DNA of 64,000 nucleotides. Origin: Lachnospiraceae bacterium A4 (GTDB lineage: Bacteria; Bacillota; Clostridia; Lachnospirales; Lachnospiraceae). The position numbers and the translations under genes are program-made. The notes under the pieces are model-generated. The model was given only the letters and a program-made list of their open reading frames with translations, was not told the DNA's origin and did not search any database. Below are positions 1-64,000 of the stretch, in pieces; the stretch's first letter is position 1; each line of letters starts with the position of its first letter. The DNA lies in contig KE159538.1 of NCBI GenBank assembly GCA_000403215.2, forward strand, positions 230,527 through 294,526. Reading direction: 5' to 3'.

Positions 1-830
1 CTCTTCCAAAAGGACAGCAAGCGCAACCAGTACGTTTGAATCCGTATTCACTATAACACTTACTATGTATTATATTATAATGTTCATCATATTCTATTTT
101 ATCTATATCCTTATACCAAAATAACGGTCTGTAATTATCATATCCGCTTCCATTTTTGTCAAAGCAACTCTTATAAGCAGTTGATCTAACTCCTCCCTCT
201 GCTTTTCTTACACCCACTATTTGTAAGTCATAATCATTTTCACTTAATAATTTATGGGCAACATCTTTTTTAGCATATTTGCAACATAAATTTGATATTT
301 GAAAAGTTGGTGGATTTTTAATCAGAAATTCTTTTAACCATTTATTTTGTTTAATATTAAATGCAGGTGATTTTTTCTTATTACACCACCATTCTAATGC
401 CGATTTACATTTTGGATATTCTGAATATAATTCATCAAAATCTCTATCTTCAAACTTGAAATGATATTTCTGTAATCGTCTTATCATCTCACTGACATGT
501 TTTGAAATAAAAGGTTGACCATATTGTTTACAAGTCAACGGAATTGGTTTTATAGCTTTATATTCTTTAATCTCTACTTCATATTTATCTTCAAGATATC
601 TTAAATGGTCTTTTGTTGCTTGATACTCCAAACCAGTATCAAACCATACATACTCAATTTTATTGTCTTTGTCACATTTTGTACAAATATCCAACATTAC
701 ATCACTATCTGATCCCCCAGATATTGAGCAAACTATTTTCTTATATTGGGTACTGTTTATTTTTGACCATGCTCTTACTAAATTATCACCTATTGTCTGG
801 TTCTGCGGAGCATTACTAATTAATTCCATC
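1..830 (-). CDS. PP-loop (PAPS-reductase-like) protein, partial
   Basis: The reverse strand reads continuously from about 830 to the window edge, so the C-terminus is missing. Near the N-terminus is the PP-loop signature SISGGSDSD, typical of the PAPS reductase/DndC/ATP-pyrophosphatase superfamily, which binds and cleaves ATP. It is followed by a YVWFDTGLEY segment characteristic of phage and plasmid members, then Cys-rich motifs (LCCKYAKK, TGCACCPFG) that may hold an Fe-S cluster or zinc. The ATG at 830 has no ribosome binding site. The frame stays open upstream, where an AAGGA precedes an in-frame ATA codon, so the true start is uncertain. The gene lies next to a DNA methyltransferase, so a role in nucleic-acid modification is possible. 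The substrate is not known. Confidence 0.75.
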
Positions 831-1157
831 AGATCAGCAGGTTTTGAATTTATATTTTTATCTTTTCCTTGCAATTACTGTATTTACAAGGTATGCGCAT
901 ACATATTACCTAGAATTACTTGTATATCTCCTTTCATAGTCTACTGAATTGCTGATTTTTTATTGACATTTGCAACTGCCAATAAAAATATAATTTCTTC
1001 TGCTTACTCTATTTCATCTTCTATACAGCGGATAATTTTACCGATGAAATTGGCTTTCTATTGGGTATCACACCCATTTTATGTAGACAACATTGTGTAC
1101 ATAAGGCATTAGAAGTACCTCTATCCAATAGTCCTTAAAAGACATTTTGGAATACTT

Positions 1158-1994
1158 TTATTTATTTTCTTTCACACATTCCATAATTCTATTTTTGCCA
1201 GTATTAAATATCTCTTCATCATTCTCAATACAGATAATCTTCCTGCCTGTCCTAATGGCAGCCACACCAGTTGTCATACTACCAGCCGTTGAATCAAGCA
1301 CAGTATCACCCTCATTTGTATAGGTTTTAATTATTTCTTCTACTAAGGCTACTGGCTTTTGAGTTGGAGTTAATGCACACTTTTGGGTATCTTTGGCGAA
1401 TAGCCAAACTGACTTAGGAAATCTCTCTGTACTGTCATATGTATGATTTTTGATTTCGTTGTAATTTGTTGACTGCTTACTATTTCTTTTGTGGGACGCT
1501 GTACTAACTTTTCTGATATGTCCGTTTGTTTTCTGAGGATTATACGTTGGTTGTTTCTTATAGAAAACACACATATCCTCATGATATCTCATTGGCATTC
1601 TATTAGCATTCTGGAACCCTGTAGGTTGTGTTTTCTCCCAAATGAGATTGTATTTCCACATCTCACGGTTGCTCTCCATAAGATCAGCGGTAAACATACC
1701 GTTTGCAAATAGAATAATTGCGCCATTATCTTTAATGATTCTTTTATATTGAGTCCATAACCCCATAGACTTATTTTCTTCAAAATACGAAAGTGCACCA
1801 TTATAATCAGTTTCTCCTTGCTTATAACACCACAAAAGAAAATCATCTTTATAAAATACCTTTGGTTTCTTTCTCACTTCTAAAGTTATATAGTCATTAA
1901 ATGGAATTACTATATCCCAAGCATTCCTGGCGGTCTGCCCAAACGGAAGATCTGTGATAATTGCATCTATAGATCTATCAGGAATATCATCCAT
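1158..1994 (-). CDS. DNA methyltransferase (N4/N6 amino class), N-terminus disturbed
   Basis: The protein has the catalytic motif IITDLPFGQ (a variant of DPPY) near the N-terminus and a SAM-binding segment DTVLDSTAGSMTTGVAA near the C-terminus, the order of beta-class amino methyltransferases. Such enzymes methylate adenine N6 or cytosine N4. The reading frame continues upstream of the ATG at 1994 with the typical leading sequence YELWQGDCLKLM, so this ATG is probably internal. No ATG, GTG or TTG lies in frame further up. A well-placed ATG with a GAGGTG site near 2055 is out of frame, and one extra A in the AAAA run near 2042 would join it. The N-terminus is therefore frameshifted by mutation or sequence error. 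No restriction partner is visible. Confidence 0.75.
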   Translation of the reverse strand: MDDIPDRSIDAIITDLPFGQTARNAWDIVIPFNDYITLEVRKKPKVFYKDDFLLWCYKQGETDYNGALSYFEENKSMGLWTQYKRIIKDNGAIILFANGMFTADLMESNREMWKYNLIWEKTQPTGFQNANRMPMRYHEDMCVFYKKQPTYNPQKTNGHIRKVSTASHKRNSKQSTNYNEIKNHTYDSTERFPKSVWLFAKDTQKCALTPTQKPVALVEEIIKTYTNEGDTVLDSTAGSMTTGVAAIRTGRKIICIENDEEIFNTGKNRIMECVKENK

Positions 1995-2113
1995 TAGTTT
2001 TAGACAATCACCTTGCCATAATTCATAATTATTATTCTCAAATATTTTCTTTCCCAGAAAGGCATGATCACCTCACGGCTGCAGCACCTTTGTTCCTTTC
2101 TGTGTTATTTCTC

Positions 2114-2317
2114 TTAAACTTCCTTAATTTTATCTGCCAACATATTTATCAATCTTGCACCATGCGGATATAACGCATTTTCCATTACTATGTAATCTAA
2201 TTGCATCATTCCTCTACCTTGATTTTCTTCAATAATATCTGCTAATATATTGAAAAAATCTGCTTGTTGCGCTGAATCCATATTCCAGAACTCTTCAGCT
2301 AATTCCTGTGGATTCAT
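2114..2317 (-). CDS. Small acidic protein of unknown function
   Basis: A 67-residue protein starting MNPQELAEEFWNMDS, predicted mainly helical and acidic, without a recognised domain. A GAGGAGG site lies about 30 bases upstream, farther than usual. It sits in the minus-strand series with the downstream methyltransferase. Similar short proteins are common in clostridial phages and plasmids, but I cannot assign a role. Confidence 0.55.
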   Translation of the reverse strand: MNPQELAEEFWNMDSAQQADFFNILADIIEENQGRGMMQLDYIVMENALYPHGARLINMLADKIKEV

Positions 2318-2377
2318 TTCTATATTAACTTCTCTTGTTACTATTTCTTTTCGCCTCCTCTGGATGAAACAGATTTT

Positions 2378-2581
2378 TCATTCAGTATATCCAAACTCAA
2401 ACATAATTGATTTTATTTGATCCTCATTATAAGCATACTGTTTTGGATATCTATACTCTGCTATTTCATAAGCCATAGATTCTATAATTTCTTTCATCTC
2501 TTCTTTACAATTATCATATCCTTCCTGATATCCTAAATCTTTTCCTGATTCATACATAATAGTTTCATTACTATCAATCAT
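2378..2581 (-). CDS. Small hypothetical protein
   Basis: A 67-residue acidic, probably helical protein beginning MIDSNETIMYESGKDLGY. The ATG at 2581 is preferred over a GTG at 2608 because AAAAGGAT lies seven bases before it. It contains a GYQEGYDN stretch and no known domain. It is the first gene of the minus-strand group reading away from the retron-like island. Function unknown. Confidence 0.55.
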   Translation of the reverse strand: MIDSNETIMYESGKDLGYQEGYDNCKEEMKEIIESMAYEIAEYRYPKQYAYNEDQIKSIMFEFGYTE

Positions 2582-2819
2582 TTTTTTATCCTTTTCGCAC
2601 TTGACCACCTATCAGAATGCTCAAGGCACAAACTTGAACATTCCTCATAAGAAAGGAGGTCAAAATGAAAACAACGAAATTTATCTGATTGAGTGATTGA
2701 ACACTCTGGTAGATAGTCAAGTGTATGTTTATATTTCTTCTTTTCAATTACTGCTTTTTCTAATTACATGATTATCACCTATTTATAAAAATTTAATAGA
2801 GCTTATGTTTGCTTTCCAA

Positions 2820-2848
2820 TTGACATTTGGTACAAATTGGTATATAGT
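2820..2848 (+). promoter_or_regulatory. Sigma-A-type promoter of the retron-like island
   Basis: TTGACA (2820-2825), a 17-base spacer and TATAGT (2843-2848) on the plus strand. It faces away from the minus-strand genes on its left and is the only strong promoter ahead of the plus-strand RNA, membrane protein and reverse transcriptase. Confidence 0.8.
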
Positions 2849-3092
2849 TATAGACATCAGTGTTATATAGCAGATTTACTCCCGTTTGGTTCGTTATTTT
2901 ATGTAACGAATGGATGCTCAATAATTTATGAGCATTTTTTTAAGAGGGACAGGCTCTGTACCACCCCTCTACACCCCAACAGCACCAAGCGTCATATATT
3001 CGTTTACATACTTCTTTTAAAGAAGTATAGTAAAGTGCTTCTAGGGAGAGGTAATTTTGCTGGTGTAAGATAGATATACGCTATAACCATAT
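2842..3092 (+). ncRNA. Candidate retron msr-msd RNA
   Basis: About 250 bases with no convincing gene lie between the promoter and the retron reverse transcriptase operon. The ends can pair: ATATAGTTATAG (2842-2853) with CTATAACCATAT (3081-3092), 11 of 12 positions, like retron a1/a2 repeats. Inside are hairpins at about 2899-2918 (TTCGTTA/TAACGAA), 2912-2937 (ATGCTCA/TGAGCAT followed by seven T), 2943-2970 (AGAGGG/CCCTCT) and 3002-3035 (TTTAC.TACTTC/GAAGTA..GTAAA). An ATAGC near 2870 is a possible branching guanosine. One doubt: the promoter's -10 overlaps the proposed a1, so the transcript may begin just inside it. The T-run hairpin may also end a shorter RNA. Confidence 0.55.
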
Positions 3093-3160
3093 CTCTTTGT
3101 TATTTGAGGATTAGGGAGACTCCATTATGGAGCCAATATAATAACAAGGAGGTGAAGCTC

Positions 3161-3340
3161 ATGAAAAAGGCGGATAAGTTTGAAATCACCATTGACATTC
3201 ACAAAAAGGTTCGTATTACTAAAAAAATGGTGATCATTTTTGTATCATTAATCGTTCTACTCACACTGATTATGTCTAACTGTAGTTCTGAAACATTAGC
3301 TGATATTATTCGCTTATTAATCAGCATTGTTTCTAACTAA
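3161..3340 (+). CDS. Small single-pass membrane protein, candidate retron effector
   Basis: A 59-residue protein with a basic N-terminal half (MKKADKFEITIDIHKKVRI) and one clear transmembrane helix, MVIIFVSLIVLLTLIM (about residues 23-38), then a short tail. AAGGAGGTGAAGCTC sits directly before the ATG at 3161. It lies between the structured RNA and the reverse transcriptase, 32 bases before the latter, so they are probably co-transcribed. Known retrons pair an RT and RNA with a toxic effector, some of them small membrane proteins (Ec48). By analogy this may be a membrane-active effector. That is inference; no effector family is recognised. Confidence 0.75.
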   Translation: MKKADKFEITIDIHKKVRITKKMVIIFVSLIVLLTLIMSNCSSETLADIIRLLISIVSN

Positions 3341-3372
3341 CACCAGCATTAATTAGAATATTGAGGTTAATT

Positions 3373-4344
3373 ATGATAGATCCAGTAAAATCCAATTTGT
3401 TTAAATTATCTTCAAAGAAATATTTAATGACACTATTAAATGTACCAACAAAAGAATATTTAAATCAAAACTTTACCGCAAAACAGATTAAGCCATATAT
3501 ACAAGCAAATCCAAAACCTCGCTTAATTGAAGTCCCTTCGGATTCTCTTAAAAAAATTCAGAAAAACATAAAATGTGAATTAAATAAAATAGAAGTTCCT
3601 TCCAATGTATTCTCTGGTATAAAAGGAAAATCTTATGTTGATAATGCTGTTATACACCAAAACTGTAATTTTCTTTTCAAAATAGACTTAACAGCATTTT
3701 TTCCATGCATAACTCGTGAAACAGTGTATAAATTTTTTAAAGTTGATTTAAAAACATCTTCTGATATAGCCAATATTCTCACTAATTTTGTTACTATCGA
3801 CTTAACTTTATGTGATATTCAGGAACCAGAACCTATTGAACAATTCCTTTTATCCAAGGGAATAAAAACTACAAATCATTTAATTTCTGGTTCTCCTGCA
3901 AGTCAAATCCTATCTTATTTAGCGAATCATAATATGTTTGATGAACTACAAAATTTTTGTGATAAAAATGATATAATTATGTCTATATATGTAGATGATA
4001 TTACTTTTTCTTCACAGCACGAAATTTCACATAAGCACAAAGAAATAATTTATAATATTATTTTCAAATATTTATATAGACTTTCAAGATCAAAAGTAAA
4101 ATACTACACAAGTATTTATCCAAAATCTGTTACTGGAGCTATCATTTCTCCTAATGGGAACCTCAGTATCCCTAACTCATTAAGCTATAAAGTAATAAAT
4201 GAATTGCGTAATTATAAGAATAATCCAAATGACGAACACTCTCAAAAGAGACTTCAGGGTTTAATAGTTGTTGCACAACAAACTGAACCAACAAAATTCA
4301 GTAATATTTATAATCATGTTCGCAATGCCACTATTAAAGCATAA
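3373..4344 (+). CDS. Retron-type reverse transcriptase
   Basis: A 323-residue RT. Retron hallmarks are visible in order: NAVIH (residues 91-95, the NAxxH motif), the first catalytic aspartate in FKIDLTAFFP (about 105), SGSPAS (172-177), YVDD (206-209) and VTG (253-255) in the C-terminal domain that recognises the msr RNA. Length is normal for stand-alone retron RTs. Start ATG at 3373 follows TTGAGGTTAATT. Retron RTs copy their own RNA into msDNA and guard a toxic partner as an anti-phage system; here the RNA candidate and a membrane protein lie upstream on the same strand. The 3' end overlaps the convergent gene at 4334 by 11 bases. Confidence 0.9.
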   Translation: MIDPVKSNLFKLSSKKYLMTLLNVPTKEYLNQNFTAKQIKPYIQANPKPRLIEVPSDSLKKIQKNIKCELNKIEVPSNVFSGIKGKSYVDNAVIHQNCNFLFKIDLTAFFPCITRETVYKFFKVDLKTSSDIANILTNFVTIDLTLCDIQEPEPIEQFLLSKGIKTTNHLISGSPASQILSYLANHNMFDELQNFCDKNDIIMSIYVDDITFSSQHEISHKHKEIIYNIIFKYLYRLSRSKVKYYTSIYPKSVTGAIISPNGNLSIPNSLSYKVINELRNYKNNPNDEHSQKRLQGLIVVAQQTEPTKFSNIYNHVRNATIKA

Positions 4345-4768
4345 TTTTTAATCCACTAAAATCTGAATCCTTGAAAGTTTTATTCTTAAATTGCACCAAA
4401 CACAATCTATTTTTATACATTCCAAGAATTGATTGTGTAATACTATTTCTCTTTTCTAGTACATTCAAATACAGCTTTAGATAAAATGGTTTATCATTCT
4501 CTTTACACCACTCAATCAATTCATACACTTCTTTGTTTTCTGTCATAGAATTAGTATCTTCATTTATTTCTTTTTCAGGTGCTTCTTTTTCTACTAACTC
4601 AAAATACTTTTCAAATTCGTTATAAGACATACACCCAAGATGACAGCCACCAAATTTGAAACTAATAACACCATCTTCTGATATATCTGTTACTTCACAA
4701 ACTTCTCCAATGTGATCAAATACTCCCATTGGCTTAATCAATCTAATCTCATTCCCTTTTGTAATCAT
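4334..4768 (-). CDS. Hypothetical protein, 144 aa
   Basis: The N-terminal half (MITKGNEIRLIKPMGVFDHIGEVCEVTDI) resembles a small beta-barrel, and the C-terminal half is basic. No named family is recognised. Its start overlaps the stop of the PcfJ-like gene upstream (4765-4768), so the two are translationally coupled. Its last codons overlap the convergent retron RT gene. Confidence 0.6.
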   Translation of the reverse strand: MITKGNEIRLIKPMGVFDHIGEVCEVTDISEDGVISFKFGGCHLGCMSYNEFEKYFELVEKEAPEKEINEDTNSMTENKEVYELIEWCKENDKPFYLKLYLNVLEKRNSITQSILGMYKNRLCLVQFKNKTFKDSDFSGLKIML

Positions 4769-5739
4769 GCTACTTTCCTTTCTTTATCTGCAAATTTTTT
4801 ATTCCATTTATCAATAGCCTCTTGATCTTCTGATGTTACAGGATCATTAAATCTTCTTCTAGCTTGTACAATGTGATTGTTTCGTACTTCGATAGTGACA
4901 AGACTCTCTTTGGGGTTAGATTTCTTACGCAAAAACATAATATGGCATTCTCCATCAATAACTTTATCTATGTAAGAAGCTACACAATTGTTTTGTGCTA
5001 CTGCCTCATCCTTAATATCCTGGGTGCTATCAGGATAAATAAACTGATAATCTCCAAATGCACATTCTAAATTCTTATCTATTCTTGTCTTAAATATCTC
5101 CTCAGAAAATTCTTTCTTCAGTCTGTTATAATTTCTACATGCAATCTTATGTGTAGTAAGAAAATTCCGTGGATATTTATCAAATTTAGGACTGATCGTA
5201 TTCATCATTCTCGCATAATCCACCAATTCACCAAGCAAATGATTCATATCCTCTATTGCCTCAAAAGTTTTTAGAGTATCAATATATATCAACAATGCTT
5301 TTGGGTTATATCCGTATTCTTCAGTCAACTTGTTAAAATAGGAATAGTAATTACTAATTCCATCGGCATAATCATAATTTTCTCTGCTTAAAATTTTATT
5401 AATGTCTTCATCTGTTAAAGATATATAATCAAGCTGATACGCCAAATAATGAGCATCAGGATTTCTTTTCCAATAATCACAAAATCTATCTGATATTTTT
5501 ATTTGTCTATCTCTAGCAATTTTGATTAAAGATTTTGGAATGTCATTAATTGTTTTTGTGAAATTTCTGTCTACAATACTATCGAATCCAGCCGAAAAAA
5601 TCTGTTCAAACTTTGAATACTGTGGAACTTTTGAAAGAATTGTGCCTACATTTGATATGTAATTTGGGTATCTATTCTGCACAAATTTTAGGAATTTAGC
5701 ATATTTCTCATCAGTACAATACTCAATTATTTGATTCAT
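4765..5739 (-). CDS. PcfJ-like protein
   Basis: The C-terminal part has the PcfJ-like signature: NCVASYIDKVIDGECHIMFL, then SLVTIEV, IVQARRRFNDP and a final EAIDKWNKKF. PcfJ was named in the conjugative plasmid pCF10 and the domain is widespread in Firmicutes plasmids and phages; its biochemical role is unclear. The frame continues upstream of the ATG at 5739 for 49 codons (…VYKEKQFLIFDFEDG…), and those residues look family-typical. The longest supported start is an ATA at 5886, directly after AGAGGTGATAG, so the protein may be 373 residues with a non-canonical or mutated start. Confidence 0.75.
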   Translation of the reverse strand: MNQIIEYCTDEKYAKFLKFVQNRYPNYISNVGTILSKVPQYSKFEQIFSAGFDSIVDRNFTKTINDIPKSLIKIARDRQIKISDRFCDYWKRNPDAHYLAYQLDYISLTDEDINKILSRENYDYADGISNYYSYFNKLTEEYGYNPKALLIYIDTLKTFEAIEDMNHLLGELVDYARMMNTISPKFDKYPRNFLTTHKIACRNYNRLKKEFSEEIFKTRIDKNLECAFGDYQFIYPDSTQDIKDEAVAQNNCVASYIDKVIDGECHIMFLRKKSNPKESLVTIEVRNNHIVQARRRFNDPVTSEDQEAIDKWNKKFADKERKVA

Positions 5740-5922
5740 TGTTATACCTGATAATTGGCTCTGTAATCCTTTTACTGGTTTACCTTTGATTCCTATACAA
5801 GTTTTTGTTGCAAAATCATATTTTACAGTTCTTCCATCTTCAAAATCAAATATTAGGAACTGCTTTTCTTTGTAAACTCTCGTTATCTATCACCTCTTTT
5901 CTGCCTTGAAATCTCGATTTCA

Positions 5923-6174
5923 TCACTCTACTTCGATTAACACTTCTCCTTCTTCATCAAGTAGCTTTTCACCTTTTTCAAGATAAACTATTCTATCTGT
6001 CATTGATTCTGAAAAACTCATTGCCTGTAAAAAATATTTAAACTCATCTAACAGCCAATCAATTCTTCCTATTTCTTCTTCATCTCCAGTGAAAGTTTTC
6101 TTTAGTGAAACAGATTCACCATTCTCGTTTGTAAAAGAGAATGATATTTTACCAATTATTTCTTTGCTATTCAT
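5923..6174 (-). CDS. Small acidic hypothetical protein
   Basis: An 83-residue protein, acidic at the C-terminus (EKLLDEEGEVLIEVE), predicted beta then helix. One base separates its start from the stop of the DHH gene upstream, so the two are probably coupled. No domain recognised. Confidence 0.6.
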   Translation of the reverse strand: MNSKEIIGKISFSFTNENGESVSLKKTFTGDEEEIGRIDWLLDEFKYFLQAMSFSESMTDRIVYLEKGEKLLDEEGEVLIEVE

Positions 6175-6175
6175 T

Positions 6176-7066
6176 TTAATTTACCTCACATCTCAAAATC
6201 AGTTTATCCATATTAAATCCTGCCGCTCCTCTGTGACCTCCACCACCATATTTCTTTGCAATATTAGAAACATCCACAGTTTTTGAATACATACTATATG
6301 TCCATGTACCATTCCTTCCATTGAATGAAAATGGCATTAAAATATCATATGAATCGTCATCCACAGATTTAAACCAATCACTACCAGCAAGTCCAACATT
6401 CATTGCATACACTTTATATCCCTCAAATTCTGTTTCAAAACCTTTGGACTCACAGTATTCTTTTGCAAAACTATCACGATACTTGATGATTACTTTTCCT
6501 TCTTCAATATATTTATTCTCCGCATCATCATCTAAAAGGTTATACCAAATCTCGTTATCTGGGCTTTTATCGTATGCATCAAATCCCATATGAAAATATC
6601 TTGTATCATCACCATATTCAAAAGCCCATACATCATAATCAGCGATATATTTTGTAAACATAGGTGCATCTTTTGTCATAGAAATATCAAATTTTTTCGG
6701 ATTGCCACCTCCTCTTTCAGTCATATGATGTAACCAACAATATGTAAGCATACAACCGGCTATCCCGTCATATCTAATTCCACGAATAGGAATTTCAAAA
6801 TCCGTATATCTTTCTATTGCTGATTTATGATGATCAATCCAGGTTACATCTTTTGTTATTTCTAACAGTTTTCTCATTTCGTCTGGCATAATTGAATAGT
6901 CAACAATATATACCTGCTCATTAGGATTTATCTTGTCAAAAGAAAATTCCATTCCATAATTGATAGGAATAAATTCTGACTCATATCCATCATATACTCC
7001 TGCACTTAAATACACCCAAAATGCAGCACATTTCCCATCATCATCTACATGATAAAAACACTTCAA
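6176..7066 (-). CDS. DHH-family phosphoesterase
   Basis: A 296-residue protein with the DHH superfamily motifs in order: HVDDDG (6-11), DYS (56-58), DHH (78-80), and the DHHA1-type substrate motif GGGGHRGAAGF near the C-terminus (274-284). The family includes RecJ, oligoribonucleases NrnA/NrnB and cyclic dinucleotide phosphodiesterases; it uses two metals to cut phosphodiester bonds. A separate RecJ OB domain is absent, so a small-substrate enzyme such as a nanoRNase is more likely. It lies 15 bases downstream of the CCA-type nucleotidyltransferase in one operon. Confidence 0.85.
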   Translation of the reverse strand: MKCFYHVDDDGKCAAFWVYLSAGVYDGYESEFIPINYGMEFSFDKINPNEQVYIVDYSIMPDEMRKLLEITKDVTWIDHHKSAIERYTDFEIPIRGIRYDGIAGCMLTYCWLHHMTERGGGNPKKFDISMTKDAPMFTKYIADYDVWAFEYGDDTRYFHMGFDAYDKSPDNEIWYNLLDDDAENKYIEEGKVIIKYRDSFAKEYCESKGFETEFEGYKVYAMNVGLAGSDWFKSVDDDSYDILMPFSFNGRNGTWTYSMYSKTVDVSNIAKKYGGGGHRGAAGFNMDKLILRCEVN

Positions 7067-7081
7067 ATTATCAAACCCTCC

Positions 7082-8449
7082 TTAAAATTTTATCCAACCA
7101 TCTCTAACACCTGTCATCCAATAAACCAAATCATCTTTATTATTTTCTAATTCTCCATCTATAACACGTTTCAGTATCTCATTCAACCAATACCCAATAT
7201 CTTTACCTTCTTTGAGTTTCATCACCTCTTTTACATCGTTACCATTAACCGCTAAATCCTTTAATGAGAAACAAGATTTCTCAGATAATATTTCTTCAAG
7301 AATATTTTCTATATTATTTACTTTCTCTATCCGAGATTCTTCATAATCCGGTTTCTGCCCTTTAATATCTGCTTTTCTGATCTCCAGCAACCGTCTAAAT
7401 TGTTTTTCACCAATTTTATTGAGCCATCTCTTAACGTACTTATTTCCTACCTCAAAAGTCGCATCATGATAATAAACAAGTTCTACTACATTATTTCTCG
7501 TTTCATTATCAAACCTAAGACGTTTCATAATAGAGTCTGTAATTTCAGCACTTACCTTTCCGTGACCTTTAAAATGTCTAATACCATCTTCCCCATCTTG
7601 GTAGGAATGTGGTTTGCCGAAATCATGAAAGAAAACAGCAAATCTAACCACTAAATCATCAGACTCACATTTCTCTATTGCATGGACTGTATGATCGAAT
7701 ACATCATATGCATGATATGGATTATTTTGTTGGAAACCTATCAAGTCTTTTAATTCTGGGATAAATAAGGAAAATACGTTTGGATATAAAACTAATTCAA
7801 CACAGAATTGTTCAGAAGCAACTATTTTACAAAATTCACTATTAATTCTCTCAATTGAGATGTTCTTTAGTCTGTCATATTGTCGTTCTATTTCAAACAT
7901 TGTTTCTGGGAGTCCTGCAAAACCTAGTTGTGCTTCAAATCTTATTGCTCTCAATATCCTCAAAGCGTCTTCGTTGAACCTGTCTTCTGCGGAGCCAACG
8001 CATCGAATCTTTTTATATTTGATATCCTCCATGCCATTAAACGGATCAATTAAACCAGTTTTAGGATTGTATGCCATAGCATTAATCGTAAAATCTCTTC
8101 TCCGTAAATCTTCAACCAGATTCTTTGTAAATGTTACATTGTCAGGTCTACGATTATCAGAATAATCTCCATCAATCCGATAAGTTGTAACTTCAAATGG
8201 TTCTTTATTTATCAGAATCGTTACTGTACCGTGTTGCAAACCAGTAGGAATAATTTCTTCATCAGGAAACGCTTTTAATATCTCATCTGGTGTGGCAGAT
8301 GTGCAAATATCATAGTCGTGAGGTTTTCTTCCCAATACGCTATCTCTTACACATCCACCCACCATATATGCCTCATGTCCGCATTTCTCTAATTCCTGTA
8401 TGATGTAATTTACTGGTGCCGGAACTTCTACATTAATTCTTTTCATCAA
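7082..8449 (-). CDS. CCA-adding enzyme / poly(A) polymerase family nucleotidyltransferase
   Basis: A 455-residue class II tRNA nucleotidyltransferase. Visible motifs: MVGGCVRDSVLG (29-40), the metal-binding DYD (45-47), RRDFTINAMAYN (about 111-122) and an HD domain, FHDFGKPHSYQ, in the middle. Family members add or repair the CCA end of tRNAs; the RRDFTINAMA motif and HD domain are shared by both CCA-adding and poly(A)-adding members, so specificity is not settled. Two possible ATGs (8449, 8446) overlap the end of the gene upstream, implying coupling. With a Thg1-like enzyme and a tRNA lacking encoded CCA in the same window, tRNA end maintenance is plausible. Confidence 0.88.
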   Translation of the reverse strand: MMKRINVEVPAPVNYIIQELEKCGHEAYMVGGCVRDSVLGRKPHDYDICTSATPDEILKAFPDEEIIPTGLQHGTVTILINKEPFEVTTYRIDGDYSDNRRPDNVTFTKNLVEDLRRRDFTINAMAYNPKTGLIDPFNGMEDIKYKKIRCVGSAEDRFNEDALRILRAIRFEAQLGFAGLPETMFEIERQYDRLKNISIERINSEFCKIVASEQFCVELVLYPNVFSLFIPELKDLIGFQQNNPYHAYDVFDHTVHAIEKCESDDLVVRFAVFFHDFGKPHSYQDGEDGIRHFKGHGKVSAEITDSIMKRLRFDNETRNNVVELVYYHDATFEVGNKYVKRWLNKIGEKQFRRLLEIRKADIKGQKPDYEESRIEKVNNIENILEEILSEKSCFSLKDLAVNGNDVKEVMKLKEGKDIGYWLNEILKRVIDGELENNKDDLVYWMTGVRDGWIKF

Positions 8450-9389
8450 TATTTACCTCAATTTGTGGAGTTTCAATAAACTTAGCCAATAATCCTTCGT
8501 GGTAAAAAATTTTGTCATTTTCAGTAACATCTTCTCCAAGAAACTTTCTTAAAACAATTGGTAACGCATAATTATCTAAACATTTAAACTCTATCTCTGC
8601 ATTACCATTCTCATCAATAATTTCTTTATAATATCCATCTGTCCTAACAATTTTATGAAGTATAAACAATTCTGTTTTTAACGGAACAGGCATATCTTTC
8701 ATGCCATTGCGAATTGCAAACACGATTCTTTCTTGTTTATTTTTGTCCATATCAGACACATCAACCACAATTTCATCATTGGAAAAGAATACAACTCGAT
8801 CCATTGAAATAAACACTTCTGTTAAATATGTCAATGCACCATCCATAAGGTATTTTTCATATGTGATATGTCTCTTAGGATTACAATTACCCAAAATAAC
8901 CTGACGAATATATTTACTATTGATTATGTGCTGATTACCTGTATATCTCCCAATAAACTCTTCCCAAGATTCTGCCCCACCAAAAATATCTGAATTGTAA
9001 TGTTGTAAAGAAGAAAAATTAGCTTTTCTCATATCAATGCTGATAAAACATTTACCATCATTTGAAGACTTAAATATATCTTTATTTGGAAGATTTTTAT
9101 GTGTAACAGCATACTTGTTCATATCCTCTTCATTAAACTTATGATATGCTTCTGTATTTTTAATATCCAAAATAGCAGCATCTTTTACACGATTGTATTC
9201 TTCAAAATAATCCTGTTCACAATTATATTTGGATAGTTCGCTTAAAAAGATATCCCACTTTTTAAGTGTCCCATAGAACTTATCATATAGTGTCAATCTA
9301 TCAGTAAAATATGGTTCCTGGAATATCCTGATTGGAATATTACGATCTTTACAGAATCTCTCTTTTGCTCTTGTAGACACTTCCATCAT
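8433..9389 (-). CDS. Hypothetical protein with polymerase-palm-like motifs
   Basis: 318 residues, no family recognised with certainty. Two segments resemble family A polymerase palm motifs: ISIDMRKANFSSLQHY (catalytic-like Asp119, with Leu and His at the +9 and +11 positions seen in motif A) and FFSNDEIVVDV (NDE at 204-206, compare VHDE of motif C). The fingers O-helix is not apparent. The gene sits between two nucleotidyltransferase genes with overlaps at both ends (8433-8449 and 9386-9389), so all three are translationally linked. A template-dependent or terminal polymerase role is speculation. Confidence 0.65.
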   Translation of the reverse strand: MMEVSTRAKERFCKDRNIPIRIFQEPYFTDRLTLYDKFYGTLKKWDIFLSELSKYNCEQDYFEEYNRVKDAAILDIKNTEAYHKFNEEDMNKYAVTHKNLPNKDIFKSSNDGKCFISIDMRKANFSSLQHYNSDIFGGAESWEEFIGRYTGNQHIINSKYIRQVILGNCNPKRHITYEKYLMDGALTYLTEVFISMDRVVFFSNDEIVVDVSDMDKNKQERIVFAIRNGMKDMPVPLKTELFILHKIVRTDGYYKEIIDENGNAEIEFKCLDNYALPIVLRKFLGEDVTENDKIFYHEGLLAKFIETPQIEVNIDEKN

Positions 9390-10417
9390 ACCTCTCCCTT
9401 CACAATTCTCTCATTCACATACATCTTAAACTCATTAATTCTTTTATGATCTGGCACATCAGGAAGAGAGGTATTATTTTTAGCATAATCAAATCTCTTC
9501 TCATATTCATTCAGTAAATCATAAAATTCAGCAGTCGGTTGCCTATTTTCATCTAAAAACTCACCGTTGCGAATACTCATAAGTAAGTCATGCTCATCCG
9601 TCCTATATGTGATAATTTCTTCTTTTTCAAGAATATCAATACACATCATATATAATCTCAATAAATGAGCACAATGCTTTCCCAATTTATCATGGCTGAT
9701 TGCTTTCTCGTTTCGTTTGCCAATTTTGTTATAACTGCTTACAATCGCCTTCATTTCATTCCACATACCAGTCCAATCTCTCAGCGGATAATTACGAAGA
9801 TTAATACTCATAAAGATTTCTGATTCCATATCATCCCTATTTGACGGAGCTGTAAAAAGCATAAGACTGTCATCTTCTCCAAATGGTACATATCTATAAC
9901 GAAAATTATATGCTGCATTTTTAATGCTCTTTAATATATATTCTTCATTCTGTGCCTGACCTACTAATCTTGCGGCTTTGTTTTCCATTCTACGAAGCTG
10001 GCTACCAGCATATCCTCCAAATGTATGAATACAAATTTTAGACAAGAACATTTTTCTATTTTCCAAAAGTTCTTTTCCAATATTTGATAAACGTAAATAA
10101 TGTTCTGGCTTGCAGCCTAAAATCTCCACTGTGTTAGGATTGTTGGATGTAAGTAATTGAATCATTTTATTAAATGAATATATCGTAGTGTCAGTATCTG
10201 CATTCACGACCTGCTCAAAATCTGTTCCTAACAGAATGTCTTTCTTAGAATTTAAGGCGATCCCTCGCACATCTAAGTCAGATCCTTCTTTATCCATTCC
10301 ATAGGCGTGACTTCCTCCGAGAGTCAAAAGAATGATATTATCACCTAAATTCTTATCTTCTCTCAGGAAGTCATATTCACTTGTTTTCAATTTCTCTTTA
10401 ATCTGTTCAAGATTCAT
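9386..10417 (-). CDS. YcgL-type predicted nucleotidyltransferase
   Basis: 343 residues. The N-terminus has the Pol-beta fold signature of the COG3541/YcgL group: LGGSHAYGMD (33-42) and a metal-binding DLD (47-49), followed by a helical region with FGGYAGSQLRRMENK. The substrate is unknown; the same fold occurs in proteins acting on tRNA, in nucleotide-based modification and in toxin-antitoxin pairs. It is the first clear gene of the nucleotidyltransferase operon (9386, 8433, 7082, 6176, 5923, all minus) and overlaps its neighbour by four bases. Confidence 0.8.
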   Translation of the reverse strand: MNLEQIKEKLKTSEYDFLREDKNLGDNIILLTLGGSHAYGMDKEGSDLDVRGIALNSKKDILLGTDFEQVVNADTDTTIYSFNKMIQLLTSNNPNTVEILGCKPEHYLRLSNIGKELLENRKMFLSKICIHTFGGYAGSQLRRMENKAARLVGQAQNEEYILKSIKNAAYNFRYRYVPFGEDDSLMLFTAPSNRDDMESEIFMSINLRNYPLRDWTGMWNEMKAIVSSYNKIGKRNEKAISHDKLGKHCAHLLRLYMMCIDILEKEEIITYRTDEHDLLMSIRNGEFLDENRQPTAEFYDLLNEYEKRFDYAKNNTSLPDVPDHKRINEFKMYVNERIVKGEV

Positions 10418-10434
10418 TCTCTCAATCCTCTCTT

Positions 10435-10652
10435 CTATCTACATTCTTCAAATACAATAATCTTAAACACAGGTTTAAAATGTGGATTTTTTGTAATCAC
10501 TCCCAGTTCTTGAAGTTTTACCAATTCTGCTTTCACCTTACCAGAATATTTTTCAATATCAGACACATTAAATATTTCTGTATCGAAACTATGGAACTGT
10601 CCAAAAATAACTTTTCATATTGTTTGTCTTTTTCTCCGATAGCACCACTCAA
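10435..10652 (-). pseudogene. Frameshifted small gene
   Basis: The minus strand encodes a sensible C-terminal sequence, VIFGQFHSFDTEIFNVSDI, continuing to a TAG at 10435-10437. The matching N-terminal piece (GAIGEKDKQYEK) is in a different frame. One missing A in the AAAA run near 10605 accounts for the shift. The 5' end runs into a large palindrome, where a TTG at 10652 is the only possible start. Broken gene or sequence error. Confidence 0.5.
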
Positions 10653-10748
10653 AAATCAGTTACATAGCCCGCTATGCGCCTGATTTTTGAGCGGCACTCT
10701 CGAAGAAAAATCCTGCGCACTATTAAAAAGTTATTCCTTAACAGTTCC
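10589..10748. repeat. Large imperfect palindrome
   Basis: Two arms of about 65 bases are inverted copies. The inner core is 10629-10659 against 10680-10710 (25 of 31 positions, including CTCAAAAATCAG) around a 20-base centre that pairs again (ACATAGC/GCTATG). An outer block pairs GGAACTGT and TAACTTTT near 10590 with the same words near 10740. It lies between two minus-strand genes and includes the last codons of the gene at 10738. The structure may be a foldback element or a large terminator-like hairpin. Confidence 0.7.
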
Positions 10749-10953
10749 TATATTCATCACCAGAAGCCAAGATATATCCAAAATATAAATGTGAACCACT
10801 CATCGGATCATCAAAAAACTGAATTTCACCCTTGCATTGATTACAAATATAATCTTCTCCATCATCCGACCACTTCCAATCTTTAAATTTATCTGTTTCG
10901 TTGCCAGTCAAATCATAACCAGCTATAACGTAACAATGACTTTCCATACTCAT
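10738..10953 (-). CDS. Small hypothetical protein with CxxC
   Basis: 71 residues including ICNQCKG, a single CxxC that may bind zinc, and aromatic-rich flanks. Reads toward the large palindrome, whose right arm contains its stop. The start (ATG, with a second at 10947) is preceded by AGGAGGAGAAAAAAAG. Function unknown. Confidence 0.6.
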   Translation of the reverse strand: MSMESHCYVIAGYDLTGNETDKFKDWKWSDDGEDYICNQCKGEIQFFDDPMSGSHLYFGYILASGDEYRNC

Positions 10954-10987
10954 AACTTCTTTTTTTCTCCTCCTATGAAATGCAAGT

Positions 10988-11233
10988 TTACTCTACTCCA
11001 CCTTTTCTAATAATACTCTCAAATACTCGTGTTCCTATTGCTCTGTAATACTTATGCGGAACTTTTATTGTAGACATTTTTCTTGATTTCGTTTTCATTT
11101 CAGTTATGACACTTTCTATGTCGTAAGCCGTTTTTTCTTTATCTAATAAAGAAATTACGTCTTCATAAGGCGCACCAGCTTTTACCAATGCTTGTAAAAA
11201 ATTTTTAAACTCATCTGCATCAATTAATCTCAT
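10988..11233 (-). CDS. MRLIDADEF-type small phage/plasmid protein
   Basis: 81 residues starting MRLIDADEFKNFLQAL, an N-terminal pattern very common in small clostridial phage and plasmid proteins of unknown function. The start overlaps the stop of the upstream gene by 14 bases, so they are coupled. Confidence 0.65.
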   Translation of the reverse strand: MRLIDADEFKNFLQALVKAGAPYEDVISLLDKEKTAYDIESVITEMKTKSRKMSTIKVPHKYYRAIGTRVFESIIRKGGVE

Positions 11234-11654
11234 TTAAACACCTCATCAAATTTTCATAATGCCTGTCTATACATTCTCTAAATTCTTTGCCGCATCTCTT
11301 ATAACTCTTATTTGATTTGATTTTAATATCAGCACCATAGTATCCAAGTGCCTGTCCCTTATGTATACAACTCTTCTCTTTATCACTATCGAAGCAGTAA
11401 CAGATATACGAATCATACATATATGATGGTTCAATACCAAATAGGATTCTGAAACTGTTATCTTTTAATTCTATTTTGAAATCAAAACCGCCAATATCAT
11501 TGACAGTTTCATCATTTAATGAATTTAAAATATCTTCAAAGAATAACTTCACAACCTCATTAAACTTTTTATTATCTGTCCATTCGTTGTCAAAAATTAC
11601 TGGCAATGGATTACCAAGACCAGCACAAACATTTCCTATCAATCTTCTACGCAT
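11220..11654 (-). CDS. Hypothetical protein, 144 aa
   Basis: Mixed alpha/beta protein starting MRRRLIGNVCAGLGNP. The C-terminal part is rich in Cys and basic residues (KRCGKEFRECIDRHYENLMRC). No domain recognised. It overlaps the MRLIDADEF gene and follows the SLOG gene with a 15-base gap. Confidence 0.6.
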   Translation of the reverse strand: MRRRLIGNVCAGLGNPLPVIFDNEWTDNKKFNEVVKLFFEDILNSLNDETVNDIGGFDFKIELKDNSFRILFGIEPSYMYDSYICYCFDSDKEKSCIHKGQALGYYGADIKIKSNKSYKRCGKEFRECIDRHYENLMRCLNEIN

Positions 11655-11669
11655 TATCTCCTCTGTAGT

Positions 11670-12146
11670 TTATGGCATAATCCTAATAATCTCTTTACCA
11701 CATTTTTCAGCATATCTTACGCAATTACAAGTACCACCCTTAGAGCCATCCCACACAGCAATTACTTTATCAGCTAAATCAACCATATATTCATTTCTCT
11801 TTTGCATTAGCCAAGGTTTATATTCTTCATCTGACACAATTTTTACTGTATCTGCTTTGGATAAAATATCATTGTACAAATCAACACTTTCTTTGATCCA
11901 TTTGCATGAATGATTTTTACATGGGATTGCACAGTGAAGTTTTATATCATATCCTTCTTCTTTTAATTCTAAAACCGCTAATGCAAATACAGTATCAACT
12001 CCTAGTGCCATGCCTGTAATCGCTTCATCACATTTATTTTCTACAAGCAACTTCTTGAATTTTTCTTTTAACTCAGTCCATTTCTGATTATAAATATCAT
12101 ATCCATACATTTTATTTGGTCTGTGACCTGTAACACATATTTTCAT
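11670..12146 (-). CDS. SLOG-superfamily (DUF1273/YpsA-like) protein
   Basis: 158 residues with the Rossmann-like SLOG pattern: VTGHRPNK at the start, TGMALGVD in the middle, and VIAVWDGSKGGTCN near the end, the usual DUF1273/YpsA motifs. SLOG proteins are proposed to bind or cut nucleotide-derived ligands and often occur in defence and phage contexts. Its ATG overlaps the stop of the 42-residue gene upstream (TAATG), so it is translated by coupling. Confidence 0.85.
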   Translation of the reverse strand: MKICVTGHRPNKMYGYDIYNQKWTELKEKFKKLLVENKCDEAITGMALGVDTVFALAVLELKEEGYDIKLHCAIPCKNHSCKWIKESVDLYNDILSKADTVKIVSDEEYKPWLMQKRNEYMVDLADKVIAVWDGSKGGTCNCVRYAEKCGKEIIRIMP

Positions 12147-12274
12147 TACTCACCATCCTGTTCACGTGGTTCCAATCCCATTAGCATCCGCAGTACATCT
12201 TCTTCTATTAGATTTGTGTTTGCTTTGGTTTCTCTTCCAAAAGCGTCTTTAATAACAATATTAATATCTCTCAA
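12146..12274 (-). CDS. 42-residue protein coupled to SLOG gene
   Basis: A short acidic protein starting with TTG at 12274, directly after AAAGGAGGAGTTTAT (strong site, good spacing). Its sequence contains NIVIKDAFGRETKANTN and DVLRMLMGLEP. The stop overlaps the SLOG start. Function unknown; the clear ribosome site and coupling make it a real gene. Confidence 0.65.
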   Translation of the reverse strand: MRDINIVIKDAFGRETKANTNLIEEDVLRMLMGLEPREQDGE

Positions 12275-12303
12275 ATAAACTCCTCCTTTAATCAAGATAT
12301 AAA

Positions 12304-12537
12304 TCACTCTCTCCCAATTTTCAAGTCAAGAGCAAACGTATTCAATTTTTTCAATTTGTCACACGGAATTATTTTCTCAATTGTCTTATATATATCACTT
12401 CTACATTTGTTACATAAAACCATTTCAATTGGTAATAAATCGGATGGTTCACTTTCTATAAAAGTTGCAGCTATTGGGACACTAAATATTTTATTATTAC
12501 ATTCATTCCCACATAGATCACAAAAATATCTAATCAA
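12304..12537 (-). CDS. Zinc-ribbon-like small protein
   Basis: 77 residues with two CxxC pairs (FCDLCGN and LCNKCRS) spaced as in a zinc ribbon. Probably binds zinc; nucleic-acid binding is possible but not shown. It lies 29 bases upstream of the 42-residue gene. Confidence 0.6.
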   Translation of the reverse strand: MIRYFCDLCGNECNNKIFSVPIAATFIESEPSDLLPIEMVLCNKCRSDIYKTIEKIIPCDKLKKLNTFALDLKIGRE

Positions 12538-12594
12538 TTAATCACTTCCTTAATTATTCTATTTGAGCAGAACACTCTTCCCCATACTATGTTT

Positions 12595-12957
12595 TTAACA
12601 AAAATACCTATTTCCATACATCGAATTTCCCTGCTCACTTTGTTTAGTTTCTTCTTGTTGCATTAATTTATCAAATTTCTCAAATATCATGTCATTTATC
12701 TCACTTCTATCAATATAAGTATCTCCATTTCGAAAATGTGCAATTAATTTACTATCGTCAACCAATTCTAATTTTAAGTCAACATCTCCTTCGACATAAA
12801 AACGACATTTCTTCATTGAATTTACAATATAATCTTTCAAATGCCTGGGAATATATTGAACATTCGTCAATATCACATGATAATTCAAGTATATTGTATA
12901 TATATTCCTTATAAAATTTATTCTTTGATATACATTTTCCCCAGTTATTGTGTTCAA
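12595..12957 (-). CDS. Hypothetical protein, possibly the frame-shifted tail of the upstream gene
   Basis: The last two thirds (YVEGDVDLKLELVDDSKL onward) look like a genuine protein end. The first 60 residues overlap the gene at 12779 in another frame. No ribosome site precedes the ATG at 12957, while AAGGAG occurs near 12785 with no suitable start. It may be the natural C-terminus of the upstream gene after a frameshift. Confidence 0.45.
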   Translation of the reverse strand: MNTITGENVYQRINFIRNIYTIYLNYHVILTNVQYIPRHLKDYIVNSMKKCRFYVEGDVDLKLELVDDSKLIAHFRNGDTYIDRSEINDMIFEKFDKLMQQEETKQSEQGNSMYGNRYFC

Positions 12958-13345
12958 AACGATCGATAAATACTTTTAAAGTAATATTGATAGGTGTTAC
13001 TACCATTTCTGTATGGTTCAAATTAATATATTCTTTATAGTAACCATAAATCATATGCCTTAAATCGTCCCATAACATTGTATTTACTTTTTTTGAGAAG
13101 TGTTTTGCACATTTTAAATAATAATTTTCGTCATATTTTATCCCGCCAAAATATTTATAAAGAACAAGTTTGTATCCACAAGGGCATTCAAATTCAAAAT
13201 CTTCTTCATTAATTGAAATACTTTTTACTTCATGCTCGTAAACTTCACTTACGGAGCCACAACATGGGCACGTTTTTTTTGCATATGGTATTTGTTTTTT
13301 TCTTTTTTTACTATTATCAACCAATATTTTAGGCATTTTACTCAT
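12779..13345 (-). CDS. Zinc-ribbon hypothetical protein
   Basis: 188 residues from the ATG at 13345, chosen because AAGAAAGAAG precedes it. It contains CPCCGS and ECPCGYK, a pair of CxxC-type knuckles near the N-terminus. The rest is helical. Its C-terminus overlaps the downstream frame by 179 bases, an unusually long overlap that suggests a frameshift within the shared stretch. Confidence 0.6.
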   Translation of the reverse strand: MSKMPKILVDNSKKRKKQIPYAKKTCPCCGSVSEVYEHEVKSISINEEDFEFECPCGYKLVLYKYFGGIKYDENYYLKCAKHFSKKVNTMLWDDLRHMIYGYYKEYINLNHTEMVVTPINITLKVFIDRFEHNNWGKCISKNKFYKEYIYNILELSCDIDECSIYSQAFERLYCKFNEEMSFLCRRRC

Positions 13346-13482
13346 CTTCTTTCTTAATATAAGCAACTTACTGATTATTCCACGTTAAGGAGCACTATCC
13401 ATGTACAGACGGCTCTCAAAAGTGTGCTGGTGACTCTTTGGGGCAAAATATTCAACCTGCCGATAAATCGCAGATTTCAAAG

Positions 13483-13788
13483 CTATACTTCTTCTTCACA
13501 AACAAACATTTCATCAAATACCTTTAGAACACCTATAAAGTCTTCAAGCATTGGCATATACTTTACATTGATATACTGATCATCTTTTGCCGTATCAAGT
13601 GACACAAACGGAGCAAAAGACGCTTCTCCTTGATCAAGGCATAATACTCCAAGAGAAATACCATCTTTATTCAATTGAAAATGATAGTGATCTTTACTAT
13701 TCATAATCTTGATAGTAACTTCACATCCAGTTTTTCTTTTCAATGTCTCCGCAAACACCTTATAATTTTTTACTTTCATAATTTCCAT
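13483..13788 (-). CDS. Hypothetical protein, 101 aa
   Basis: Alpha/beta small protein starting MEIMKVKNYKVFAETLKRK. No family recognised. The ~130 bases downstream (13346-13482) hold no gene I can support. An AAAGGAGAAAAAACG site precedes the start. Confidence 0.6.
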   Translation of the reverse strand: MEIMKVKNYKVFAETLKRKTGCEVTIKIMNSKDHYHFQLNKDGISLGVLCLDQGEASFAPFVSLDTAKDDQYINVKYMPMLEDFIGVLKVFDEMFVCEEEV

Positions 13789-13835
13789 ATCGTTTTTTCT
13801 CCTTTTCTTTTTCTACTTGAAACGTGGGATTCAAG

Positions 13836-14765
13836 TCATTCTATATAACTAAAAATATGTGCAATTACATCAACACACCACCCATTACCAATTGCTTCAA
13901 ATCTTCTTGTTTTAGGAACACAATCCGTATAATTATCTGGCAACGTCTGGAGTCTTTCTATTTCTACAGGACATGTCTTTTTATATGTATTATTACCAAG
14001 CCATAGATTAAACTTTGTTTCTGTTCTACATCTTGGGACTGTTGGTGCTTTAGAATCTGGAAAATATGCTCTATCCTGCTGAGAGTAATACCCATGTCCT
14101 CCCAAATCATATTTCACATAATTTTTTGATATTATCATTGTTTTTCCAATTCTTTCATCAACTTTTATGAGCGAAGGATCATTGACAATAATATCTTTAA
14201 ACAACAACCCTTTATCTCTAGGCTGTTCTATATTTGGTATGTTTGTCCAGTAATTGCGTTTCCTTCTCTGTGCAGATACTAATGCAGCATCTATCATTAT
14301 AGGTTTAACACCTAATTGATTTGATATTTCTAATAAAATATTATCTGGTATTCCTTCATTATTTTCATACAAAAAATATTTAGGTTTAACAGTTTTGATG
14401 CACTCAACATACTTCATAAAAAGTTTCCAACCCGTACCATTGGTATCTAATTCTTTTTTAGATTTTGCTGTTTTATTACATTTAGCTTTTGACCAAAAAG
14501 TACAAGGTGAACCGCCAATTACTATATCTATATTTTTATCAATGAATTCTGTGAAACTGGAGTCAAAAACATCACCGCATTGCACAGTATTTGGATAATT
14601 TTTCATTGTAATCTTTATAGCATTTGTCTCAATTTCAAAAGCATAATATTTTTTCACCTTTATTCCAACTCTCTCAAATGCAACTTGCCCACAGCTTATG
14701 CCATCAAACAAACTTAATACTGTTAATCCTTCCTCTTTTAAACTAAATCTTTCAATGGGAGTCAT
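13836..14765 (-). CDS. C5 cytosine-specific DNA methyltransferase
   Basis: 309 residues with the Dcm family order: SLFDGISCGQVAF (motif I, 18-30), GGSPC (84-88, catalytic cysteine), YENNEG (133-138, the ENV-type motif IV), SAQRRKRNYW (164-173, motif VIII) and IGNGWCVDVI near the end (motif X). It transfers a methyl group from SAM to cytosine C5. The target-recognition region is short. There is no restriction endonuclease next to it, so it may be a solitary protective methylase. Start ATG at 14765; a second ATG-free upstream leaves no better choice. Confidence 0.92.
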   Translation of the reverse strand: MTPIERFSLKEEGLTVLSLFDGISCGQVAFERVGIKVKKYYAFEIETNAIKITMKNYPNTVQCGDVFDSSFTEFIDKNIDIVIGGSPCTFWSKAKCNKTAKSKKELDTNGTGWKLFMKYVECIKTVKPKYFLYENNEGIPDNILLEISNQLGVKPIMIDAALVSAQRRKRNYWTNIPNIEQPRDKGLLFKDIIVNDPSLIKVDERIGKTMIISKNYVKYDLGGHGYYSQQDRAYFPDSKAPTVPRCRTETKFNLWLGNNTYKKTCPVEIERLQTLPDNYTDCVPKTRRFEAIGNGWCVDVIAHIFSYIE

Positions 14766-14887
14766 GAACCCATGAAAGATTCCTAAATAACAAATTAGAG
14801 AAAGGATATAACAAGTAATTCCGGATAAGTTAGCGTTGCAACGCCTTGTAGATAAGGCATTTGAAAAGTAATAATAAAAGATTTATT

Positions 14888-15205
14888 CTATTGCCACTCT
14901 ATTATTTCTCCAACAAACTTCTGAATTAACTCATTTACGTTAGCTGGATATGTTTTTACCACATAATTTGTATCAACCACTATTTTTATTATGATGCTAT
15001 TGTTATCGAAATTAATACCTCCAACTGTACCTCCAGGCACTCTAATAGCAAGACACTTTTGATTTTTACACCATTCATCTGCTAATATGTAATGATGAAA
15101 CATATCATAGTAATGTTGTTTGGAGATGCCAGAAATGTCATCTAACTCTTTAGTCAAATCGCATCTGTACTCATTACAGCCCGACATACGCTGTTCTAAT
15201 TTCAA
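14888..15205 (-). CDS. Hypothetical protein, 105 aa
   Basis: A 105-residue protein with a Cys pair near the N-terminus (GCNEYRC) and an alternating hydrophobic C-terminal half. No known domain. The 120 bases between it and the methyltransferase contain a small palindrome (GCGTTGCAACGC near 14833). Confidence 0.55.
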   Translation of the reverse strand: MKLEQRMSGCNEYRCDLTKELDDISGISKQHYYDMFHHYILADEWCKNQKCLAIRVPGGTVGGINFDNNSIIIKIVVDTNYVVKTYPANVNELIQKFVGEIIEWQ

Positions 15206-15244
15206 TCTTTTGCCTCCATTTATAATTTTTCAGGAATTACCGAC

Positions 15245-15356
15245 TTGATTAAGTCATAAAGAATTGTTATAATCAGATTTATCAAGACGGTTTTCCGTTT
15301 TGTTACTTATAGACATCCTGTCCACTCGCCAAAGTATCAGGATGTCTATTTTTAGT
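15245..15356 (+). ncRNA. Short plus-strand RNA with promoter and terminator
   Basis: Promoter TTGATT (15245-15250), 17-base spacer, TATAAT (15268-15273). The predicted RNA of roughly 75 bases starts near 15280 and ends at a 10-bp hairpin AGACATCCTG/CAGGATGTCT (15311-15347) followed by a T-rich run. A small ACGG/CCGT hairpin lies in between. No open reading frame with a ribosome site is present. It runs opposite to the flanking minus-strand genes. Confidence 0.65.
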
Positions 15357-15365
15357 TTTCTACAT

Positions 15366-15755
15366 TCAAAAATATCTTTTCGCATCACTAGGCGTGTGTA
15401 TATCATTTGGTTTTATCATTACTTTTCTTGAAAAGTAATAGTTTTCATCACATTTCAAAACATACATAAATGTCATATCTCCAAAATCATCAATTACCTT
15501 TCCTGCCATATGTCCAAAATAAATTGCATCCTTATTTAATGGCTTAAAACAGCATAATCTACCTAATGGTATCTCACACTCAATCTTCTCTGTTTTATTT
15601 TCTTCTCTCTGACTATGTTCAAATGCCCTCAGTTCATCTTTTCCGATCCATTTTACCCATGCACCGCAATCATCACAATACAATCCGGTATTATTACCTT
15701 TTACTTCTGTATGTAGTGATATACTTCCACATTTCTTACAACAATTTTGGTACAC
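15366..15755 (-). CDS. Zinc-ribbon phage/plasmid protein
   Basis: 129 residues. The N-terminus has CCKKCGS and YCDDCGAWVKW, a two-knuckle zinc ribbon ending in the WVKW pattern seen in many small clostridial phage proteins. The C-terminal half is beta-rich. Role unknown. Confidence 0.65.
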   Translation of the reverse strand: MYQNCCKKCGSISLHTEVKGNNTGLYCDDCGAWVKWIGKDELRAFEHSQREENKTEKIECEIPLGRLCCFKPLNKDAIYFGHMAGKVIDDFGDMTFMYVLKCDENYYFSRKVMIKPNDIHTPSDAKRYF

Positions 15756-15795
15756 AAACTCACCTTCCTTCCAGTTAAAATGTTTCTTTCATCTA

Positions 15796-15823
15796 TTGAT
15801 TTCTGGAAATATTTTGTTATACT
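15796..15823 (+). promoter_or_regulatory. Plus-strand promoter
   Basis: TTGATT (15796-15801), 16-base spacer, TATACT (15818-15823). It reads into the structured RNA and 44-codon frame that follow. Confidence 0.65.
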
Positions 15824-15829
15824 TAATTT

Positions 15830-16015
15830 ATAACGCAAAAGGAGGACGACATGATCGAGAAAGTTTTTTCATACCCCTCTGCGATGCAAAGTATAATATT
15901 AATTTATCGAAGTTCTTCGCCAAAATTTCAGCGTTATGCCAAAGTAGTCTTTGGGAGGGGTTCCTCTGGCGAACAAAAAGAGTGACTATTGATAGTTGCT
16001 CTTTTTGTTATATAT
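15830..16015 (+). ncRNA. Structured plus-strand RNA, possibly encoding a 44-residue peptide
   Basis: After the promoter comes GGAGGACGAC and ATG at 15851, opening a 44-codon frame to 15985 (MIEKVFSYPSAMQ…). The same stretch is highly structured: ACCCCTC near 15880 can pair with GAGGGGT near 15955, TTCGCCA with TGGCGAA, CCAAAG with CTTTGG, and AAAAAGAG with CTCTTTTT (about 15976-16009), the last a terminator. Whether the product is the peptide, the RNA or both is open. Confidence 0.5.
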
Positions 16016-16159
16016 GAAACCTTCGTTCTATTGGATATCACGGTTCACTTTTTCAAATTTGTACACCTTCTTTACTTCTCCCTCTTGTTCGTGCAAATAA
16101 TCATAGTTTGCATCTATTTGTCCCTCTACAAACGATGGCCATAACCATGCAAAAAAGAA

Positions 16160-16354
16160 TCATACCTGTGATACTGATTCAATCTGACTTTTAATGCAAT
16201 CTTCTGTAAATTCATAGGCAAGATCATGAAATCTTTTAAGATATTTCTCTTTCATTTTTACTGCTTCTTCTGTCTCAGTAGCTCCATCAAAACAATCTTG
16301 AGTAAATGTTTTAATTTTCATATTCTCTGGATAGCCTTCTAAACTATTTTTCAT
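16160..16354 (-). CDS. Small hypothetical protein
   Basis: 64 residues, charged and helical. ATG at 16354 is preceded by GGAAGAAAGTGAG. No domain. The region 16016-16159 on either strand holds nothing I can support as a gene. Confidence 0.5.
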   Translation of the reverse strand: MKNSLEGYPENMKIKTFTQDCFDGATETEEAVKMKEKYLKRFHDLAYEFTEDCIKSQIESVSQV

Positions 16355-16397
16355 ATATTCTCACTTTCTTCCTACTTTAAACGGAAATTTTAAAGAC

Positions 16398-16644
16398 CTA
16401 TATCATTGGAAATCTTGAAAACATTTTACCAATGTCACTAATACTTTTGATAACTGCACATTCCACCTTTTCTTTTTCAACAAATTTCTTTAGATCCTCT
16501 TTCTTTCTGTGAAAGTGACAGCTTCAATTCTGAAATCTCAGAATTTTTATTATTGATTTCATATTGCAGCCTTCTAATTTCGGAACGAAACTTAATCCTC
16601 TCTTTTTCACAAGCAATATCTTTTGCTGATTTCTTTCTCTCCAT
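16398..16644 (-). pseudogene. Frameshifted coiled-coil protein gene
   Basis: From ATG 16644 (GAGAAAGGTATGAG upstream) the frame gives a charged coiled coil (MERKKSAKDIACEKERIKF…) and stops at 16477. In the adjacent frame the coiled coil continues (EDLKKFVEKEKVECAVIKS) to a TAG at 16398. One extra A in the AGAAAGAAAGAG run near 16505 explains the break. The intact form would be about 81 residues. Decay or sequence error. Confidence 0.6.
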
Positions 16645-16696
16645 AACATCTCATACCTTTCTCAATCTTTTCTCATCAAAACAACCTGAATTTTCA

Positions 16697-16725
16697 TTGA
16701 CAAATAAATATAATTATTTTATAAT
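16697..16725 (+). promoter_or_regulatory. Perfect consensus sigma-A promoter
   Basis: TTGACA (16697-16702), 17-base spacer, TATAAT (16720-16725), plus strand. No base departs from consensus. It drives the short unit that follows. Confidence 0.85.
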
Positions 16726-16731
16726 TAACTT

Positions 16732-16814
16732 GTCCTATACGGACAGGAAAGGATGTGGTCTAATTGAAGAAACTAATAAAAAGGTTTTTGACCCATCCTG
16801 GACATAATTCTTGA
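16732..16814 (+). ncRNA. Short structured transcript with 16-codon leader-like frame
   Basis: Downstream of the consensus promoter are a TGTCC/GGACA hairpin (16732-16746) and a larger stem, GGATG.GGTC with GACC.CATCC (about 16751-16798). A TTG at 16764 after AGGATGTGG opens a 16-residue basic frame (LKKLIKRFLTHPGHNS) to 16814. It could be a leader peptide or a regulatory RNA; no downstream plus-strand gene is present. Confidence 0.45.
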
Positions 16815-16844
16815 TTATCATACATATACAAAACAGAATGCACT

Positions 16845-16935
16845 TTGTACCATATGATTTTTTGTGTATAGTCATAAAAACCAGACGGTTTTTAAATACA
16901 TTATGTATTAGTCAGTGTCGTGACATTTTTTCAAA
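16845..16935 (+). ncRNA. Candidate short plus-strand RNA
   Basis: TTGTAC (16845-16850), 16-base spacer and TATAGT (16867-16872) precede two hairpins with T-runs: AAAAACC/GGTTTTT (16877-16894) and GTCA/TGAC followed by TTTTTT (near 16913-16935). No coding frame of note. Confidence 0.4.
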
Positions 16936-17010
16936 ATGAATTAATATTTTTAAGCGTGTATGTAATCAAATGTCTGAATTGTGTCATCATATGGTATCTT
17001 GTAAATAAAT

Positions 17011-17040
17011 CGGGCGACACACCGATTTATTTTATTCATT
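17011..17040 (-). terminator. Terminator of the DGR/membrane-protein operon
   Basis: Eleven-base stem AAATAAATCGG/CCGATTTATTT with a GCGACACA loop, AT-rich on both sides. It lies directly after the stop of the minus-strand gene at 17053. Confidence 0.7.
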
Positions 17041-17052
17041 GAAACTCGTGAT

Positions 17053-17316
17053 TCATCGTTTTGCGAAACTACTTTTTATGCTCTCCATTCCACAATTATG
17101 TTTACAATTGCCACACATTGTTGTGTGTCTCCAATCGCAAATTTCTTTTGCGCTGCATTGGCAACCCAAACTTGAATTGTATATGTTATATCCATCTTTA
17201 TTTTTATTACTTTCCATAATATTCAAGCAGACAAATATAAACAATAAGACAGGAACTAATATCAATCCAACTAATAATACTACTAATAATATTTGACCCA
17301 TTGTCACATTCTCCAT
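17053..17316 (-). CDS. Single-pass membrane protein with Cys-rich tail
   Basis: 87 residues. One strongly hydrophobic helix (about residues 8-32, ILLVVLLVGLILVPVLLFIF) is followed by a cytosolic or external tail with six cysteines (CQCSAKEIC, CGNCKHNC), which suggests metal binding or disulfides. It lies 12 bases downstream of the DGR reverse transcriptase on the same strand, so it may be part of the DGR operon. No family recognised. Confidence 0.65.
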   Translation of the reverse strand: MENVTMGQILLVVLLVGLILVPVLLFIFVCLNIMESNKNKDGYNIYNSSLGCQCSAKEICDWRHTTMCGNCKHNCGMESIKSSFAKR

Positions 17317-17328
17317 ACTTTATAAAAA

Positions 17329-18366
17329 TCAATTACTAAATAATTCTTCTACATATTTATCCATATCATATCCCAATTTCACACAATTCCCATGGGATAT
17401 ATGATTTTTCCAAGCATTATAACTTTCATAGAACTTTTCTTCACTTATCTTTCCATTCCTTACCAACCTGACCATTTTCTTAAATTTCTTTTTAGCTGCA
17501 CGCTTGTTTTCGTTCTTCAGCTTACGGATCACCTTGCCATCAGAAGTCACATATGTGTGAAATCCACAAAATTTAATTCCATTTTTAAATGGAATAATCT
17601 GTGTCTTACCATTCAATTCGAGTCCTAATGTATACACAAATTTATAAATAGCACTTAAACACCACTTAGCATATTCCTTTCCCTGAACTATCAAATAGAA
17701 ATCATCCATATACCTGCCATAATATTTAACTCCGAGTTCCCCAGTGATGAAGTTATCTAAACCTGATAAATATGTAAGCGCATATACCTGGCTGACTTGA
17801 TTACCAAGCGGAAGTCCTAATCCATCTGTGCTATCAATAAACTTTTCACATAGCCAATACACATCTTTATCTTCCACAAAATAACTTACAATATCTTTTA
17901 AAACATCATGATCTATATTGTAAAAAAATTTACTGATATCTGCTTTTATAATCCAACAGTTATATCCATATTTACAATATGCCAGATACATATGCGCCTT
18001 TAAACAATCCAAACCATATAATGTACCTTTTCCTATTTGTCCTGCATAATTTGTCTGTATGAATTCTTTTTTCAGTATTGGAATTAAAACATTATCACAT
18101 AAAGAATGCTGTACTATTTTATCTACAAATGAACACGATTTAATAATTCTCTCTTTAGGTTCATATATTGTAAATTCATTATATTTTGATACATTATATG
18201 TCTTTGTCTCTAATCTTCTTTTTATTTGATGAATTCCATCCAAAGCCATCACTTGAAATTTTTGACTACTTTTAGAAAATCCTTTACCTGATTTGGACTT
18301 TAAATATGCTTGATACAAATTACCGAAATCTACTACTTTTTCAAAATCTGTTTTATCTTCTATCAT
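17329..18366 (-). CDS. Diversity-generating retroelement reverse transcriptase
   Basis: 345-residue RT. Catalytic motifs: ADISKFFYNID (first Asp at 143), GLPLGNQVSQ (184-193, the DGR/group II-like motif), YMDD (219-222), then a thumb with PFKNGIKFCGF. It sits downstream of the variable gene, Avd and the template repeat, the classic DGR order. DGR RTs make error-prone cDNA from the template RNA, misreading adenines, and the cDNA replaces the variable repeat. The template/variable comparison in this window (11 changes, all at template A) directly supports activity in the recent past. Confidence 0.95.
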   Translation of the reverse strand: MIEDKTDFEKVVDFGNLYQAYLKSKSGKGFSKSSQKFQVMALDGIHQIKRRLETKTYNVSKYNEFTIYEPKERIIKSCSFVDKIVQHSLCDNVLIPILKKEFIQTNYAGQIGKGTLYGLDCLKAHMYLAYCKYGYNCWIIKADISKFFYNIDHDVLKDIVSYFVEDKDVYWLCEKFIDSTDGLGLPLGNQVSQVYALTYLSGLDNFITGELGVKYYGRYMDDFYLIVQGKEYAKWCLSAIYKFVYTLGLELNGKTQIIPFKNGIKFCGFHTYVTSDGKVIRKLKNENKRAAKKKFKKMVRLVRNGKISEEKFYESYNAWKNHISHGNCVKLGYDMDKYVEELFSN

Positions 18367-18486
18367 AATATTTTGTTCCTTTATATTTATCCTGACTTTT
18401 TTCTAATCAGGAAAGGTTGCCTATTCTTTTGATATCGGGACTCTAATTTCAGTGTTTCTCTTACTTTCTCTCGTCTTCCGATCCAG

Positions 18487-18566
18487 AACGGACGCACACC
18501 TTTGTCATAATCACACCTGTTGTAGTTCACATTACCATCAGAGTAGACGTACTGAACATAGTGGGT
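18487..18566 (-). repeat. DGR template repeat (TR)
   Basis: 80 bases match 19080-19159 except at 11 positions. Every one of those is an A in the TR (coding orientation): nine changed to G, two to T; 10 of the 21 template adenines are unchanged. TR lies between Avd and RT, as in phage BPP-1. Outside 18487-18566 the similarity stops abruptly. The repeat is also open to translation on the minus strand (…YVQYVYSDGNVNYNRCDYD…), which simply mirrors the target gene and is not evidence of a protein. Confidence 0.95.
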
Positions 18567-18587
18567 CATACAATAGGCAACCTAAAA

Positions 18588-18956
18588 TTATCTTTCTTTA
18601 TCTTTTGAACGCCAAGCAATACTCATATATTTCACATCATTTATTTGTTTCTGCCAATATCCTACTGTATCACTTCCTATTAAATTCAATTTCATAGAAA
18701 GTTCTACATAACAAGATAACTTATCACAACATGAAATCGCTTTTGTTTGCAGTTCTTGACGTTCTGATTTTGAAGTATCCAATTTCAGTCTATTTGCATC
18801 AAGCAAATATTCATATATATCCATACAGCGATTTTGGATGCGTTTCACCAATGTTAAATGCTTAACTGGATACCTCTTTCGGTTTGATGTAATTGTCATA
18901 GTATATTCCATAAGATTTATTGCTTTTACAATAACATCCAGTTTCGCTTCGCTCAC
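18588..18956 (-). CDS. avd: DGR accessory protein Avd
   Basis: 122 residues, basic, predicted four-helix bundle, with the C-terminal IAWRSKDKER typical of Avd/bAvd proteins. Avd forms a pentamer that binds the RT and template RNA and is needed for mutagenic cDNA synthesis. It lies between target gene and template repeat. The ATG at 18956 is close to the end of the target gene (65-base gap holding the recognition hairpin). Confidence 0.88.
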   Translation of the reverse strand: MSEAKLDVIVKAINLMEYTMTITSNRKRYPVKHLTLVKRIQNRCMDIYEYLLDANRLKLDTSKSERQELQTKAISCCDKLSCYVELSMKLNLIGSDTVGYWQKQINDVKYMSIAWRSKDKER

Positions 18957-18996
18957 TGGCTACTCCGCTCCTTTCAGTCGCTCATAGGCTGTTGAC

Positions 18997-19018
18997 GGCA
19001 AGGGCTTACGCCCTCGCC
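18997..19018 (-). promoter_or_regulatory. DGR target-recognition hairpin
   Basis: GC-rich inverted repeat GGCAAGGGC-TTAC-GCCCTCGCC: eight pairs, one mismatch, four-base loop, just after the target gene stop. Short GC hairpins/cruciforms with a four-base loop downstream of the variable repeat are required for efficient retrohoming in BPP-1 and related DGRs. Here it is about 62 bases after the end of VR. Confidence 0.7.
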
Positions 19019-19021
19019 TAG

Positions 19022-19828
19022 TTACTGGCTATCCGTTACATTGTCGCAAGATCCAAAGATATCAGATTGGAGGATGAAAAACGGACGCACACCCCTGCCA
19101 TAAACACACCTGCCGTAGCTCACATCACCATCAGAGCAGACGTACTGAACATAGCGGGAATCTCCTCTCTTTGGTGTTTGATTAGGATTTGCAAGCCAAT
19201 ACAAGTCTTCAATCAATGGAATATTCTCCCCAAACTTCATAAGTAACTGAATATTTGGAATCGCTAAAATATCTCCTTCAACTGTGCCATAGTCCTTAAA
19301 ACCATCCATAGATGTTAGATCCAGAGAAATGGGAACCAATTTATCTCCAAATTCTTTCTTTAACTCTGCAGCTAACTCACTATTGACAAGATAATTGCGC
19401 ACATAGGAATCTGCATAATTATTTGTCTTACCAAACTCTGATTTTTTAAGAATTCCATTCAGAAAATAATATGTAAGGTTCCCATCAGTAACACTTGTCC
19501 AATAATGTCCACAAATGAATTTGAAGTTCTTCTTCCAATCTTCCATATATTTTTCAACGGCATTTCTAAATTCCTGCACGTATCTCTCTGGATCTTTTTC
19601 ATACCAGTCTGGTACAATATCTTGATCAACCTTATATCTCCAGTCTTTTACATCACTCATTCTATCATTATTTTTCGGAATCAACTCAGCTCTCACAAAT
19701 GTCTTTGTTGCATTCATATGAGTATCTGCAATTCCAAGGCTTTCTAACAAATCTGAATGACTTTCGTTACCTTTTGGTGTTAATACAACCTTGTTTTTTA
19801 AAATAATTCCACTCTTAAACTGACACAT
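19022..19828 (-). CDS. DGR variable target protein (C-type-lectin-like fold)
   Basis: 268 residues. The N-terminal MCQFKSGIILKNKVVL… region resembles a domain often seen in clostridial phage/plasmid proteins. The middle (YGTVEGDILAIPNIQLL, DLYWLANP) and end (GVRPFFIL) resemble the DUF6273/CLec-type domain used by many DGR targets. The variable repeat encodes about residues 224-250, near the C-terminus, so the diversified residues would lie on one exposed face. Differences from the TR-encoded version: H to R, Y to C, N to D/S/G, D to V/G, K to R. Start ATG follows AAAAGGAGAGATAA. No signal peptide or membrane segment, so the ligand is unknown. Confidence 0.85.
   Translation of the reverse strand: MCQFKSGIILKNKVVLTPKGNESHSDLLESLGIADTHMNATKTFVRAELIPKNNDRMSDVKDWRYKVDQDIVPDWYEKDPERYVQEFRNAVEKYMEDWKKNFKFICGHYWTSVTDGNLTYYFLNGILKKSEFGKTNNYADSYVRNYLVNSELAAELKKEFGDKLVPISLDLTSMDGFKDYGTVEGDILAIPNIQLLMKFGENIPLIEDLYWLANPNQTPKRGDSRYVQYVCSDGDVSYGRCVYGRGVRPFFILQSDIFGSCDNVTDSQ
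19080..19159 (-). repeat. DGR variable repeat (VR)
   Basis: 80-base copy of the TR inside the target gene. The invariant downstream end (coding orientation GTGCGTCCGTT) is where cDNA priming would occur. Eleven substitutions, all at template adenines. Confidence 0.95.
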
Positions 19829-19888
19829 AATTTATCTCTCCTTTTCTTCTTTGTTAATGTATACTTCTCTTTTCTGTTCTTGAAAGTT

Positions 19889-20050
19889 TCATTTTATGTC
19901 TGGTTCTTCATCACTTATAATTCCAATGCTACGCATGTAATCTTCTTCTAACATTAAAATCGTTTCTATGATTTCCTTACTGGTATCACATCTTTCCGAA
20001 ATAAAATTAATTGCGTCTTCAAAATCATATACTGGTGTATTGTTATCCAT
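19889..20050 (-). CDS. Small acidic hypothetical protein, 53 aa
   Basis: MDNNTPVYDFEDAINFISE… to a TGA at 19889. GGAGGAAATGAT precedes the ATG at 20050. Acidic and helical; no family. It lies immediately upstream of the DGR target gene and may head that operon. Confidence 0.65.
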   Translation of the reverse strand: MDNNTPVYDFEDAINFISERCDTSKEIIETILMLEEDYMRSIGIISDEEPDIK

Positions 20051-20097
20051 ATCATTTCCTCCAATTTCTAAACCTACAATTATTTTAATTTTGCTTA

Positions 20098-20126
20098 TTG
20101 CAATTTAACAACCGACAAGTTACAAT
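20098..20126 (+). promoter_or_regulatory. Plus-strand promoter
   Basis: TTGCAA (20098-20103), 17-base spacer, TACAAT (20121-20126). Reads into the leader of the 33-residue peptide gene. Confidence 0.6.
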
Positions 20127-20221
20127 ATATATTAATGGTATGCCACCTGTGACATGCTTTGCTAAAGTGAATACACCTCGAATAAAGCTCAATTATCAAG
20201 CTACAAAGGAGGTGATAAGAC

Positions 20222-20323
20222 ATGGGCAATGTACCTATGGTGCGTGTCCGTGCTTACTGGCGGTTCCGTCTGAACAGATGGGAACACGTTCGTAAGCATC
20301 TGCGTCATTATCCTAACCGATAA
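20222..20323 (+). CDS. 33-residue Arg/Trp-rich peptide with occluded ribosome site
   Basis: MGNVPMVRVRAYWRFRLNR… ending YPNR, very basic (many Arg, His, Trp). AAAGGAGGTGATAAGAC precedes the ATG. In the leader, CACCTC (20174-20179) can pair with GAGGTG (20209-20214) and an inner AGCT/AGCT stem extends it, hiding the ribosome site. This suggests translational control. Similar short VRAYWR-type peptides recur in clostridial mobile elements; function unknown. Confidence 0.6.
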   Translation: MGNVPMVRVRAYWRFRLNRWEHVRKHLRHYPNR

Positions 20324-20384
20324 TGGGCAGAGGTGGCTATACCAGAAATACCAAATAAAATCAAATTTTCATTGACAAAACATA

Positions 20385-20639
20385 CTAATAAAGCATTTGT
20401 CCGCAACCACAATATCCTGGATATTTCATCAAATTGTGACACTTTGGACAAAAATATTTTCCTTCAATTATTTCTCTTGAAATTGCGACTTGTTTTTCCA
20501 GAGCAATAATCGCTACAGAAATTGCTTGCCCCAATTCACATTCAGTATCGTCAAAACCGCCTACATATCTTCCATCAATCATTTTTGCAGTTTTTGGATA
20601 ATTTTTCTTTAATATTTCTATTGCATCTCTAGTTTCCAT
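20385..20639 (-). CDS. Small zinc-ribbon protein
   Basis: 84 residues from ATG 20639 (TTGGAGAATTAT before it, preferred to a GTG at 20660). It begins METRDAIEILKKNYP and ends with a Cys cluster (FCPKCHNLMKYPGYCGCG) like a zinc ribbon. This arrangement is common in small phage proteins of Lachnospiraceae. Role unknown. Confidence 0.65.
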   Translation of the reverse strand: METRDAIEILKKNYPKTAKMIDGRYVGGFDDTECELGQAISVAIIALEKQVAISREIIEGKYFCPKCHNLMKYPGYCGCGQMLY

Positions 20640-20672
20640 ATAATTCTCCAACCTTTCCACGAAATGAATTTT

Positions 20673-21383
20673 TTATTTCATAATTTTTTCAATATCTTTT
20701 TCTATCATCTTATAAGCCTCTTCAATATTTCCGTTAAAGATATATTTTACAAAATCATTTTGTGCTTTAATTTCTTTTTTACGTCCTAAATTGCAGATCT
20801 TAAATTTTTCTGGACTTTCATCAAACTGTACGTCTCTAATCTCATTACCAAATTCCCAAAAAAGTCCATAAGTCATTACCTGCTCTAACTCAAAGGCACT
20901 TGCAATGTCTATAATCTTCCCTCTCATTTTCATAAACCATACAGTGTTTTTAAGTGCCGTCATTTCACTATATCCTTTACGATTATGCAAAGCCAGCAAC
21001 CGATAACGACATTCACCATCCCATTTTTCTTTGTTAAATTTCTTATCCATGATATTATAAATTTGTATTGTTTCTCCCATTCTCCTATCAAATTCAGCAT
21101 TCAACTTATCTTTGATATTTTTTTGTTGCTCATATGGAATACTTTCATACAATTCATGATCAAATCCGAATTCTGATATAACTGTTGCCATATCTCGCAA
21201 TTCTTCAAAATCCAAAATAGACATATTTATTTCCGTTTTTAATCCATCAATACCATACTTTTTAATTACTCTTGCTCTTGCATCTGCAATTATATCTTCA
21301 TCTGCCCATTTAACAAATTCAGGTGTTTTATACATAATGTTTTCCTCCAACGCCATATCTTGAAATGTTAGATTTATTGCCAT
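20673..21383 (-). CDS. Hypothetical protein, 236 aa
   Basis: Mostly helical protein starting MAINLTFQDMALEEN. No family recognised. It overlaps the 3' end of the 94-residue gene upstream by 10 bases and is followed by the zinc-ribbon gene. Part of the Thg1 operon by spacing. Confidence 0.6.
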   Translation of the reverse strand: MAINLTFQDMALEENIMYKTPEFVKWADEDIIADARARVIKKYGIDGLKTEINMSILDFEELRDMATVISEFGFDHELYESIPYEQQKNIKDKLNAEFDRRMGETIQIYNIMDKKFNKEKWDGECRYRLLALHNRKGYSEMTALKNTVWFMKMRGKIIDIASAFELEQVMTYGLFWEFGNEIRDVQFDESPEKFKICNLGRKKEIKAQNDFVKYIFNGNIEEAYKMIEKDIEKIMK

Positions 21384-21658
21384 TTAATATCATATCCACA
21401 AAGAGTATCAAAAGCATTTCTTTGTTCTTCTACAATAAACCCCATATTTTCTAATTCTTTCGCGTATAACTCTGGACAGGTATCAACAGTGAGACAGGTA
21501 TGTTTTCTACCATCTAATTCTGCTTCCACAATCCAATGAACACATTCTGATAATTCACTTGTAGATTCCTCAAAGTTGGAACGCATCAGTTTTTTCTTTT
21601 CCTCTAAATCCAAAATATTTTTCGTTACTTCTTTGAATTGCAACATTGTAAGACTCAT
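21374..21658 (-). CDS. Hypothetical protein, 94 aa
   Basis: MSLTMLQFKEVTKNILDLEE…, helical N-terminus and an alpha/beta C-terminus with VDTCPELYAKELENMGF. It starts two bases after the Thg1-like stop, so it is coupled. No family recognised. Confidence 0.6.
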   Translation of the reverse strand: MSLTMLQFKEVTKNILDLEEKKKLMRSNFEESTSELSECVHWIVEAELDGRKHTCLTVDTCPELYAKELENMGFIVEEQRNAFDTLCGYDIKWQ

Positions 21659-21660
21659 AT

Positions 21661-22515
21661 TTACACCTCTCCCACATTCACAAACCGTTCAATATATTCT
21701 CGACCATCGCCTTTGAAAATCGGGATATCCTTGTCGATAATCCAATTATTCTCACCTTGTTTCTGATCTCGCAACATACATTTTTCTGTAACTTCATCGC
21801 ATTCAAGAACAACTTTATTTCTTACCACACAGCTCCCACGTTTCTGATATGTGGGCAAGTCGTTCCAATTAATACCCTTCTGAGTCATAAGCATATCCTG
21901 AATATCATTACAGGACTTATGTTGTAATTCTTTATGACTGAAATTTGCTTGTCCTACCATCTGAATACTGTTTCTGGAAGCATCAAGTTGCCGCCAGTAA
22001 AAATTGTTTGTAACTTCTTCTTTTGGAAGATTAAATACACGAGAATCAAATACTAATCCCATCTTTATTGCTTTTTTGAGAACTTTAACATATTTTTCTT
22101 CTACATCGGAATGATTCCATGCTTCATAAAAATCATCTATATACATCTCAGCATTACTTGTAAAATATTTATTAAAAGCAAGCGTAGCCATAGCAGCCGA
22201 AATAGAAATTATTTTATCAATTCTATAATCAAACCACGACTCAGTATTTAGTTTCTCATAATCTACAAGTAATAAAGTTATCTCGTCACTTTGTATGTAA
22301 GCACATTGACATCCTTGTATATTCTCACACAAATACTTTGCTGTTTCTTGCATACTTTTCATGAAGATTTCATCAAATGGTCTTTTAAAACCTTTTGTAA
22401 ATGTGTGTCCAGCCCTTGAATCTAACCTAATGATTACTGGCAATCTTTTCTGTAAATAATATCTATTGCGTTTTTCATAATCTTTCATTCTATTTGCCAA
22501 ATCACTTGTATCCAC
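21661..22515 (-). CDS. Thg1-like protein (3'-5' nucleotidyltransferase)
   Basis: 284 residues. IIRLDSRAGHTFTKGFKRPFD (28-48) and YIQSDEITLLL (73-83) are the two metal-binding Thg1 motifs (Asp32, Asp/Glu in SDE 76-78), followed by QLDASRNSIQMVGQANFSHKE, a conserved family segment. Thg1-like proteins add nucleotides in the 3' to 5' direction; bacterial and phage members repair 5'-truncated tRNAs. Start is GTG at 22515, with AGGGAGGAATAAAA before it. An IS110-type element lies directly upstream and separates it from the HD gene at 24463, whose operon it probably shared. Confidence 0.88.
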   Translation of the reverse strand: MDTSDLANRMKDYEKRNRYYLQKRLPVIIRLDSRAGHTFTKGFKRPFDEIFMKSMQETAKYLCENIQGCQCAYIQSDEITLLLVDYEKLNTESWFDYRIDKIISISAAMATLAFNKYFTSNAEMYIDDFYEAWNHSDVEEKYVKVLKKAIKMGLVFDSRVFNLPKEEVTNNFYWRQLDASRNSIQMVGQANFSHKELQHKSCNDIQDMLMTQKGINWNDLPTYQKRGSCVVRNKVVLECDEVTEKCMLRDQKQGENNWIIDKDIPIFKGDGREYIERFVNVGEV

Positions 22516-22556
22516 TTTTATTCCTCCCTATATTGTCAAGTGATTTTCCTTAAAAA

Positions 22557-23043
22557 ATCAAGGAATTTATAGTTACATATCTCAGATGAATGAGCCAAGG
22601 AGATGGACATTTCTCTGTATCTGGTACGAAAATAGAGGGTGAAGGGTACACGAAGTAGAACGTCTTTGTTTTCGCTCTACATGGCCTTATGTATACCCAT
22701 CCTTCTATGGCAGCGTACCTCCCGTGTCTACCAGGATCACCCTGCATCTCTACTGGGGTCCTAACTTCCTTCGTCCCGCCTGTCCATAACCAGGGTGCCG
22801 GCTCAGCTCCTAACCAGGGTCATGCCCTATGGAAAATATTCCTGCCGGCTACCAGCTCATTCTTTGTATAAGTCTTACTGACCTGTATGTTTTCCACGGC
22901 CGGCACCTTGCGGTGGACGTTTTTCCGGCCGGTTTTCCATACCTTCCAGCTTTCCTGTCACCGCTGGATTCAGCTCCCGGCAGCGTCTGACGGAGGCTCA
23001 GTCCAACTGTGACAGGGCATTGTCTGTTTTTTCCCGTTGTTTG
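22557..23043 (-). ncRNA. Noncoding right end of the IS, candidate bridge/seekRNA
   Basis: About 480 GC-rich bases downstream of the transposase without a credible gene. In IS1111-type elements the RNA that guides the recombinase is encoded downstream of the transposase. Local pairing potential is visible (for example ACCAGGGT repeated near 22790 and 22814, and CCGGCCGG-type words near 22900-22940). Which part is the guide RNA cannot be told by eye. Confidence 0.4.
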
Positions 23044-24330
23044 TTATGCTGCCTGTACCTGTGGCCTCTTGATGTCTCCCAGCAGCTTCTTTGGGTCATA
23101 CTCTACACCTTTTGTGAGGATTGCATAAAATATCCTTAGTATCTTGCAGGCTACCGCCACTACCGACTGCATCTTTTTCAGCGGGTTCTCCTTCCTCGTC
23201 CGGTAGTATTCATGTATCTCCCGGAACTCTGCATTCTTCCCCACCAGCGATATTGCTGCCTCATACAGTACATATCTCAGGCGTTTCCGCCCACGGTAGC
23301 TGATCCGGCTTTCCCCATTATGTTTTCCGGAATCATTCGCCACGATGGCATATCCTGCCAGCTTCTGCAGCTGTTTGGGATTGTCAAACCGTCCTATGTC
23401 CCCAACTTCCGCTATAAAGCCGCTGACCGTCACCATTCCGATCCCCTTGATAGCCAGCAGGTTGTCTATATATGGGATCTCTTTCAGTTTTTCTTCTATA
23501 TTTCGGAGCAGTCCCTCCTGCCTTGCTGTATATACATCCATGTCATCCAGCAGGTTCTTCAGTTCCATCCTTGCGGCTTCCGGTGCTTCCTTGCTTCCAA
23601 CGCTATGCTCCGCGGCCGTTACAAGGGTCTTTGCCCTCTTCATTCCAGCACCTCTCAGCTTTGCGTCCCTCCATATCCGGTTCACACCTTCCACTCCCAG
23701 TTTTCTGATGTCCTCCGGCAGCGGTGCCTCCTTCAGCACCATCCTCCCGCTCACCGCCTTCAAATCCCCGTAAACGTCTTTATATTCAGGAAAGTAGATG
23801 GCGAACCATCTGGCCAGGCGGTTCTTGATCCTCGTGAGCTCCTCCTGCGTCTGGAAGCGCAGGTTCGATAAGCTCCTGATCTCTGCATAGATGCCGACTG
23901 GCATGTAAGGGTATGAGAATCTTCCCTCGTTGACAAGCGCAGCGATCGTCTTGGGATCCTTTCGGTCATTCTTGTTGGGGTTGTTGTCATCCAGTTCTTT
24001 CGATTTCTTCACATGGTGGGGATTTACATGTACCGGCTTCATTCCGTTATCCTGCAGGAATTTCCCCAGGGCGAACCAATAGTGGCCTGTCGGCTCCATG
24101 CCGGGGATTACAGCAGTTTTGCCATGTTTCTCCGCCATGTCCTCCATCCATGCTTTGAATGTCTGGAATCCGGCCTCTGTGTTGCTGAACTCCAGCGGTT
24201 TCTTTGTGTACTCGTAGTTGCGCCAGTCAAATGCTCGGGCATAATGAGTTTCACTTCCCACATCAATACCAACGATCAAAGTTTTTTCAGTTATGGATGC
24301 AATTTTTGCGTTCTGTGTGTTATAATTCAT
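23044..24330 (-). CDS. IS110-family transposase (DEDD recombinase)
   Basis: 428 residues from the ATG at 24330 (GAGAGGTATCCAAG before it; the frame extends upstream to 24420). N-terminal RuvC-like DEDD domain starts VGIDVGSETHYARAF and includes PGMEPTGHYW and NDRKDPKTIAAL. The C-terminal Transposase_20 domain has IKGIGMVTVSGFIAEVG and the serine-containing SGKHNGESRISYRGRKRLR. These enzymes move the element through a guide RNA. Codon usage is much more GC-rich than the neighbours, a recent arrival. Confidence 0.93.
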   Translation of the reverse strand: MNYNTQNAKIASITEKTLIVGIDVGSETHYARAFDWRNYEYTKKPLEFSNTEAGFQTFKAWMEDMAEKHGKTAVIPGMEPTGHYWFALGKFLQDNGMKPVHVNPHHVKKSKELDDNNPNKNDRKDPKTIAALVNEGRFSYPYMPVGIYAEIRSLSNLRFQTQEELTRIKNRLARWFAIYFPEYKDVYGDLKAVSGRMVLKEAPLPEDIRKLGVEGVNRIWRDAKLRGAGMKRAKTLVTAAEHSVGSKEAPEAARMELKNLLDDMDVYTARQEGLLRNIEEKLKEIPYIDNLLAIKGIGMVTVSGFIAEVGDIGRFDNPKQLQKLAGYAIVANDSGKHNGESRISYRGRKRLRYVLYEAAISLVGKNAEFREIHEYYRTRKENPLKKMQSVVAVACKILRIFYAILTKGVEYDPKKLLGDIKRPQVQAA

Positions 24331-24462
24331 CTTGGATACCTCTCTGTTAAATAAGATTTTTACTAACCATCCAAAAGTCAGTAATCTTATTTTACTCTGA
24401 GGTATCTTTTTATCAACCACCCTTCTTGGAATTCCCTATATTTGAATTATACAGGAAGCTCC

Positions 24463-24888
24463 TTATAGTAAGCATGGCAATGCGTTTAAATATTTTTCTT
24501 TTAATTCATCTGTCAATGTCTCTGTTTCAGATAAATGATCCTTCATGTCAGCCATCTTGACCCAATATGCTTCTGGATAAGAATTAAAGTTACTCTTTAT
24601 ATTGATCAAATAATCCTCATATGAAACTTTTTCTTTATCTCTTGTAAGTAATTCAAGACATTTTTTAATGTAAGAATCATATGACTGAATGTCAGGATCA
24701 TTAAAATAATCAAACTTCGTATCTTCCTGTAAATCATGCATAATCGCTAACGCTACACATTTTTCCAACTTTTCCTTTGGAATTGAATTGTCATTTACTA
24801 CAAATGCAACCACTCTCATTGCATGATAGTATGTATTTTTATTGTAGTATTTTCTTGCTACTTTAATTGCATCCGTAATCACACTCAT
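24463..24888 (-). CDS. HD-domain hydrolase, RelA/SpoT-HD-like
   Basis: 141 residues with HD-superfamily residues His22, HD (51-52, MHDLQEDT) and a later LELLTRDKEKVSYEDYL, a pattern close to the (p)ppGpp hydrolase HD domain of RelA/SpoT/MESH1. No synthetase domain. A role in nucleotide or alarmone hydrolysis is a family-based inference. It overlaps the ParB-like gene upstream by 26 bases and ends normally just before the IS element. Confidence 0.75.
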   Translation of the reverse strand: MSVITDAIKVARKYYNKNTYYHAMRVVAFVVNDNSIPKEKLEKCVALAIMHDLQEDTKFDYFNDPDIQSYDSYIKKCLELLTRDKEKVSYEDYLINIKSNFNSYPEAYWVKMADMKDHLSETETLTDELKEKYLNALPCLL

Positions 24889-25450
24889 TCTTTTTTCTCA
24901 CTTTCCTGCTCATTTCTTCATTATCTATGGTAATTTTCTTTACAATCTTTTTTACGGGCATATCTACAGGACATTCAGATACTCTCTCTATTCTTGTAAC
25001 TATAATAGGCGCATTCCCATATCTTGTTTTTGCCAATACGGTATCACCGACACATAATATACATTCCCATTCTTTCTGAAACTTGTTTGGTACTCTCCAA
25101 ACCCGTTCTTTAGTTCTTCCTAGATGAATACCAAAAACATATAGGGTTTCCATGTCTCTGTACGACTTTGATTTCTTGTTGCTGTTTTTTCTTACTTTTA
25201 ATTTCCTTCTTTTATATACTTTTTTATCATAATCTTTTACTACAACATCTTGTATACCGTTCTCTTTTAGCAATAAATATTGAATATAACCATTTACAAG
25301 ATAGTCTTTATTATTTACAACAATATCGTGAAGATAAAATCCATGTTGATCCCAATATTCTCTACACTGTGCAAGCTTGTAATCATTTGGAATAGAATTT
25401 TTAAATGAACCTTTAATTCTAATATCAGATAATTTCATTACTCTTGTCAT
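24863..25450 (-). CDS. ParB-like / DUF5839-type protein
   Basis: 195 residues. The N-terminus (MKLSDIRIKGSFKNSIP… YLVNGYIQYLLLKENG) has the ParB/sulfiredoxin-like layout, a linker rich in Lys follows, then a segment GRTKERVWRVPNKFQKEWECILCVGDTVL typical of DUF5839. The start could be 25450 or the internal ATG at 25438. Function unknown; it overlaps both neighbours. Confidence 0.6.
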   Translation of the reverse strand: MTRVMKLSDIRIKGSFKNSIPNDYKLAQCREYWDQHGFYLHDIVVNNKDYLVNGYIQYLLLKENGIQDVVVKDYDKKVYKRRKLKVRKNSNKKSKSYRDMETLYVFGIHLGRTKERVWRVPNKFQKEWECILCVGDTVLAKTRYGNAPIIVTRIERVSECPVDMPVKKIVKKITIDNEEMSRKVRKKNECDYGCN

Positions 25451-25785
25451 ATTTCAATTTCCTCATTTTCTTCATTTTCACGTTTATCTTTCCACATTTT
25501 TCTAAATCTCTCACTAGCAGCTTCTTTTTGTTCTTCTGTCATTTCCCTTGTAGTGATATTCGATCTGAACGAAATTAAACGCTTATGTGTTTCATATGTC
25601 TTTCCGATCAATTCACCATTATGCAATCTGTGTTCTTCCTTCAGTTTCCAGTGTGGTGACTTATCACTTTCTGCCAATTTATCAAGTTTTGTCATAACAG
25701 TGCTGTCAGACGTATAAACAGTGCAAATATCGCTGTCTCTTGTGAAAATGACTGATGTTTCTTGCTCAGAAATATTTAATCCCAT
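25447..25785 (-). CDS. Phage/plasmid protein of the MGLNISEQET type
   Basis: 112 residues from the ATG at 25785, chosen because TAGGAGGCGTATT precedes it. The beginning MGLNISEQETSVIFTRD and a TVMTKLDKLAE segment are typical of small clostridial phage proteins of unknown role. Charged C-terminal tail (RKMWKDKRENEENEEIEI). Confidence 0.65.
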   Translation of the reverse strand: MGLNISEQETSVIFTRDSDICTVYTSDSTVMTKLDKLAESDKSPHWKLKEEHRLHNGELIGKTYETHKRLISFRSNITTREMTEEQKEAASERFRKMWKDKRENEENEEIEI

Positions 25786-25795
25786 AATACGCCTC

Positions 25796-27247
25796 CTATA
25801 CATTTATCTTTGCTTTTGCTTCTATGTAATTATTTAGTTCTTTCTTCATATGTAAAAAATTTTTTCGCTGATCCGGGAAATACATATTATTTTTTGCAGC
25901 ATACTGTTCTAACCACTCGTCCAAATCCACATCTCGCTCATATGAATACGCCACCAAAGCTAATAATGATTTTCTATTCTCGATATTAAGAAGTTTTGAA
26001 CCATCTCTAATTGTTTTGTCAGTCAAACTATAAAGTGTTTCATTATATACTTCCATTTCTTCAATAACTTTTTCCAGATCCATGTTGAGCACATCAGCAA
26101 TGAAAGACTCATTTTCTGTGTCACAAATGCCATTATCGGTTTCATTTTTTGCGTCTATATGTAAAAATTCGTTCATTAGATTTATGATATAATCAATCTT
26201 TCTGTTTATTAAACTTTTATCTTTTGTATTGCGGTCGGAATCAATCTTTCCCCAATCTTCACCATCTATTTCTTTGAATTTCAGACTATTAACAAATGCC
26301 TTTAAAAATTCGCCAAATCTATCATCTGAAATATGCAAGTTTGTAAATCTGTTGAATACCATCATCCAGATAAACAAATTTTTCGATGTAAAAAGAGCGG
26401 CAACCTCACTTTCATCAATTTTGTCACAATATGGAATTAATCTCTTAAAATATACTTCTATATTCTTATATTCCTGTTCTGATGAATTTTCATTAAGGTA
26501 ATCACACATATCCTTCGGTGTCCTTTTCCAGTTCTCATAATGATAAATACCCATCACACACTCAGAAATAACCCTTTCCCATATGCCCTTTTCTTTTTCA
26601 TTTTCCGATAACATAGTACAATCCATTAAAAATCTGTTCGTATCTTTAATTCTCTTTATTTCATCCGCATATTTACCTATATAAGTAAATGCTTTTTGAG
26701 CAGCGTTCATGGCAACATGATTATTATAAAGAAGTACTAATTCTGATGTTTCTTCAGTTGCACAGTCCTGATATATTACTGTAGTCAATGGACATCCATT
26801 AAATTTATTTTTTAACTCCTGTGGCAAATCTTCGTATGTTTTTCCTCTGATATCAAATTCTTCTACTTCACATTGGATATTTCCATACTCATCTCTTAAA
26901 TATTCTCCATTTTCATCAGTTTTTTTCTTTGTGTAGGGAACAATATAACTTCTTAATTTATTTGTAATTTTATACCCGTTATACTTAAACTGATATAAGG
27001 TCTCTGTTCTTTGCCCGCCATCAACAACATAAGTCTGTTTAGTTCCGTCTTTTTTCTTTTCTTCTGCAAGTATTAAGTTGGGAATATATATTTTTCGTGA
27101 TAATGCACTATATATAAGAGCATTCATCATCTCTTTGCCCCAGCAAAAACTTCTTTGTACAGCCTGATCAATCTTTATGTCTTCACTTTCTACACCATCT
27201 AAATACTGCCCTACACTTAACGGCTCAATCCTATATTCATCTAACAT
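25796..27247 (-). CDS. DUF262 (GmrSD N-domain-like) protein
   Basis: 483 residues from ATG 27247, after AGGAGATAAAA. The N-terminal ParB-like DUF262 domain has DQAVQRSFCWGKEMMNALI and YVVDGGQRTETL, matching the VDGQQR motif of GmrSD/DUF262 proteins, which are linked to nucleotide-dependent DNA cleavage and anti-phage defence. The rest is helical and lacks the DUF1524 HNH domain of GmrSD, so nuclease activity is doubtful. Confidence 0.75.
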   Translation of the reverse strand: MLDEYRIEPLSVGQYLDGVESEDIKIDQAVQRSFCWGKEMMNALIYSALSRKIYIPNLILAEEKKKDGTKQTYVVDGGQRTETLYQFKYNGYKITNKLRSYIVPYTKKKTDENGEYLRDEYGNIQCEVEEFDIRGKTYEDLPQELKNKFNGCPLTTVIYQDCATEETSELVLLYNNHVAMNAAQKAFTYIGKYADEIKRIKDTNRFLMDCTMLSENEKEKGIWERVISECVMGIYHYENWKRTPKDMCDYLNENSSEQEYKNIEVYFKRLIPYCDKIDESEVAALFTSKNLFIWMMVFNRFTNLHISDDRFGEFLKAFVNSLKFKEIDGEDWGKIDSDRNTKDKSLINRKIDYIINLMNEFLHIDAKNETDNGICDTENESFIADVLNMDLEKVIEEMEVYNETLYSLTDKTIRDGSKLLNIENRKSLLALVAYSYERDVDLDEWLEQYAAKNNMYFPDQRKNFLHMKKELNNYIEAKAKINV

Positions 27248-27249
27248 TT

Positions 27250-27909
27250 TTATCTCCTCCTGACTAATCCAGATATACATCTTACATTTTTATACGATCT
27301 TATTGCCGCTATACAATCTAAGTATAACTTTGTATCTATATGTAATATGCTTTTAATCTCTTCAGATGAATAGCCATCTGCCATAAGCTCTAAAACTCTA
27401 ATCTGAATTTTTGATAATCTCCCCAAGTACCTTTTCATTTCTGGAGAAAACTCTTCTTTAGATCCAATTATTTCTGATAAAACACTTTCTATGGTAAAAT
27501 CAGACTGTAGCGTATCCCCAATCGTCATATTCTCATATTCATTTAAAGGCGTATCAATAGAAACATCTGTTAAAGGAATTTTCACTTTATTGCCTTTCTC
27601 GTCAATAGATTCAATTTTAAATACACGTTTATCACGATATCGCTTTTTATATTCATCTTTAATAGCAAATAATATGGATCTGTATATATATCCGTCAAAA
27701 TCTCCTTTAGACGGATCATATCTTTTATTCCAGAGAATATCCATTACCACATCACTTCCTATTCCATAAAACTCTTCCATGTCTTTTCCCGTAATTCCAC
27801 CATAGTGTGTAATAAAAATCTGATTTATAACAGTATGAAGTTTTTTTGCGTTATCAGCATAATATGCATTTATTATCTGCTCCAAATAGACATCTGACAC
27901 CTGTTTCAT
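27250..27909 (-). CDS. Sigma-70-like factor
   Basis: 219 residues from ATG 27909 (AGGAAGGTGTATCAAA before it). A region-2-like part (GDFDGYIYRSILFAIKDEYKKRYRDKR) and a region-4 helix-turn-helix (SKIQIRVLELMADGYSSEEIKSILHI) match phage/plasmid-type sigma-like proteins. It could direct polymerase to element-specific promoters. It ends two bases before the DUF262 start. Confidence 0.75.
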   Translation of the reverse strand: MKQVSDVYLEQIINAYYADNAKKLHTVINQIFITHYGGITGKDMEEFYGIGSDVVMDILWNKRYDPSKGDFDGYIYRSILFAIKDEYKKRYRDKRVFKIESIDEKGNKVKIPLTDVSIDTPLNEYENMTIGDTLQSDFTIESVLSEIIGSKEEFSPEMKRYLGRLSKIQIRVLELMADGYSSEEIKSILHIDTKLYLDCIAAIRSYKNVRCISGLVRRR

Positions 27910-27940
27910 TTTGATACACCTTCCTAGCAATATATGTATG

Positions 27941-28129
27941 TTATCTACTTCTACTTTTTTGAATTTCCTTATTCATTACTTCCTGAAAATTCGCTCCATT
28001 ATAATATTTTCTATAATGACAGCTTGGACACTCATCATATCTTCGATAACCTCTATCCTCTTTATTCCTCTTAGGCTCATACGAAGTTCCCGAGATACTC
28101 ATTACAATATTACATTTTTTGCACAGCAT
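27941..28129 (-). CDS. Zinc-ribbon small protein
   Basis: 62 residues from ATG 28129 (GAGGAAAGCAGA upstream). Contains MLCKKCNIVM and DECPSCHYRKYY, two CxxC knuckles. Overlaps the 3' end of the gene upstream by 20 bases. Role unknown. Confidence 0.6.
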   Translation of the reverse strand: MLCKKCNIVMSISGTSYEPKRNKEDRGYRRYDECPSCHYRKYYNGANFQEVMNKEIQKSRSR

Positions 28130-28811
28130 TCTGCTTTCCTCCACAATCCAATATATTTAACGCAATTTGATAGTACTCTGTTCTGCCTTGATATTCTGTA
28201 TGTTTCGCTTTTACAAGCTCTAATTTGATTTTCTCTATCGTATAGTTATATGTAATTGCATTTTCGAACACTTGTATGTAATCTATACACTGTTTAATAT
28301 TTTCATGCTTGTCCCTTATTTCTCCCAAAAGATATCCAATCTTTGCCGCCTTGTGAGCCTGTGGATTTTTGCCATTATTATCTTCTTTATATTTCTGAAG
28401 GGCATGTTCAATATCTGAAACAGCAGAATCATACTTTGATAATCCAATACTAAGCTGCTCTTTGTATGTTTTAATCTGTGCCATACTCCATCCAGCAAGA
28501 CCAGTTATTGATTTTGCTTCGTTATATATTCTTGTAATGATTGAATCGTCAAATTTTATATCATTTACACCAATATACACTCCGCCATTACCTTTGTATG
28601 ATGATGAGTTTTCCGATATTTGTCCGGTTTCCTTATCAACCATGTAGTAAGAACCAATCCACTTCATTTTTTTACTTCTGTTGTTTAATACGGTTCTTGC
28701 CTGTTTAAATGAAAATTCCTTAGCCATAACTGGAGAAGAAGTGCTAATATACACTCCTTGTTGTACAGGATTCTCCATTATATAATTTTTCCCATCTGTT
28801 AAAATAAACAT
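28110..28811 (-). CDS. Hypothetical helical protein, 233 aa
   Basis: Start at 28811 (MFILTDGKNYIMENP) chosen because AAGGAAGGAGAAGAAAAA precedes it; the open frame further upstream runs through the tRNA gene and is not coding. The N-terminal half is beta-rich; the second half is helical with TEYQGRTEYYQIALNILDCGGK. Similar proteins are common in clostridial phages. Function unknown. Confidence 0.6.
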   Translation of the reverse strand: MFILTDGKNYIMENPVQQGVYISTSSPVMAKEFSFKQARTVLNNRSKKMKWIGSYYMVDKETGQISENSSSYKGNGGVYIGVNDIKFDDSIITRIYNEAKSITGLAGWSMAQIKTYKEQLSIGLSKYDSAVSDIEHALQKYKEDNNGKNPQAHKAAKIGYLLGEIRDKHENIKQCIDYIQVFENAITYNYTIEKIKLELVKAKHTEYQGRTEYYQIALNILDCGGKQNAVQKM

Positions 28812-28874
28812 TTTTTCTTCTCCTTCCTTAAAAATGGGTATAAAAAATACAGTGTACTTGAAACACTGATTTAA

Positions 28875-28949
28875 TGGATTTATTGGGAATCGAACCCAAG
28901 ACATACTGACTTTAAAATCAACTGCTACTACCAACTGAGCTATAAATCC
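28875..28949 (-). tRNA. Unusual tRNA, anticodon ambiguous (UUA or UAA)
   Basis: Cloverleaf on the minus strand: acceptor GGATTTA/TAAATCC (7 of 7), D-arm GCTC/TAGC with one mismatch and a 9-base loop, T-arm TTGGG/CCCAA with TTCGATT loop, 5-base variable region, discriminator A, no encoded CCA. The anticodon stem GTTGA/TCAGT (two wobble pairs) closes an 8-base loop, TTTTAAAG, instead of 7. Reading from T33 gives anticodon TTA (would decode UAA) or, shifted by one, TAA (Leu), although a short variable arm is not Leu-like. It may be degenerate. Confidence 0.8.
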
Positions 28950-29015
28950 ACATTTTTATTTTCTTTGAAATTTGAGTATTTTGCAGAACCGCTTGATAAA
29001 ACTTTTAAAATTCAC

Positions 29016-29132
29016 TTGAAATTTACTGATAAATATGTAATAATATCATAAGCGCATTCTGCGTGAAGCTATAAAGACCTGTCCATCAGAGGTGTTGTTG
29101 CACCGTTTGTATGATCGGATAGGTCTTTTTTA
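29016..29132 (+). ncRNA. Short plus-strand RNA with strong terminator
   Basis: A TTGAAA (29016-29021) with an AT-rich -10 (TAATAA/TAATAT, 29038-29046) precedes about 80 bases ending in a 12-bp stem, AAAGACCTGTCC (29072-29083) with GGATAGGTCTTT (29116-29127), followed by T's. Inside it is a GGTG/CACC hairpin. No reading frame with a ribosome site. Lies between tRNA/phage genes and the toxin module. Confidence 0.55.
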
Positions 29133-29224
29133 TTTAGTTCTTACTGACAAATATAAGTATAGAACAAACATCCGTTTTTGTCAATATTGTTTTCGTATAT
29201 TTGTTCGGAAAATTTGTTTGTATT

Positions 29225-29494
29225 TTATTCCAGTTGTGGAAATAAAATGTTATGAATAATGTTTTTCTCTTTGAGTACTCCATATAATGACAAAGTACCA
29301 AAAAAATCATTATTTTGATAAAGGATATCATCTGCTTGTTTTATTAACTCTTCTCCATTTTTCTTTTTAATTTTTTTCGGCACATCATGTAAATATGTTT
29401 TCTTGTCAACAACGGTCAATATCACTATATCATTTTCATCCATATGTTTCATTAATTCACATGCCTCTTTGACTGAGCATACTATCAATCCCAC
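29225..29494 (-). CDS. Hypothetical protein coupled to MazF-like toxin
   Basis: 89 residues from GTG 29494, which overlaps the toxin stop (TAGTG) and follows AAGAGGTGTTAGCATA. Sequence begins MGLIVCSVKEACELM and contains two small alpha/beta elements. Being coupled directly behind a MazF-like gene, it could be an antitoxin or chaperone, but the order toxin-first is unusual and no family is recognised. Confidence 0.55.
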   Translation of the reverse strand: MGLIVCSVKEACELMKHMDENDIVILTVVDKKTYLHDVPKKIKKKNGEELIKQADDILYQNNDFFGTLSLYGVLKEKNIIHNILFPQLE

Positions 29495-29874
29495 TATGCT
29501 AACACCTCTTCCCAATCAATGTTTTCTCCAAAGAAAAATGTATTAAAACATACCTTATTAACATTATTTCTCTGTTTTTTATCTGATACATTTCCTAATT
29601 TTTTAATAACCTCTTCTTTACATATTGTTTGAGGTTGCTCACCTAAGATCATTGAATACATTGACAAACCAGTTTCTGATTCTGCCTGCAAACATCCATG
29701 AACCGGGAGATGTTGCTTTTTTATAATATGAGTCAAAGGCATAACAGTAATGATACTTGCATTTGCTGTGCCTTTCTCATTACTTACAATTATATATGGT
29801 CTTCTCTTTTTTTGAATAGAGCCAGTTCCATACGCTAATTCTGCCTCTATAATATCATATCTATGAAGCTCCAT
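29494..29874 (-). CDS. MazF/PemK-like endoribonuclease toxin
   Basis: 126 residues from ATG 29874 (GGAGGATACGT before it). MELHRYDIIEAELAYGTGS…KKRRPYIIVSNEKGTANASIITVMPLT is the SH3-like PemK/MazF fold with the RPYIIVSN core. MazF-type toxins cut single-stranded RNA. No AbrB-type MazE is next to it; a divergent RHH gene lies across the intergenic region. Confidence 0.8.
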   Translation of the reverse strand: MELHRYDIIEAELAYGTGSIQKKRRPYIIVSNEKGTANASIITVMPLTHIIKKQHLPVHGCLQAESETGLSMYSMILGEQPQTICKEEVIKKLGNVSDKKQRNNVNKVCFNTFFFGENIDWEEVLA

Positions 29875-29936
29875 ACGTATCCTCCTCTCTTGCACTATGT
29901 ATTTGATTTTGCCTTTGATATTTCATATTGTATCAA

Positions 29937-29993
29937 GTTGACAGCAACTTGTCAACAACTTTGTGCCAATTTATCAAAATAATTGACACAAAG
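29937..29993. promoter_or_regulatory. Palindromic operators between toxin and RHH gene
   Basis: GTTGACA-GCAACT-TGTCAAC (about 29937-29956) and CTTTGTG…CACAAAG with inner AATT/AATT (about 29960-29993) are inverted repeats. The second overlaps the -35 of the plus-strand promoter. Such sites suit a ribbon-helix-helix repressor. Confidence 0.65.
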
Positions 29994-30011
29994 TTTATGG
30001 CAACTTATAAT
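29983..30011 (+). promoter_or_regulatory. Consensus promoter of the RHH gene
   Basis: TTGACA (29983-29988), 17 bases, TATAAT (30006-30011): perfect consensus on the plus strand. Confidence 0.85.
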
Positions 30012-30048
30012 AAACTATATTACATTTTGATATTTAAGAGGTGCTTAT

Positions 30049-30225
30049 ATGCCACAAGGGAAAATTTCACAAAAAAATACAAGAATATCTATAGTAATTC
30101 CAAAAGATTTAAAACTTGAAGCTGACAAAATTGCAAATAATGATGGCAGGTCATTAGGAGGTTGGATCAGAAAACTAATATCTGATGCTGTATCTGAATA
30201 TAACAAAAGCGATACCTCTCAATAA
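30049..30225 (+). CDS. Ribbon-helix-helix protein
   Basis: 58 residues. KNTRISIVIPKDLKLEADKIANNDGRSLGG… has the strand-helix-helix pattern of Arc/MetJ-type RHH proteins (RISIVIPKDL as the DNA-contacting strand). AAGAGGTGCTTAT precedes ATG 30049. It probably represses its own promoter through the palindromes and may regulate, or neutralise, the divergent MazF-like gene. Confidence 0.75.
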   Translation: MPQGKISQKNTRISIVIPKDLKLEADKIANNDGRSLGGWIRKLISDAVSEYNKSDTSQ

Positions 30226-30240
30226 GTATCGCTTTTATAG
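30207..30240 (+). terminator. Terminator of the RHH gene
   Basis: AAAAGCGATAC/GTATCGCTTTT hairpin beginning within the last codons of the RHH gene, with T's on the plus strand and A's on the other side; it also ends the minus-strand Uma2 transcript coming from the right. Confidence 0.75.
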
Positions 30241-30270
30241 TCCTATCCATATCCATATTATCTATTTTGT

Positions 30271-30804
30271 TTACTGTACCTTTATAGAAAACCCTTCATA
30301 AATCCCAACAGATACATCTTCACCAAAAGAATACTGCTCCATCGTTTCCTTTTCAAATCTATACGCCATCACCATTTCTTTTATCGGATCAACGATCCAA
30401 TATTCCCTAACTCCTGCAGCTTGATATTTAAATAATTTCTTATAATAATCCATCTCTTTAGTTCCAGGAGAAATAATCTCGATAATCCAATCAGGCGCGC
30501 CATGACATCCCTTATCTGTGATCTTATCTTTATCACAAATAACAGAGATATCCGGCTCCACATAATTCTTATCATCCTTATTCAAAAATACAGCAAACGG
30601 AGATGGAAACACCTCACACTCACCACTATTGTCTCTAATGTATATATTAATCTCTGTACTAATAAAATTTAACAATCTTTGATGTCTTGTGCTTGGCGGT
30701 GCCATATAATATATTTTTCCATCAATTAGTTCTGCCCGCTCTCCTTCAGGTAATGCATAGATATCTTTTATTGTATAATATTCCAATTCTCTTGCTGCGT
30801 CCAT
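30271..30804 (-). CDS. Uma2-family (DUF820) endonuclease-like protein
   Basis: 177 residues. GKIYYMAPPSTRHQRLL, NYVEPDISVICDKDK, and PDWIIEIISPGTKEMDYYKKLFKYQAAGVREYWIVDP are Uma2 family hallmarks (PD-(D/E)xK-type fold). The family is abundant in cyanobacteria and clostridia and predicted to cleave DNA; a biological role is not established. ATG 30804 follows AGAAGGAGGTTGATTAG. Confidence 0.85.
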   Translation of the reverse strand: MDAARELEYYTIKDIYALPEGERAELIDGKIYYMAPPSTRHQRLLNFISTEINIYIRDNSGECEVFPSPFAVFLNKDDKNYVEPDISVICDKDKITDKGCHGAPDWIIEIISPGTKEMDYYKKLFKYQAAGVREYWIVDPIKEMVMAYRFEKETMEQYSFGEDVSVGIYEGFSIKVQ

Positions 30805-30829
30805 CTAATCAACCTCCTTCTATATAACT

Positions 30830-31125
30830 ATCATACCTTATGCAGAACATTATATCAATATTAATTTTAATACTTGCGACATTTAATATAAAGTTATCAA
30901 TGTGCATTTTCATAAAAGAAAAATTACTTTTCAAAAATAAATAAAACCATAATTTTATCTTGTTTTCATTCGTAAAAATGTCTATTTTACACACTTTTGT
31001 ACTTTTGGATTATTATTTCATGTTACAGTTTTATCCATTACTTCCATGTTTTTAGTATAGAAATATAGCTTTTTCTATGTTATACTGGCTATTATAAAAG
31101 ATAAAATTATGGTTTCTATATCAAT
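30830..31125. other. Intergenic region without a gene
   Basis: About 300 AT-rich bases between the two Uma2 genes. The only feature is an imperfect palindrome, AGTATAGAAATATAG…CTATGTTATACT (about 31055-31087), possibly an operator. No reading frame with a ribosome site. Confidence 0.5.
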
Positions 31126-31162
31126 ATAAAAAACGATACTATTTTTAAGTATCGCTTTTTAC
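31126..31162 (-). terminator. Bidirectional terminator
   Basis: AAAAACGATACT/AGTATCGCTTTTT hairpin directly after the second Uma2 gene. Its stem is almost the same as that of the terminator at 30207. Confidence 0.7.
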
Positions 31163-31177
31163 ATTGATATCATTAAC

Positions 31178-31732
31178 TTAAAATACACCTTCAAAAATAT
31201 CGCTCAATGTCATCACAATATGCGGAAATACCTTTAAACAAATTTCCTGATCAGCATTATAATCCTCATCTTCTTTATCAGTTTGTAGCATATAATTCTG
31301 TTCCAAAACATATCGTCCATCTTCCAAATAATAAATTTCAACAGATCCTTGCGGAGAAACAATCCAATATTCTTCTACCCCTGCTTTTTCATAAATATCT
31401 TTCTTCTCTGTTCTATCTCTTTTTGCTGTGGAGTGACTTAACGTTTCAGCGACAAATTTAGGAACTCCATAATAGGCTCCACCCTTTAAATGTTTTCGAT
31501 CACATACAATCATAATATCTGGACACAAATAATCATCATTTACTTCAGGTTGATATTTAAAATCCAAATTCTCCATAAATACTAGACATAGACTATTTTT
31601 CAAATTATTTCCTATAATTCTATTTATATTATTATTAATAATTCCATGTTTAAAACTTGGTGATGGCGACATATCATAAATTACACCATTAATTTTCTCA
31701 TCTTTTTTTCGCTCAAAATCCGCCAATCCCAT
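31178..31732 (-). CDS. Uma2-family (DUF820) endonuclease-like protein, second copy
   Basis: 184 residues from ATG 31732 (AAGAAGGGATGTGATAAT before it; the open frame upstream is not supported). ERKKDEKINGVIYDMSPSPSFKH, LCPDIMIVCDRKHL and PKFVAETLSHSTAKRDRTEKKDIYEKAGVEEYWIVSP are Uma2 motifs. It is diverged from the copy at 30271. Confidence 0.82.
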   Translation of the reverse strand: MGLADFERKKDEKINGVIYDMSPSPSFKHGIINNNINRIIGNNLKNSLCLVFMENLDFKYQPEVNDDYLCPDIMIVCDRKHLKGGAYYGVPKFVAETLSHSTAKRDRTEKKDIYEKAGVEEYWIVSPQGSVEIYYLEDGRYVLEQNYMLQTDKEDEDYNADQEICLKVFPHIVMTLSDIFEGVF

Positions 31733-31811
31733 ATTATCACATCCCTTCTTACCACCAATTATAACATGAGTCAATAAATAAATAAAGATTATTTGCACTT
31801 CAAACAGTTCT

Positions 31812-32216
31812 TTAATTGATGGTATTAAAAAATTCTGCTTTAGATATATCTTTATAACCCAATTCCTCAGCACACTTTATCGCATCCATAATTGAAGCAC
31901 CATTAAATTCTCCTTCTTGTATTCTTCCGTTTATATATCCCTGCACAATATATGTTTTTAATTCACTTTCCTTATTGACAGTGGATACTGCTGGTGCATA
32001 TGCCTTATATGTCGAATTTCTTTTCCCTGATGCTACCACTACAATTACTCTGTCATAATCTTCGACAAAATTAAAATTACAATTTGAATCTTTTACTTGC
32101 TCAAATTTATCGCGAAATGTAAATGCATCAATTTTTTTTGGAACAAATGTAACCACTCTTCCAATAAAATTATTTTTCCCATAACTAAAACTTACATTAT
32201 CTCCAATATTGATCAA
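31812..32216 (-). CDS. Hypothetical protein, 134 aa
   Basis: MINIGDNVSFSYGKNNFIGRVV… suggests a small SH3-like barrel at the N-terminus, followed by an alpha/beta part with ASIMDAIKCAEELGYKDI. No family recognised. Confidence 0.55.
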   Translation of the reverse strand: MINIGDNVSFSYGKNNFIGRVVTFVPKKIDAFTFRDKFEQVKDSNCNFNFVEDYDRVIVVVASGKRNSTYKAYAPAVSTVNKESELKTYIVQGYINGRIQEGEFNGASIMDAIKCAEELGYKDISKAEFFNTIN

Positions 32217-32234
32217 ATTTATCCTCCCATAGTT

Positions 32235-32441
32235 CTATTTGTTTAATACTATATTTATTGTCCGTTCACATGCTTCTTTTAATATTTCTACTGCTTTGTC
32301 TAATTTTTCTTGTTCTTCATTCGTTAAAACATTAATATTAGCAATCCTTACACCTTCCATTTTAGCAATCATTAAATCAGTTTGAAATTTTTGAGAAAAA
32401 ACTATTAAATCAGATAAAACTTCAATATTTTACTTATTCAT
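32235..32441 (-). pseudogene. Small gene with in-frame UAA at codon 4
   Basis: ATG 32441 follows AAAGGTGGTAAAGA. The frame reads M-N-K-stop, then continues without interruption as NIEVLSDLIVFSQKFQTDLM… through to TAG at 32235, 68 codons in all. CAA to TAA is a one-base change. Either a recently inactivated gene, a start further in (ATG 32339 region), or a UAA read by the unusual tRNA at 28875. Confidence 0.5.
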
Positions 32442-32483
32442 TCTTTACCACCTTTAAAATATTATGAAATTTCACTTTTAAGT

Positions 32484-32702
32484 CTATATAAATAATCCAA
32501 TTATCTGAAATATGCTCCCTACAACAATGAAAGAGGTTCCTATAATAACCTTCATCTTATCTTTTTTGAAGCTTTCTTGCTGATGATCAAACCAATGAGC
32601 AGTGCCCACATAATTACCTTTAGTACCAAGTATAGACCACAAACTGAAAATTGTGCCAGCCACGACCAAAATAATTCCTATTGCACTCAATATCTTACTC
32701 AT
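32484..32702 (-). CDS. Small two-helix membrane protein
   Basis: 72 residues: helix one ILSAIGIILVVAGTIFSLW, loop with a charged HQQESFKKDKMK, helix two VIIGTSFIVVGSIFQIIGLFI. Typical of small plasmid membrane proteins. ATG 32702 follows GAGGTATTAAT. Function unknown. Confidence 0.65.
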   Translation of the reverse strand: MSKILSAIGIILVVAGTIFSLWSILGTKGNYVGTAHWFDHQQESFKKDKMKVIIGTSFIVVGSIFQIIGLFI

Positions 32703-32741
32703 ATTAATACCTCAAATTCTATGAAACTGAACATTCATCCA

Positions 32742-33018
32742 TCAATAACCCATTTTTTTCATCTGATTTATATCAAACTTCCAGAATGCTACTACATTAT
32801 TTCCATATTTCTTAACAGCTGCTTGTCTTAATCCTTCACTCGTAAATATCAGTTCACATTTCTTTAAATCTTTGAATAATTTCTTACTCATTATAGGAGT
32901 GGATTTGTTAAAACCAAAACCAATTTTCTTGGTTATAATTTGATAACAAGCTCCATTATCCAAAATCAAATCATTTTCATCTATATCAAATATTTCTTCC
33001 GACTTTTAATTTTACCAT
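32742..33018 (-). pseudogene. Frameshifted small gene
   Basis: From ATG 33018 (AGGGATAACAAA before it) the frame reads MVKLK, then must slip by one base in the AAAA run near 33007 to continue as SEEIFDIDENDLILDNGACYQIITKK… to 32742. Without the slip it ends after ten codons. Intact length about 91 residues. Decay or sequence error. Confidence 0.55.
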
Positions 33019-33038
33019 TTTGTTATCCCTAATTTATT

Positions 33039-33770
33039 CTACATAAAATACTTACATTTTTCTAAATAAAACTGCTGCTCTTTTTCAAACAGACTGTTCA
33101 ACAAATTCAAAGATTTTTCTTCTCTATACTGTTTCAAAGCCTCCAGATACTCATTTCTATTTGCATCTTCAATCACAATCGGCACTATTCCATTTTTTAG
33201 ACATTCCCTGAAAACAATTAACCTTCCAGTTCTGCCATTTCCGTCTTGAAACGGATGGATACTCTCGTATCTGGCATGAAACTCAGCCAATACAGAAATA
33301 TTAATACCCTGATTATTATACCAGTCTATAAGCAAAGACATCTCCTGTACAACATTCTCTGGTCTGACAGTCTGATACATACCAATCATATTAGGACGCT
33401 GTTTGTAATCACCAATAGCATATCCATTCGCACGATCCTCAAATACTCCCGATTTCAATTCATAATGAAATTGTTTTATCAGCTCTTGCGTCAATGATTC
33501 ACCTAATGTATCCAACATCTTATTGAACATCAGAAAATGACCGTTCATTTCTTCAACATCTTTTGCTCTGTAATAATCGTCTGATTTTGGCAGCGTTCCA
33601 TTATTAAACAGAGAAGCCGTTTGTTCCTCAGTAAGTGTACTCCCTTCAATCTTATTAGAATTATAGGCAAGTAAACGTTGTGTATATGCATATACCCCAG
33701 ATCTATCAAACTTCTCTCTTTCTATTTTGAATCTTTCCAATAGGAAATCTAAAAACTTATCATCACCCAT
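33039..33770 (-). CDS. Fic-domain protein (class II, N-terminal inhibitory helix)
   Basis: 243 residues with the Fic catalytic motif HPFQDGNGRTGR (His172). The inhibitory motif SNKIEG (38-43, [S/T]xxxE[G/N]) lies N-terminal, the class II arrangement in which the glutamate blocks ATP. Fic enzymes transfer AMP (or other nucleotides) to target proteins. Stand-alone; no separate antitoxin is needed in this class. Confidence 0.9.
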   Translation of the reverse strand: MGDDKFLDFLLERFKIEREKFDRSGVYAYTQRLLAYNSNKIEGSTLTEEQTASLFNNGTLPKSDDYYRAKDVEEMNGHFLMFNKMLDTLGESLTQELIKQFHYELKSGVFEDRANGYAIGDYKQRPNMIGMYQTVRPENVVQEMSLLIDWYNNQGINISVLAEFHARYESIHPFQDGNGRTGRLIVFRECLKNGIVPIVIEDANRNEYLEALKQYREEKSLNLLNSLFEKEQQFYLEKCKYFM

Positions 33771-33805
33771 AACAATTACCTTTCACAACAAATTTGTTAA
33801 TTTAA

Positions 33806-34171
33806 CTAACAAATATTAAATATTTTCTCGTTTTTATATTTATTCTCTAATTCATCATAAGTAAAAACTTTGTTTGCTCCTTCAACACTAATTAAACCCA
33901 GTTCTGCATTTAATACTTTAAATGTTTTCCCATCATTGTGTTCAAAATGTATTTCACAAGGCACGGCATTATGAATATATGCATAATTAACTACTTCCTC
34001 TAAAGTGAGACATTTTTTATGTTCAGTATAATTAATTATATTTCCATTAAGAATCTTTTGATTAAACCAATCATCAAATGTTGTTTTTTTATTCATTCTA
34101 CTATGAGAATATATTTCTCTTAACTGATTATAAGTATATATATTACCTTTAAACTTATATAATGTTTTCAA
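33806..34171 (-). CDS. Hypothetical protein, 121 aa
   Basis: MKTLYKFKGNIYTYNQLREIY… resembles small clostridial proteins with a repeated YTYxxL element (again FTYDELENKY near the end). No function assigned. Confidence 0.6.
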   Translation of the reverse strand: MKTLYKFKGNIYTYNQLREIYSHSRMNKKTTFDDWFNQKILNGNIINYTEHKKCLTLEEVVNYAYIHNAVPCEIHFEHNDGKTFKVLNAELGLISVEGANKVFTYDELENKYKNEKIFNIC

Positions 34172-34195
34172 TATATTTATTAAACCAACCTTTCA

Positions 34196-34480
34196 TTAAA
34201 ACCATGATATATTTACATCTATATTTTTATCTTGAGCCATTTTAATAATGTCTTGTAAATCACGCAGTTTATATTCACTAATTCCTTCCAAAGAATGTAT
34301 AACTTCTATATTGTCTATTCCATGTGCCTGCAAAAAATAAATATCTTTTGGTCGCCAAATATTTAATTTACTATGATATAACTCATCTTCGTAGTCAATA
34401 ATTATTCCAAATAACTGTTCACCAATTCCCCAATCATGAAAACTTATTACATCTCCAATCTTTAATTCTTTTTTATCCAA
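34196..34480 (-). CDS. Hypothetical protein, 94 aa
   Basis: TTG 34480 after GGAGGGGAAGTGTA is the best start; KKELKIGDVISFHDWG… looks like a small beta-barrel, then a helical tail. No family. Confidence 0.55.
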   Translation of the reverse strand: MDKKELKIGDVISFHDWGIGEQLFGIIIDYEDELYHSKLNIWRPKDIYFLQAHGIDNIEVIHSLEGISEYKLRDLQDIIKMAQDKNIDVNISWF

Positions 34481-34524
34481 TACACTTCCCCTCCACACTC
34501 TCCTCTTAAAAACAGCAATTCATC

Positions 34525-34790
34525 CTACTTCATTTTATAATATTTATACCACATTCTATATAATTCATTGTCTGAATGTGTTTCATGACTAAATTTTGAT
34601 ACCCGCTTTTTATAAGAACTGAATGTCCTGAAAAATCTGTAATCACAAATATCATAGGAACAAAATAATTTTTATATGCCCTTCCAGATGGAATATCTAA
34701 ATAATTTCTACGCAAATGTCTATTTGCACGCTTTTTCATTCCACGGTTATAATCCTTGTAACATGGAACTTTCTTATAACTTCTACTCAT
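34525..34790 (-). pseudogene. Frameshifted MSRSYKK-type small protein
   Basis: N-terminal half MSRSYKKVPCYKDYNRGMKK…LDIPSGRAYKN is a common small clostridial phage/plasmid protein. The expected C-terminus (YDICDYRFFRTF… LYRMWYKYYKMK) is present in the next frame and ends at 34525. One missing A in the TATAAAAATTA run near 34670 explains it. Confidence 0.7.
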
Positions 34791-34816
34791 AACATTTCCC
34801 TCTTAAAAGCAACATT

Positions 34817-35035
34817 CTATTGCCTTGACTCACTTAATGTATTAAGTAAACCCTTACCACCTTCCATTTGATTTAATCTAAATTCGACATCACTTACTGT
34901 ATTCTGTGATACAAGTTTAATGAATTCAATTGGAATATTATTTCCATTCTTTTTAGCAACCTGTTCTAAACCCTTTACTAATGATTCTGATCCAACCTTA
35001 ACTCCTGCTAAATACGCTAATCTTATACTATCCAT
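34817..35035 (-). CDS. Small helical protein
   Basis: 72 residues from ATG 35035 (GAGGTGGTATTATTT before it), MDSIRLAYLAGVKVGSESL…. Helical, no family. Confidence 0.6.
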   Translation of the reverse strand: MDSIRLAYLAGVKVGSESLVKGLEQVAKKNGNNIPIEFIKLVSQNTVSDVEFRLNQMEGGKGLLNTLSESRQ

Positions 35036-35108
35036 AAATAATACCACCTCACCAACTCATGCCATTTTTCTTCTTTTAAAATTTCTAATTTTTTTATTGT
35101 TAATCTTT

Positions 35109-35513
35109 CTATATATTAATTCCCAGCATTTTATTAATCCATATACTTGCATTCAAATTGTCCGTTTTTAGGCATACCATTCCAATTAACGCCTGTTCCA
35201 TTGTCTCGTACAAGACATTGCTATAATTATTCAGTATAATTGGCTGATACCAAAATCCATGTTCTGGATTATCATCTCTCTGTGCCACAACAATAGCAGA
35301 TTGTCCATCAATAACAATCACTTCTCTAATATATTTTCTTCCAGACTTTTCTTCAAATTTATCTTTTAACTGATTTAATTCATATTCTCGTTTTGCTGCT
35401 GAAAACATTCTAACAACCTCTATTTTGTTTCCAAGATTTCCTTTATCTACAATCTCTTTTACGGCATTAAATATATCATCAGTTCCCTCTAATTCTCTAT
35501 CATATAAACCCAT
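35109..35513 (-). CDS. Hypothetical protein, 134 aa
   Basis: MGLYDRELEGTDDIFNAVKE…, alpha/beta, with IREVIVIDGQSAIVVAQRDD. Lies 17 bases from its upstream neighbour. No family recognised. Confidence 0.6.
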   Translation of the reverse strand: MGLYDRELEGTDDIFNAVKEIVDKGNLGNKIEVVRMFSAAKREYELNQLKDKFEEKSGRKYIREVIVIDGQSAIVVAQRDDNPEHGFWYQPIILNNYSNVLYETMEQALIGMVCLKTDNLNASIWINKMLGINI

Positions 35514-35530
35514 CTGATTATCCCTTCCCT

Positions 35531-35863
35531 CTATGCCTTTACGAATACTAGATTTTCTAAATCTGGCTTAATGCTTTTCCACGCTTCCATCACAGCCTCT
35601 TTTAATTTATCTTCACCAACAAATTCTATGTATTTTTCTTTAACATATTGTTCACGTTCTTTTTGATCCAATTGCCTATACTCATACCTATCCCTAATCG
35701 TTGTGGATAAATATGTATATTTTCGTTGTCTTGAAGACTTATATCCAATATCAACAATTTGCCATATATTATTGTTTTGGTATCCATATCCTACCTGTAA
35801 ATCTACCACAATAATAATATCCTGATTATCTTCTGTTCTATATTTTAAAGCATCTATCCTCAT
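35531..35863 (-). CDS. Hypothetical protein, 110 aa
   Basis: Beta-rich N-terminus (IIIVVDLQVGYGYQNNNIWQIVD) and a charged helical C-terminus. GGGAGGATAATAT precedes the ATG. No family. Confidence 0.6.
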   Translation of the reverse strand: MRIDALKYRTEDNQDIIIVVDLQVGYGYQNNNIWQIVDIGYKSSRQRKYTYLSTTIRDRYEYRQLDQKEREQYVKEKYIEFVGEDKLKEAVMEAWKSIKPDLENLVFVKA

Positions 35864-35898
35864 ATATTATCCTCCCATTTTTCTATGAAAACCGGATT

Positions 35899-36327
35899 TC
35901 AAGATACTTTCTCTAACCATTTATAAGGATAATGAAAAAATGTTGTCCTTCCATTTCCAGTATTGTGTCTTTTAGTCCAATCACAATCAAAACTTTGTAT
36001 TATCCCAATACATTTTACTTTTACTTCCTTTAATACCCAAACTTCGTGTGTATATTTTGAATCTCTTACGTCTTTTACACAAGGATAGTATAATTCATTG
36101 CTATCCAACTCTTCATCTGGAACATAAACAAAATATTTTCTTGGTATATCCTGAAGAGAAGATAAACATCCTTCTATCCAATCTGAAAAACAAACTCTTT
36201 TAGTAACTGTATCTTCATACATAGAAACCGCACATTCTGGAACTCTTGGTGTTAGTTTCTTTAAATTTTTATCTATTGATAAATGATATAGTATATTGTT
36301 CACCTCCCAATAAAAATCGAAATTCAT
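35899..36327 (-). CDS. Hypothetical protein, 142 aa
   Basis: MNFDFYWEVNNILYHLSIDKN…, rich in aromatic residues, ends HYPYKWLEKVS. Overlaps the stop of the gene upstream by four bases (ATGA). No family. Confidence 0.6.
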   Translation of the reverse strand: MNFDFYWEVNNILYHLSIDKNLKKLTPRVPECAVSMYEDTVTKRVCFSDWIEGCLSSLQDIPRKYFVYVPDEELDSNELYYPCVKDVRDSKYTHEVWVLKEVKVKCIGIIQSFDCDWTKRHNTGNGRTTFFHYPYKWLEKVS

Positions 36328-36545
36328 CTGTTGTCTTCATACCATAATTCTGCTAAAACTCTTGTTAAATCAGTTATTAACATGAGTATTCCGTTTGGTC
36401 GATAACGTTCACAATACTCATCTCTAATTTTTCCTAACTCATTATCTGGAATTGAACCCGTTTTCTCAGATTCTAAAAACTGCTCAAATAATAAGATTAA
36501 TTCTTCATGAGTTTTACTATAAAAAACATTATTGTTGTCTACCAT
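36324..36545 (-). CDS. Small helical protein, tandem paralogue A
   Basis: 73 residues from ATG 36545 (GGAGGTATAT before it). HEELILLFEQFLESEKTGSIPDNELGKIRDEYC aligns with the next gene's DEELKKLYGQFLEFEKTGVITGEELREIRDLYC, showing a tandem duplication. Function unknown. Confidence 0.65.
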   Translation of the reverse strand: MVDNNNVFYSKTHEELILLFEQFLESEKTGSIPDNELGKIRDEYCERYRPNGILMLITDLTRVLAELWYEDNR

Positions 36546-36579
36546 ATATACCTCCATACTACTAAATAAAATCAGACAT

Positions 36580-36798
36580 TCATCGGTTCCAGTACCATAA
36601 ATCCGCCATTGTATGTAACAAGTCGTATTGTATCATATTAAGCGGATTAGAATTAAACCATTCACAATATAAATCACGAATCTCTCTTAATTCCTCGCCT
36701 GTAATAACACCTGTCTTTTCAAATTCCAAAAACTGCCCATACAGTTTTTTCAACTCTTCGTCATTCTTTTCTTTAAAAATATTTCTATATTCATTCAT
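36580..36798 (-). CDS. Small helical protein, tandem paralogue B
   Basis: 72 residues, MNEYRNIFKEKNDEELKKL… and a C-terminal MADLWYWNR. About half its residues match the paralogue at 36324, including the EFEKTG and EIRDxYC segments. Function unknown. Confidence 0.65.
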   Translation of the reverse strand: MNEYRNIFKEKNDEELKKLYGQFLEFEKTGVITGEELREIRDLYCEWFNSNPLNMIQYDLLHTMADLWYWNR

Positions 36799-36839
36799 AC
36801 TGCATTTACCTGCGCTTTCCTTAAAATCAGATTCATCAC

Positions 36840-37136
36840 CTAATACATCAACGCCACTTCCATTTTGTTCTTCAGCTTAACATAGATTGTACTTTCGCTG
36901 CTTTTAATCTTATAGTCTTCCAGTTCCCATTTATAAATATCAATTTCGATATCTGTTAATTTTGATTTTAGATATAACATATCGGAATTGATACTTTCTA
37001 CGAAACCGTTTACATCTACCAAATCTCTAAAGCCATATGTAGAAACTGCACTATATACAATTCCTACAAGATTTCCTTCCTTCGCTTTATTGTACGCATC
37101 TACAATAAGATTCTTAAATTTATTGTCATTATTCAT
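36840..37136 (-). CDS. Hypothetical protein, 98 aa
   Basis: MNNDNKFKNLIVDAYNKAKEGNL…; helical. No family. Twelve bases downstream of the gene at 37149. Confidence 0.55.
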   Translation of the reverse strand: MNNDNKFKNLIVDAYNKAKEGNLVGIVYSAVSTYGFRDLVDVNGFVESINSDMLYLKSKLTDIEIDIYKWELEDYKIKSSESTIYVKLKNKMEVALMY

Positions 37137-37148
37137 ATAGTTATCCTT

Positions 37149-37367
37149 TCACACCTCAAACGCTTCATTTCCAAGTAACATTTCTACGTGCTGTTTTAAA
37201 CTTGATATTGCAGAAATATCAAAATTAATCATTTCCTGCTCAAGCTCATCTGATAAATTGCTCATTGCAGAAAGTTTCTCTAATGACCTTTCCATACGCT
37301 CGTATGCCTCATCCAAATCGTTCCAGACTTCCATCAGCCTACCTTGTGTTTTGTTTATTCTCGCCAT
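37149..37367 (-). CDS. Small coiled-coil-like protein
   Basis: 72 residues from ATG 37367 (GGGAGAGGGATTAT before it): MARINKTQGRLMEVWNDLDE…, heptad-like pattern. Overlaps the previous gene by 29 bases in another frame. Confidence 0.6.
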   Translation of the reverse strand: MARINKTQGRLMEVWNDLDEAYERMERSLEKLSAMSNLSDELEQEMINFDISAISSLKQHVEMLLGNEAFEV

Positions 37368-37626
37368 ATAATCCCTCTCCCATCTCCTGAAGATAATGCC
37401 ACAAGTCAACACCATCCACGCTGCTCATATCAGTTTTATACCATTCTTTCTGAAATATAAAATAGAAATAGCATCTATTTGTTCTCACAGTAAACCAGAA
37501 CTTCACTTTCTGATCATTGATGTTTCTCTCAAAATTATCCCAATAATCATTTTTGCTATTGATTTTCGGTGGCTGTTTCAATTTAATACATTTTACTTTA
37601 TCTCCGTCCTCTGTATATAAAATCAT
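37339..37626 (-). CDS. Hypothetical protein, 95 aa
   Basis: From ATG 37626 (AGGTGATTTGG before it): MILYTEDGDKVKCIKLKQPPK…, with a beta-rich WFTVRTNRCYFYFIF segment. No family recognised. Confidence 0.6.
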   Translation of the reverse strand: MILYTEDGDKVKCIKLKQPPKINSKNDYWDNFERNINDQKVKFWFTVRTNRCYFYFIFQKEWYKTDMSSVDGVDLWHYLQEMGEGLYGENKQNTR

Positions 37627-37658
37627 CCAAATCACCTGCCTCCAATAAAATCAAGTTT

Positions 37659-38444
37659 TCAATTACCAAAAATTCCTTCAAATGCCTCATAATTTTTATC
37701 CCTTCCTTTAGGAACTGCAAATATAACTTTTTCAAAACATTTGTGTGATGTATCAAGATATTCTTTAAATATTTCAGCAACTTCCTTTGCATTTTGTCCA
37801 AAAACGCCACAGCCATATGCTCCAAGAATCAAAAGATCAACTTGGTTTTCCTTTGCCATATCTAACACAAATTTAATTCTTGATCTCAATACTTTTGTGT
37901 TCTCCTCATCTGAAACATTCTGATATTTTTGTGCTGCTGACTTGTTGGGAGCCGCACATGTGATAACATCACATAATACACAATTTCCATCCTTATAGAA
38001 AACAATACTAGGAGAATATAACCCTCTGTTCAGATATAATGCTTTGTTCTTATTTCTATTATTCCAATCATAAAACGGTAGTACAAACTCTGATAATACA
38101 TTATATAAACATGATTCATGACACAAACATTCTTCCTGCGCTTTGCTTCCGTTAATAAACATTCCTCCAGGATTCTTATATGACGAGAAGTTCAACACTG
38201 CCATACGATTTTTACAATCTTTTGCATGATTTATGATGGCAGAAACGCTGTCAACCGCTTCCACAATAATATCCATTTTACATGAATACGATTTACTACA
38301 TTCAAAGTCAACATCATAAATAATACTGTTTTCTATTGACTCTTTTATTCTTCCGCTATATACTTGTTCCATTTCTTTAATATGTTTCTTAGCTTGTTCT
38401 GCTCTCTTTTCTTTGTTATTCCAATACTCTTTTATGTATGCCAT
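37659..38444 (-). CDS. PARG-like macrodomain protein (TIGR02452 family)
   Basis: 261 residues from ATG 38444 (TTGGAGGAAAGAAAA before it). LNFSSYKNPGGMFINGSKAQEECLC (85-109) carries the NPGG loop and the QEE catalytic glutamates of bacterial-type poly(ADP-ribose) glycohydrolases; GAYGCGVFGQN is the second ligand loop. Members remove ADP-ribose from targets. In mobile elements such proteins may counter ADP-ribosylating host defences; that role is inference. Confidence 0.85.
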   Translation of the reverse strand: MAYIKEYWNNKEKRAEQAKKHIKEMEQVYSGRIKESIENSIIYDVDFECSKSYSCKMDIIVEAVDSVSAIINHAKDCKNRMAVLNFSSYKNPGGMFINGSKAQEECLCHESCLYNVLSEFVLPFYDWNNRNKNKALYLNRGLYSPSIVFYKDGNCVLCDVITCAAPNKSAAQKYQNVSDEENTKVLRSRIKFVLDMAKENQVDLLILGAYGCGVFGQNAKEVAEIFKEYLDTSHKCFEKVIFAVPKGRDKNYEAFEGIFGN

Positions 38445-38516
38445 TTTTCTTTCCTCCAATAAAATCAATCTTTCAAATACATAATCATCCTTTTATTCAT
38501 TTTATCACAACTATAA

Positions 38517-39539
38517 CTATTTTGCTATCATTTCAAGTCCATCCAACAATTGATTATACAGTTTCATAATTTCAACCGCGTTAGTCTCATCTTTAGCATC
38601 TAAAATTTTTCCAAAAGCGCAAAGCATATAATCCCTAAGTTCAGAATTGTCATAAACACTCACTGGCTTCTTGACAACAAAAGGTATTTCTTGCCCGTCC
38701 ATAACATACTTCTTATATTTCTCCCCAAAATCTTGTAAATATTCTCTTTCAAGTTTCGCTGTTTCTCCTAAATATTTATTAGTTATTTTTTCGGACGAAT
38801 GGTTATATAGTTCCATAAGAACTGATTTTGCTACTAGATCGTTCGGATGAAGCTCAATCATCATTTTACCCATCCCACGTCTCATAGAATGTGAACGAAT
38901 ATCATAATCAAGGTATTCTCCAGCTTTAATAAGTGCCTGCCTATAACCTTCCTGTGAAATAACTTTTCCTCTATGGGTTCCGTGTAATTGCTTAAAAATA
39001 TATTCATCATAATCATATTCAAAATCAATACTTTTCTCATTCTCCAGAAAAATCCTAAATGCCTCTTGGATAGCAATATTAATGAATAACTCTTTCTTTT
39101 TTCTTGTTTTTTTCTCACCATCTACACGGTATCCCAATTCATCTATTCTTTTTACATCCCAGAATTTTTTCATATTCCCATTTTTATAAAAAAAATCTGA
39201 CCACTTAGACTGAAGTAGATCTGAAATCCGTCTTCCAGTATTAATATTTAATGTAAACAACAAGTAAAAATTCCACTTTTTGTTTTCAATAAAATAATCC
39301 TGTATTTTCTTCATATCCTCAAAATTTTCTATTGCCGTTTTAATAGATTTTGTACCACACTGTTTATTCGCGACACACCCATTCTTATCAAGATACTTTC
39401 TTTCACCATTAACATCAATAAAACATTTTCCATTAGAAATATCACTGAACACAAAATATAATTCCCCTTGGTATTCACATGTATTTTTAATGCTTTCCTG
39501 TTTACTTTCTATCACTTTTTCTTCACTAATCTCTACCAT
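38517..39539 (-). CDS. Tyrosine recombinase
   Basis: 340 residues with catalytic Arg in TGRRISDLL (103), HSMRRG (His217, Arg220), NHSSEKITNKYLG (His247 and nucleophile Tyr256). Could integrate the element or resolve replicon dimers. No attachment site was recognised next to it. The C-terminal 80 residues extend beyond the usual catalytic domain. Confidence 0.9.
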   Translation of the reverse strand: MVEISEEKVIESKQESIKNTCEYQGELYFVFSDISNGKCFIDVNGERKYLDKNGCVANKQCGTKSIKTAIENFEDMKKIQDYFIENKKWNFYLLFTLNINTGRRISDLLQSKWSDFFYKNGNMKKFWDVKRIDELGYRVDGEKKTRKKKELFINIAIQEAFRIFLENEKSIDFEYDYDEYIFKQLHGTHRGKVISQEGYRQALIKAGEYLDYDIRSHSMRRGMGKMMIELHPNDLVAKSVLMELYNHSSEKITNKYLGETAKLEREYLQDFGEKYKKYVMDGQEIPFVVKKPVSVYDNSELRDYMLCAFGKILDAKDETNAVEIMKLYNQLLDGLEMIAK

Positions 39540-39556
39540 ATTAACCCAATCCTTTC

Positions 39557-39634
39557 TTAATTGTTACACTTTTCTCTGACCTCTGGCTGAATTACCAATG
39601 GTAAATCTTCCGCTTTGTATATACTTCCATTCAT
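39557..39634 (-). CDS. 25-residue peptide ahead of recombinase
   Basis: ATG 39634 has GGAGGTGTAACTAT before it and the frame MNGSIYKAEDLPLVIQ… ends 18 bases before the recombinase start. Possibly a leader peptide; weak case. Confidence 0.4.
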   Translation of the reverse strand: MNGSIYKAEDLPLVIQPEVREKCNN

Positions 39635-39674
39635 ATAGTTACACCTCCAATCAAATGGTGATTTCAAGACTATA

Positions 39675-39983
39675 TTACCAATATTTCGATGGATGAGTGC
39701 TTATCTTATTCATAAGTCTTGCACTTTCCATATATTCATTCGTTCTTCCATGTGTGACTCTGTTCATAAAAGAATATAACCATCTAAGCCTTTCAAGTGC
39801 CATTTCTGCATTTCGTTTTCTTTTTTCTGCCTCTTTTTTTTCGTATTCTTCTAAGCGCTGTTTTTGCTTCTCTGTTAGAGAGTTGTACCAATCATCATAT
39901 AGCTTTTTTCTGTAAATCTGTATCATATTAACTCCATTGATACAATACCACTTTCTTCGCTTTAATTCTGCATACCAAGTCAT
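39675..39983 (-). CDS. Basic coiled-coil small protein
   Basis: 102 residues. The middle (LTEKQKQRLEEYEKKEAEKRKRNAEM…) is a highly charged helix. GGAGGAAATGT precedes the ATG. A second ATG at 39926 is possible. Role unknown. Confidence 0.6.
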   Translation of the reverse strand: MTWYAELKRRKWYCINGVNMIQIYRKKLYDDWYNSLTEKQKQRLEEYEKKEAEKRKRNAEMALERLRWLYSFMNRVTHGRTNEYMESARLMNKISTHPSKYW

Positions 39984-40081
39984 ACATTTCCTCCAATCAT
40001 TTTATATAAACTACTTCTCTTTTTCGTTGAAAAGTATAAAGCACGTTCCAACATTTCATATCAACGTGAAATGTGTTATAC

Positions 40082-41017
40082 TTATGCTGTAAACTTATCC
40101 CATTTTTCAATCATATTATTAATTGGCATATCACAGTTGATGATATCAATTAAATACAATTTTATTTTCTTGCTCTCGTCTTTAAACTGGGGGTATCTGA
40201 CTGTTGCATTGATCAACAATTCATCAGGTGTACTCTTTCGTAAATGTGATACCAGTTTACTTTGTACAAATTCATTATCCTCAGCCAAAACTTTTCTTAT
40301 CTCATATAAAGAATTGATCACCCTGTGACAATGGGACTGCGCCAACTCATTCCATCTTGCTTTATGTAATAATTCTAATACCCACTCAAAATATTCTCTG
40401 TCTTCTTCCCCTTTTTCAAATATTTTTCTTGCCAGAGTAAGGCATGATAAATTTCCGGCTTTCTTATTGTTTTTATCTACTGACAAACCGTATTTATCAC
40501 ACATACCCTTGATCGCAGAATCTATCTCCTCGCCAGAACATACATTAGCTTTATAAATATCATAGGGATTTGGCTTTTTGATCCCATTCCCTTGACAGCC
40601 GAATAATGCTGCCTCTTGTTTCTGGGTCAATCCTACAGTTATTACACATAATACATAATCAATTCCCATAATCTTTAATGCAACCAATCTATGCTGTCCA
40701 TCCCATACATACAAATTTCCATCTTCCCTGTAATTGATTTTTAAAGGATCACACTTCATATCGTCCCATTCTTCCGCAATAGTTCTTACATGATTCTGAA
40801 CAGTACGTTGATAGGATTCATCAATATGCAAGTCTTCTACTGGAACCAGCACAAAGACTTTATTTCCAACTGGAATACCACCCATAAGCGTTTTTAAAGC
40901 ATTCTTTCGACTCTCCATATTATCATTATGTTTGGCATTCATTTTCCTCATTTTGTCAATCATTTGATCTTTTGTTAGTAATTTTTGTTTTTTCGTTTCC
41001 GTTCCTGATGTTTTCAT
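40082..41017 (-). CDS. ParB-like nuclease-domain protein
   Basis: 311 residues from ATG 41017 (GGAGAAGATAATT before it). VLVPVEDLHIDESYQRTVQNH and NLYVWDGQHRLVALKIMG are the ParB/sulfiredoxin-like motifs (GQHR). The C-terminal region is helical. Related phage/plasmid proteins have no proven role; partition by a lone ParB is unlikely without ParA, which is not seen. Confidence 0.78.
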   Translation of the reverse strand: MKTSGTETKKQKLLTKDQMIDKMRKMNAKHNDNMESRKNALKTLMGGIPVGNKVFVLVPVEDLHIDESYQRTVQNHVRTIAEEWDDMKCDPLKINYREDGNLYVWDGQHRLVALKIMGIDYVLCVITVGLTQKQEAALFGCQGNGIKKPNPYDIYKANVCSGEEIDSAIKGMCDKYGLSVDKNNKKAGNLSCLTLARKIFEKGEEDREYFEWVLELLHKARWNELAQSHCHRVINSLYEIRKVLAEDNEFVQSKLVSHLRKSTPDELLINATVRYPQFKDESKKIKLYLIDIINCDMPINNMIEKWDKFTA

Positions 41018-41054
41018 AATTATCTTCTCCATTCTTTTTTTTATTTTCTTGTAT

Positions 41055-41092
41055 AAAAAAGCATCTGGATTTTATTTTCCAAATGCTTATAA
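41055..41092 (-). terminator. Minus-strand terminator
   Basis: AAGCATTTGGA/TCCAGATGCTT stem then a T-run on the minus strand, after the gene at 41118. Nearly identical to the terminator at 44983. Confidence 0.7.
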
Positions 41093-41117
41093 TATCAATT
41101 AAATGTATGTTTCTCTC

Positions 41118-41348
41118 TTATAGTTTTCCCTTATATTCAAATTCAATTTTAATTGCCTTATCCTCAAACTCTCCTTTGTAATTATATATTTTATATTGAA
41201 ATCCAAGTTTTTCAAATTCTAAAATTATTTGTAGATCATCCATGCTATGACTTCCATCTCGTCTCCAAATAATTTTATTTCCTAATTTCCCTTCCTCAGC
41301 TAGAAATTCCACATCATTAAAACGAATTTCATCTATAATTTTATCCAT
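41118..41348 (-). CDS. Small hypothetical protein
   Basis: 76 residues, MDKIIDEIRFNDVEFLAEEG…, beta-rich, ends at the terminator. GAGGATGATAGTTT precedes the start. No family. Confidence 0.6.
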   Translation of the reverse strand: MDKIIDEIRFNDVEFLAEEGKLGNKIIWRRDGSHSMDDLQIILEFEKLGFQYKIYNYKGEFEDKAIKIEFEYKGKL

Positions 41349-41373
41349 AAACTATCATCCTCTAATTAAATAT

Positions 41374-42102
41374 CTAATTTCCTTGACTAGATCTTTTTAA
41401 TGAATTTTGAATCATCAATTGCGTTTTAGTGGCACCATTTGGCGAAATAACATTTCTATATGAAGGGTGATTAGGATATATCTTCATTAATTCCTCAAAG
41501 AAAAATTTTGCACCGTTTTCTGGTTCTAATCTTTTAGCAATGAATAAAGAACCTGGCATCATATCTCCAAAACATGATCTTTCACTAGCTTTCATATTAT
41601 TCAACCTATCAACATATCTCTTAGCCAATATTTCTCTAATTTCATCTTTTGAGTTTGCTCTCATAGATTTTAGTTCTTCAATATCACTATCTGATGACAT
41701 ATCAAGCATATATATTCCTTTATATACTATTGCACAATGATGTATGGGTCTATCATCAGTACAATTATAAAACCACCCCACATATGCAGATATATCATTA
41801 ATTCCTGCATTCATTAAATTTTTTAATAATCTATTAGAATTGTTATAACAATTTCCATACTTAAACTCGGTTTCATCGTATATTTTTTTGATTTGATTAT
41901 CTTCTAACTTTTTTGTATTATATGTAGTAAAAATTTCAATTTCTCCTGTTCCTATTAATGGATACATTTTGCTTGGAATTACTATTTTTTCTGACTCAGC
42001 AACCTCATAAGTCATATAACTAATTATACGATTTTCCTTTAAAATAATATCTTTTCCAAAATGTTCTTCTATCCACTCTCTATACTCTTTTGATATATTC
42101 AT
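41374..42102 (-). CDS. Possible papain-like cysteine-hydrolase fold protein
   Basis: 242 residues. YGNCYNNSNRLLKNL followed by RPIHHCAIVYKGIYMLDMSS gives a Cys, His, Asp order like papain-fold peptidases or amidases. This is a pattern-based suggestion only. Basic C-terminal tail. No family recognised. Confidence 0.5.
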   Translation of the reverse strand: MNISKEYREWIEEHFGKDIILKENRIISYMTYEVAESEKIVIPSKMYPLIGTGEIEIFTTYNTKKLEDNQIKKIYDETEFKYGNCYNNSNRLLKNLMNAGINDISAYVGWFYNCTDDRPIHHCAIVYKGIYMLDMSSDSDIEELKSMRANSKDEIREILAKRYVDRLNNMKASERSCFGDMMPGSLFIAKRLEPENGAKFFFEELMKIYPNHPSYRNVISPNGATKTQLMIQNSLKRSSQGN

Positions 42103-42136
42103 ATTTAATATCCTTCGTTAAAACTTAGATTTTATC

Positions 42137-42742
42137 CTACAACTCTTCTGCCTTAAAGGTATTATATCCTTCATAATAATAGCTTACATCAATACCTTTC
42201 ATATATACTTCCCTATCATCTATCTGATCTGTTAATGCGTTCTTCAGTAAAACCTTAATTTCAACATCCTTAATCGGACTTCTTTCCATAGCAAGCAAAT
42301 AGTCTTCTTTATCGACTCGGTTCCAGTCTATAACAAATTTTAATTCTTTTTTTAAAATCAAGTCCAGCCATATGCGTGTGCTTCTCCCATTCCCTTCCCT
42401 AAAAGGATGTGCAACATTCATTTCCACATATTTTTCAATTATTTCATCAAAATTAGATTGCGGCATATCATCAATATGTTTTAGTGCAGCGTCCAAATAC
42501 ATTACAGGAGCAAATCTAAAATTACCTTTTGCAATATTTACTGTCCTGATTTTTCCCGCAAAATCATATATTTCTTCAAACAAAAATTTATGAATTTTAG
42601 CAAGCCCAGAAAATTTTCCAACTTCGCAATTTTCAACAATGTTACTTTCATATAATTTAATGGCTTTAGTTTTACTTATTCTCTCTTCTACTCTTGCGAG
42701 TTCTGCCGAATTATTAATACCTAATTTATTTTTCAGAGCCAT
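42137..42742 (-). CDS. Fic-domain protein (class III, C-terminal inhibitory helix)
   Basis: 201 residues. HPFREGNGRSTR (His112) is the AMP-transferase motif. SYYYEG near the C-terminus (187-192) fits the inhibitory [S/T]xxxE[G/N] helix of class III Fic such as NmFic, which self-restrains through oligomerisation. Differs in class from the Fic gene at 33039. Confidence 0.88.
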   Translation of the reverse strand: MALKNKLGINNSAELARVEERISKTKAIKLYESNIVENCEVGKFSGLAKIHKFLFEEIYDFAGKIRTVNIAKGNFRFAPVMYLDAALKHIDDMPQSNFDEIIEKYVEMNVAHPFREGNGRSTRIWLDLILKKELKFVIDWNRVDKEDYLLAMERSPIKDVEIKVLLKNALTDQIDDREVYMKGIDVSYYYEGYNTFKAEEL

Positions 42743-42777
42743 AAACCCTCCATAAATCTATTATTTCAACTGCTCTA

Positions 42778-43104
42778 TCAGAAAAACGCTTTAACATACG
42801 CCAAAGTTTTCTCTAACAAGTCTTCTGGTATTTTCTCTACAAACTGAATATTCCTACTGATTACATCCAAGCACTTCATATATTCCGTCAGTATCACACC
42901 TGTCGTTTTCGTTCTATCGTCTAAAGGGATATGCAGTGGAAATTTGTTGCGTGTATTTGTAATCGGACACACCACAGCAAATTTAGTTCTCGCAAAAAAC
43001 TGCTCATTACTAATAACTACTCCAGGTCTTTTTCCTGCTTGTTCATGTCCTGATTGTGGGCTAAAATCCAAAAATACAATATCTCCTTGTTGCGGATTAT
43101 ACAT
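42778..43104 (-). CDS. mazF: MazF-family endoribonuclease toxin (module 1)
   Basis: 108 residues from ATG 43104, which overlaps the MazE stop (TAATG). QQGDIVFLDFSPQSGHEQAGKRPGVVIS and VCPITNT are MazF hallmarks. Cleaves RNA at a short sequence. Directly downstream of its antitoxin, the classic order. Confidence 0.9.
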   Translation of the reverse strand: MYNPQQGDIVFLDFSPQSGHEQAGKRPGVVISNEQFFARTKFAVVCPITNTRNKFPLHIPLDDRTKTTGVILTEYMKCLDVISRNIQFVEKIPEDLLEKTLAYVKAFF

Positions 43105-43349
43105 TACCACACTTCCCTTCCAACAGGAGAACCCCAGTCAAATTCCTCTGCTACATATTCTCCGTCATAATCTTTGAATATATCTTCCAGTGTCAATTCC
43201 TTTTTCTCTTTAACTTTTGTAATCACAATATTATCATCAACACGGTTAAGTTCCACAAGGTCATTTTCCATCATTCCTAATGCTTCAAGAAATGCTTTTG
43301 GTATTCTTATCCCCTGTGAATTTCCCCATTTCTGAATTGTTGCTTGCAT
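43104..43349 (-). CDS. mazE: MazE-type AbrB antitoxin (module 1)
   Basis: 81 residues from ATG 43349 (GGAGATGATTTT before it). MQATIQKWGNSQGIRIPKAFLE is the AbrB/MazE swapped-hairpin DNA-binding domain; the acidic tail (DIFKDYDGEYVAEEFDW) would bind MazF. Likely represses the promoter just upstream. Confidence 0.9.
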   Translation of the reverse strand: MQATIQKWGNSQGIRIPKAFLEALGMMENDLVELNRVDDNIVITKVKEKKELTLEDIFKDYDGEYVAEEFDWGSPVGREVW

Positions 43350-43373
43350 AAAATCATCTCCTTCCATACATTT

Positions 43374-43402
43374 AGTATATACAATAGTATATACATTGTC
43401 AA
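43374..43402 (-). promoter_or_regulatory. mazEF module 1 promoter and operator
   Basis: Minus strand TTGACA (43402-43397), 17 bases, TATACT (43379-43374). The spacer and -10 hold two GTATATAC words forming an inverted repeat, the likely MazE site. The same layout occurs at 45708. Confidence 0.8.
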
Positions 43403-43436
43403 TGACTTTATACGAAAAAGAAGAACCTCTTACGTA

Positions 43437-43907
43437 TTATTCCAACGGTTGTTCTTCTGTATTTCCCGTCAAATAATCCAACAAATCAGTTCTTCCACCA
43501 TACATACAATGTACTTTTTCCATTTTCCCCTGATCATGTAACCACATAGCAGCTATAAACCTATGATTTCCATCTACAATTACAGGTATTGGACAAATGT
43601 ACTTTCCATTACAAATATTATCAATTTCAATATCTCTAATTTCATCTGGATTCTTTATAAAATACAAAATCCTTCCTATATGCCATTCAGTAGGCTTGCT
43701 TTCCCAACATACATGTTTCCAGTTATCACCAAATGGTTCTGACTCTTCCGCTTGCCCATCATGAATTGCACAAGCAATATCATCAAGTTCTACAACCTCA
43801 CCTTCATTCCATGACCAACTATTGACAGGGAAAAATTCTGATAATCTATCTATCAGGATCATGTCGCCTGTGTAATCATCAATCGGTGTAAAATCTCCAT
43901 GTTTCAA
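43437..43907 (-). CDS. ParB-like small protein
   Basis: 156 residues from TTG 43907, placed after GGGGGTGAAAATA. CPIPVIVDGNHRFIAAMWLHDQG has the ParB GxHR-type motif (GNHR). No helix-turn-helix follows. Role unknown. Confidence 0.6.
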   Translation of the reverse strand: MKHGDFTPIDDYTGDMILIDRLSEFFPVNSWSWNEGEVVELDDIACAIHDGQAEESEPFGDNWKHVCWESKPTEWHIGRILYFIKNPDEIRDIEIDNICNGKYICPIPVIVDGNHRFIAAMWLHDQGKMEKVHCMYGGRTDLLDYLTGNTEEQPLE

Positions 43908-43930
43908 TATTTTCACCCCCAAGGAAACAA

Positions 43931-44122
43931 TCATTTCAACTGTAAACAAAATTCCAATTCAGCAACTTCTGTTTTCAATTTTTTAATTTCCAATAGTGAA
44001 CTGATTGCATTATCCTCATATGTTGCTGAATCCATATTTTTTATGTCAATTCTAAAATATTCCTGCTGTCGCTCTAATTCTCTTTTCTTAGCAGCAAGCC
44101 TCTGTTCCATAACTTCTACCAT
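43931..44122 (-). CDS. Small coiled-coil protein
   Basis: 63 residues, charged helix (AAKKRELERQQEYFRIDIKN… ). GGAGGTTTAT precedes ATG 44122. Role unknown. Confidence 0.6.
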   Translation of the reverse strand: MVEVMEQRLAAKKRELERQQEYFRIDIKNMDSATYEDNAISSLLEIKKLKTEVAELEFCLQLK

Positions 44123-44163
44123 ATAAACCTCCTATCTCAGGCAATGAAATAATCCTTTTCTGT

Positions 44164-44349
44164 CTATGCTAATTTTCTATTCTGTCTCACTCTATTCCCA
44201 TTTTTCCATCGTTCAGGTCTTAACTGTCCGAAAACCCATTTCCATTCTTCTTCTGGCATTACATGAGTTCCATGTTCAAACTTAACAATAAACATGTATT
44301 TTCCATGAGAAATAAAATTTCCAACTATTTCAAATCTAATCTTATCCAT
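44164..44349 (-). CDS. Small basic protein
   Basis: 61 residues, MDKIRFEIVGNFISHGKYM…MPEEEWKWVFGQL, common pattern in clostridial mobile elements. GGAGGTAATTAAGA upstream. Unknown role. Confidence 0.6.
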   Translation of the reverse strand: MDKIRFEIVGNFISHGKYMFIVKFEHGTHVMPEEEWKWVFGQLRPERWKNGNRVRQNRKLA

Positions 44350-44387
44350 TCTTAATTACCTCCATATTATACCATTTTATCAATATA

Positions 44388-44422
44388 AAAGCCACCGGAT
44401 TTTTTCTTTCTGGTGGCTTCAA
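44388..44422 (-). terminator. Minus-strand terminator
   Basis: GAAGCCACC/GGTGGCTT stem followed by TTTAT on the minus strand, 35 bases after the gene at 44457. Confidence 0.65.
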
Positions 44423-44456
44423 ATTATCTGTTCTATATTCAATTTTAATTTTCGCA

Positions 44457-44657
44457 TCATCTCTTATCATATTTTCCTGACAAGATATTCTGATTTACCT
44501 GTGAATTAGATAAGTCATTAAGAATCCTATCCTCGTTCATCTTGCCATAATCAATTTTTCCAACATGGGTGTTTAAATAATTACTTGATCTGCCATCTTG
44601 TAATTTAAACCAGCTAACAATTCCTAAAATAAAAAGTGCACTTAAAATAATTTCCAT
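44457..44657 (-). CDS. Small membrane-anchored protein
   Basis: 66 residues from ATG 44657 (AGAAAGGAAAATATT before it). A hydrophobic N-terminal helix (MEIILSALFILGIVSWF) anchors a polar tail. Role unknown. Confidence 0.6.
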   Translation of the reverse strand: MEIILSALFILGIVSWFKLQDGRSSNYLNTHVGKIDYGKMNEDRILNDLSNSQVNQNILSGKYDKR

Positions 44658-44742
44658 AATATTTTCCTTTCTGTCACCATGTAGAACTTCACTATATTTT
44701 CTTTTTAATTTTATTGTGTCATGTACCAAAGAAAGGTACATT

Positions 44743-44952
44743 TCATGACTTCTCAACTTTGTTGATATAAATTCTATCAGTCCAAAACATACTTTTTCTT
44801 CTCTCTGATCCATCAGGATGAAACAATCCCCTATAGTCCTTTACTCTAATATTGCCTCCTCCAGTTATCTCTGTTACTTCTGTTTTACGAATTACCTTTC
44901 CAAAGAAATCTTTTACTTCTACTTTGTCTCCAACTTCAAAACTATTATTCAT
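44743..44952 (-). CDS. Small beta-barrel-like protein
   Basis: 69 residues from ATG 44952 (AAAAAGGAGAAATTTTT before it). NSFEVGDKVEVKDFFGKVIRK resembles a KOW/SH3-like barrel. Role unknown. Confidence 0.6.
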   Translation of the reverse strand: MNNSFEVGDKVEVKDFFGKVIRKTEVTEITGGGNIRVKDYRGLFHPDGSERRKSMFWTDRIYINKVEKS

Positions 44953-44982
44953 AAAAATTTCTCCTTTTTCGCATAATAAAAG

Positions 44983-45014
44983 CATCTGGATATTCCTTCT
45001 CCAAATGCTTTTAA
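44983..45014 (-). terminator. Terminator of mazEF module 2
   Basis: AAAAGCATTTGGA/TCCAGATGCTTTT, T-rich after it on the minus strand; same stem as the terminator at 41055. Confidence 0.7.
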
Positions 45015-45036
45015 ATGATTCACTATTTTCTATTAC

Positions 45037-45363
45037 TTACATGAAACTATTTATCAGTTCCTTTGCTTCGTTCCATAAATCTTCTGGACATTCTTCTTTA
45101 AACCGAGCATTTCTAGCACCAACATCCAACATCTTCGCCTGATCACACAATATCACTCCTGTTGTTTGTGTCCGTTCATCTAATTCTATATGAAACGGAT
45201 GCTTTTTGTTGGTGTTTGTTATCGGACAAACAAATGCCAATGAGCTATGATGATTCAAAATATCATTACTCAGGACAAGTGCTGGTCTTCTTCCACTCTG
45301 TTCATGTCCCTTTTGAGGGTTAAAGTCCATAACAATTATGTCACCTTGTTTATACGTTACCAA
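45037..45363 (-). CDS. mazF: MazF-family endoribonuclease toxin (module 2)
   Basis: 108 residues, KQGDIIVMDFNPQKGHEQSGRRPALVLS and VCPITNT. About half identical by eye to module 1 toxin (42778), so the two are paralogues. ATG 45363 overlaps the antitoxin gene by seven bases. Confidence 0.9.
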   Translation of the reverse strand: MVTYKQGDIIVMDFNPQKGHEQSGRRPALVLSNDILNHHSSLAFVCPITNTNKKHPFHIELDERTQTTGVILCDQAKMLDVGARNARFKEECPEDLWNEAKELINSFM

Positions 45364-45662
45364 ATTTCATTACCCTTTGGATCACCTACATCAACCTCTT
45401 GCGTACTTTCGACATAAATTTCGTCAATCGGTCTTTTGTAGAATGCTTCCAGCCTTTCTGCTAAATTAAGGTATTTAGGCTTGTTGATTTTCTCAACAGT
45501 CATTTTTCCATCGTAAACATTTATTCCTACAGTGTCATTCTCTTGTAAATTCATTTGTGCCAATATTTCTTTGGATAATCTAATGCCCTGACTGTTTCCC
45601 CACCTCCTTATGTTCGTTTGTATCACATATTTTCCATCCTTTTGTATTGTTGTTTGTTCCAT
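45357..45662 (-). CDS. mazE: MazE-type AbrB antitoxin (module 2)
   Basis: 101 residues; TNIRRWGNSQGIRLSKEILAQM is the AbrB DNA-binding part and the long acidic tail (IDEIYVESTQEVDVGD) is the probable toxin-binding part. AAGGGAGAAGTCA precedes ATG 45662. It is longer at the N-terminus than module 1 MazE. Confidence 0.9.
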   Translation of the reverse strand: MEQTTIQKDGKYVIQTNIRRWGNSQGIRLSKEILAQMNLQENDTVGINVYDGKMTVEKINKPKYLNLAERLEAFYKRPIDEIYVESTQEVDVGDPKGNEIW

Positions 45663-45677
45663 TGACTTCTCCCTTCA

Positions 45678-45736
45678 AGTATATACGATGGATATACCTT
45701 TGATATTAGTATATACATAGTATATCCATTTGTCAA
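45678..45736 (-). promoter_or_regulatory. mazEF module 2 promoter and operators
   Basis: Minus strand TTGACA (45736-45731), 17 bases, TATACT (45713-45708). GATATAC/GTATATAC words occur in the spacer, the -10 and the leader, giving two overlapping palindromes, closely like module 1. Confidence 0.8.
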
Positions 45737-45785
45737 TATTAAAATCCACCTTCTTTCATGTCATTCAATGAATTGCGAATTTTAT

Positions 45786-46175
45786 CTACCAATCATTTCC
45801 CTCATTGTATTCTATTTTCTTACCACACCAAGGACATATATCATATTCTCCATCCTCAATTCTTTTTGGCTGATCAAATCCCCTAACATATGGAAAGTAT
45901 GTATGTCCGCAATCTGTGTCATAATTTACTGAGCCATTTCCACTTGACCATTTGCAAAAATCATCTTCAATATCATCTTCTAAAAGCTCATTTTCTTCTT
46001 TTACTTCCGACACAAACAATTCTCTGTCATACTTATAATCTTTTCCATCACAAGGCAGATTAATTTCACCCTCGTTTATCTTATCATCAATATCCTGATA
46101 AGCTATATCTTCGTTCTTAGCTTCCACTTCTACATATCTTCTATATGTTTCCACAATTTCTACTTTAAATTTCAC
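45786..46175 (-). CDS. DpnD/PcfM-like protein with zinc knuckle
   Basis: 129 residues. MKFKVEIVETYRRYVEVEAKNEDIAYQ… matches the DpnD/PcfM-type N-terminus common on plasmids. The C-terminal DICPWCGKKI with DCGHTYF supplies Cys residues for zinc. Role unknown. Confidence 0.7.
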   Translation of the reverse strand: MKFKVEIVETYRRYVEVEAKNEDIAYQDIDDKINEGEINLPCDGKDYKYDRELFVSEVKEENELLEDDIEDDFCKWSSGNGSVNYDTDCGHTYFPYVRGFDQPKRIEDGEYDICPWCGKKIEYNEGNDW

Positions 46176-46335
46176 TACAATTCCTCCCTAATGCCTTTAA
46201 TACCCTTTTAACATATTTTCTATTTCCGTCTATAACAACGTCTCTTGAATCCAATGTATCAGGATACCAGTCAAAATCTTCTCTTTCCAAAATGTCAATT
46301 TCTTTATCTGTAACGTCCGTAATAATAAATTCCAT
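46165..46335 (-). CDS. Small hypothetical protein
   Basis: 56 residues from ATG 46335 (ATGGAGGGATTAAAG upstream): MEFIITDVTDKEIDILERED…. Overlaps the PcfM-like start. No family. Confidence 0.55.
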   Translation of the reverse strand: MEFIITDVTDKEIDILEREDFDWYPDTLDSRDVVIDGNRKYVKRVLKALGRNCSEI

Positions 46336-46382
46336 CTTTAATCCCTCCATTTTTGCCAAGGAAATACGAGATTCAAAGCAAT

Positions 46383-46571
46383 CTACAAATTCAAGTAATT
46401 AAGCTGAGTCTGAAAACGATCACTTGTTACATATTCTATAATTGCTTTTTCATGTTCCTTAATTTTTCTTTCCAATAATTCTTTATTTTCTGGATACTTA
46501 GAAAGCAATTCCTTGTCCATTCTATAACGTGATACATAGTGTTTAAGTGATATTGGTGATCTTTGAATCAT
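46383..46571 (-). CDS. Small helical protein
   Basis: 62 residues, MIQRSPISLKHYVSRYRMDKEL…. GGAAGGAGAAAAA precedes the ATG. No family. Confidence 0.6.
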   Translation of the reverse strand: MIQRSPISLKHYVSRYRMDKELLSKYPENKELLERKIKEHEKAIIEYVTSDRFQTQLNYLNL

Positions 46572-46605
46572 TTTTTCTCCTTCCTACCGTCATGAAATTC
46601 CGAAT

Positions 46606-46806
46606 TCATTTCCTAGTTGCCCTAAACATTACTTTTAAATCTTTTGCCATATAATCCATTCCAAGACTGCCACATGAAATACAATGAATATTATTTTGCT
46701 CTTCAATTGCATTTTTTAACTCTGGTTTATTAACTTCAATTTCATTGCGTTTAAACATACACCCACAACTTGGACACACATAAGTATCTTCTTCAATAAA
46801 TTTCAT
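46606..46806 (-). CDS. Zinc-ribbon small protein
   Basis: 66 residues from ATG 46806 (GGAGGAAAGAAAA upstream). YVCPSCGCMFKR and IHCISCGSLG form a two-knuckle zinc ribbon. Role unknown. Confidence 0.65.
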   Translation of the reverse strand: MKFIEEDTYVCPSCGCMFKRNEIEVNKPELKNAIEEQNNIHCISCGSLGMDYMAKDLKVMFRATRK

Positions 46807-46842
46807 TTTTCTTTCCTCCATTTTCCTGTTAAAATCCTGATT

Positions 46843-47643
46843 TCAGACTTCAATTACATATGCTTGATCCGTCAATCTTTCTTCTGGTTCTACTTGTGTC
46901 TGATTTACTTCCTGTACCATATTACTTAATTCTTCAATAGCACATTTTCCATCATCAGGAATAACGATCATTTCGTGAATAGAACTAGGCAACACAATGA
47001 ATTTTGACACATCTAATTTCTGTGACAATTTCTTTAATGCTTCTCCATCCAGAATTGCGGACGCTCCTCTAAAATTTATAGTATTAGTTACTATGTACTG
47101 TATTGGAATACCTTCCATTTCTTCAATTTCCTGTCCCATTAATTCAGACAATTTTTCCGACATAGATACAATCTCAGTATTTGCAAAAGTAATAGTTTCC
47201 GCTGCTTTCCAGGCTTCATCTCGACTGATCTTTAATGTTTCCAGCAGTCCATATGTTAGCTTAAAAGAGGCGTTTTCATTCATTTTTACATATAAATACT
47301 TCTCAATACCTTCAAAATCTGTATCTGACCTTACAATATCTTCTACGCTTGTCTTCTGCATTCCGATATAAAGATTTTCCATAATAAAGTCAGAATCAAG
47401 CAAGTTATCTTTATTAAAATCCATAATATCAGCATTATTGTAGGTATCTATTGCCTTTTCAACCGCTTCAGAAAGTGATTCAGAATCAGCTATGATTTCA
47501 TCTGTGTAGATCACAGGACAAATCCCGTTATCATTCATAAAGCGGATTCCATCAAATTCTACACCGTTTTTAATGCTTGTGTGTGCTTCTACTTTATAAT
47601 TTCTGTTTGCAAGTTCCTGAATAATATCTTCTCTCCTAAACAT
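46843..47643 (-). CDS. DUF5688-like protein
   Basis: 266 residues: N-terminal alpha/beta part, central AWKAAETITFANTEIVSMSEKL, then IVTNTINFRGASAILDGEALKKLSQKL and IVLPSSIHEMIVIP. This layout is that of DUF5688 proteins, frequent on Lachnospiraceae mobile elements and often in several copies. Function unknown. Confidence 0.75.
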   Translation of the reverse strand: MFRREDIIQELANRNYKVEAHTSIKNGVEFDGIRFMNDNGICPVIYTDEIIADSESLSEAVEKAIDTYNNADIMDFNKDNLLDSDFIMENLYIGMQKTSVEDIVRSDTDFEGIEKYLYVKMNENASFKLTYGLLETLKISRDEAWKAAETITFANTEIVSMSEKLSELMGQEIEEMEGIPIQYIVTNTINFRGASAILDGEALKKLSQKLDVSKFIVLPSSIHEMIVIPDDGKCAIEELSNMVQEVNQTQVEPEERLTDQAYVIEV

Positions 47644-47680
47644 TTTTATTTCCTCTCTTTCTCTACTTAGAATTGTGTTT

Positions 47681-48220
47681 TCATCTGCTAATATAAATCC
47701 TTACTGAATTCCCATTGTCAAAGGCTTCTATAATATTTTTTTCATTTTCCAACAATGTATATTTGATCCTGTATCTAATTCCACCATTATAAAGTTTCTC
47801 ATAATAATATGAATCAAACTCCTCCATAGTCATTTCAATTTCTTTTCCGTCTTCAAATACAGTAACACTATCAATTCTATTGAATGACACATATTTTCCA
47901 GAATTAATTAACTCTTCCAATGTAACAGCTCTTTTCCTCATTCTTAACAAATGTTTTCCATAGTCATACATTGTGCAATAGCGACTTCCAATCTTTAAGT
48001 CAAATCCTCCTGATTCTTTTGCTGGTTTGCTATCTTTCATAAATCCTTCTGCATATTCAATAAAAGCATCTTCTGTATAGATTTTCCCATTCCAATCATC
48101 ACGACTTCTTCCCGATGTATCATTATTACATCCACTTAAATCCAAATGAAGCGACCGTCCATCTGATAATTTGATAATCTTTGTTTCAAAAATAATTGAA
48201 TAACTCATATTCTTAACCAT
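47681..48220 (-). CDS. Hypothetical protein, 179 aa
   Basis: From ATG 48220 (GAGTGGAAAGG before it): MVKNMSYSIIFETKIIKLSDGR…LHLDLSGCNND. Similar sequences occur on clostridial plasmids. Alpha/beta; no function. Confidence 0.65.
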   Translation of the reverse strand: MVKNMSYSIIFETKIIKLSDGRSLHLDLSGCNNDTSGRSRDDWNGKIYTEDAFIEYAEGFMKDSKPAKESGGFDLKIGSRYCTMYDYGKHLLRMRKRAVTLEELINSGKYVSFNRIDSVTVFEDGKEIEMTMEEFDSYYYEKLYNGGIRYRIKYTLLENEKNIIEAFDNGNSVRIYISR

Positions 48221-48276
48221 CCTTTCCACTCTGTATTTCTCCATTTATTCGGCGTTTACAGTCACTATAAAAGGCA

Positions 48277-48372
48277 CTAACGAATATTTCCGCTAATGCC
48301 TTCTAACTGGTTATCATTCCCGGCAACCATCTGATCTACTGCTGATTGTGAAAATAATCCTAAATTTTGCAT
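48277..48372 (-). CDS. 31-residue peptide with terminator at its end
   Basis: GGAGGAATAACA then ATG 48372; MQNLGLFSQSAVDQMVAGND… to TAG 48277. The last codons form one arm of a hairpin (GGCATTAGCG…CGTTAGTGCC) followed by TTTT, so the gene ends in a terminator. Confidence 0.55.
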   Translation of the reverse strand: MQNLGLFSQSAVDQMVAGNDNQLEGISGNIR

Positions 48373-48393
48373 TGTTATTCCTCCTCGTTTATA

Positions 48394-48957
48394 TTATCCT
48401 AACCCTGCATATTCACCATAATATTTTTCACGCATTTCTTTAGCAAATTTCCCAGCTTCTTCTAATCTATCTTTTGAAAATCTTCCTAAACAAGTACCTT
48501 TTCCGTTTACTTGTAGTTGTACAATCCATGCTGAACCATCCCAACTTACATTTCTATATCCTGATTTATTGTTGATATTTCTACTTTCTCTATTTTTCCC
48601 GTTATCAGGTACATTTGTTATTCTCAAATTCTCTTTTCTATTATCTAATGTATTATGATTTTCATGATCTACATTAAATTCTCTTGCTGTTTTATCAAGT
48701 CCCATTATAAACTGATGCATTAATATTGTTCTTCCATGTTTTAATTCTGGTAAATATTGAGTTGCACAAGCATAATAACCTTTTGCGTTTGCGCTGTATT
48801 TTGCATACCATGTATATGGAAAATTAATTACTTTATCTAAATCCTCCAAGTCAATTATTACCCACATATTTTCACTGTTTCTTCTATTAAGTTCAATTTT
48901 CACTATATTGTTTTCTTTGTCTACAATATAGTTGTTACCCTTTTTGCAATTACCCAA
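48394..48957 (-). CDS. HNH homing endonuclease-like protein with AP2 domain
   Basis: 187 residues. FNVDHENHNTLDNRKENLRIT is the HNH motif (DHxxxxxxxxN…N) and SGYRNVSWDGSAWIVQLQVNGK the AP2-like DNA-binding domain; this pair is typical of free-standing homing endonucleases of phages. Start TTG 48957 after AAAGAAAGGA. No interrupted host gene was recognised. Confidence 0.85.
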   Translation of the reverse strand: MGNCKKGNNYIVDKENNIVKIELNRRNSENMWVIIDLEDLDKVINFPYTWYAKYSANAKGYYACATQYLPELKHGRTILMHQFIMGLDKTAREFNVDHENHNTLDNRKENLRITNVPDNGKNRESRNINNKSGYRNVSWDGSAWIVQLQVNGKGTCLGRFSKDRLEEAGKFAKEMREKYYGEYAGLG

Positions 48958-49163
48958 TTAATAAATCAATCCTTTCTTTAATCAAAATATCATTCTCTGC
49001 ATTAGTGGCTTGAAACACTCTGAATAAATCAGGCTGCATTATAATATTCTACAAAGTCCTGTTGACCGTTACCCATTCACAATACTGCACTCGTTCCACC
49101 ATCAACCCAAAAGAGGTTTTAAGAGTTCTTTTGGTACTCTATAAAGCGCTTATTTGCTTTACA
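48958..49163 (-). ncRNA. Leader or noncoding RNA ahead of HNH gene
   Basis: About 200 bases transcribed from the strong promoter at 49169. Contains a CCAAAAGA/TCTTTTGG hairpin and two very short frames (MVERVQYCEWVTVNRTL and MQPDLFRVFQATNAEN…) lacking good ribosome sites. Words CAATACTGCAC and AGGCTGCATTATA recur at about 55330 and 53514, hinting at related elements. Confidence 0.4.
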
Positions 49164-49168
49164 ATTAT

Positions 49169-49197
49169 ATTATATAGCTTTATGGCTATATTGTCAA
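49169..49197 (-). promoter_or_regulatory. Consensus promoter with operator repeats
   Basis: Minus strand TTGACA (49197-49192), 17 bases, TATAAT (49174-49169), perfect consensus. The spacer contains ATAGCCATAAAGCTAT; a second copy (AATAGCCACAAAGCTATT) lies at about 49206-49245, next to the HTH gene, so the HTH protein is the likely repressor. Confidence 0.8.
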
Positions 49198-49243
49198 GTA
49201 TAAAAATAGCTTTGTGGCTATTTTTATTTTCCACAAAGCTATT

Positions 49244-49444
49244 CTATATTCTTTCATCGTTAATAATAAAACTACCTTCAAACTTACATCCACATACTTC
49301 CGCAATATGTATTAGATCTGATTCCCTCCAATCATCCAACTTGAATTTTTTAGATAATGTTGGTTGAGCAACTTCTAATTTGTCAGCTAATTCCTTTTGA
49401 GTGATTCCTTTTTTTATCATAAGTATTTTTATTTTCTCTGTCAT
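49244..49444 (-). CDS. XRE-family HTH regulator
   Basis: 66 residues from ATG 49444. KGITQKELADKLEVAQPTLSKKFKLDDWRESD is a helix-turn-helix of the Cro/CI type. Small size suggests a repressor made of the DNA-binding domain only. Its stop overlaps the operator hairpin downstream. Confidence 0.8.
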   Translation of the reverse strand: MTEKIKILMIKKGITQKELADKLEVAQPTLSKKFKLDDWRESDLIHIAEVCGCKFEGSFIINDERI

Positions 49445-49519
49445 TCCTATTTTAATCACCTTCTTTCATATAGCAGATAGAATATATTATAGCCTATCTG
49501 CTATATATTTTCAATATTT

Positions 49520-49750
49520 TTATCCTCTGATCATCTCAAAATCTTCCAGTTCCTTCTGTGTCAATTCCCTGTTATAGAACAACTCAGCCCATACCATACG
49601 CCCACTCACTTCCGTTCTGGTGTCATAGTTAATAAAATCCATCAAGCCGTTTTTAGGGTGTGTTCCGATACTTACAGGACGCATAACAGAATAATATTTG
49701 TTCCAATGGTATTTTTGTGCTGATTGCCTGATGTAATTATTTGTGTTCAT
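49520..49750 (-). CDS. Small conserved plasmid protein
   Basis: 76 residues from ATG 49750 (TAGGAGGCGGATC before it): MNTNNYIRQSAQKYHWNKYY…, with INYDTRTEVSGRMVWAELFYNRELT. Common on Lachnospiraceae elements. Unknown role. Confidence 0.65.
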   Translation of the reverse strand: MNTNNYIRQSAQKYHWNKYYSVMRPVSIGTHPKNGLMDFINYDTRTEVSGRMVWAELFYNRELTQKELEDFEMIRG

Positions 49751-49760
49751 GATCCGCCTC

Positions 49761-50222
49761 CTATATTCCATTTTCATGAAAGCTATAATAACTATTTCCA
49801 ACAATAACACTGTCTAACACATTTATTCCTATTAGTTTTCCAGCTTCTTTCAAACGGTTATATGATTCTATATCCTCTTTTGATGGCGTTGTATCTCCAC
49901 TTGGATGGTTATGTGCAATAACAATTCCACTTGCTCCACATAATAAGGCTTTAATAAAAATTTCCCTAGGATTGCATATTGTCATGTTTACCATTCCATG
50001 AGATATTTCAAACACGCCTAAAGGCTTTCCTTTATTATCCAATGCGATCATATATAAATATTCCTCTGTTTGTTTATTCAGCCGAAAAACAACATTGAAC
50101 ATTTCCGCTATCAATGATGGTGTATTCAATGTTTCAACACCTGTACAATTACAAGATTTTTCTTTTACTAAAACATTGAGATTGTCTTGGTTTAATTCCG
50201 TTTTATATGTTGTAATTCTCAT
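49761..50222 (-). CDS. RadC-like JAB-domain protein
   Basis: 153 residues from ATG 50222 (TGGAGGGTAATAAC before it). GIVIAHNHPSGDTTPSKEDI is the JAB metalloprotease-type motif of RadC (HxHPSG…D). RadC-like genes are standard in plasmids and phages, sometimes as anti-restriction or repair genes; catalytic role unproven. Confidence 0.85.
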   Translation of the reverse strand: MRITTYKTELNQDNLNVLVKEKSCNCTGVETLNTPSLIAEMFNVVFRLNKQTEEYLYMIALDNKGKPLGVFEISHGMVNMTICNPREIFIKALLCGASGIVIAHNHPSGDTTPSKEDIESYNRLKEAGKLIGINVLDSVIVGNSYYSFHENGI

Positions 50223-50313
50223 GTTATTACCCTCCATTTTACAATAATAAAAGCAAATAACATTTTTACTTGTCACTTGCTTAATACTTCTATATTTATA
50301 CCGTTTATTTGCA

Positions 50314-50691
50314 TTATACAGGCATTCCAACACTAACAGGTAATAATTCTTGCTTATTGTTAAAATCTACCATATAAAGCCCTTCTGAACCATCTGAACG
50401 CCTACAAAATCCATATGCTTCATTAGTCCATAAAGCACAATGTAACCGCTCTAAAATATATTCAATTCCATTCAATACAAATATTTCAGGATAATATAAT
50501 TCAAGTGTTGGAATATCCGTTTGTTTATCCTCATTTTCTGCCAATAACTGAGTACCGCTTATAGAAAAATCATTGAAATATTTCCGTGCCAGATGTAAAG
50601 CATAGTATGATGTGTCTCTGTTGTCCTTTTCATTCACATTTACATATGCCATTATATTGCTTCCAGCTTTAAATATTTTCCATGTATTCAT
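50314..50691 (-). CDS. Hypothetical protein, 125 aa
   Basis: ATG 50691 after AGGAGGATATATAATC. MNTWKIFKAGSNIMAYVNVN…; beta-rich with EGLYMVDFNNKQELLPV. No family. Confidence 0.6.
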   Translation of the reverse strand: MNTWKIFKAGSNIMAYVNVNEKDNRDTSYYALHLARKYFNDFSISGTQLLAENEDKQTDIPTLELYYPEIFVLNGIEYILERLHCALWTNEAYGFCRRSDGSEGLYMVDFNNKQELLPVSVGMPV

Positions 50692-50937
50692 GATTATATA
50701 TCCTCCTGACGTTCTTATTTATCTTATTTAAGGACTTAATGCAACGCACATACATTTTTGCATATGCGCTAATTTAAGGCTTTAAATAATCTTGTATGGT
50801 AGGTTCATCGTGGCGTTATCCCGACACCTTTATAACCGAATGGGCATGAGGATATTATTATTCTTTGCCATCGGTCACGACTCATTTAAACTTATCCAAG
50901 GTCTTGATAATGTCCTATCAAACAGTAGTTTCATTGC

Positions 50938-51168
50938 TTATCCAAACAACGGAATACATTTTCCCATTAATTCACTGTTATATGCTTCTCCGTTTACTGA
51001 ATTTTCATTATTTATGCTCTCCTGTAAATGCTGTTCGCAATATCCAGAAATTACCTTCACATCAATATAATTTCCAAGCGCCATTCTTTCTTTTGCGGTT
51101 ACATATCCATGCCATCCAACCGCTTTTTTTCCACATATAACGCAATTTTCAGTTTTTAAATGTTGCAT
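50938..51168 (-). CDS. Small Cys-containing protein
   Basis: 76 residues from ATG 51168 (GGAGGAAAAATA before it). ENCVICGKKAVGWHGYVTAKERM then YCEQHL look like a zinc knuckle. Common on clostridial plasmids. Unknown role. Confidence 0.65.
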   Translation of the reverse strand: MQHLKTENCVICGKKAVGWHGYVTAKERMALGNYIDVKVISGYCEQHLQESINNENSVNGEAYNSELMGKCIPLFG

Positions 51169-51206
51169 TATTTTTCCTCCCTCCATGAAATACACGATTT
51201 ATGCCT

Positions 51207-51383
51207 TTAATCTTCCATCAAAAAATCTATCTGATTTTTAATTTCTTCTACTACCACATTATAAGATATTGCATTTATAAATAGTTTCCGTGCAAGTGTT
51301 TTAGAAATTTCTCTTTCCTCTGCAATTTGATCTATCAAATAATCTGTCACTTGTTTTAATGTGAAATTTTCTAATTCCTTCAT
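51207..51383 (-). CDS. Small helical protein, 58 aa
   Basis: ATG 51383 after GGAGGTATAGTC. MKELENFTLKQVTDYLIDQI…, all-helical and acidic. Role unknown. Confidence 0.65.
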   Translation of the reverse strand: MKELENFTLKQVTDYLIDQIAEEREISKTLARKLFINAISYNVVVEEIKNQIDFLMED

Positions 51384-51421
51384 GACTATACCTCCATAAA
51401 AAACACAAATTTGTCATTACA

Positions 51422-51697
51422 CTAAAATGTCATAACCTTTTCCCGTGCCAGCAACAAAAATATCCCAAAAGGCAGTGCAACAAGTGAAAATGTTGCATCT
51501 CCATCCAATATAAACGGCGTTGCAATTCCGATAGCTGTCATTATTGCACCTGATAAACGTTGTTTCATATAATAAAGATGTTCTGTCCTCTGTCTGATTC
51601 TCCGTTTTGTTTCCCGGCGGTTATATTCTTTGAACCATTCTTCATAGGTATATACTGTTTCAATGGCTTCATATCCAATGCTATATATTACTCTCAT
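51422..51697 (-). CDS. Small membrane protein
   Basis: 91 residues: charged N-terminal half (WFKEYNRRETKRRIRQRTEHL) then two hydrophobic segments (AIMTAIGIATPFIL, SLVALPFGIFLLLA). Unknown role. Confidence 0.65.
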   Translation of the reverse strand: MRVIYSIGYEAIETVYTYEEWFKEYNRRETKRRIRQRTEHLYYMKQRLSGAIMTAIGIATPFILDGDATFSLVALPFGIFLLLAREKVMTF

Positions 51698-51754
51698 AAT
51701 TTTCTTTTGTCCTCCCTCTATCTATAATATTTTAGCGCAATTTATAAGCACTAC

Positions 51755-51792
51755 GAAACGGCTATAGCCTTATATTCTCCATAGCCGTTCTA
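51755..51792 (-). terminator. Minus-strand hairpin terminator
   Basis: AACGGCTAT/ATAGCCGTT stem just after the gene at 51798; weak T-run. Confidence 0.5.
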
Positions 51793-51797
51793 ACTGC

Positions 51798-52001
51798 CTA
51801 CAAAATTCCATCAAGCGGATTACACAACGCTTTCATTCCTTCATTAATTGTAATTAATCCGTGTTCTGTATTTTTCAAAATACGCTCTATGGTTTCCAGT
51901 GCCATATCTTTGTACTTTTTCTGCATCAATTCATTATCTACATAACTTTTCCGCTGTGCATTGGCATACTCTTTCATGTATCGTGGTATTGTGTTCATGT
52001 A
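51798..52001 (-). CDS. Small helical protein
   Basis: 67 residues from ATG 52001 (GAAGGGAAATAC before it): MNTIPRYMKEYANAQRKSYV…. Unknown role. Confidence 0.6.
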   Translation of the reverse strand, partial: YMNTIPRYMKEYANAQRKSYVDNELMQKKYKDMALETIERILKNTEHGLITINEGMKALCNPLDGIL

Positions 52002-52035
52002 TTTCCCTTCCTTCAAATTACAATTTTATTGATTG

Positions 52036-52226
52036 CTAACACCAGTTAAAAATTAATTGAGAAAACGACTTTTCCAATTCTTTAGAATTGCTACAAATAT
52101 AATCACCAATCATTTTCCCGTTTTGTATATGTTCCCTCTGTATTCTCCATCATTCGGATAAAAAGTAATGTCGATTTTATCAGCTTTCTTGTAATTGTCT
52201 CCATACCACATATCAATATTGATCAT
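52036..52226 (-). pseudogene. Frameshifted small gene
   Basis: ATG 52226 after GGAGGTGTAGGGC opens MINIDMWYGDNYKKADKIDIT… and stops at 52110 right after …YKTGK. The next frame continues MIGDYICSNSKELEKSFSQL to 52036. One missing A in the GGGAAAATG run (about 52114) accounts for it. Intact length about 63. Confidence 0.65.
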
Positions 52227-52229
52227 GCC

Positions 52230-52868
52230 CTACACCTCCACAACAAATTTTCTTTCTCCTGTCCATCCTGATTCTTTTAAAACCTTATCAGACACACCGA
52301 TTCTTGCAACAAGTTCACCATTTTCAATATAATAACTTGTATTATCGTATTTCTGATTGAATAAAATGCAAAATTCTTTCTTCATTTCTTCAACTTTTGC
52401 CCTGCGTCTTCTGGTCAAGTCTTCATCATAGTTGAATACATCACCGAAGTTGTACCCTTCAGAAGTGTTACATTTGTTAGTGTCCGCAAACACTCTATAA
52501 CCTGCAAGATTATCAAGCACAACAATTTCATCAAAATCAGCGTTGCAATACTGATTCACAAAAGCAGTTATATTTTCTTTTGTATACTCTACTTTTTCGA
52601 TTTCCTGATTGCGTTCACAGCTTAATCTTGACTTGTTGCAATCATCAATTTCCGGATCATCTGTGATATAAAAACATGCATCACAAGACAGATAATTAGG
52701 TTCTGAAACAACTTTTCCGTTTTTTTGCCGTGTATGCTTATATCCGCTTAAAAACTCAATATAGATTTTCTTTCCCTCTTTGTTTGTAAATGCCGTTCTA
52801 ATTCTGCAATTTTCTACATCATTACAAGGTACACATCCAGCACCTTCAAAATATAATGTTTTCTTCAT
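52230..52868 (-). CDS. Cys-rich hypothetical protein, 212 aa
   Basis: MKKTLYFEGAGCVPCNDVENC…, with further cysteines (LSCDACF, DDCNKSRLSC) that may bind metal. The last part is alpha/beta. Frequent on clostridial plasmids. Unknown role. Start overlaps the upstream stop (ATGA). Confidence 0.65.
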   Translation of the reverse strand: MKKTLYFEGAGCVPCNDVENCRIRTAFTNKEGKKIYIEFLSGYKHTRQKNGKVVSEPNYLSCDACFYITDDPEIDDCNKSRLSCERNQEIEKVEYTKENITAFVNQYCNADFDEIVVLDNLAGYRVFADTNKCNTSEGYNFGDVFNYDEDLTRRRRAKVEEMKKEFCILFNQKYDNTSYYIENGELVARIGVSDKVLKESGWTGERKFVVEV

Positions 52869-53032
52869 AGTTTTCTTTCCTCCATCTCTTTAATCTGTTT
52901 ATATACTTCTTCAGCGGTCATTCCTTCTTTTACACTTCCATCGTAAATATGATTTCCGTATTTTGTCACTTCGCACCATGTACCGCCTATGTAAATATGA
53001 TATCCATTGATTGTTTTATTAATTTCTGCCAT
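52865..53032 (-). CDS. Small protein, 55 aa
   Basis: MAEINKTINGYHIYIGGTWC…, ends EMEERKL; its stop overlaps the next ATG. Alpha/beta, unknown role. Confidence 0.65.
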   Translation of the reverse strand: MAEINKTINGYHIYIGGTWCEVTKYGNHIYDGSVKEGMTAEEVYKQIKEMEERKL

Positions 53033-53037
53033 AATCT

Positions 53038-53283
53038 TTATACCTCTGCTTTCTGAATCGGTTTCATAATGCTGTTTACTGCCTGGACTGCTCCATATAA
53101 CCAGCCATTAAGATAATCAATGTTGTAGCAATACTGTGTCCAGCTTCCTTGTTCTACTCTCTGTTTATCCGTAAAGATGTAAAATCCTTTTCCGTAATCT
53201 TCTTTTTCAATTTTGATATAGCCAAAATTAGCTATGTATGCGTTCAAATTATCTTTAATGATTTCTTTCTGTCTCTTTGTCAT
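53038..53283 (-). CDS. Small hypothetical protein
   Basis: 81 residues from ATG 53283 (ACGGTGGAAATT before it; 53292 also possible): MTKRQKEIIKDNLNAYIANF…. Unknown role. Confidence 0.6.
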   Translation of the reverse strand: MTKRQKEIIKDNLNAYIANFGYIKIEKEDYGKGFYIFTDKQRVEQGSWTQYCYNIDYLNGWLYGAVQAVNSIMKPIQKAEV

Positions 53284-53343
53284 AATTTCCACCGTTTAAC
53301 CTTCCTTAATGTTTTCTATATCTGTATTTACCTTTATGTATTT

Positions 53344-53451
53344 CTACTTTCTGATAAAAATAAGTGCCTCATTATCTGAAGCACTTACAACGACTACCGT
53401 TTTATAAATAACTTTTAAAATCTGATATTCTTTAAATGATACACGTTTCAT
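53344..53451 (-). CDS. 35-residue protein, paralogue of the one at 57909
   Basis: ATG 53451 after GGAGGAAAGAGAAAA. MKRVSFKEYQILKVIYKTVV… aligns end to end with the plus-strand 36-residue protein (MIKTVTYFEYQALKAIGKKI…): same length and spacing of FxEYQxLKxI and SDNEA/NDNTA. A hairpin (AAGTGC/GCACTT) near its end may terminate transcription. Confidence 0.6.
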   Translation of the reverse strand: MKRVSFKEYQILKVIYKTVVVVSASDNEALIFIRK

Positions 53452-53590
53452 TTTTCTCTTTCCTCCTTATTACACTCTGCATTATGGACTTGAGACTGTC
53501 TGAAAGTTGATCAGGATTCCAGGCTGCATTATAACAAGTAAGGCAGACGGTTTTATTTTCCATCTGCCTTTAAATATCCCTTTTATTGTC

Positions 53591-53977
53591 TCATGCCAAC
53601 ACACAATTATTTATATTTGTTCTCATTCCGTTATCGAGATACAAATAGTCTGCTTGCCATCTTCTATATCTATCATAAAACGGCTTTATCTCTTTTACTA
53701 TTGCAACCGTTCCAATGGGAACCTTACGCCCTTTAACAACTTTTATCTGGTCTCCTTCCTGAATGACTCCAGCTCTATGTAACCATAACCGACGCACATC
53801 TTTATTAATTGGCATATACCGATATATTTGCACCTCTTCATCCTGATCAAGTCTTATATCGTCTATATCCCATGTGATTTTTGTAAAAGATTCTTGTGTA
53901 TCCGGATTGTAAAATGTTCCAACGCATACACCGCCATTATTTTCTGCCACTTTGTAAAATCCATTGTAACTATTCAT
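53591..53977 (-). CDS. Hypothetical protein, 128 aa
   Basis: From ATG 53977 (AAGGGAGACTTTAAT before it): MNSYNGFYKVAENNGGVCVG…, beta-rich with GVIQEGDQIKVVKGRKVPIGTVAIVKEI, a KOW/SH3-like stretch. Common on plasmids. Unknown role. Confidence 0.65.
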   Translation of the reverse strand: MNSYNGFYKVAENNGGVCVGTFYNPDTQESFTKITWDIDDIRLDQDEEVQIYRYMPINKDVRRLWLHRAGVIQEGDQIKVVKGRKVPIGTVAIVKEIKPFYDRYRRWQADYLYLDNGMRTNINNCVLA

Positions 53978-54004
53978 ATTAAAGTCTCCCTTCAAATAAT
54001 TGTT

Positions 54005-54175
54005 TTATTGATTCAGGTTAGGACACAATCCTAAACCGCCATCAATGACAGGCACACGCCTAAAAGCGTTACGGTGTACGCAATCTTTATTATCGCACTG
54101 TGTACAGTCACATTTCTGAAATTCCTCATAACTCATTTTCCAGTTGGTATTGTTTTCAAAGTGTTCTTTCGTCAT
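54005..54175 (-). CDS. Small Cys-rich protein, 56 aa
   Basis: MTKEHFENNTNWKMSYEEFQ then KCDCTQCDNKDCVHRNAF and LGLCPN: five clustered cysteines, likely zinc binding. AAGGGAGAAAAAAGATATA upstream. Unknown role. Confidence 0.65.
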   Translation of the reverse strand: MTKEHFENNTNWKMSYEEFQKCDCTQCDNKDCVHRNAFRRVPVIDGGLGLCPNLNQ

Positions 54176-54195
54176 TATATCTTTTTTCTCCCTTC

Positions 54196-54387
54196 TTATC
54201 TCAAATAAATATCAATTTTCTTTTTCAGTTCTGAAAGCGTTCTTGCTGCATCAAATAAAGCGTTGTCTTCATCATCCGCATAAGCAGTATACACTATTGT
54301 ATCTTTCTTGATTGTTCCGTCTGCATTTTCTTCATATGATTTTTCGATTTCAAAACCTTTGTACGGTTTTAATAATTTAACTGTCAT
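54196..54387 (-). CDS. Small hypothetical protein
   Basis: 63 residues, MTVKLLKPYKGFEIEKSYEE…, alpha/beta. GGAAGGTATAACA upstream. Last gene before the large gene-free region. Confidence 0.6.
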   Translation of the reverse strand: MTVKLLKPYKGFEIEKSYEENADGTIKKDTIVYTAYADDEDNALFDAARTLSELKKKIDIYLR

Positions 54388-54439
54388 GTTGTTATACCTT
54401 CCTTTTCTTCTTACTTTTATTACTTATCCATACCCACAA

Positions 54440-55060
54440 AAGAGACTTTTCATTTGGTCTTGATCGACTACTTTTCAAAATCCCCGTTTGCTTTATTCCA
54501 GACAGAAACCACATATTTTTGCATTCATTCCTACTACTTGCTACTCAGGTACAAGCCTTTCACTTTTGCCCAGATGAACACTTATTTTCTGTGATATGCT
54601 AGACATGATGCACTTGTGGGACAGGATAAATAATAAATCTATGCCGTATATGTCAGGCAGCCAGACAGCGGCTTTTTAAGTTTACAGCTATAATATATAG
54701 CCTTCTTCCTTGTCGGGGGTTCGCCCGTTCAAGTTGTCGTTCTTCTGAAGGTATTCCTTGACCCTTTAACCTTCCCTTTTTCAGACATCACTATTATCGT
54801 TAATGCCCAACGGCGGTAATCATTGTAAGTGTGCTACCTGCTTTCACACAATGCCGGCACAATTTATTAATCGCATTGCCGATCTTGAGCGATCCGGGAA
54901 GTATCAGCCGTTCCCTTGCTTTTTGGGGTTCCTGGTTAACGTGTACTCTTCCCCAAACCGTCACGGGTAATTATTTTGTATCGCCACTCTAACGATATAG
55001 GGCACTTGCAAGGACTTATTCTTGTGGTGCCTTACAAGATTTTTGTTTTGGTTGTTCCGT
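54440..55060 (-). ncRNA. Candidate large structured RNA (part 1)
   Basis: About 620 bases, visibly more GC-rich than the flanks, with no gene on either strand. Complementary words are frequent, for example GGGGGTTCGCCC near 54714, GCCGGCAC/GTGCCGGC-type pairs near 54850 and AAGGCACCACAAG near 55010. Composition and lack of frames suggest a structured RNA rather than a decayed gene. Strand is inferred from the neighbouring RNA. Confidence 0.4.
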
Positions 55061-55074
55061 ACTAATGTAAAGAA

Positions 55075-55625
55075 AAAAGATACTAAACAATAGTATCTTG
55101 AAATCTGTTTTTTCTATATGTATTTATTATCCCGCTTTGTTATAAGTCCTTGTTGCTCATGTTAGCGGTCGGGAAAAGCTTTCTGATTGATTTACGTTTT
55201 CAATCTAGCGGTATTTTCAGTTACTTGTTACAATCTCATAGCAGATTTTCACATTCAATCCTTTGCTATACTAGGCGCTTTTCCTATGCCTCAAAGACAA
55301 GTTGTAGAAACCTTGCCCGCCTTCATCGGTCGCAATACTGCACAACGTTCGTTGTTGGTCTAATTCCGTGAAGTAGATTTTTTCTGATAAAATCTTATAA
55401 ATCAGACTTAAAAGTCATATGTAAAGGAATGGATAACGTGTCCTAATTCACGATCAATTTCTCAAATTAGAATCGGCTCAAATTGATAAGATGCTATGCT
55501 GCCCAGCGATATGAGTCGTGATGTCCAGCTCATACCAGTCTACCGTCTTATAGGCTATGCTATATACGGATTCGGTCGTCTTTCAAGCATACCATCGAGA
55601 ACCTATTTTATAATCACCTCCCAAT
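55075..55625 (-). ncRNA. Candidate large structured RNA (part 2) with terminator
   Basis: About 550 gene-free bases ending on the minus strand in AAGATACTATTGTTTAGTATCTT plus six T's (about 55100-55073), a clear terminator. Upstream has GGGAGGTGATTATAAA but no reading frame follows. The words around CAATACTGCAC (55333) recur at 49078. Large RNAs of this size (families such as ROOL or GOLLD) occur on phages and plasmids; I cannot assign a family. Confidence 0.45.
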
Positions 55626-55662
55626 TACTTTTTTGCTCTAAGGAATTTTTGTGTGAAAACAC

Positions 55663-55775
55663 TTGAAAAGCGAATAATGAAATGTTAGAATGATTAGTAC
55701 AATCACTTTTAAGTGTTTGGGTGAAAAGTCGGTGATTACTTTGGTCGGTAGCAACCGGCTTTTCGTATTTCCTTA
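55663..55775 (+). ncRNA. Short plus-strand RNA
   Basis: TTGAAA (55663-55668), 17 bases, TAGAAT (55686-55691). The RNA of about 75 bases ends in AAAAGTCGGT/ACCGGCTTTT (55724-55764). Antisense to the upstream end of the large RNA region. No reading frame. Confidence 0.6.
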
Positions 55776-55824
55776 ACTGTATTTATCTTACCACATTTAA
55801 AAATGATCGTCAATCGTTTTTTGT

Positions 55825-56052
55825 TTATTTTTTAAAATTATTTTCGATTACTATTTTTGCATCATAACCAATAATATTTAAAATCCTGTTTGCATCGTCA
55901 AGGGAAAAGTTCTTTTTACTCATTAAACGATTGAAATTTTGATTTGAAATACCCATTTTTTCAGACAACCATATCTTTTTAATACCGTTATCGTCTATTA
56001 TTTTTTCTATGGCTTGTGCAAGCTCTTGATTTGTTTTAATTGTCAATTTCAA
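55825..56052 (-). CDS. HTH protein
   Basis: 75 residues. GIKKIWLSEKMGISNQNFNRLMSKKNFSLDDANRIL is a Cro/CI-type helix-turn-helix with short wings. AGGGGGAATTGAA precedes the start. Possibly regulates the RNA region next to it. Confidence 0.75.
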   Translation of the reverse strand: MKLTIKTNQELAQAIEKIIDDNGIKKIWLSEKMGISNQNFNRLMSKKNFSLDDANRILNIIGYDAKIVIENNFKK

Positions 56053-56128
56053 TTCCCCCTATATCATAAAAGGGTGCTCAACTGATAGACCTTGCACCCT
56101 TTTTATTTGCTATTATTCAATTCTGTTT

Positions 56129-56320
56129 TTACTCTTTGATCTCGTCAATTTCTGTCAGGTTAACGCCGGAAACATTAAGTAATGCTTTTAAAGTTTGATA
56201 TTCTTTCTTTAATTCTGCATATGTTTCAGTGGCGTTTTCTTTTTTAGCTAATCTCATATACATTTGGATTTTTTTGAAATCATCAAGTGCAGTTTTTGTT
56301 ACTTCGATACCAGATGGCAT
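56129..56320 (-). CDS. Small helical protein
   Basis: 63 residues, MPSGIEVTKTALDDFKKIQM…; GGGAGGTGAATATAT upstream. Common on plasmids; unknown role. The region 56321-56614 holds a possible minus promoter (TATACT near 56376) and a plus-strand hairpin ACTACCC/GGGTAGT (56561-56582) but no gene. Confidence 0.6.
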   Translation of the reverse strand: MPSGIEVTKTALDDFKKIQMYMRLAKKENATETYAELKKEYQTLKALLNVSGVNLTEIDEIKE

Positions 56321-56560
56321 ATATATTCACCTCCCAATTATGAAACACATTGTTGTATCATATTTAGTATATCATAACTGGAATGCAAAGTCTATTAATT
56401 TTCTAACACTTCATTATTCACTTTCCAAGGTACACAATTGTTACTTCTTTTCGCCCTTCAGGTAATACACATTGTCTTGTGTAAGCACTTCATAAGGATT
56501 TATTGACACTATCATATAAAATGTTGTCCCTGTTGGATTTTAGGATTGTATTTCTATCCC

Positions 56561-56592
56561 GACTACCCTTGTTTGGGTAGTTTCGTCTTAAT
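56561..56592 (+). terminator. Hairpin terminator
   Basis: GACTACCC-TTGTTT-GGGTAGTTTCGTCTT on the plus strand. Probably ends another short plus-strand RNA starting near 56520; the promoter is unclear. Confidence 0.45.
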
Positions 56593-56614
56593 TTTCAAAG
56601 ACTCTTCAGGGGAT

Positions 56615-56935
56615 TTATTTTACTACTCTTGTACAGAAATAATAATTGTAACCGTCTTTATACTCTATTTCATCGGTATCTTTGTTTATTTGACTTGCAC
56701 CAAATACTTCTTCAACTTCTACGAAGAAACCGCCTTCACTGCCTTTTGGTGTGCAATTAAGTAAATCTATCGCATCCTGTTTACCTTTTGTCATGAATGT
56801 TTGAACTTCACATGGGCAAATATTTTTCATCAATCTTGCTATATCATGCATAACACCATTAAGCGTTTTTGCACTGCTATAGCCGTCTATAATTAGTGTT
56901 TCTGGTCTATCTATGATACCTACGAATGTTGTCAT
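56615..56935 (-). CDS. Hypothetical protein, 106 aa
   Basis: MTTFVGIIDRPETLIIDGYSSA…, alpha/beta with a CPCEVQTFMTKGKQDAIDLLNC segment. GGAGGACAAACACACC upstream. First gene of the leftward transcripts from the operator region. Confidence 0.6.
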   Translation of the reverse strand: MTTFVGIIDRPETLIIDGYSSAKTLNGVMHDIARLMKNICPCEVQTFMTKGKQDAIDLLNCTPKGSEGGFFVEVEEVFGASQINKDTDEIEYKDGYNYYFCTRVVK

Positions 56936-57000
56936 GGTGTGTTTGTCCTCCTTGTGTGGTTGTTTTTGTTTGGTTGTTTGTGTGACCTTGTAAGACTATG

Positions 57001-57135
57001 ATACACTTATTTCAAGTGTATGTCTATTGACTATATTACTAAATTATACACTTATTTTTTGTGTATAATGCACACTTGTTTTAAGTGTATATTATTTTAT
57101 ACCAATCTTATAACACCACACTTGAAATAAGTGCA
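57001..57135. promoter_or_regulatory. Operator array left of HTH gene (four sites)
   Basis: Palindromes of the type ACACTTnnnnnAAGTGT at 57001-57021, 57045-57067, 57070-57091 and 57117-57135. The last overlaps the -35 of the plus-strand promoter TTGAAA (57121-ish), 17 bases, TATGCT, which drives the HTH gene at 57174. Three more copies lie right of that gene. Confidence 0.85.
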
Positions 57136-57173
57136 TAAATGTGATATGCTAAAGAAAAAAGGAGATTGAAAAA

Positions 57174-57386
57174 ATGTTAAAATATAGAATTGATATATTA
57201 GAAGCTCTAAAAGAAAAAGGTTATACTTCTTATAAGATAAGAAAAGACAAATTAATTGGTGAAGCTCAACTAACCAAAATAAGAAATGGTGAAATAGCAA
57301 GTAAAGAAATACTTAATACGATATGTAAATTATTAAGCTGCCAGCCTGGCGATATATTAGAATATATAGAAAGCGATACTGAATAA
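57174..57386 (+). CDS. Cro/CI-type HTH regulator of the operator array
   Basis: 70 residues, MLKYRIDILEALKEKGYTSYKIRKDKLIGEAQLTKIRNGEIASKE… is a compact HTH protein (HTH_26 type). AAAAGGAGATTGAAAAA precedes ATG 57174. Being surrounded by seven copies of one palindrome, it very probably binds them, represses itself and controls the leftward genes and the rightward replication side. Confidence 0.85.
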   Translation: MLKYRIDILEALKEKGYTSYKIRKDKLIGEAQLTKIRNGEIASKEILNTICKLLSCQPGDILEYIESDTE

Positions 57387-57416
57387 TCTCAATAAGTAAA
57401 ATATTATATAATTTCC

Positions 57417-57508
57417 TATACACTTGTTTAAAGTGTGCATTATGCACTAAAAACAAGTGTATTTTTTATACCTTTTACCTATATACATACACCTATTTTA
57501 AGTGTATA
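57417..57508. promoter_or_regulatory. Operator array right of HTH gene (three sites)
   Basis: Sites at 57417-57439, 57443-57462 and 57486-57508, the last including a TATAAT at about 57504 that serves the rightward genes. Confidence 0.8.
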
Positions 57509-57535
57509 ATAGTCTTATCAACAAACAACAAAGCA

Positions 57536-57873
57536 CCTTGATAATTGAATAAAGGCTTTACACTCTTCTACAAAACCGCTATAATAAGTATATATCAATT
57601 AACAATCACATCAATCAAAAGGCGGTGACGATATGGAGGTATTGGAAATGTCAGATAAAGAACTAATCACAACAACTATTGATAGATATACCGACTTGCA
57701 ACAGATTAAAAAGGCAAATGGCGGTCACGAAAATGAAATGCTCGATTACCTCATTAAAGTGACTACTGCAAAGTTATCCTCTTTAGGCGTTAATGTTGAG
57801 GATATAACGCTTTAACAACTAAATAGCAACTCATAACTTAGAAAAGTGTAAAGTCTTTATTGAATTATCAAGG
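57536..57873. repeat. Inverted repeat flanking a small gene
   Basis: 57536-57564 and 57845-57873 are inverted copies matching at 27 of 29 positions. The right arm also belongs to a terminator, AAAGTGTAAAGTC/GACTTTACACTTT plus T's (57843-57888). Confidence 0.85.
57633..57815 (+). CDS. Small protein between inverted repeats
   Basis: 60 residues (a second ATG at 57648 with its own GGAGG is equally likely). MSDKELITTTIDRYTDLQQIK…, helical. The flanking inverted repeats could fold the message into a hairpin that encloses the gene. Unknown role. Confidence 0.65.
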   Translation: MEVLEMSDKELITTTIDRYTDLQQIKKANGGHENEMLDYLIKVTTAKLSSLGVNVEDITL

Positions 57874-57908
57874 ACTTTACACTTTTTTATTTTAGGAGGT
57901 CAACGACA

Positions 57909-58019
57909 ATGATCAAAACAGTTACATACTTTGAATATCAAGCATTAAAGGCAATCGGTAAGAAGATCACAGTGTTAAGAGCTAACGACAATACAGCAAC
58001 TATTGTTATAGGTAAGTAG
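57909..58019 (+). CDS. 36-residue protein, paralogue of the one at 53344
   Basis: AGGAGGTCAACGACA then ATG 57909; MIKTVTYFEYQALKAIGKKI…. Same family as the minus-strand copy at 53344. Unknown role. The following 200 bases (58020-58215) hold a possible reading frame without a start codon (…VVPRRQLNQLVGSAGK…), not annotated. Confidence 0.6.
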   Translation: MIKTVTYFEYQALKAIGKKITVLRANDNTATIVIGK

Positions 58020-58215
58020 ACAAAAAGCAATCACAAACATTCATCAATCAACAAACAATAATAACCATTAATCAATCACATTCAACCCAACAATCAGTTC
58101 TCTAAGCAAAGTAGTACCACGTCGGCAGTTGAATCAATTAGTTGGCAGTGCTGGAAAAGTAGCAAGAAACTGTTTAACAGGCTGGAGCAAGTTTAAGAAT
58201 AGGAGGTCATGAGAT

Positions 58216-58734
58216 ATGAAGTATTTTAACAATGTAAGCACACTTGAGGAGCTGAGACGACAGTACAAAGAGCTGCTCAAAAAGTATCACCCTGATAACC
58301 CACAAGGCAGTACAACCGCAACACAAGAAATCAATGCTGAATACGATAGACTGTTTAAGGTACTGAAAGATAAGCATGAAAACAAATCAGATAAGACGGC
58401 AGATAATACAGCTCATAAGCAGACAAGTTACAATGCTAACATGTACGACTGGGAAAATGATAGATCATTGCGTGAGGTGTTACAGAAGATTATCAACTTT
58501 GATGGAATTGAAATTGAGTTAGTCGGCGCATGGTTATGGGTGTCTGGTAATACATACAAATACAAGAAAGAACTGAAAGAAATCGGATTTAAGTGGGCAT
58601 CACAGAAAAAGATGTGGTACTGGAAATCAGAAGCATATCAAAAGAAAAGTCGCAAGTCATTGAGCATGGACGATATCAGAAACTATTACGGCAGTACAAA
58701 GGTATATACAGATACAAGGGTATTATTAGCGTGA
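58216..58734 (+). CDS. J-domain (DnaJ-like) protein
   Basis: 172 residues. LRRQYKELLKKYHPDNPQG (14-32) has the HPD tripeptide of J domains, here shortened. The C-terminal part, WLWVSGNTYKYKKELKEIGFKWASQKKMWYW, is a second conserved unit in mobile-element J proteins. May recruit host DnaK for replication; inference. AGGAGGTCATGAGAT precedes the start. Confidence 0.82.
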   Translation: MKYFNNVSTLEELRRQYKELLKKYHPDNPQGSTTATQEINAEYDRLFKVLKDKHENKSDKTADNTAHKQTSYNANMYDWENDRSLREVLQKIINFDGIEIELVGAWLWVSGNTYKYKKELKEIGFKWASQKKMWYWKSEAYQKKSRKSLSMDDIRNYYGSTKVYTDTRVLLA

Positions 58735-58840
58735 TTCAATTCGATTCAGTATGAACACAAGCACAATGTATCAGCGTAAAAAATAAGGGTGTAACCATAC
58801 GGAACGGCTACACACTAACATAAAGAAAGGAACTATAATT

Positions 58841-59122
58841 ATGTTAATTTTAAAATATGAACGTTTAGACTTTTTCAATCACCGGATTTATACAGAGGAT
58901 AAGAAAGAGAACTACACAAGAGACAATTTGAAAAAGGTATTTGCATATTTCAGTAAGACACATGATGCAAGTATTCAGATTGATAACGTGGTTGTTTATT
59001 GGGACTGCTTATCGGAATATGAAAACAGAATTGTTACTGTGAGAAATTATGATGGGATGAACTATAATGAATCAAAGAAAAGCTTTGATAAGGTGAAAAA
59101 GGAATGTTATGCGATGGCATGA
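58841..59122 (+). CDS. Hypothetical protein, 93 aa
   Basis: MLILKYERLDFFNHRIYTED…, alpha/beta. GAAAGGAACTATAATT upstream. Ends before a good terminator. Unknown role. Confidence 0.6.
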   Translation: MLILKYERLDFFNHRIYTEDKKENYTRDNLKKVFAYFSKTHDASIQIDNVVVYWDCLSEYENRIVTVRNYDGMNYNESKKSFDKVKKECYAMA

Positions 59123-59148
59123 CGATTATTTAACAGAACAAATGATTA

Positions 59149-59181
59149 AGGCTATGAGTTTGACGCTCGTAGCCTTTTTTG
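59149..59181 (+). terminator. Strong plus-strand terminator
   Basis: AAGGCTATGAG/CTCGTAGCCTT stem and six T's. Confidence 0.85.
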
Positions 59182-59189
59182 TTTTGTGA

Positions 59190-60670
59190 TCTGAATGATG
59201 GTATATGATGGCAGTGCATGTGTATTCAGCTTGTATACTTGCGTCTGGTTGCTTTGTTACATTATTAATTAAGGCTTAATTAGGAATTTGAAGTGTGTTT
59301 ATGTGGAGAATATCGTTTGAGTGTGTATAATCGCTCTACGTGGCTTGTAGTGCGTTGTAGAGGTATTCTAAGTTTTCAGATATAATAATGCACAGAATTA
59401 TATTTTGATATCATTTGCGCATATAGTATTTAATACTATATATTGCAGTGTTGCATGTTGTATTATATAGTTTTATTAACAATATATTGCGCGCTAATAT
59501 TAGTTTATTATAGTTATGTATATATTGTAATATAGTTTTAGTTATGCACTTCGTTTTGTGGATAAGTGGATAATTTACAGTAGATAGAACTATATTGTGG
59601 ATAACTTATTTGATGTATATGTATATAATTTTATGTGATATTATGTATAATTTGCTTGATTTATACAGTAATTATGGATAATTTATGCATATTATTGTAT
59701 ATTAATGTTAGATATATTATGTGGATAAATATGTGGATAAGTTGGTATATATTGTGTATATTTTTTTAAATTTGCAAATGATTTGCATTTTTAGTTTTAT
59801 TTACCGAACTTGTAAAATAATATTACTTTACAAATATATTACTGGTCTCATTTAGCAGAAAATCATCAATCAAAATTACTCAGCAGAATATATGTATGCA
59901 TATCAATCTAAGTTGCAAATATATACAAAAAACAAGTTAATACCTATTAACTGTATAAAGGGGGTATGTTTACATATTAAAACAACTTATTTATTCTCAG
60001 AATCGCCCTATCTAATCCACTCACACAACGACCTAAATTTACAAAATATAGCCCTTTATAATTGTGTCTATTTTACAAACAATTTCCAAAAATTATTCGG
60101 TAATCTGTTCGGTATCAAGCTCTAAAATCCTTTAAAATCAATGCTTTGTAAATTTTGTGACAATTTAATTCGAGTTCAAAATCCAATAAATTGCATCTAA
60201 AATGCATTAAATCCTTGCAAAATCAACATTTACTCGAACTCACCTCAAATTTTATTTTTTTCAGAATTCCATGTTTGAAATTCGTACAAAAATCATACTA
60301 TTAAATCTCTAAAAACCTAATAAAATCAATGATTTTTCAAATTATGTAGCTTCTAAAACTTCTCTCCCACCGAACACATCTAATAAATTACTTTTAATTT
60401 GACATATAAATCCACTCCTAATTGCTAAACTAGATCTGGTTGAACCAATAATATATTAAAATTCGTATTCTTATAAGGCAGTTTACACTCTCTGTCTTAT
60501 TTTTATGTTTAAAATCATTTCTATTGTTAAATCTTTTATAAAATTTACCCTTAAAAAATAGATTAACCTATATCTTTCTACAATATGATCCTATAATTAT
60601 GAAAAATTTATCAAAATAAAAATAGAAATACTATTTAGAAACTTATAACACACAAATTAATAACTAAAGG
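59190..60670. other. Probable replication origin region
   Basis: About 1.5 kb without genes and very AT-rich. Four exact DnaA-box words TGTGGATAA (reverse of TTATCCACA) at 59557-59565, 59596-59604, 59720-59728 and 59732-59740, all in the same orientation, plus near matches. Iteron-like words of the form AAxCCT…AAAATCAA at 60125, 60209 and 60312. The next gene cluster contains antirepressors and a replication-initiator-like protein. Together this fits an origin. Confidence 0.7.
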
Positions 60671-60679
60671 AGTTTTTTT

Positions 60680-61546
60680 ATGACAAATAACTCAGCTTTA
60701 CAAGTAACTAATTTTAATTTTTACGGAGATGAACTGATTGCATTGAAAGATAATGCAACTGGTGAAATCTATGCTTCTATCACACATGTTTTTAGAGGGA
60801 TTGGGTTCACAGAAAAACAGATTGAACACCAAAAAAAGAAAATAATGAATGATGAGATACTGAAAAATCACACCCAAAAATTTTCGGGAGTGGATTTGAA
60901 TATGCCAAGCGTAAATGAAATATCCTGTATTTCTAATCGTAAACTGCCTTTAGCATTAGCTAAAATAACCATTACACCCAAAATGAAACAAACACAACCT
61001 GAACTAAGCCAAAAATTATTAAGGTATCAGGATAAATGTGCAGATGTATTAGCTTCAGTATTTATAGATCACAAAACAACAGATCAGATTAACATACAGC
61101 CAATATTAGATACGCTAAACTCCCTCACTAAAGCAACAAATGATACTCTCCTATCTTTAAATGAAAGAATGTCCAAAATAGAAGAAAAACAATTACAGAC
61201 TGAAAAATCATTGCCATCAAAAAGATTTTCATACTGGACATCTAAAATGTTTCCAAAGTATCAATTATTAATGGATTATTTTGAGATACCAACTGGTAAA
61301 AATGGAATCTTATATAAAGAACTATATAAAGAATTTCATAATACATACCCAGATATAGAAATAAATCAGATTGTAGATGATTACTGTTATGATAACGGAC
61401 TTGATAGCTGTTTCACATTAGACGCCATAGAACATGACAAAATAATCAGAAAATTATTTGAATCTATGGTTGATGGATTATTAGAAAAATATGAATTACT
61501 TTCGGAAAATATAACTGTGAGGGAGAAAACGATTTTTGATGATTGA
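60680..61546 (+). CDS. BRO/P22 AR-N-like antirepressor protein
   Basis: 288 residues. The first part, FYGDELIALKDNATGEIYASITHVFRGIGF, resembles the Phage_AR-N/BRO-N type domain; a coiled coil follows (LTKATNDTLLSLNERMSKIEEKQLQ) and a C-terminal DNA-contact or partner domain. TAAAGGAGTTTTTTT upstream. Antirepressors switch phage or plasmid regulators. Confidence 0.7.
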   Translation: MTNNSALQVTNFNFYGDELIALKDNATGEIYASITHVFRGIGFTEKQIEHQKKKIMNDEILKNHTQKFSGVDLNMPSVNEISCISNRKLPLALAKITITPKMKQTQPELSQKLLRYQDKCADVLASVFIDHKTTDQINIQPILDTLNSLTKATNDTLLSLNERMSKIEEKQLQTEKSLPSKRFSYWTSKMFPKYQLLMDYFEIPTGKNGILYKELYKEFHNTYPDIEINQIVDDYCYDNGLDSCFTLDAIEHDKIIRKLFESMVDGLLEKYELLSENITVREKTIFDD

Positions 61547-61762
61547 ATTATAGCTGAGATAATTTTTTAAAAACAGTAAAAGTTAAATAACATTTGGAGA
61601 AGTAGATTATATACACCATCACCATTACAACATTAACCATCAACAATCAAAAAGTTTTTAAGAGAGTAATGAATTATGAGTGTATACGAATAATTCATTA
61701 CGATAGTAGTCTTTATTTATTATTACAGTCTTTTATTATAAAAAGACGGCTGATTCTGCACA

Positions 61763-61825
61763 CTGTAGTGTGATATACTTTGCCATTTTTTCTTCAAGTA
61801 TATCACACTGTGATGTGATATACCT
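61763..61825. promoter_or_regulatory. Operator palindromes ahead of AntA-like gene
   Basis: GTGTGATATACTT (61768-61780) and AAGTATATCACAC (61796-61808) are perfect inverted copies; further half-sites CACACTGTAGTGTG and CACTGTGATGTGATATA overlap them. A likely repressor site for the following gene. Confidence 0.75.
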
Positions 61826-61857
61826 TAAAAACCGAATTAGAAGAAAGGAATAAAATT

Positions 61858-62709
61858 ATGAGAATTACAAACAAGAACAACACAAAACCAAGAAAAGAAA
61901 AAGTATATAAAAGTGAGTCATTCAAAGACGGAAAATTTACTGAAGAAGAATTAAAACAATATGGATTATCAGATGAAGAAATCTCTACAATCATTGAATA
62001 TCAGACACTTTTACCCATTTTACAGTCTGATGAAAATGATTCAAAAGTCAACGCAAGAGACTTACATAAGCAATTAAATTCTGGCCGTCAATTTACAGAT
62101 TGGATTGAAAACCGTATTGAATCTTATCAGCTTATAAAGGATGCGGATTATTTTACGATTTCACGAAAGTATGAAACCGTGAAAAATAGCGGTTTACAGC
62201 CCAAAGAGACACTGGACTACTCTCTCACTCTTGATTGTGCAAAACAGTTAGCAATGGTTGAGCGTACAAGTATTGGAGCTTTGGTCAGAAGATATTTCAT
62301 CATTATAGAGAAAGCATTTAAAAACCGCACAAGTTGGAATAAGAATCGCAAAAACACCCTTATTAACTGTAAAGAATTGCGCAGTGCTTTAATTGTAAAA
62401 AGTGACGAATTACTTAATGGCGTTCCTGAGTGGATTACCAATGGCAACTTATATTCCATTGAGTTTTCATTACTAAACACCGTTATACTTGGAATGTCAG
62501 CTACCCAGTATCGTAAGGAACATAATATATCTTCTAATGACCAAATACGGAACTATTTTTCTGAGGATCAGTTGGATGATGTAGAAAGGTTAGAAAGATA
62601 CGATGCACAATTAATCATTTCTCAGGAAATTTACTCCTATGAAGATAGAAAACATATTTTGCAAACAGAGTACAATCGTGTAAAAAACAGAAAAACTAAG
62701 TGGGTATAA
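61858..62709 (+). CDS. AntA/AntB-type antirepressor
   Basis: 283 residues. SKVNARDLHKQLNSGRQFTDWIENRIESYQLI… CAKQLAMVERTSIGALVRRYFIIIEKA is the AntA/AntB domain. The C-terminal domain is unique (NGNLYSIEFSLLNTVILGMSA). GAAGAAAGGAATAAAATT upstream. Common next to replication genes in clostridial plasmids. Confidence 0.82.
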   Translation: MRITNKNNTKPRKEKVYKSESFKDGKFTEEELKQYGLSDEEISTIIEYQTLLPILQSDENDSKVNARDLHKQLNSGRQFTDWIENRIESYQLIKDADYFTISRKYETVKNSGLQPKETLDYSLTLDCAKQLAMVERTSIGALVRRYFIIIEKAFKNRTSWNKNRKNTLINCKELRSALIVKSDELLNGVPEWITNGNLYSIEFSLLNTVILGMSATQYRKEHNISSNDQIRNYFSEDQLDDVERLERYDAQLIISQEIYSYEDRKHILQTEYNRVKNRKTKWV

Positions 62710-62727
62710 GAAGGGAGATGCTTTTAC

Positions 62728-63582
62728 ATAGAAAATAATAAATCACCAACGGAAGAATTAGAGCTTCCAACTACTATAAATCGTTTTGTAAAGATTCCAA
62801 AAGAAGTAATTTTGGCAAATACTTTACCAGAGCATAGAATTTCAGCTTTACTCTATTTTAATTATAACCAAACCTGGGAAAATACCGTACACTACTCTCC
62901 TATTTATATGATCCAATGGTGTAAGTATAAAGCAAATTGGCATAGGGGTACTGAAAAGAATATTTTCACAAAATTCAGGGATTGTATGGATTGGTATTTT
63001 GATAATGGTTACATTATTGATTTCGATAAAGAGAAGTATATACAGAATACATTTCAATCATCTTTATTAAATTGTGAAAAAATCAACCCTGGAAACAATT
63101 TTGGTATTTTATATGACTTTGAAATAGAAACAATAAACAAATATCGGTCGCCATACAAACCACTTAACAAAAGCATACTTTTTCTTCTCTTATCGTATAT
63201 AAAAGCATTTACATGGATTAGAACAAATGAGTTGTCTGGACATTCAGAAAAGTCAAAAAAGAATAAACCAGAAATATTTTATTCACAGTTTCAAACTATA
63301 GCTACTTTTATAGGTAGCGACAGAAAAATGATTGCAAGAGCGACGAAAGTTTTAGAAGAGCTTGGATTAATTAAGACTCACAGAATGCCACGATATAAAG
63401 ACTCAAACGATAAATGGCACACTGATGATATTATATATATTTGTCCATATAGATTTATTTGGAGAAATAACCAAGTAGTTCAATGTACAAAAGAAGAATA
63501 TAACTATAAGAAAGAATTAGAATATGGAATTTTATTTTTACGTGAACAAAAATATGTGAGTAAAAAGTTTTACCAGAATTAA
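62728..63582 (+). CDS. Replication-initiator-like winged-helix protein
   Basis: About 285 residues. Two winged-helix-like parts: INRFVKIPKEVILANTLPEHRISALLYFNYNQ and later FYSQFQTIATFIGSDRKMIARATKVLEELGLI. This resembles plasmid/phage initiators and DnaD-like helix-turn-helix proteins. No ATG starts the natural N-terminus: GGGAGATGCTTTTAC is followed by ATA 62728 in frame; TTG 62812 is the first accepted start but would cut the conserved beginning. Confidence 0.65.
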   Translation: MENNKSPTEELELPTTINRFVKIPKEVILANTLPEHRISALLYFNYNQTWENTVHYSPIYMIQWCKYKANWHRGTEKNIFTKFRDCMDWYFDNGYIIDFDKEKYIQNTFQSSLLNCEKINPGNNFGILYDFEIETINKYRSPYKPLNKSILFLLLSYIKAFTWIRTNELSGHSEKSKKNKPEIFYSQFQTIATFIGSDRKMIARATKVLEELGLIKTHRMPRYKDSNDKWHTDDIIYICPYRFIWRNNQVVQCTKEEYNYKKELEYGILFLREQKYVSKKFYQN

Positions 63583-63704
63583 AGAAAAAGTAGAAATATA
63601 TTACCACCACCACAATTCTCATATAAGAAGCTTTAAACTATGATAATTATATCAACTACAATCTAAAAATTTAATATTAGAAAAGGAGACAAAACTACAA
63701 ACAT

Positions 63705-63923
63705 ATGACAATGCCAGAAACATATTACAGAACAGGAAATTGTAAAGTAGACCATTCAACATTCGGAGGTGTGATTCTTCCATCAGACTATGACACAGGA
63801 CATTCAAGATCGAGAAATATAGCTACAAGAATTATAGCAGCATGGAATTTTGATACTCAGTGTAGAAACTATAAAGGAAATAATTACAAATTGCCAAAAG
63901 GAAGGAATAAGAAAAATGATTAA
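63705..63923 (+). CDS. Small hypothetical protein
   Basis: 72 residues, MTMPETYYRTGNCKVDHSTF…; AAAAGGAGACAAAAC lies about 15 bases upstream. Unknown role. Region 63583-63704 has no gene. Confidence 0.5.
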   Translation: MTMPETYYRTGNCKVDHSTFGGVILPSDYDTGHSRSRNIATRIIAAWNFDTQCRNYKGNNYKLPKGRNKKND

Positions 63924-64000
63924 GTGCAGAGATAAGAGGACTACATTAACAGTTGATTTACCAGAAGAATGTGGCTATGCTGGCTATTCTGTAGACTGCA
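63916..64000 (+). CDS. Partial gene at window end
   Basis: ATG 63916 after AAGGAAGGAATAAGAAAA, overlapping the previous stop; MIKCRDKRTTLTVDLPEECG… runs off the window. No family can be assigned from 28 residues. Confidence 0.5.
   Translation, partial: MIKCRDKRTTLTVDLPEECGYAGYSVDC

Follow-up and report, generated by a model that had tools for sequence, protein, structure and literature searches.

The minus strand of positions 17,329–19,828 of the window, the 64,000-nucleotide stretch of DNA analysed here, carries a complete diversity-generating retroelement (DGR) in the canonical order target gene, variable repeat (VR), hairpin, Avd, template repeat (TR), and reverse transcriptase (RT). The first-pass annotation had read the locus in this way, and rightly: target, Avd, and RT are intact open reading frames with family matches, and the TR/VR pair and the hairpin can be located. 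The features of the cassette and its carrier are:

19022..19828, minus strand: DGR target gene, 268 aa, intact open reading frame
19080..19158, minus strand: VR core, 79 nt, with 10 differences from TR, every one at a template A
18997..19018, minus strand: post-VR hairpin/cruciform element, GTAA loop on a stem of 9 bp, 61 nt 3′ of the VR core
18588..18956, minus strand: Avd accessory protein, 122 aa, GTG start, intact open reading frame with a PHROG match
18572..18583, minus strand: 5′ arm of the TR-closing helix, directly 3′ of the stop codon of avd, with 6 nt between it and the TR core
18487..18565, minus strand: TR core, 79 nt, 20 adenines, ungapped alignment to VR
18451..18461, minus strand: spacer stem-loop adjoining a conserved GAAA; covaries in the family, with 2/3 pairs present in this copy
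18414..18425, minus strand: 3′ arm of the TR-closing helix, 12/12 pairs with 18572–18583
18390..18412, minus strand: hairpin between the 3′ arm and a conserved ATAAA plus the RT start, from a single-sequence fold
17329..18366, minus strand: DGR reverse transcriptase, 345 aa, intact open reading frame, YMDD read from the translation
~189,133–367,447 of contig C12, no strand: prophage of ~178 kb, with the whole window (1..64000) inside it

The RT matches PHROG family phrog_1423 (E = 8e-107) and Pfam RVT_1 (E = 3.6e-13); its assignment to the DGR group follows from the phrog_1423 profile match and not from a tree of RT groups. Among solved structures, 8ub7 ("Reverse transcriptase", E = 4.6e-32) is the best sequence match, and we take it to be the BPP-1 reverse transcriptase. 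Avd matches phrog_3206 ("Avd protein of DGR", E = 7.6e-18), and its match to NCBIfam DivGenRetAVD (E = 4.6e-7; 30.1 bits) lies under the curated cut-off of 80. The gene order, the presence of Avd, and a hairpin after VR are shared with the BPP-1 DGR (mtd-VR-avd-TR-brt), from which the cassette differs in the length of its template (79-nt core vs. an annotated TR of 134 nt) and in the hairpin itself: the GTAA loop and the 61-nt distance both fall outside the consensus for phage DGR hairpins given in passages of PMC3240598 (GRNA loop, 4–34 bp from VR). Among 16 distinct downstream stretches (the window and its close relatives), 14 have a stem-loop starting 58–64 nt after VR, with stems that vary in sequence and loops of 3, 4, or 8 nt; the exceptions are L089, where it lies at 87 nt, and L008, where none is found by the rule used (one mismatch). 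Hairpins like that at 18390..18412 are also visible, as judged by eye, in the family alignments.

At E ≤ 0.001, the host genome matches TR at just two places, TR itself and VR, so a remote second VR was rejected at that threshold, and protein matches to the target in that genome are confined to the target gene itself and TR. A Cys-rich 87-aa protein encoded at 17053–17316, proposed in the first-pass annotation as a Cys-tailed membrane protein of the operon, was dropped as a cassette member, as tblastn found no match to it in 148 related loci (locus flanks of at most 4–6 kb, several loci being shorter). Many of the more distant relatives have two targets.

The carrier is an integrated tailed-phage prophage and not the plasmid-like element first suggested. 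The window corresponds to positions 230,527–294,526 of C12, inside an insert whose left end is marked by a tRNA-Gly gene and an integrase (Phage_integrase, E = 8.1e-21), which is bounded by a 38-bp att repeat of the tRNA-Gly 3′ end (189,176–189,213 and 367,410–367,447), and which is set off by its GC content (~0.32 vs. ~0.46). A plasmid was rejected because of the integrase, the att repeat, the phage genes, and the GC step, the insert lying within a 792-kb contig; RT matches in a plasmid collection are all below 60% identity. The prophage encodes a terminase (phrog_2, E = 8.6e-23), a tape measure protein (phrog_4211, E = 1.3e-47), lysozyme, DNA polymerase III alpha, an NRDD ribonucleotide reductase, and a PF05183 (RdRP-like) protein; the last of these, together with the polymerase and the reductase, is presumably a possible lead to an SPbeta-like phage group. 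The DGR is placed in the prophage arm opposite the structural genes. The host is probably a member of the Lachnospiraceae, to go by the hosts named for the closest relatives. Taken by itself, the cassette adds one more DGR, carried by a prophage of large size.

Adenine-Specific Changes and Activity in Relatives

The 79-nt ungapped core of TR and VR contains 10 differences, all at template adenines (nine A>G and one A>T). The probability that 10 random differences would all land on the 20 adenines among 79 sites is 1.3e-7, a value that is somewhat favourable because the ends of the core were set by scoring that penalises non-A differences; when the ends are moved to 18485–18563, 10/11 differences are at A. 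The original count was 11 of 11 over 80 bases. Its adenine specificity holds within the core, but the eleventh difference, an A>T (TR 18566/VR 19159), sits where the homology runs out on the 5′ side, and past the 3′ end of the core the first differences are not at A (TR 18486 C>T, 18484 G>T, and 18483 G>C), so that the figure of 11 of 11 depends on the ends chosen. The same script finds 17/17 TR/VR differences at A in BPP-1. From the codons of the TR core, ~2e11 protein variants are computed to be reachable.

The A>G bias, singled out as notable in the first-pass annotation, is strong but not strange, because it is a family trait and also the main outcome in BPP-1. In close relatives, 18 distinct TR/VR pairs show it in 184/238 adenine changes (77%), and 59 filtered pairs from more distant ones show it in 385/714 (54%); for the BPP-1 DGR in E. 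coli, the passages of PMC12875486 report A>G as the main outcome, with C misincorporation at 59.3%, a cDNA value that is lower than the 77% of the natural VRs here. Changes at non-A template positions in related copies, which would have spoken against adenine mutagenesis, were found at just 6/1072 non-A sites in the close relatives. More widely, a search tolerant of changes at A recovers a repeat pair in 68 of the 80 viral relatives of the RT (none in 12), and 66/80 have a pair with at least five differences, at least 85% of them at A.

The closest relatives, which are viral contigs and named genomes (L004–L011, L013–L015, L017, L054, L055, L071, and L084–L090), have RTs 73–90% identical to that of the window and share its cassette order, two-domain target, RNA helix, and post-VR hairpin (save L089, where it is shifted, and L008); they differ in their phage backbones, with TerL identity running from 81% down to partial matches of 25–30% in the six records with a TerL match. 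L011 and L013 have identical TRs, no difference in 1031 positions of RT, and none in 662 positions of the target upstream of VR, yet their VRs differ at 12/20 template adenines and 0/64 other sites. The VRs of L054 and L055 differ at 14/23 template adenines and 1/59 other sites, with 1/664 in the target. An identical VR in all relatives would have implied inactivity, and the VRs are not identical. Judged from these sequences, the VRs of close relatives have been recently rewritten by mutagenic homing; the recent activity that was claimed for the cassette is borne out in this way among the relatives, and the present copy may well have been active too.

It is highly improbable that the cassette is the inactive relic of an old DGR, with a VR that became fixed in the distant past. 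The genome has a single VR, as such a relic would have it; against it, the open reading frames, hairpin, TR, and IMH-like end are all intact, differences in the core are at A only, and close relatives with identical TRs differ at many adenines and at 0–1 other VR sites, some of them having identical or nearly identical RTs. Among 38 genomes of the same genus (own genome included), 15 have some RT match, and this RT occurs at high identity in its own genome only (next best 35% identical, E = 1.2e-26).

A Conserved, Covarying Helix Predicted to Close the Template RNA

The 12-bp helix formed by 18572–18583 and 18414–18425, whose arms are 146 nt apart, closes the TR RNA. In the window alone it is not extreme, as 33/300 shuffles of the region give a stem of at least 12 bp somewhere when G-U pairs are allowed. 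Its conservation in the close family is shown by sequence comparison. From 85 loci with RTs at least 54% identical (window included, not selected for stems), 66 distinct regions were obtained, four of which lack the helix region at contig ends; 61 of the remaining 62 keep at least 11/12 pairs. The exception, L059, has 7/12 pairs, and no TR is recognisable in its flank. Three loci of the same RT identity (L104, L061, and L132) fell outside this test, their RT start not being located; L104 has 12/12 pairs. By a simple stem search, the helix is found in 23/23 loci at RT identities of at least 72%, in 41/56 at 54–72%, and in 23/57 below 54%.

In alignment A1 (39 sequences chosen for stems of at least 11 pairs), 97.6% of cells are paired in a two-helix structure, vs. 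35–44% when it is slid and 79.5% when shuffled; the covariation score is 0.637 vs. 0.259, none of 500 shuffles reaching 0.637, and 10/12 helix pairs change on both sides. Of the 468 cells of helix 1, 21 hold a G-U or U-G pair when read on the TR-sense strand. Each of these would be a C·A mismatch on the other strand, which suggests that it is the TR-sense RNA that is under selection. This bears on another reading of the inverted repeat, namely that it works as a DNA cruciform or a transcription attenuator and not as an RNA-closing helix. A DNA hairpin/cruciform is in use on the VR side of DGRs, according to passages of PMC3240598, and arms with 146 nt between them could also pair as DNA, but the G-U cells argue against this reading, there is no long T-run 3′ of the 3′ arm, and the arms keep the same position with respect to TR even though TR differs in length; the cruciform or attenuator is therefore improbable. 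An RNA helix that would clamp the template ribonucleoprotein (RNP) and stop cDNA synthesis is the preferred reading.

At the gathering score, Rfam gives no match for the TR RNA in the 64-kb window, where only a tRNA is found. Nor is a TR-closing helix found in passages of PMC12875486, PMC3521204, PMC8144416, PMC3240598, PMC11792537, PMC8867640, and PMC10907252, a set whose scope does not include the BPP-1 structure papers.

Complementary TR flanks also appear, less clearly, in other DGRs, BPP-1 included. When perfect stems were sought where expected in 13 phage/virus DGRs, 5 of the 13 stand out from shuffles (nd12, Brigit, Lelie, Shimadzu, and ANMV-1). The others do not; the shuffles that do as well, out of 200, number 181 for BPP-1, 185 for YPCBV-1, 182 for phiARM81mr, 143 for phiWae15, 55 for ACA1, 49 for VP58.5, 28 for Bise, and 23 for BalMu-1. 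A bulged pairing of the TR flanks can be drawn for BPP-1, which this test does not single out. In a mismatch-tolerant duplex test, made after the perfect-stem result had been seen, the upstream flank pairs best with its own downstream flank in 11/14 DGRs (the window and the 13 phage/virus records) and second best in 3/14, with a mean of −26.5 kcal/mol vs. −17.0 kcal/mol for 178 swaps, for which base composition is a partial confounder; YPCBV-1 does not surpass its shuffles (58/300), and nd12 (23/300) and VP58.5 (16/300) are weak. Covariance model R1, whose score is partly contributed by TR itself, has no match in BPP-1, whose spacer RNA differs in this respect, or in eight others of the 13 phage/virus DGRs. 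It does match the TR RNAs of Faecalibacterium phages Brigit and Lelie and Roseburia phage Shimadzu (E = 1.8e-8 to 2.6e-14), which resemble the present system in their RTs (30–38% identical) and in a closing helix of 12–14 bp; these phages are unlike it in genome size (45–62 kb) and, for Brigit and Shimadzu, in that RT adjoins annotated tail or decoration genes (the neighbours in Lelie are unnamed). DUF6273-type targets are reported for Lelie in passages of PMC11792537.

The Target Protein and a Proposed Mechanism

The target consists of an N-terminal domain (approximately residues 1–104) and a C-type-lectin-like (CLec), DUF6273-like domain (approximately 130–255) that holds VR, with variable codons in this copy at 225, 231, 235, 237, 239, 242, 244, and 245. 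As first noted, no signal peptide is recognisable, by eye. The structure prediction suggested at the outset as a check for a C-type lectin fold is confident (pLDDT 90.9) and supports a lectin-like fold for the C-terminal domain. The PDB matches are mostly C-type lectins and mostly weak (E = 0.03–0.7, only 9qa6 falling below 0.001), and those in a viral structure library include DUF6273 proteins down to E = 1e-6, some matched proteins being named receptor-binding or tail. Pfam DUF6273 scores 18.1 bits, under its cut-off of 23.5. A profile of the target alignment gave 13 matches among solved structures (E = 0.01–0.76), which were taken as chance.

The N-terminal domain is 51.6% identical over residues 1–91 to Dulem virus 35 XCD05138.1 and 51.0% over residues 1–104 to a protein of MT835516, the gene for which runs off its contig; both homologues are encoded ~0.5 kb from repressor-type genes and have NSQVGEM/MW-type repeats in place of the CLec domain, and the 6.3 kb of Dulem virus 35 that were examined include no annotated DGR, while the MT835516 record carries no annotation. 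In all seven records with a TerL match (three strong and four weak; 17 records were searched, and the other 10 gave no such match), coordinates place the DGR ~46–70 kb from TerL on the opposite strand, and in this prophage it lies 65 kb from TerL, likewise on the opposite strand. From the neighbourhood of the N-terminal kin and the distance and orientation relative to TerL, the target is probably not a tail or virion protein, a further difference from BPP-1. These same features weigh against an ordinary receptor-binding or decoration protein, comparable to Mtd of BPP-1, that is diversified for host-range change and whose gene merely lies apart from the structural genes. CLec/DUF6273-type domains are usual DGR scaffolds that also occur in virion-type proteins (passages of PMC11792537), and the CLec part weakly matches a Hoc-like head decoration PHROG (E = 0.001); outside that part, neither Pfam nor PHROG gives a match to a tail or fibre family. 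A virion target is on balance unlikely, at perhaps a chance in four. The preferred reading is that of a non-virion protein, which may well be early and intracellular and would most likely act within the host cell, its partner being a variable protein of the host or of a rival phage.

With considerable confidence, the whole is best explained as a DGR in a prophage, with a TR RNA that would be clamped and a lectin-like, probably non-virion target. In the proposed mechanism, the avd-TR-RT transcript would fold such that the 12-bp helix closes a loop around the entire TR, next to which the spacer stem-loops lie, and the folded RNA would be bound by an RT-Avd complex. TR would then be copied with errors at adenines, mostly by placing C opposite A (which yields A>G), until cDNA synthesis stops at the closing helix. 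VR, at the 3′ end of the target gene, would then be replaced by the cDNA, with the downstream hairpin (61 nt away) and the invariant, IMH-like 3′ end that TR and VR have in common, GGTGTGCGTCCGTT, as guides. The product would be a C-type-lectin-like surface with eight changed residues, fused to a phage N-terminal domain of early, non-virion appearance.

A broader reading, for which the odds are judged somewhat below even, is that the TR-closing helix is a general, so far unnamed feature of DGR RNAs (~12 bp, with its 5′ arm 0–15 nt before TR and its 3′ arm ~45–60 nt after it) that spans gut phages, BPP-1-like phages, and an archaeal virus, and that this clade diversifies an early, intracellular, non-virion protein. 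If so, the helix would set the cDNA stop and allow TR to be swapped without changing the RNP. According to passages of PMC12875486, reverse transcription is reported to stop within the 3′ end of avd, and the helix offers a structural reason for that stop. It also gives a simple rule, open to testing, by which the two ends of a DGR template can be placed, and the covariance model finds TR RNAs of this family without the need for a VR. Related phage proteins have repeats at the place where the target has a hypervariable, lectin-like domain, and this makes the diversification of a phage protein other than a tail protein directly testable.

Cassette, rewriting and activity

The element is a real, complete diversity-generating retroelement (DGR), active in its family and carried by a prophage. 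As the first-pass annotation had proposed, target, variable repeat (VR), hairpin, Avd, template repeat (TR) and reverse transcriptase (RT) follow one another in canonical order on the minus strand, and the RT and Avd families are matched.

Components of the DGR cassette (window coordinates)
19022-19828, minus strand: target gene, 268 aa, VR near the 3' end
18997-19018, minus strand: hairpin after the target stop codon
18588-18956, minus strand: Avd (PHROG phrog_3206, "Avd protein of DGR", E=7.6e-18)
18487-18565, minus strand: TR core, 79 nt, 20 template adenines
17329-18366, minus strand: RT (PHROG phrog_1423, E=8e-107)

The host genome holds one TR copy and one VR copy. Within the 79-nt core, which has 20 template adenines, the two differ at 10 positions, all of them template adenines (nine A>G, one A>T; p=1.3e-7), with core ends chosen by a score that disfavors non-A differences; slightly shifted ends give 10 of 11 at A. 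Eleven differences, all at A, had originally been counted, and the eleventh (A>T) falls just outside the core. Beyond the core 3' end the first TR/VR differences are non-A, and the differences just outside the core are read as probable running out of homology.

Related loci come from two sources: IMG/VR, where 80 of 155 were retained, and one genome scan, which gave 68. The close set comprises 18 distinct TR/VR pairs out of 23 loci (RT at least 72%, window included); in these pairs, whose ends were set with the same score and therefore have non-A differences trimmed away, adenines are changed at 238 sites (G at 184, T at 40, C at 14) and kept at 172; of 1072 non-adenine sites, 6 are changed. 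The sharpest contrast is between two related loci, L011 and L013, whose TRs are identical and which match throughout 662 nt of target before the VR and 1031 nt of RT; between their VRs, 12 of the 20 template adenines differ, and none of the 64 other sites. For a second pair, L054 and L055, the VRs differ at 14 of 23 template adenines and 1 of 59 other sites. In both pairs the VR was rewritten after the copies split, and from this family we infer activity of the window's own copy. The A>G share may be shaped by protein-level selection, because the VRs compared are natural. A>C occurs at 0 of 145 adenines preceding C in natural TR/VR pairs, a context in which a study of BPP-1 in E. coli reported much G misincorporation (PMC12875486); therefore enzymes or selection differ.

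The prophage carrier

The carrier is a large tailed-phage prophage. The stretch from roughly 190 to 370 kb of the 792-kb host contig has a GC content of about 0.32, against about 0.46 around it; at the left end a tRNA-Gly gene (CCC) is followed by a Phage_integrase-family gene (E=8.1e-21), and a 38-bp piece of the tRNA 3' end occurs again at contig 367,410-367,447, which gives a prophage of about 178 kb. Among 20 proteins of the region scanned are a terminase (phrog_2, E=8.6e-23), tape-measure proteins, phage lysozyme, DNA polymerase III alpha, anaerobic ribonucleotide reductase and, about 2 kb right of the window (16775-19525 of L168, a stretch of the same prophage), a 916-aa PF05183 protein (RdRP, E=6e-9).

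No RT at high identity was found among 37 other genomes of the genus searched; in the genome scan the closest named relatives lie in Lachnospiraceae-type genomes, and related DGRs occur on IMG/VR viral contigs of up to ~166 kb. The cassette seems to be exchanged between phage backbones, because RT identity is high where terminase identity drops (six records, with RTs 73-90% identical and terminases ranging from 81% to partial 25% matches). Between genes of one cassette there is an unexpected gap: Avd of related loci L004-L009 is 97.5-99.2% identical to that of the window, RT only 88-90%.

The window also contains a second RT, of retron type (3361-4344, plus strand; PADLOC RT_VI, E=3e-67; NCBIfam retron St85-like below cut-off), placing a retron-like RT and a DGR on one prophage. 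On the minus strand are a C5 cytosine methyltransferase (13836-14765), with no match beside the DGR among related loci; a protein at 21661-22515 that presumably resembles tRNA-His guanylyltransferase (Thg1), homologues of which also lie near the DGR in eight further loci, some of these loci being copies of one another; an IS110-family transposase gene (23044-24420); a GmrSD_N-type protein (25796-27280; Pfam E=4.6e-10), also matched by PADLOC NsnA (E=1.5e-17); and a tRNA (28874-28950; Rfam 53 bits) with a four-base anticodon (ttaa) according to ARAGORN, possibly a frameshift-type or odd phage tRNA.

A helix closing the template repeat

The TR is bracketed by a perfect 12-bp inverted repeat (18414-18425 and 18572-18583), which is unremarkable in the window region alone: with G-U pairs counted, a stem of at least 12 bp arises in 33 of 300 shuffles. 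In the family the TR-closing helix is firmly established. Among 66 distinct regions out of 85 loci (window included), not selected for stems, 4 are without the stretch; at least 11 of 12 pairs are kept in 61 of the other 62, the exception, L059, being without a recognizable TR there. In a 39-sequence alignment of the TR-RNA region, 10 of 12 pairs vary on both sides (covariation score 0.637, versus 0.259 shuffled and at most 0.163 slid); these sequences were picked for stems, which biases the paired percentage, a bias from which the 66-region test is free. Of 52 sources searched with a covariance model of the TR RNA, 39 give a match at E<=1e-4; 34 of the 39 were aligned, 27 of which, as fitted to the model, keep at least 11 pairs. 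Action of the helix as RNA is favored because G-U cells occur on the TR-sense strand.

Outside the family, 13 DGRs of viral origin (phages and one archaeal virus) were compared. Perfect stems at the expected places exceed shuffles in 5, and the covariance model matches 4 (nd12, Lelie, Brigit, Shimadzu). In a mismatch-tolerant duplex test of TR flanks, run after the perfect-stem result on 14 DGRs (window included), the own downstream flank is the best partner in 11 and second best in 3, with a mean duplex energy of -26.5 kcal/mol, whereas 178 swapped pairs average -17.0 kcal/mol. Compared with mononucleotide shuffles, the duplex is weak in YPCBV-1 (58/300), nd12 (23/300) and VP58.5 (16/300); the other 11 have at most 10/300. 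These results are suggestive of a helix in DGRs in general, a feature that may be new. According to a published summary (PMC12875486), a motif at the avd 3' end of BPP-1 halts reverse transcription and a folded spacer recruits RT-Avd; the helix would fit both roles, because its 5' arm sits at the avd end.

The diversified target

The target was modeled with AlphaFold2 from an alignment of 32 sequences (window and 31 relatives; pLDDT 90.9). Foldseek matches in PDB are mostly C-type lectins, weak (E 0.03-0.7), with one below 0.001 (9qa6, E=2e-5); among viral models they are DUF6273 proteins and a few labeled receptor-binding or tail, and residues 210-262 match a Hoc-like head decoration PHROG (E=0.001). 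The codons changed in this copy (225, 231, 235, 237, 239, 242, 244 and 245) lie in C-terminal strands and loops.

The N-terminal part is 51.0% identical to a protein of MT835516 and 51.6% to one of Dulem virus 35, in both of which NSQVGEM-type repeats come after the shared domain; the MT835516 gene is cut off by the contig end. These genes lie ~0.5 kb from, respectively, an HTH-like ORF, which we read as a repressor, and an annotated repressor gene. A terminase match, strong in 3 cases and weak in 4, was found in 7 of 17 records searched; in each of the seven the DGR is encoded on the other strand, at a distance of about 46-70 kb (65 kb in the window's own prophage). We think that the DGR diversifies an early, intracellular protein, because that protein's N-terminal kin lie near repressors and the DGR is far from, and opposite to, the terminase. 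Locus L104 has a similar RT and a different target N-terminus, its ORF as delimited stopping before the VR; more distant relatives have one or two short C-type-lectin-like targets. A DGR target of this early type may be new.
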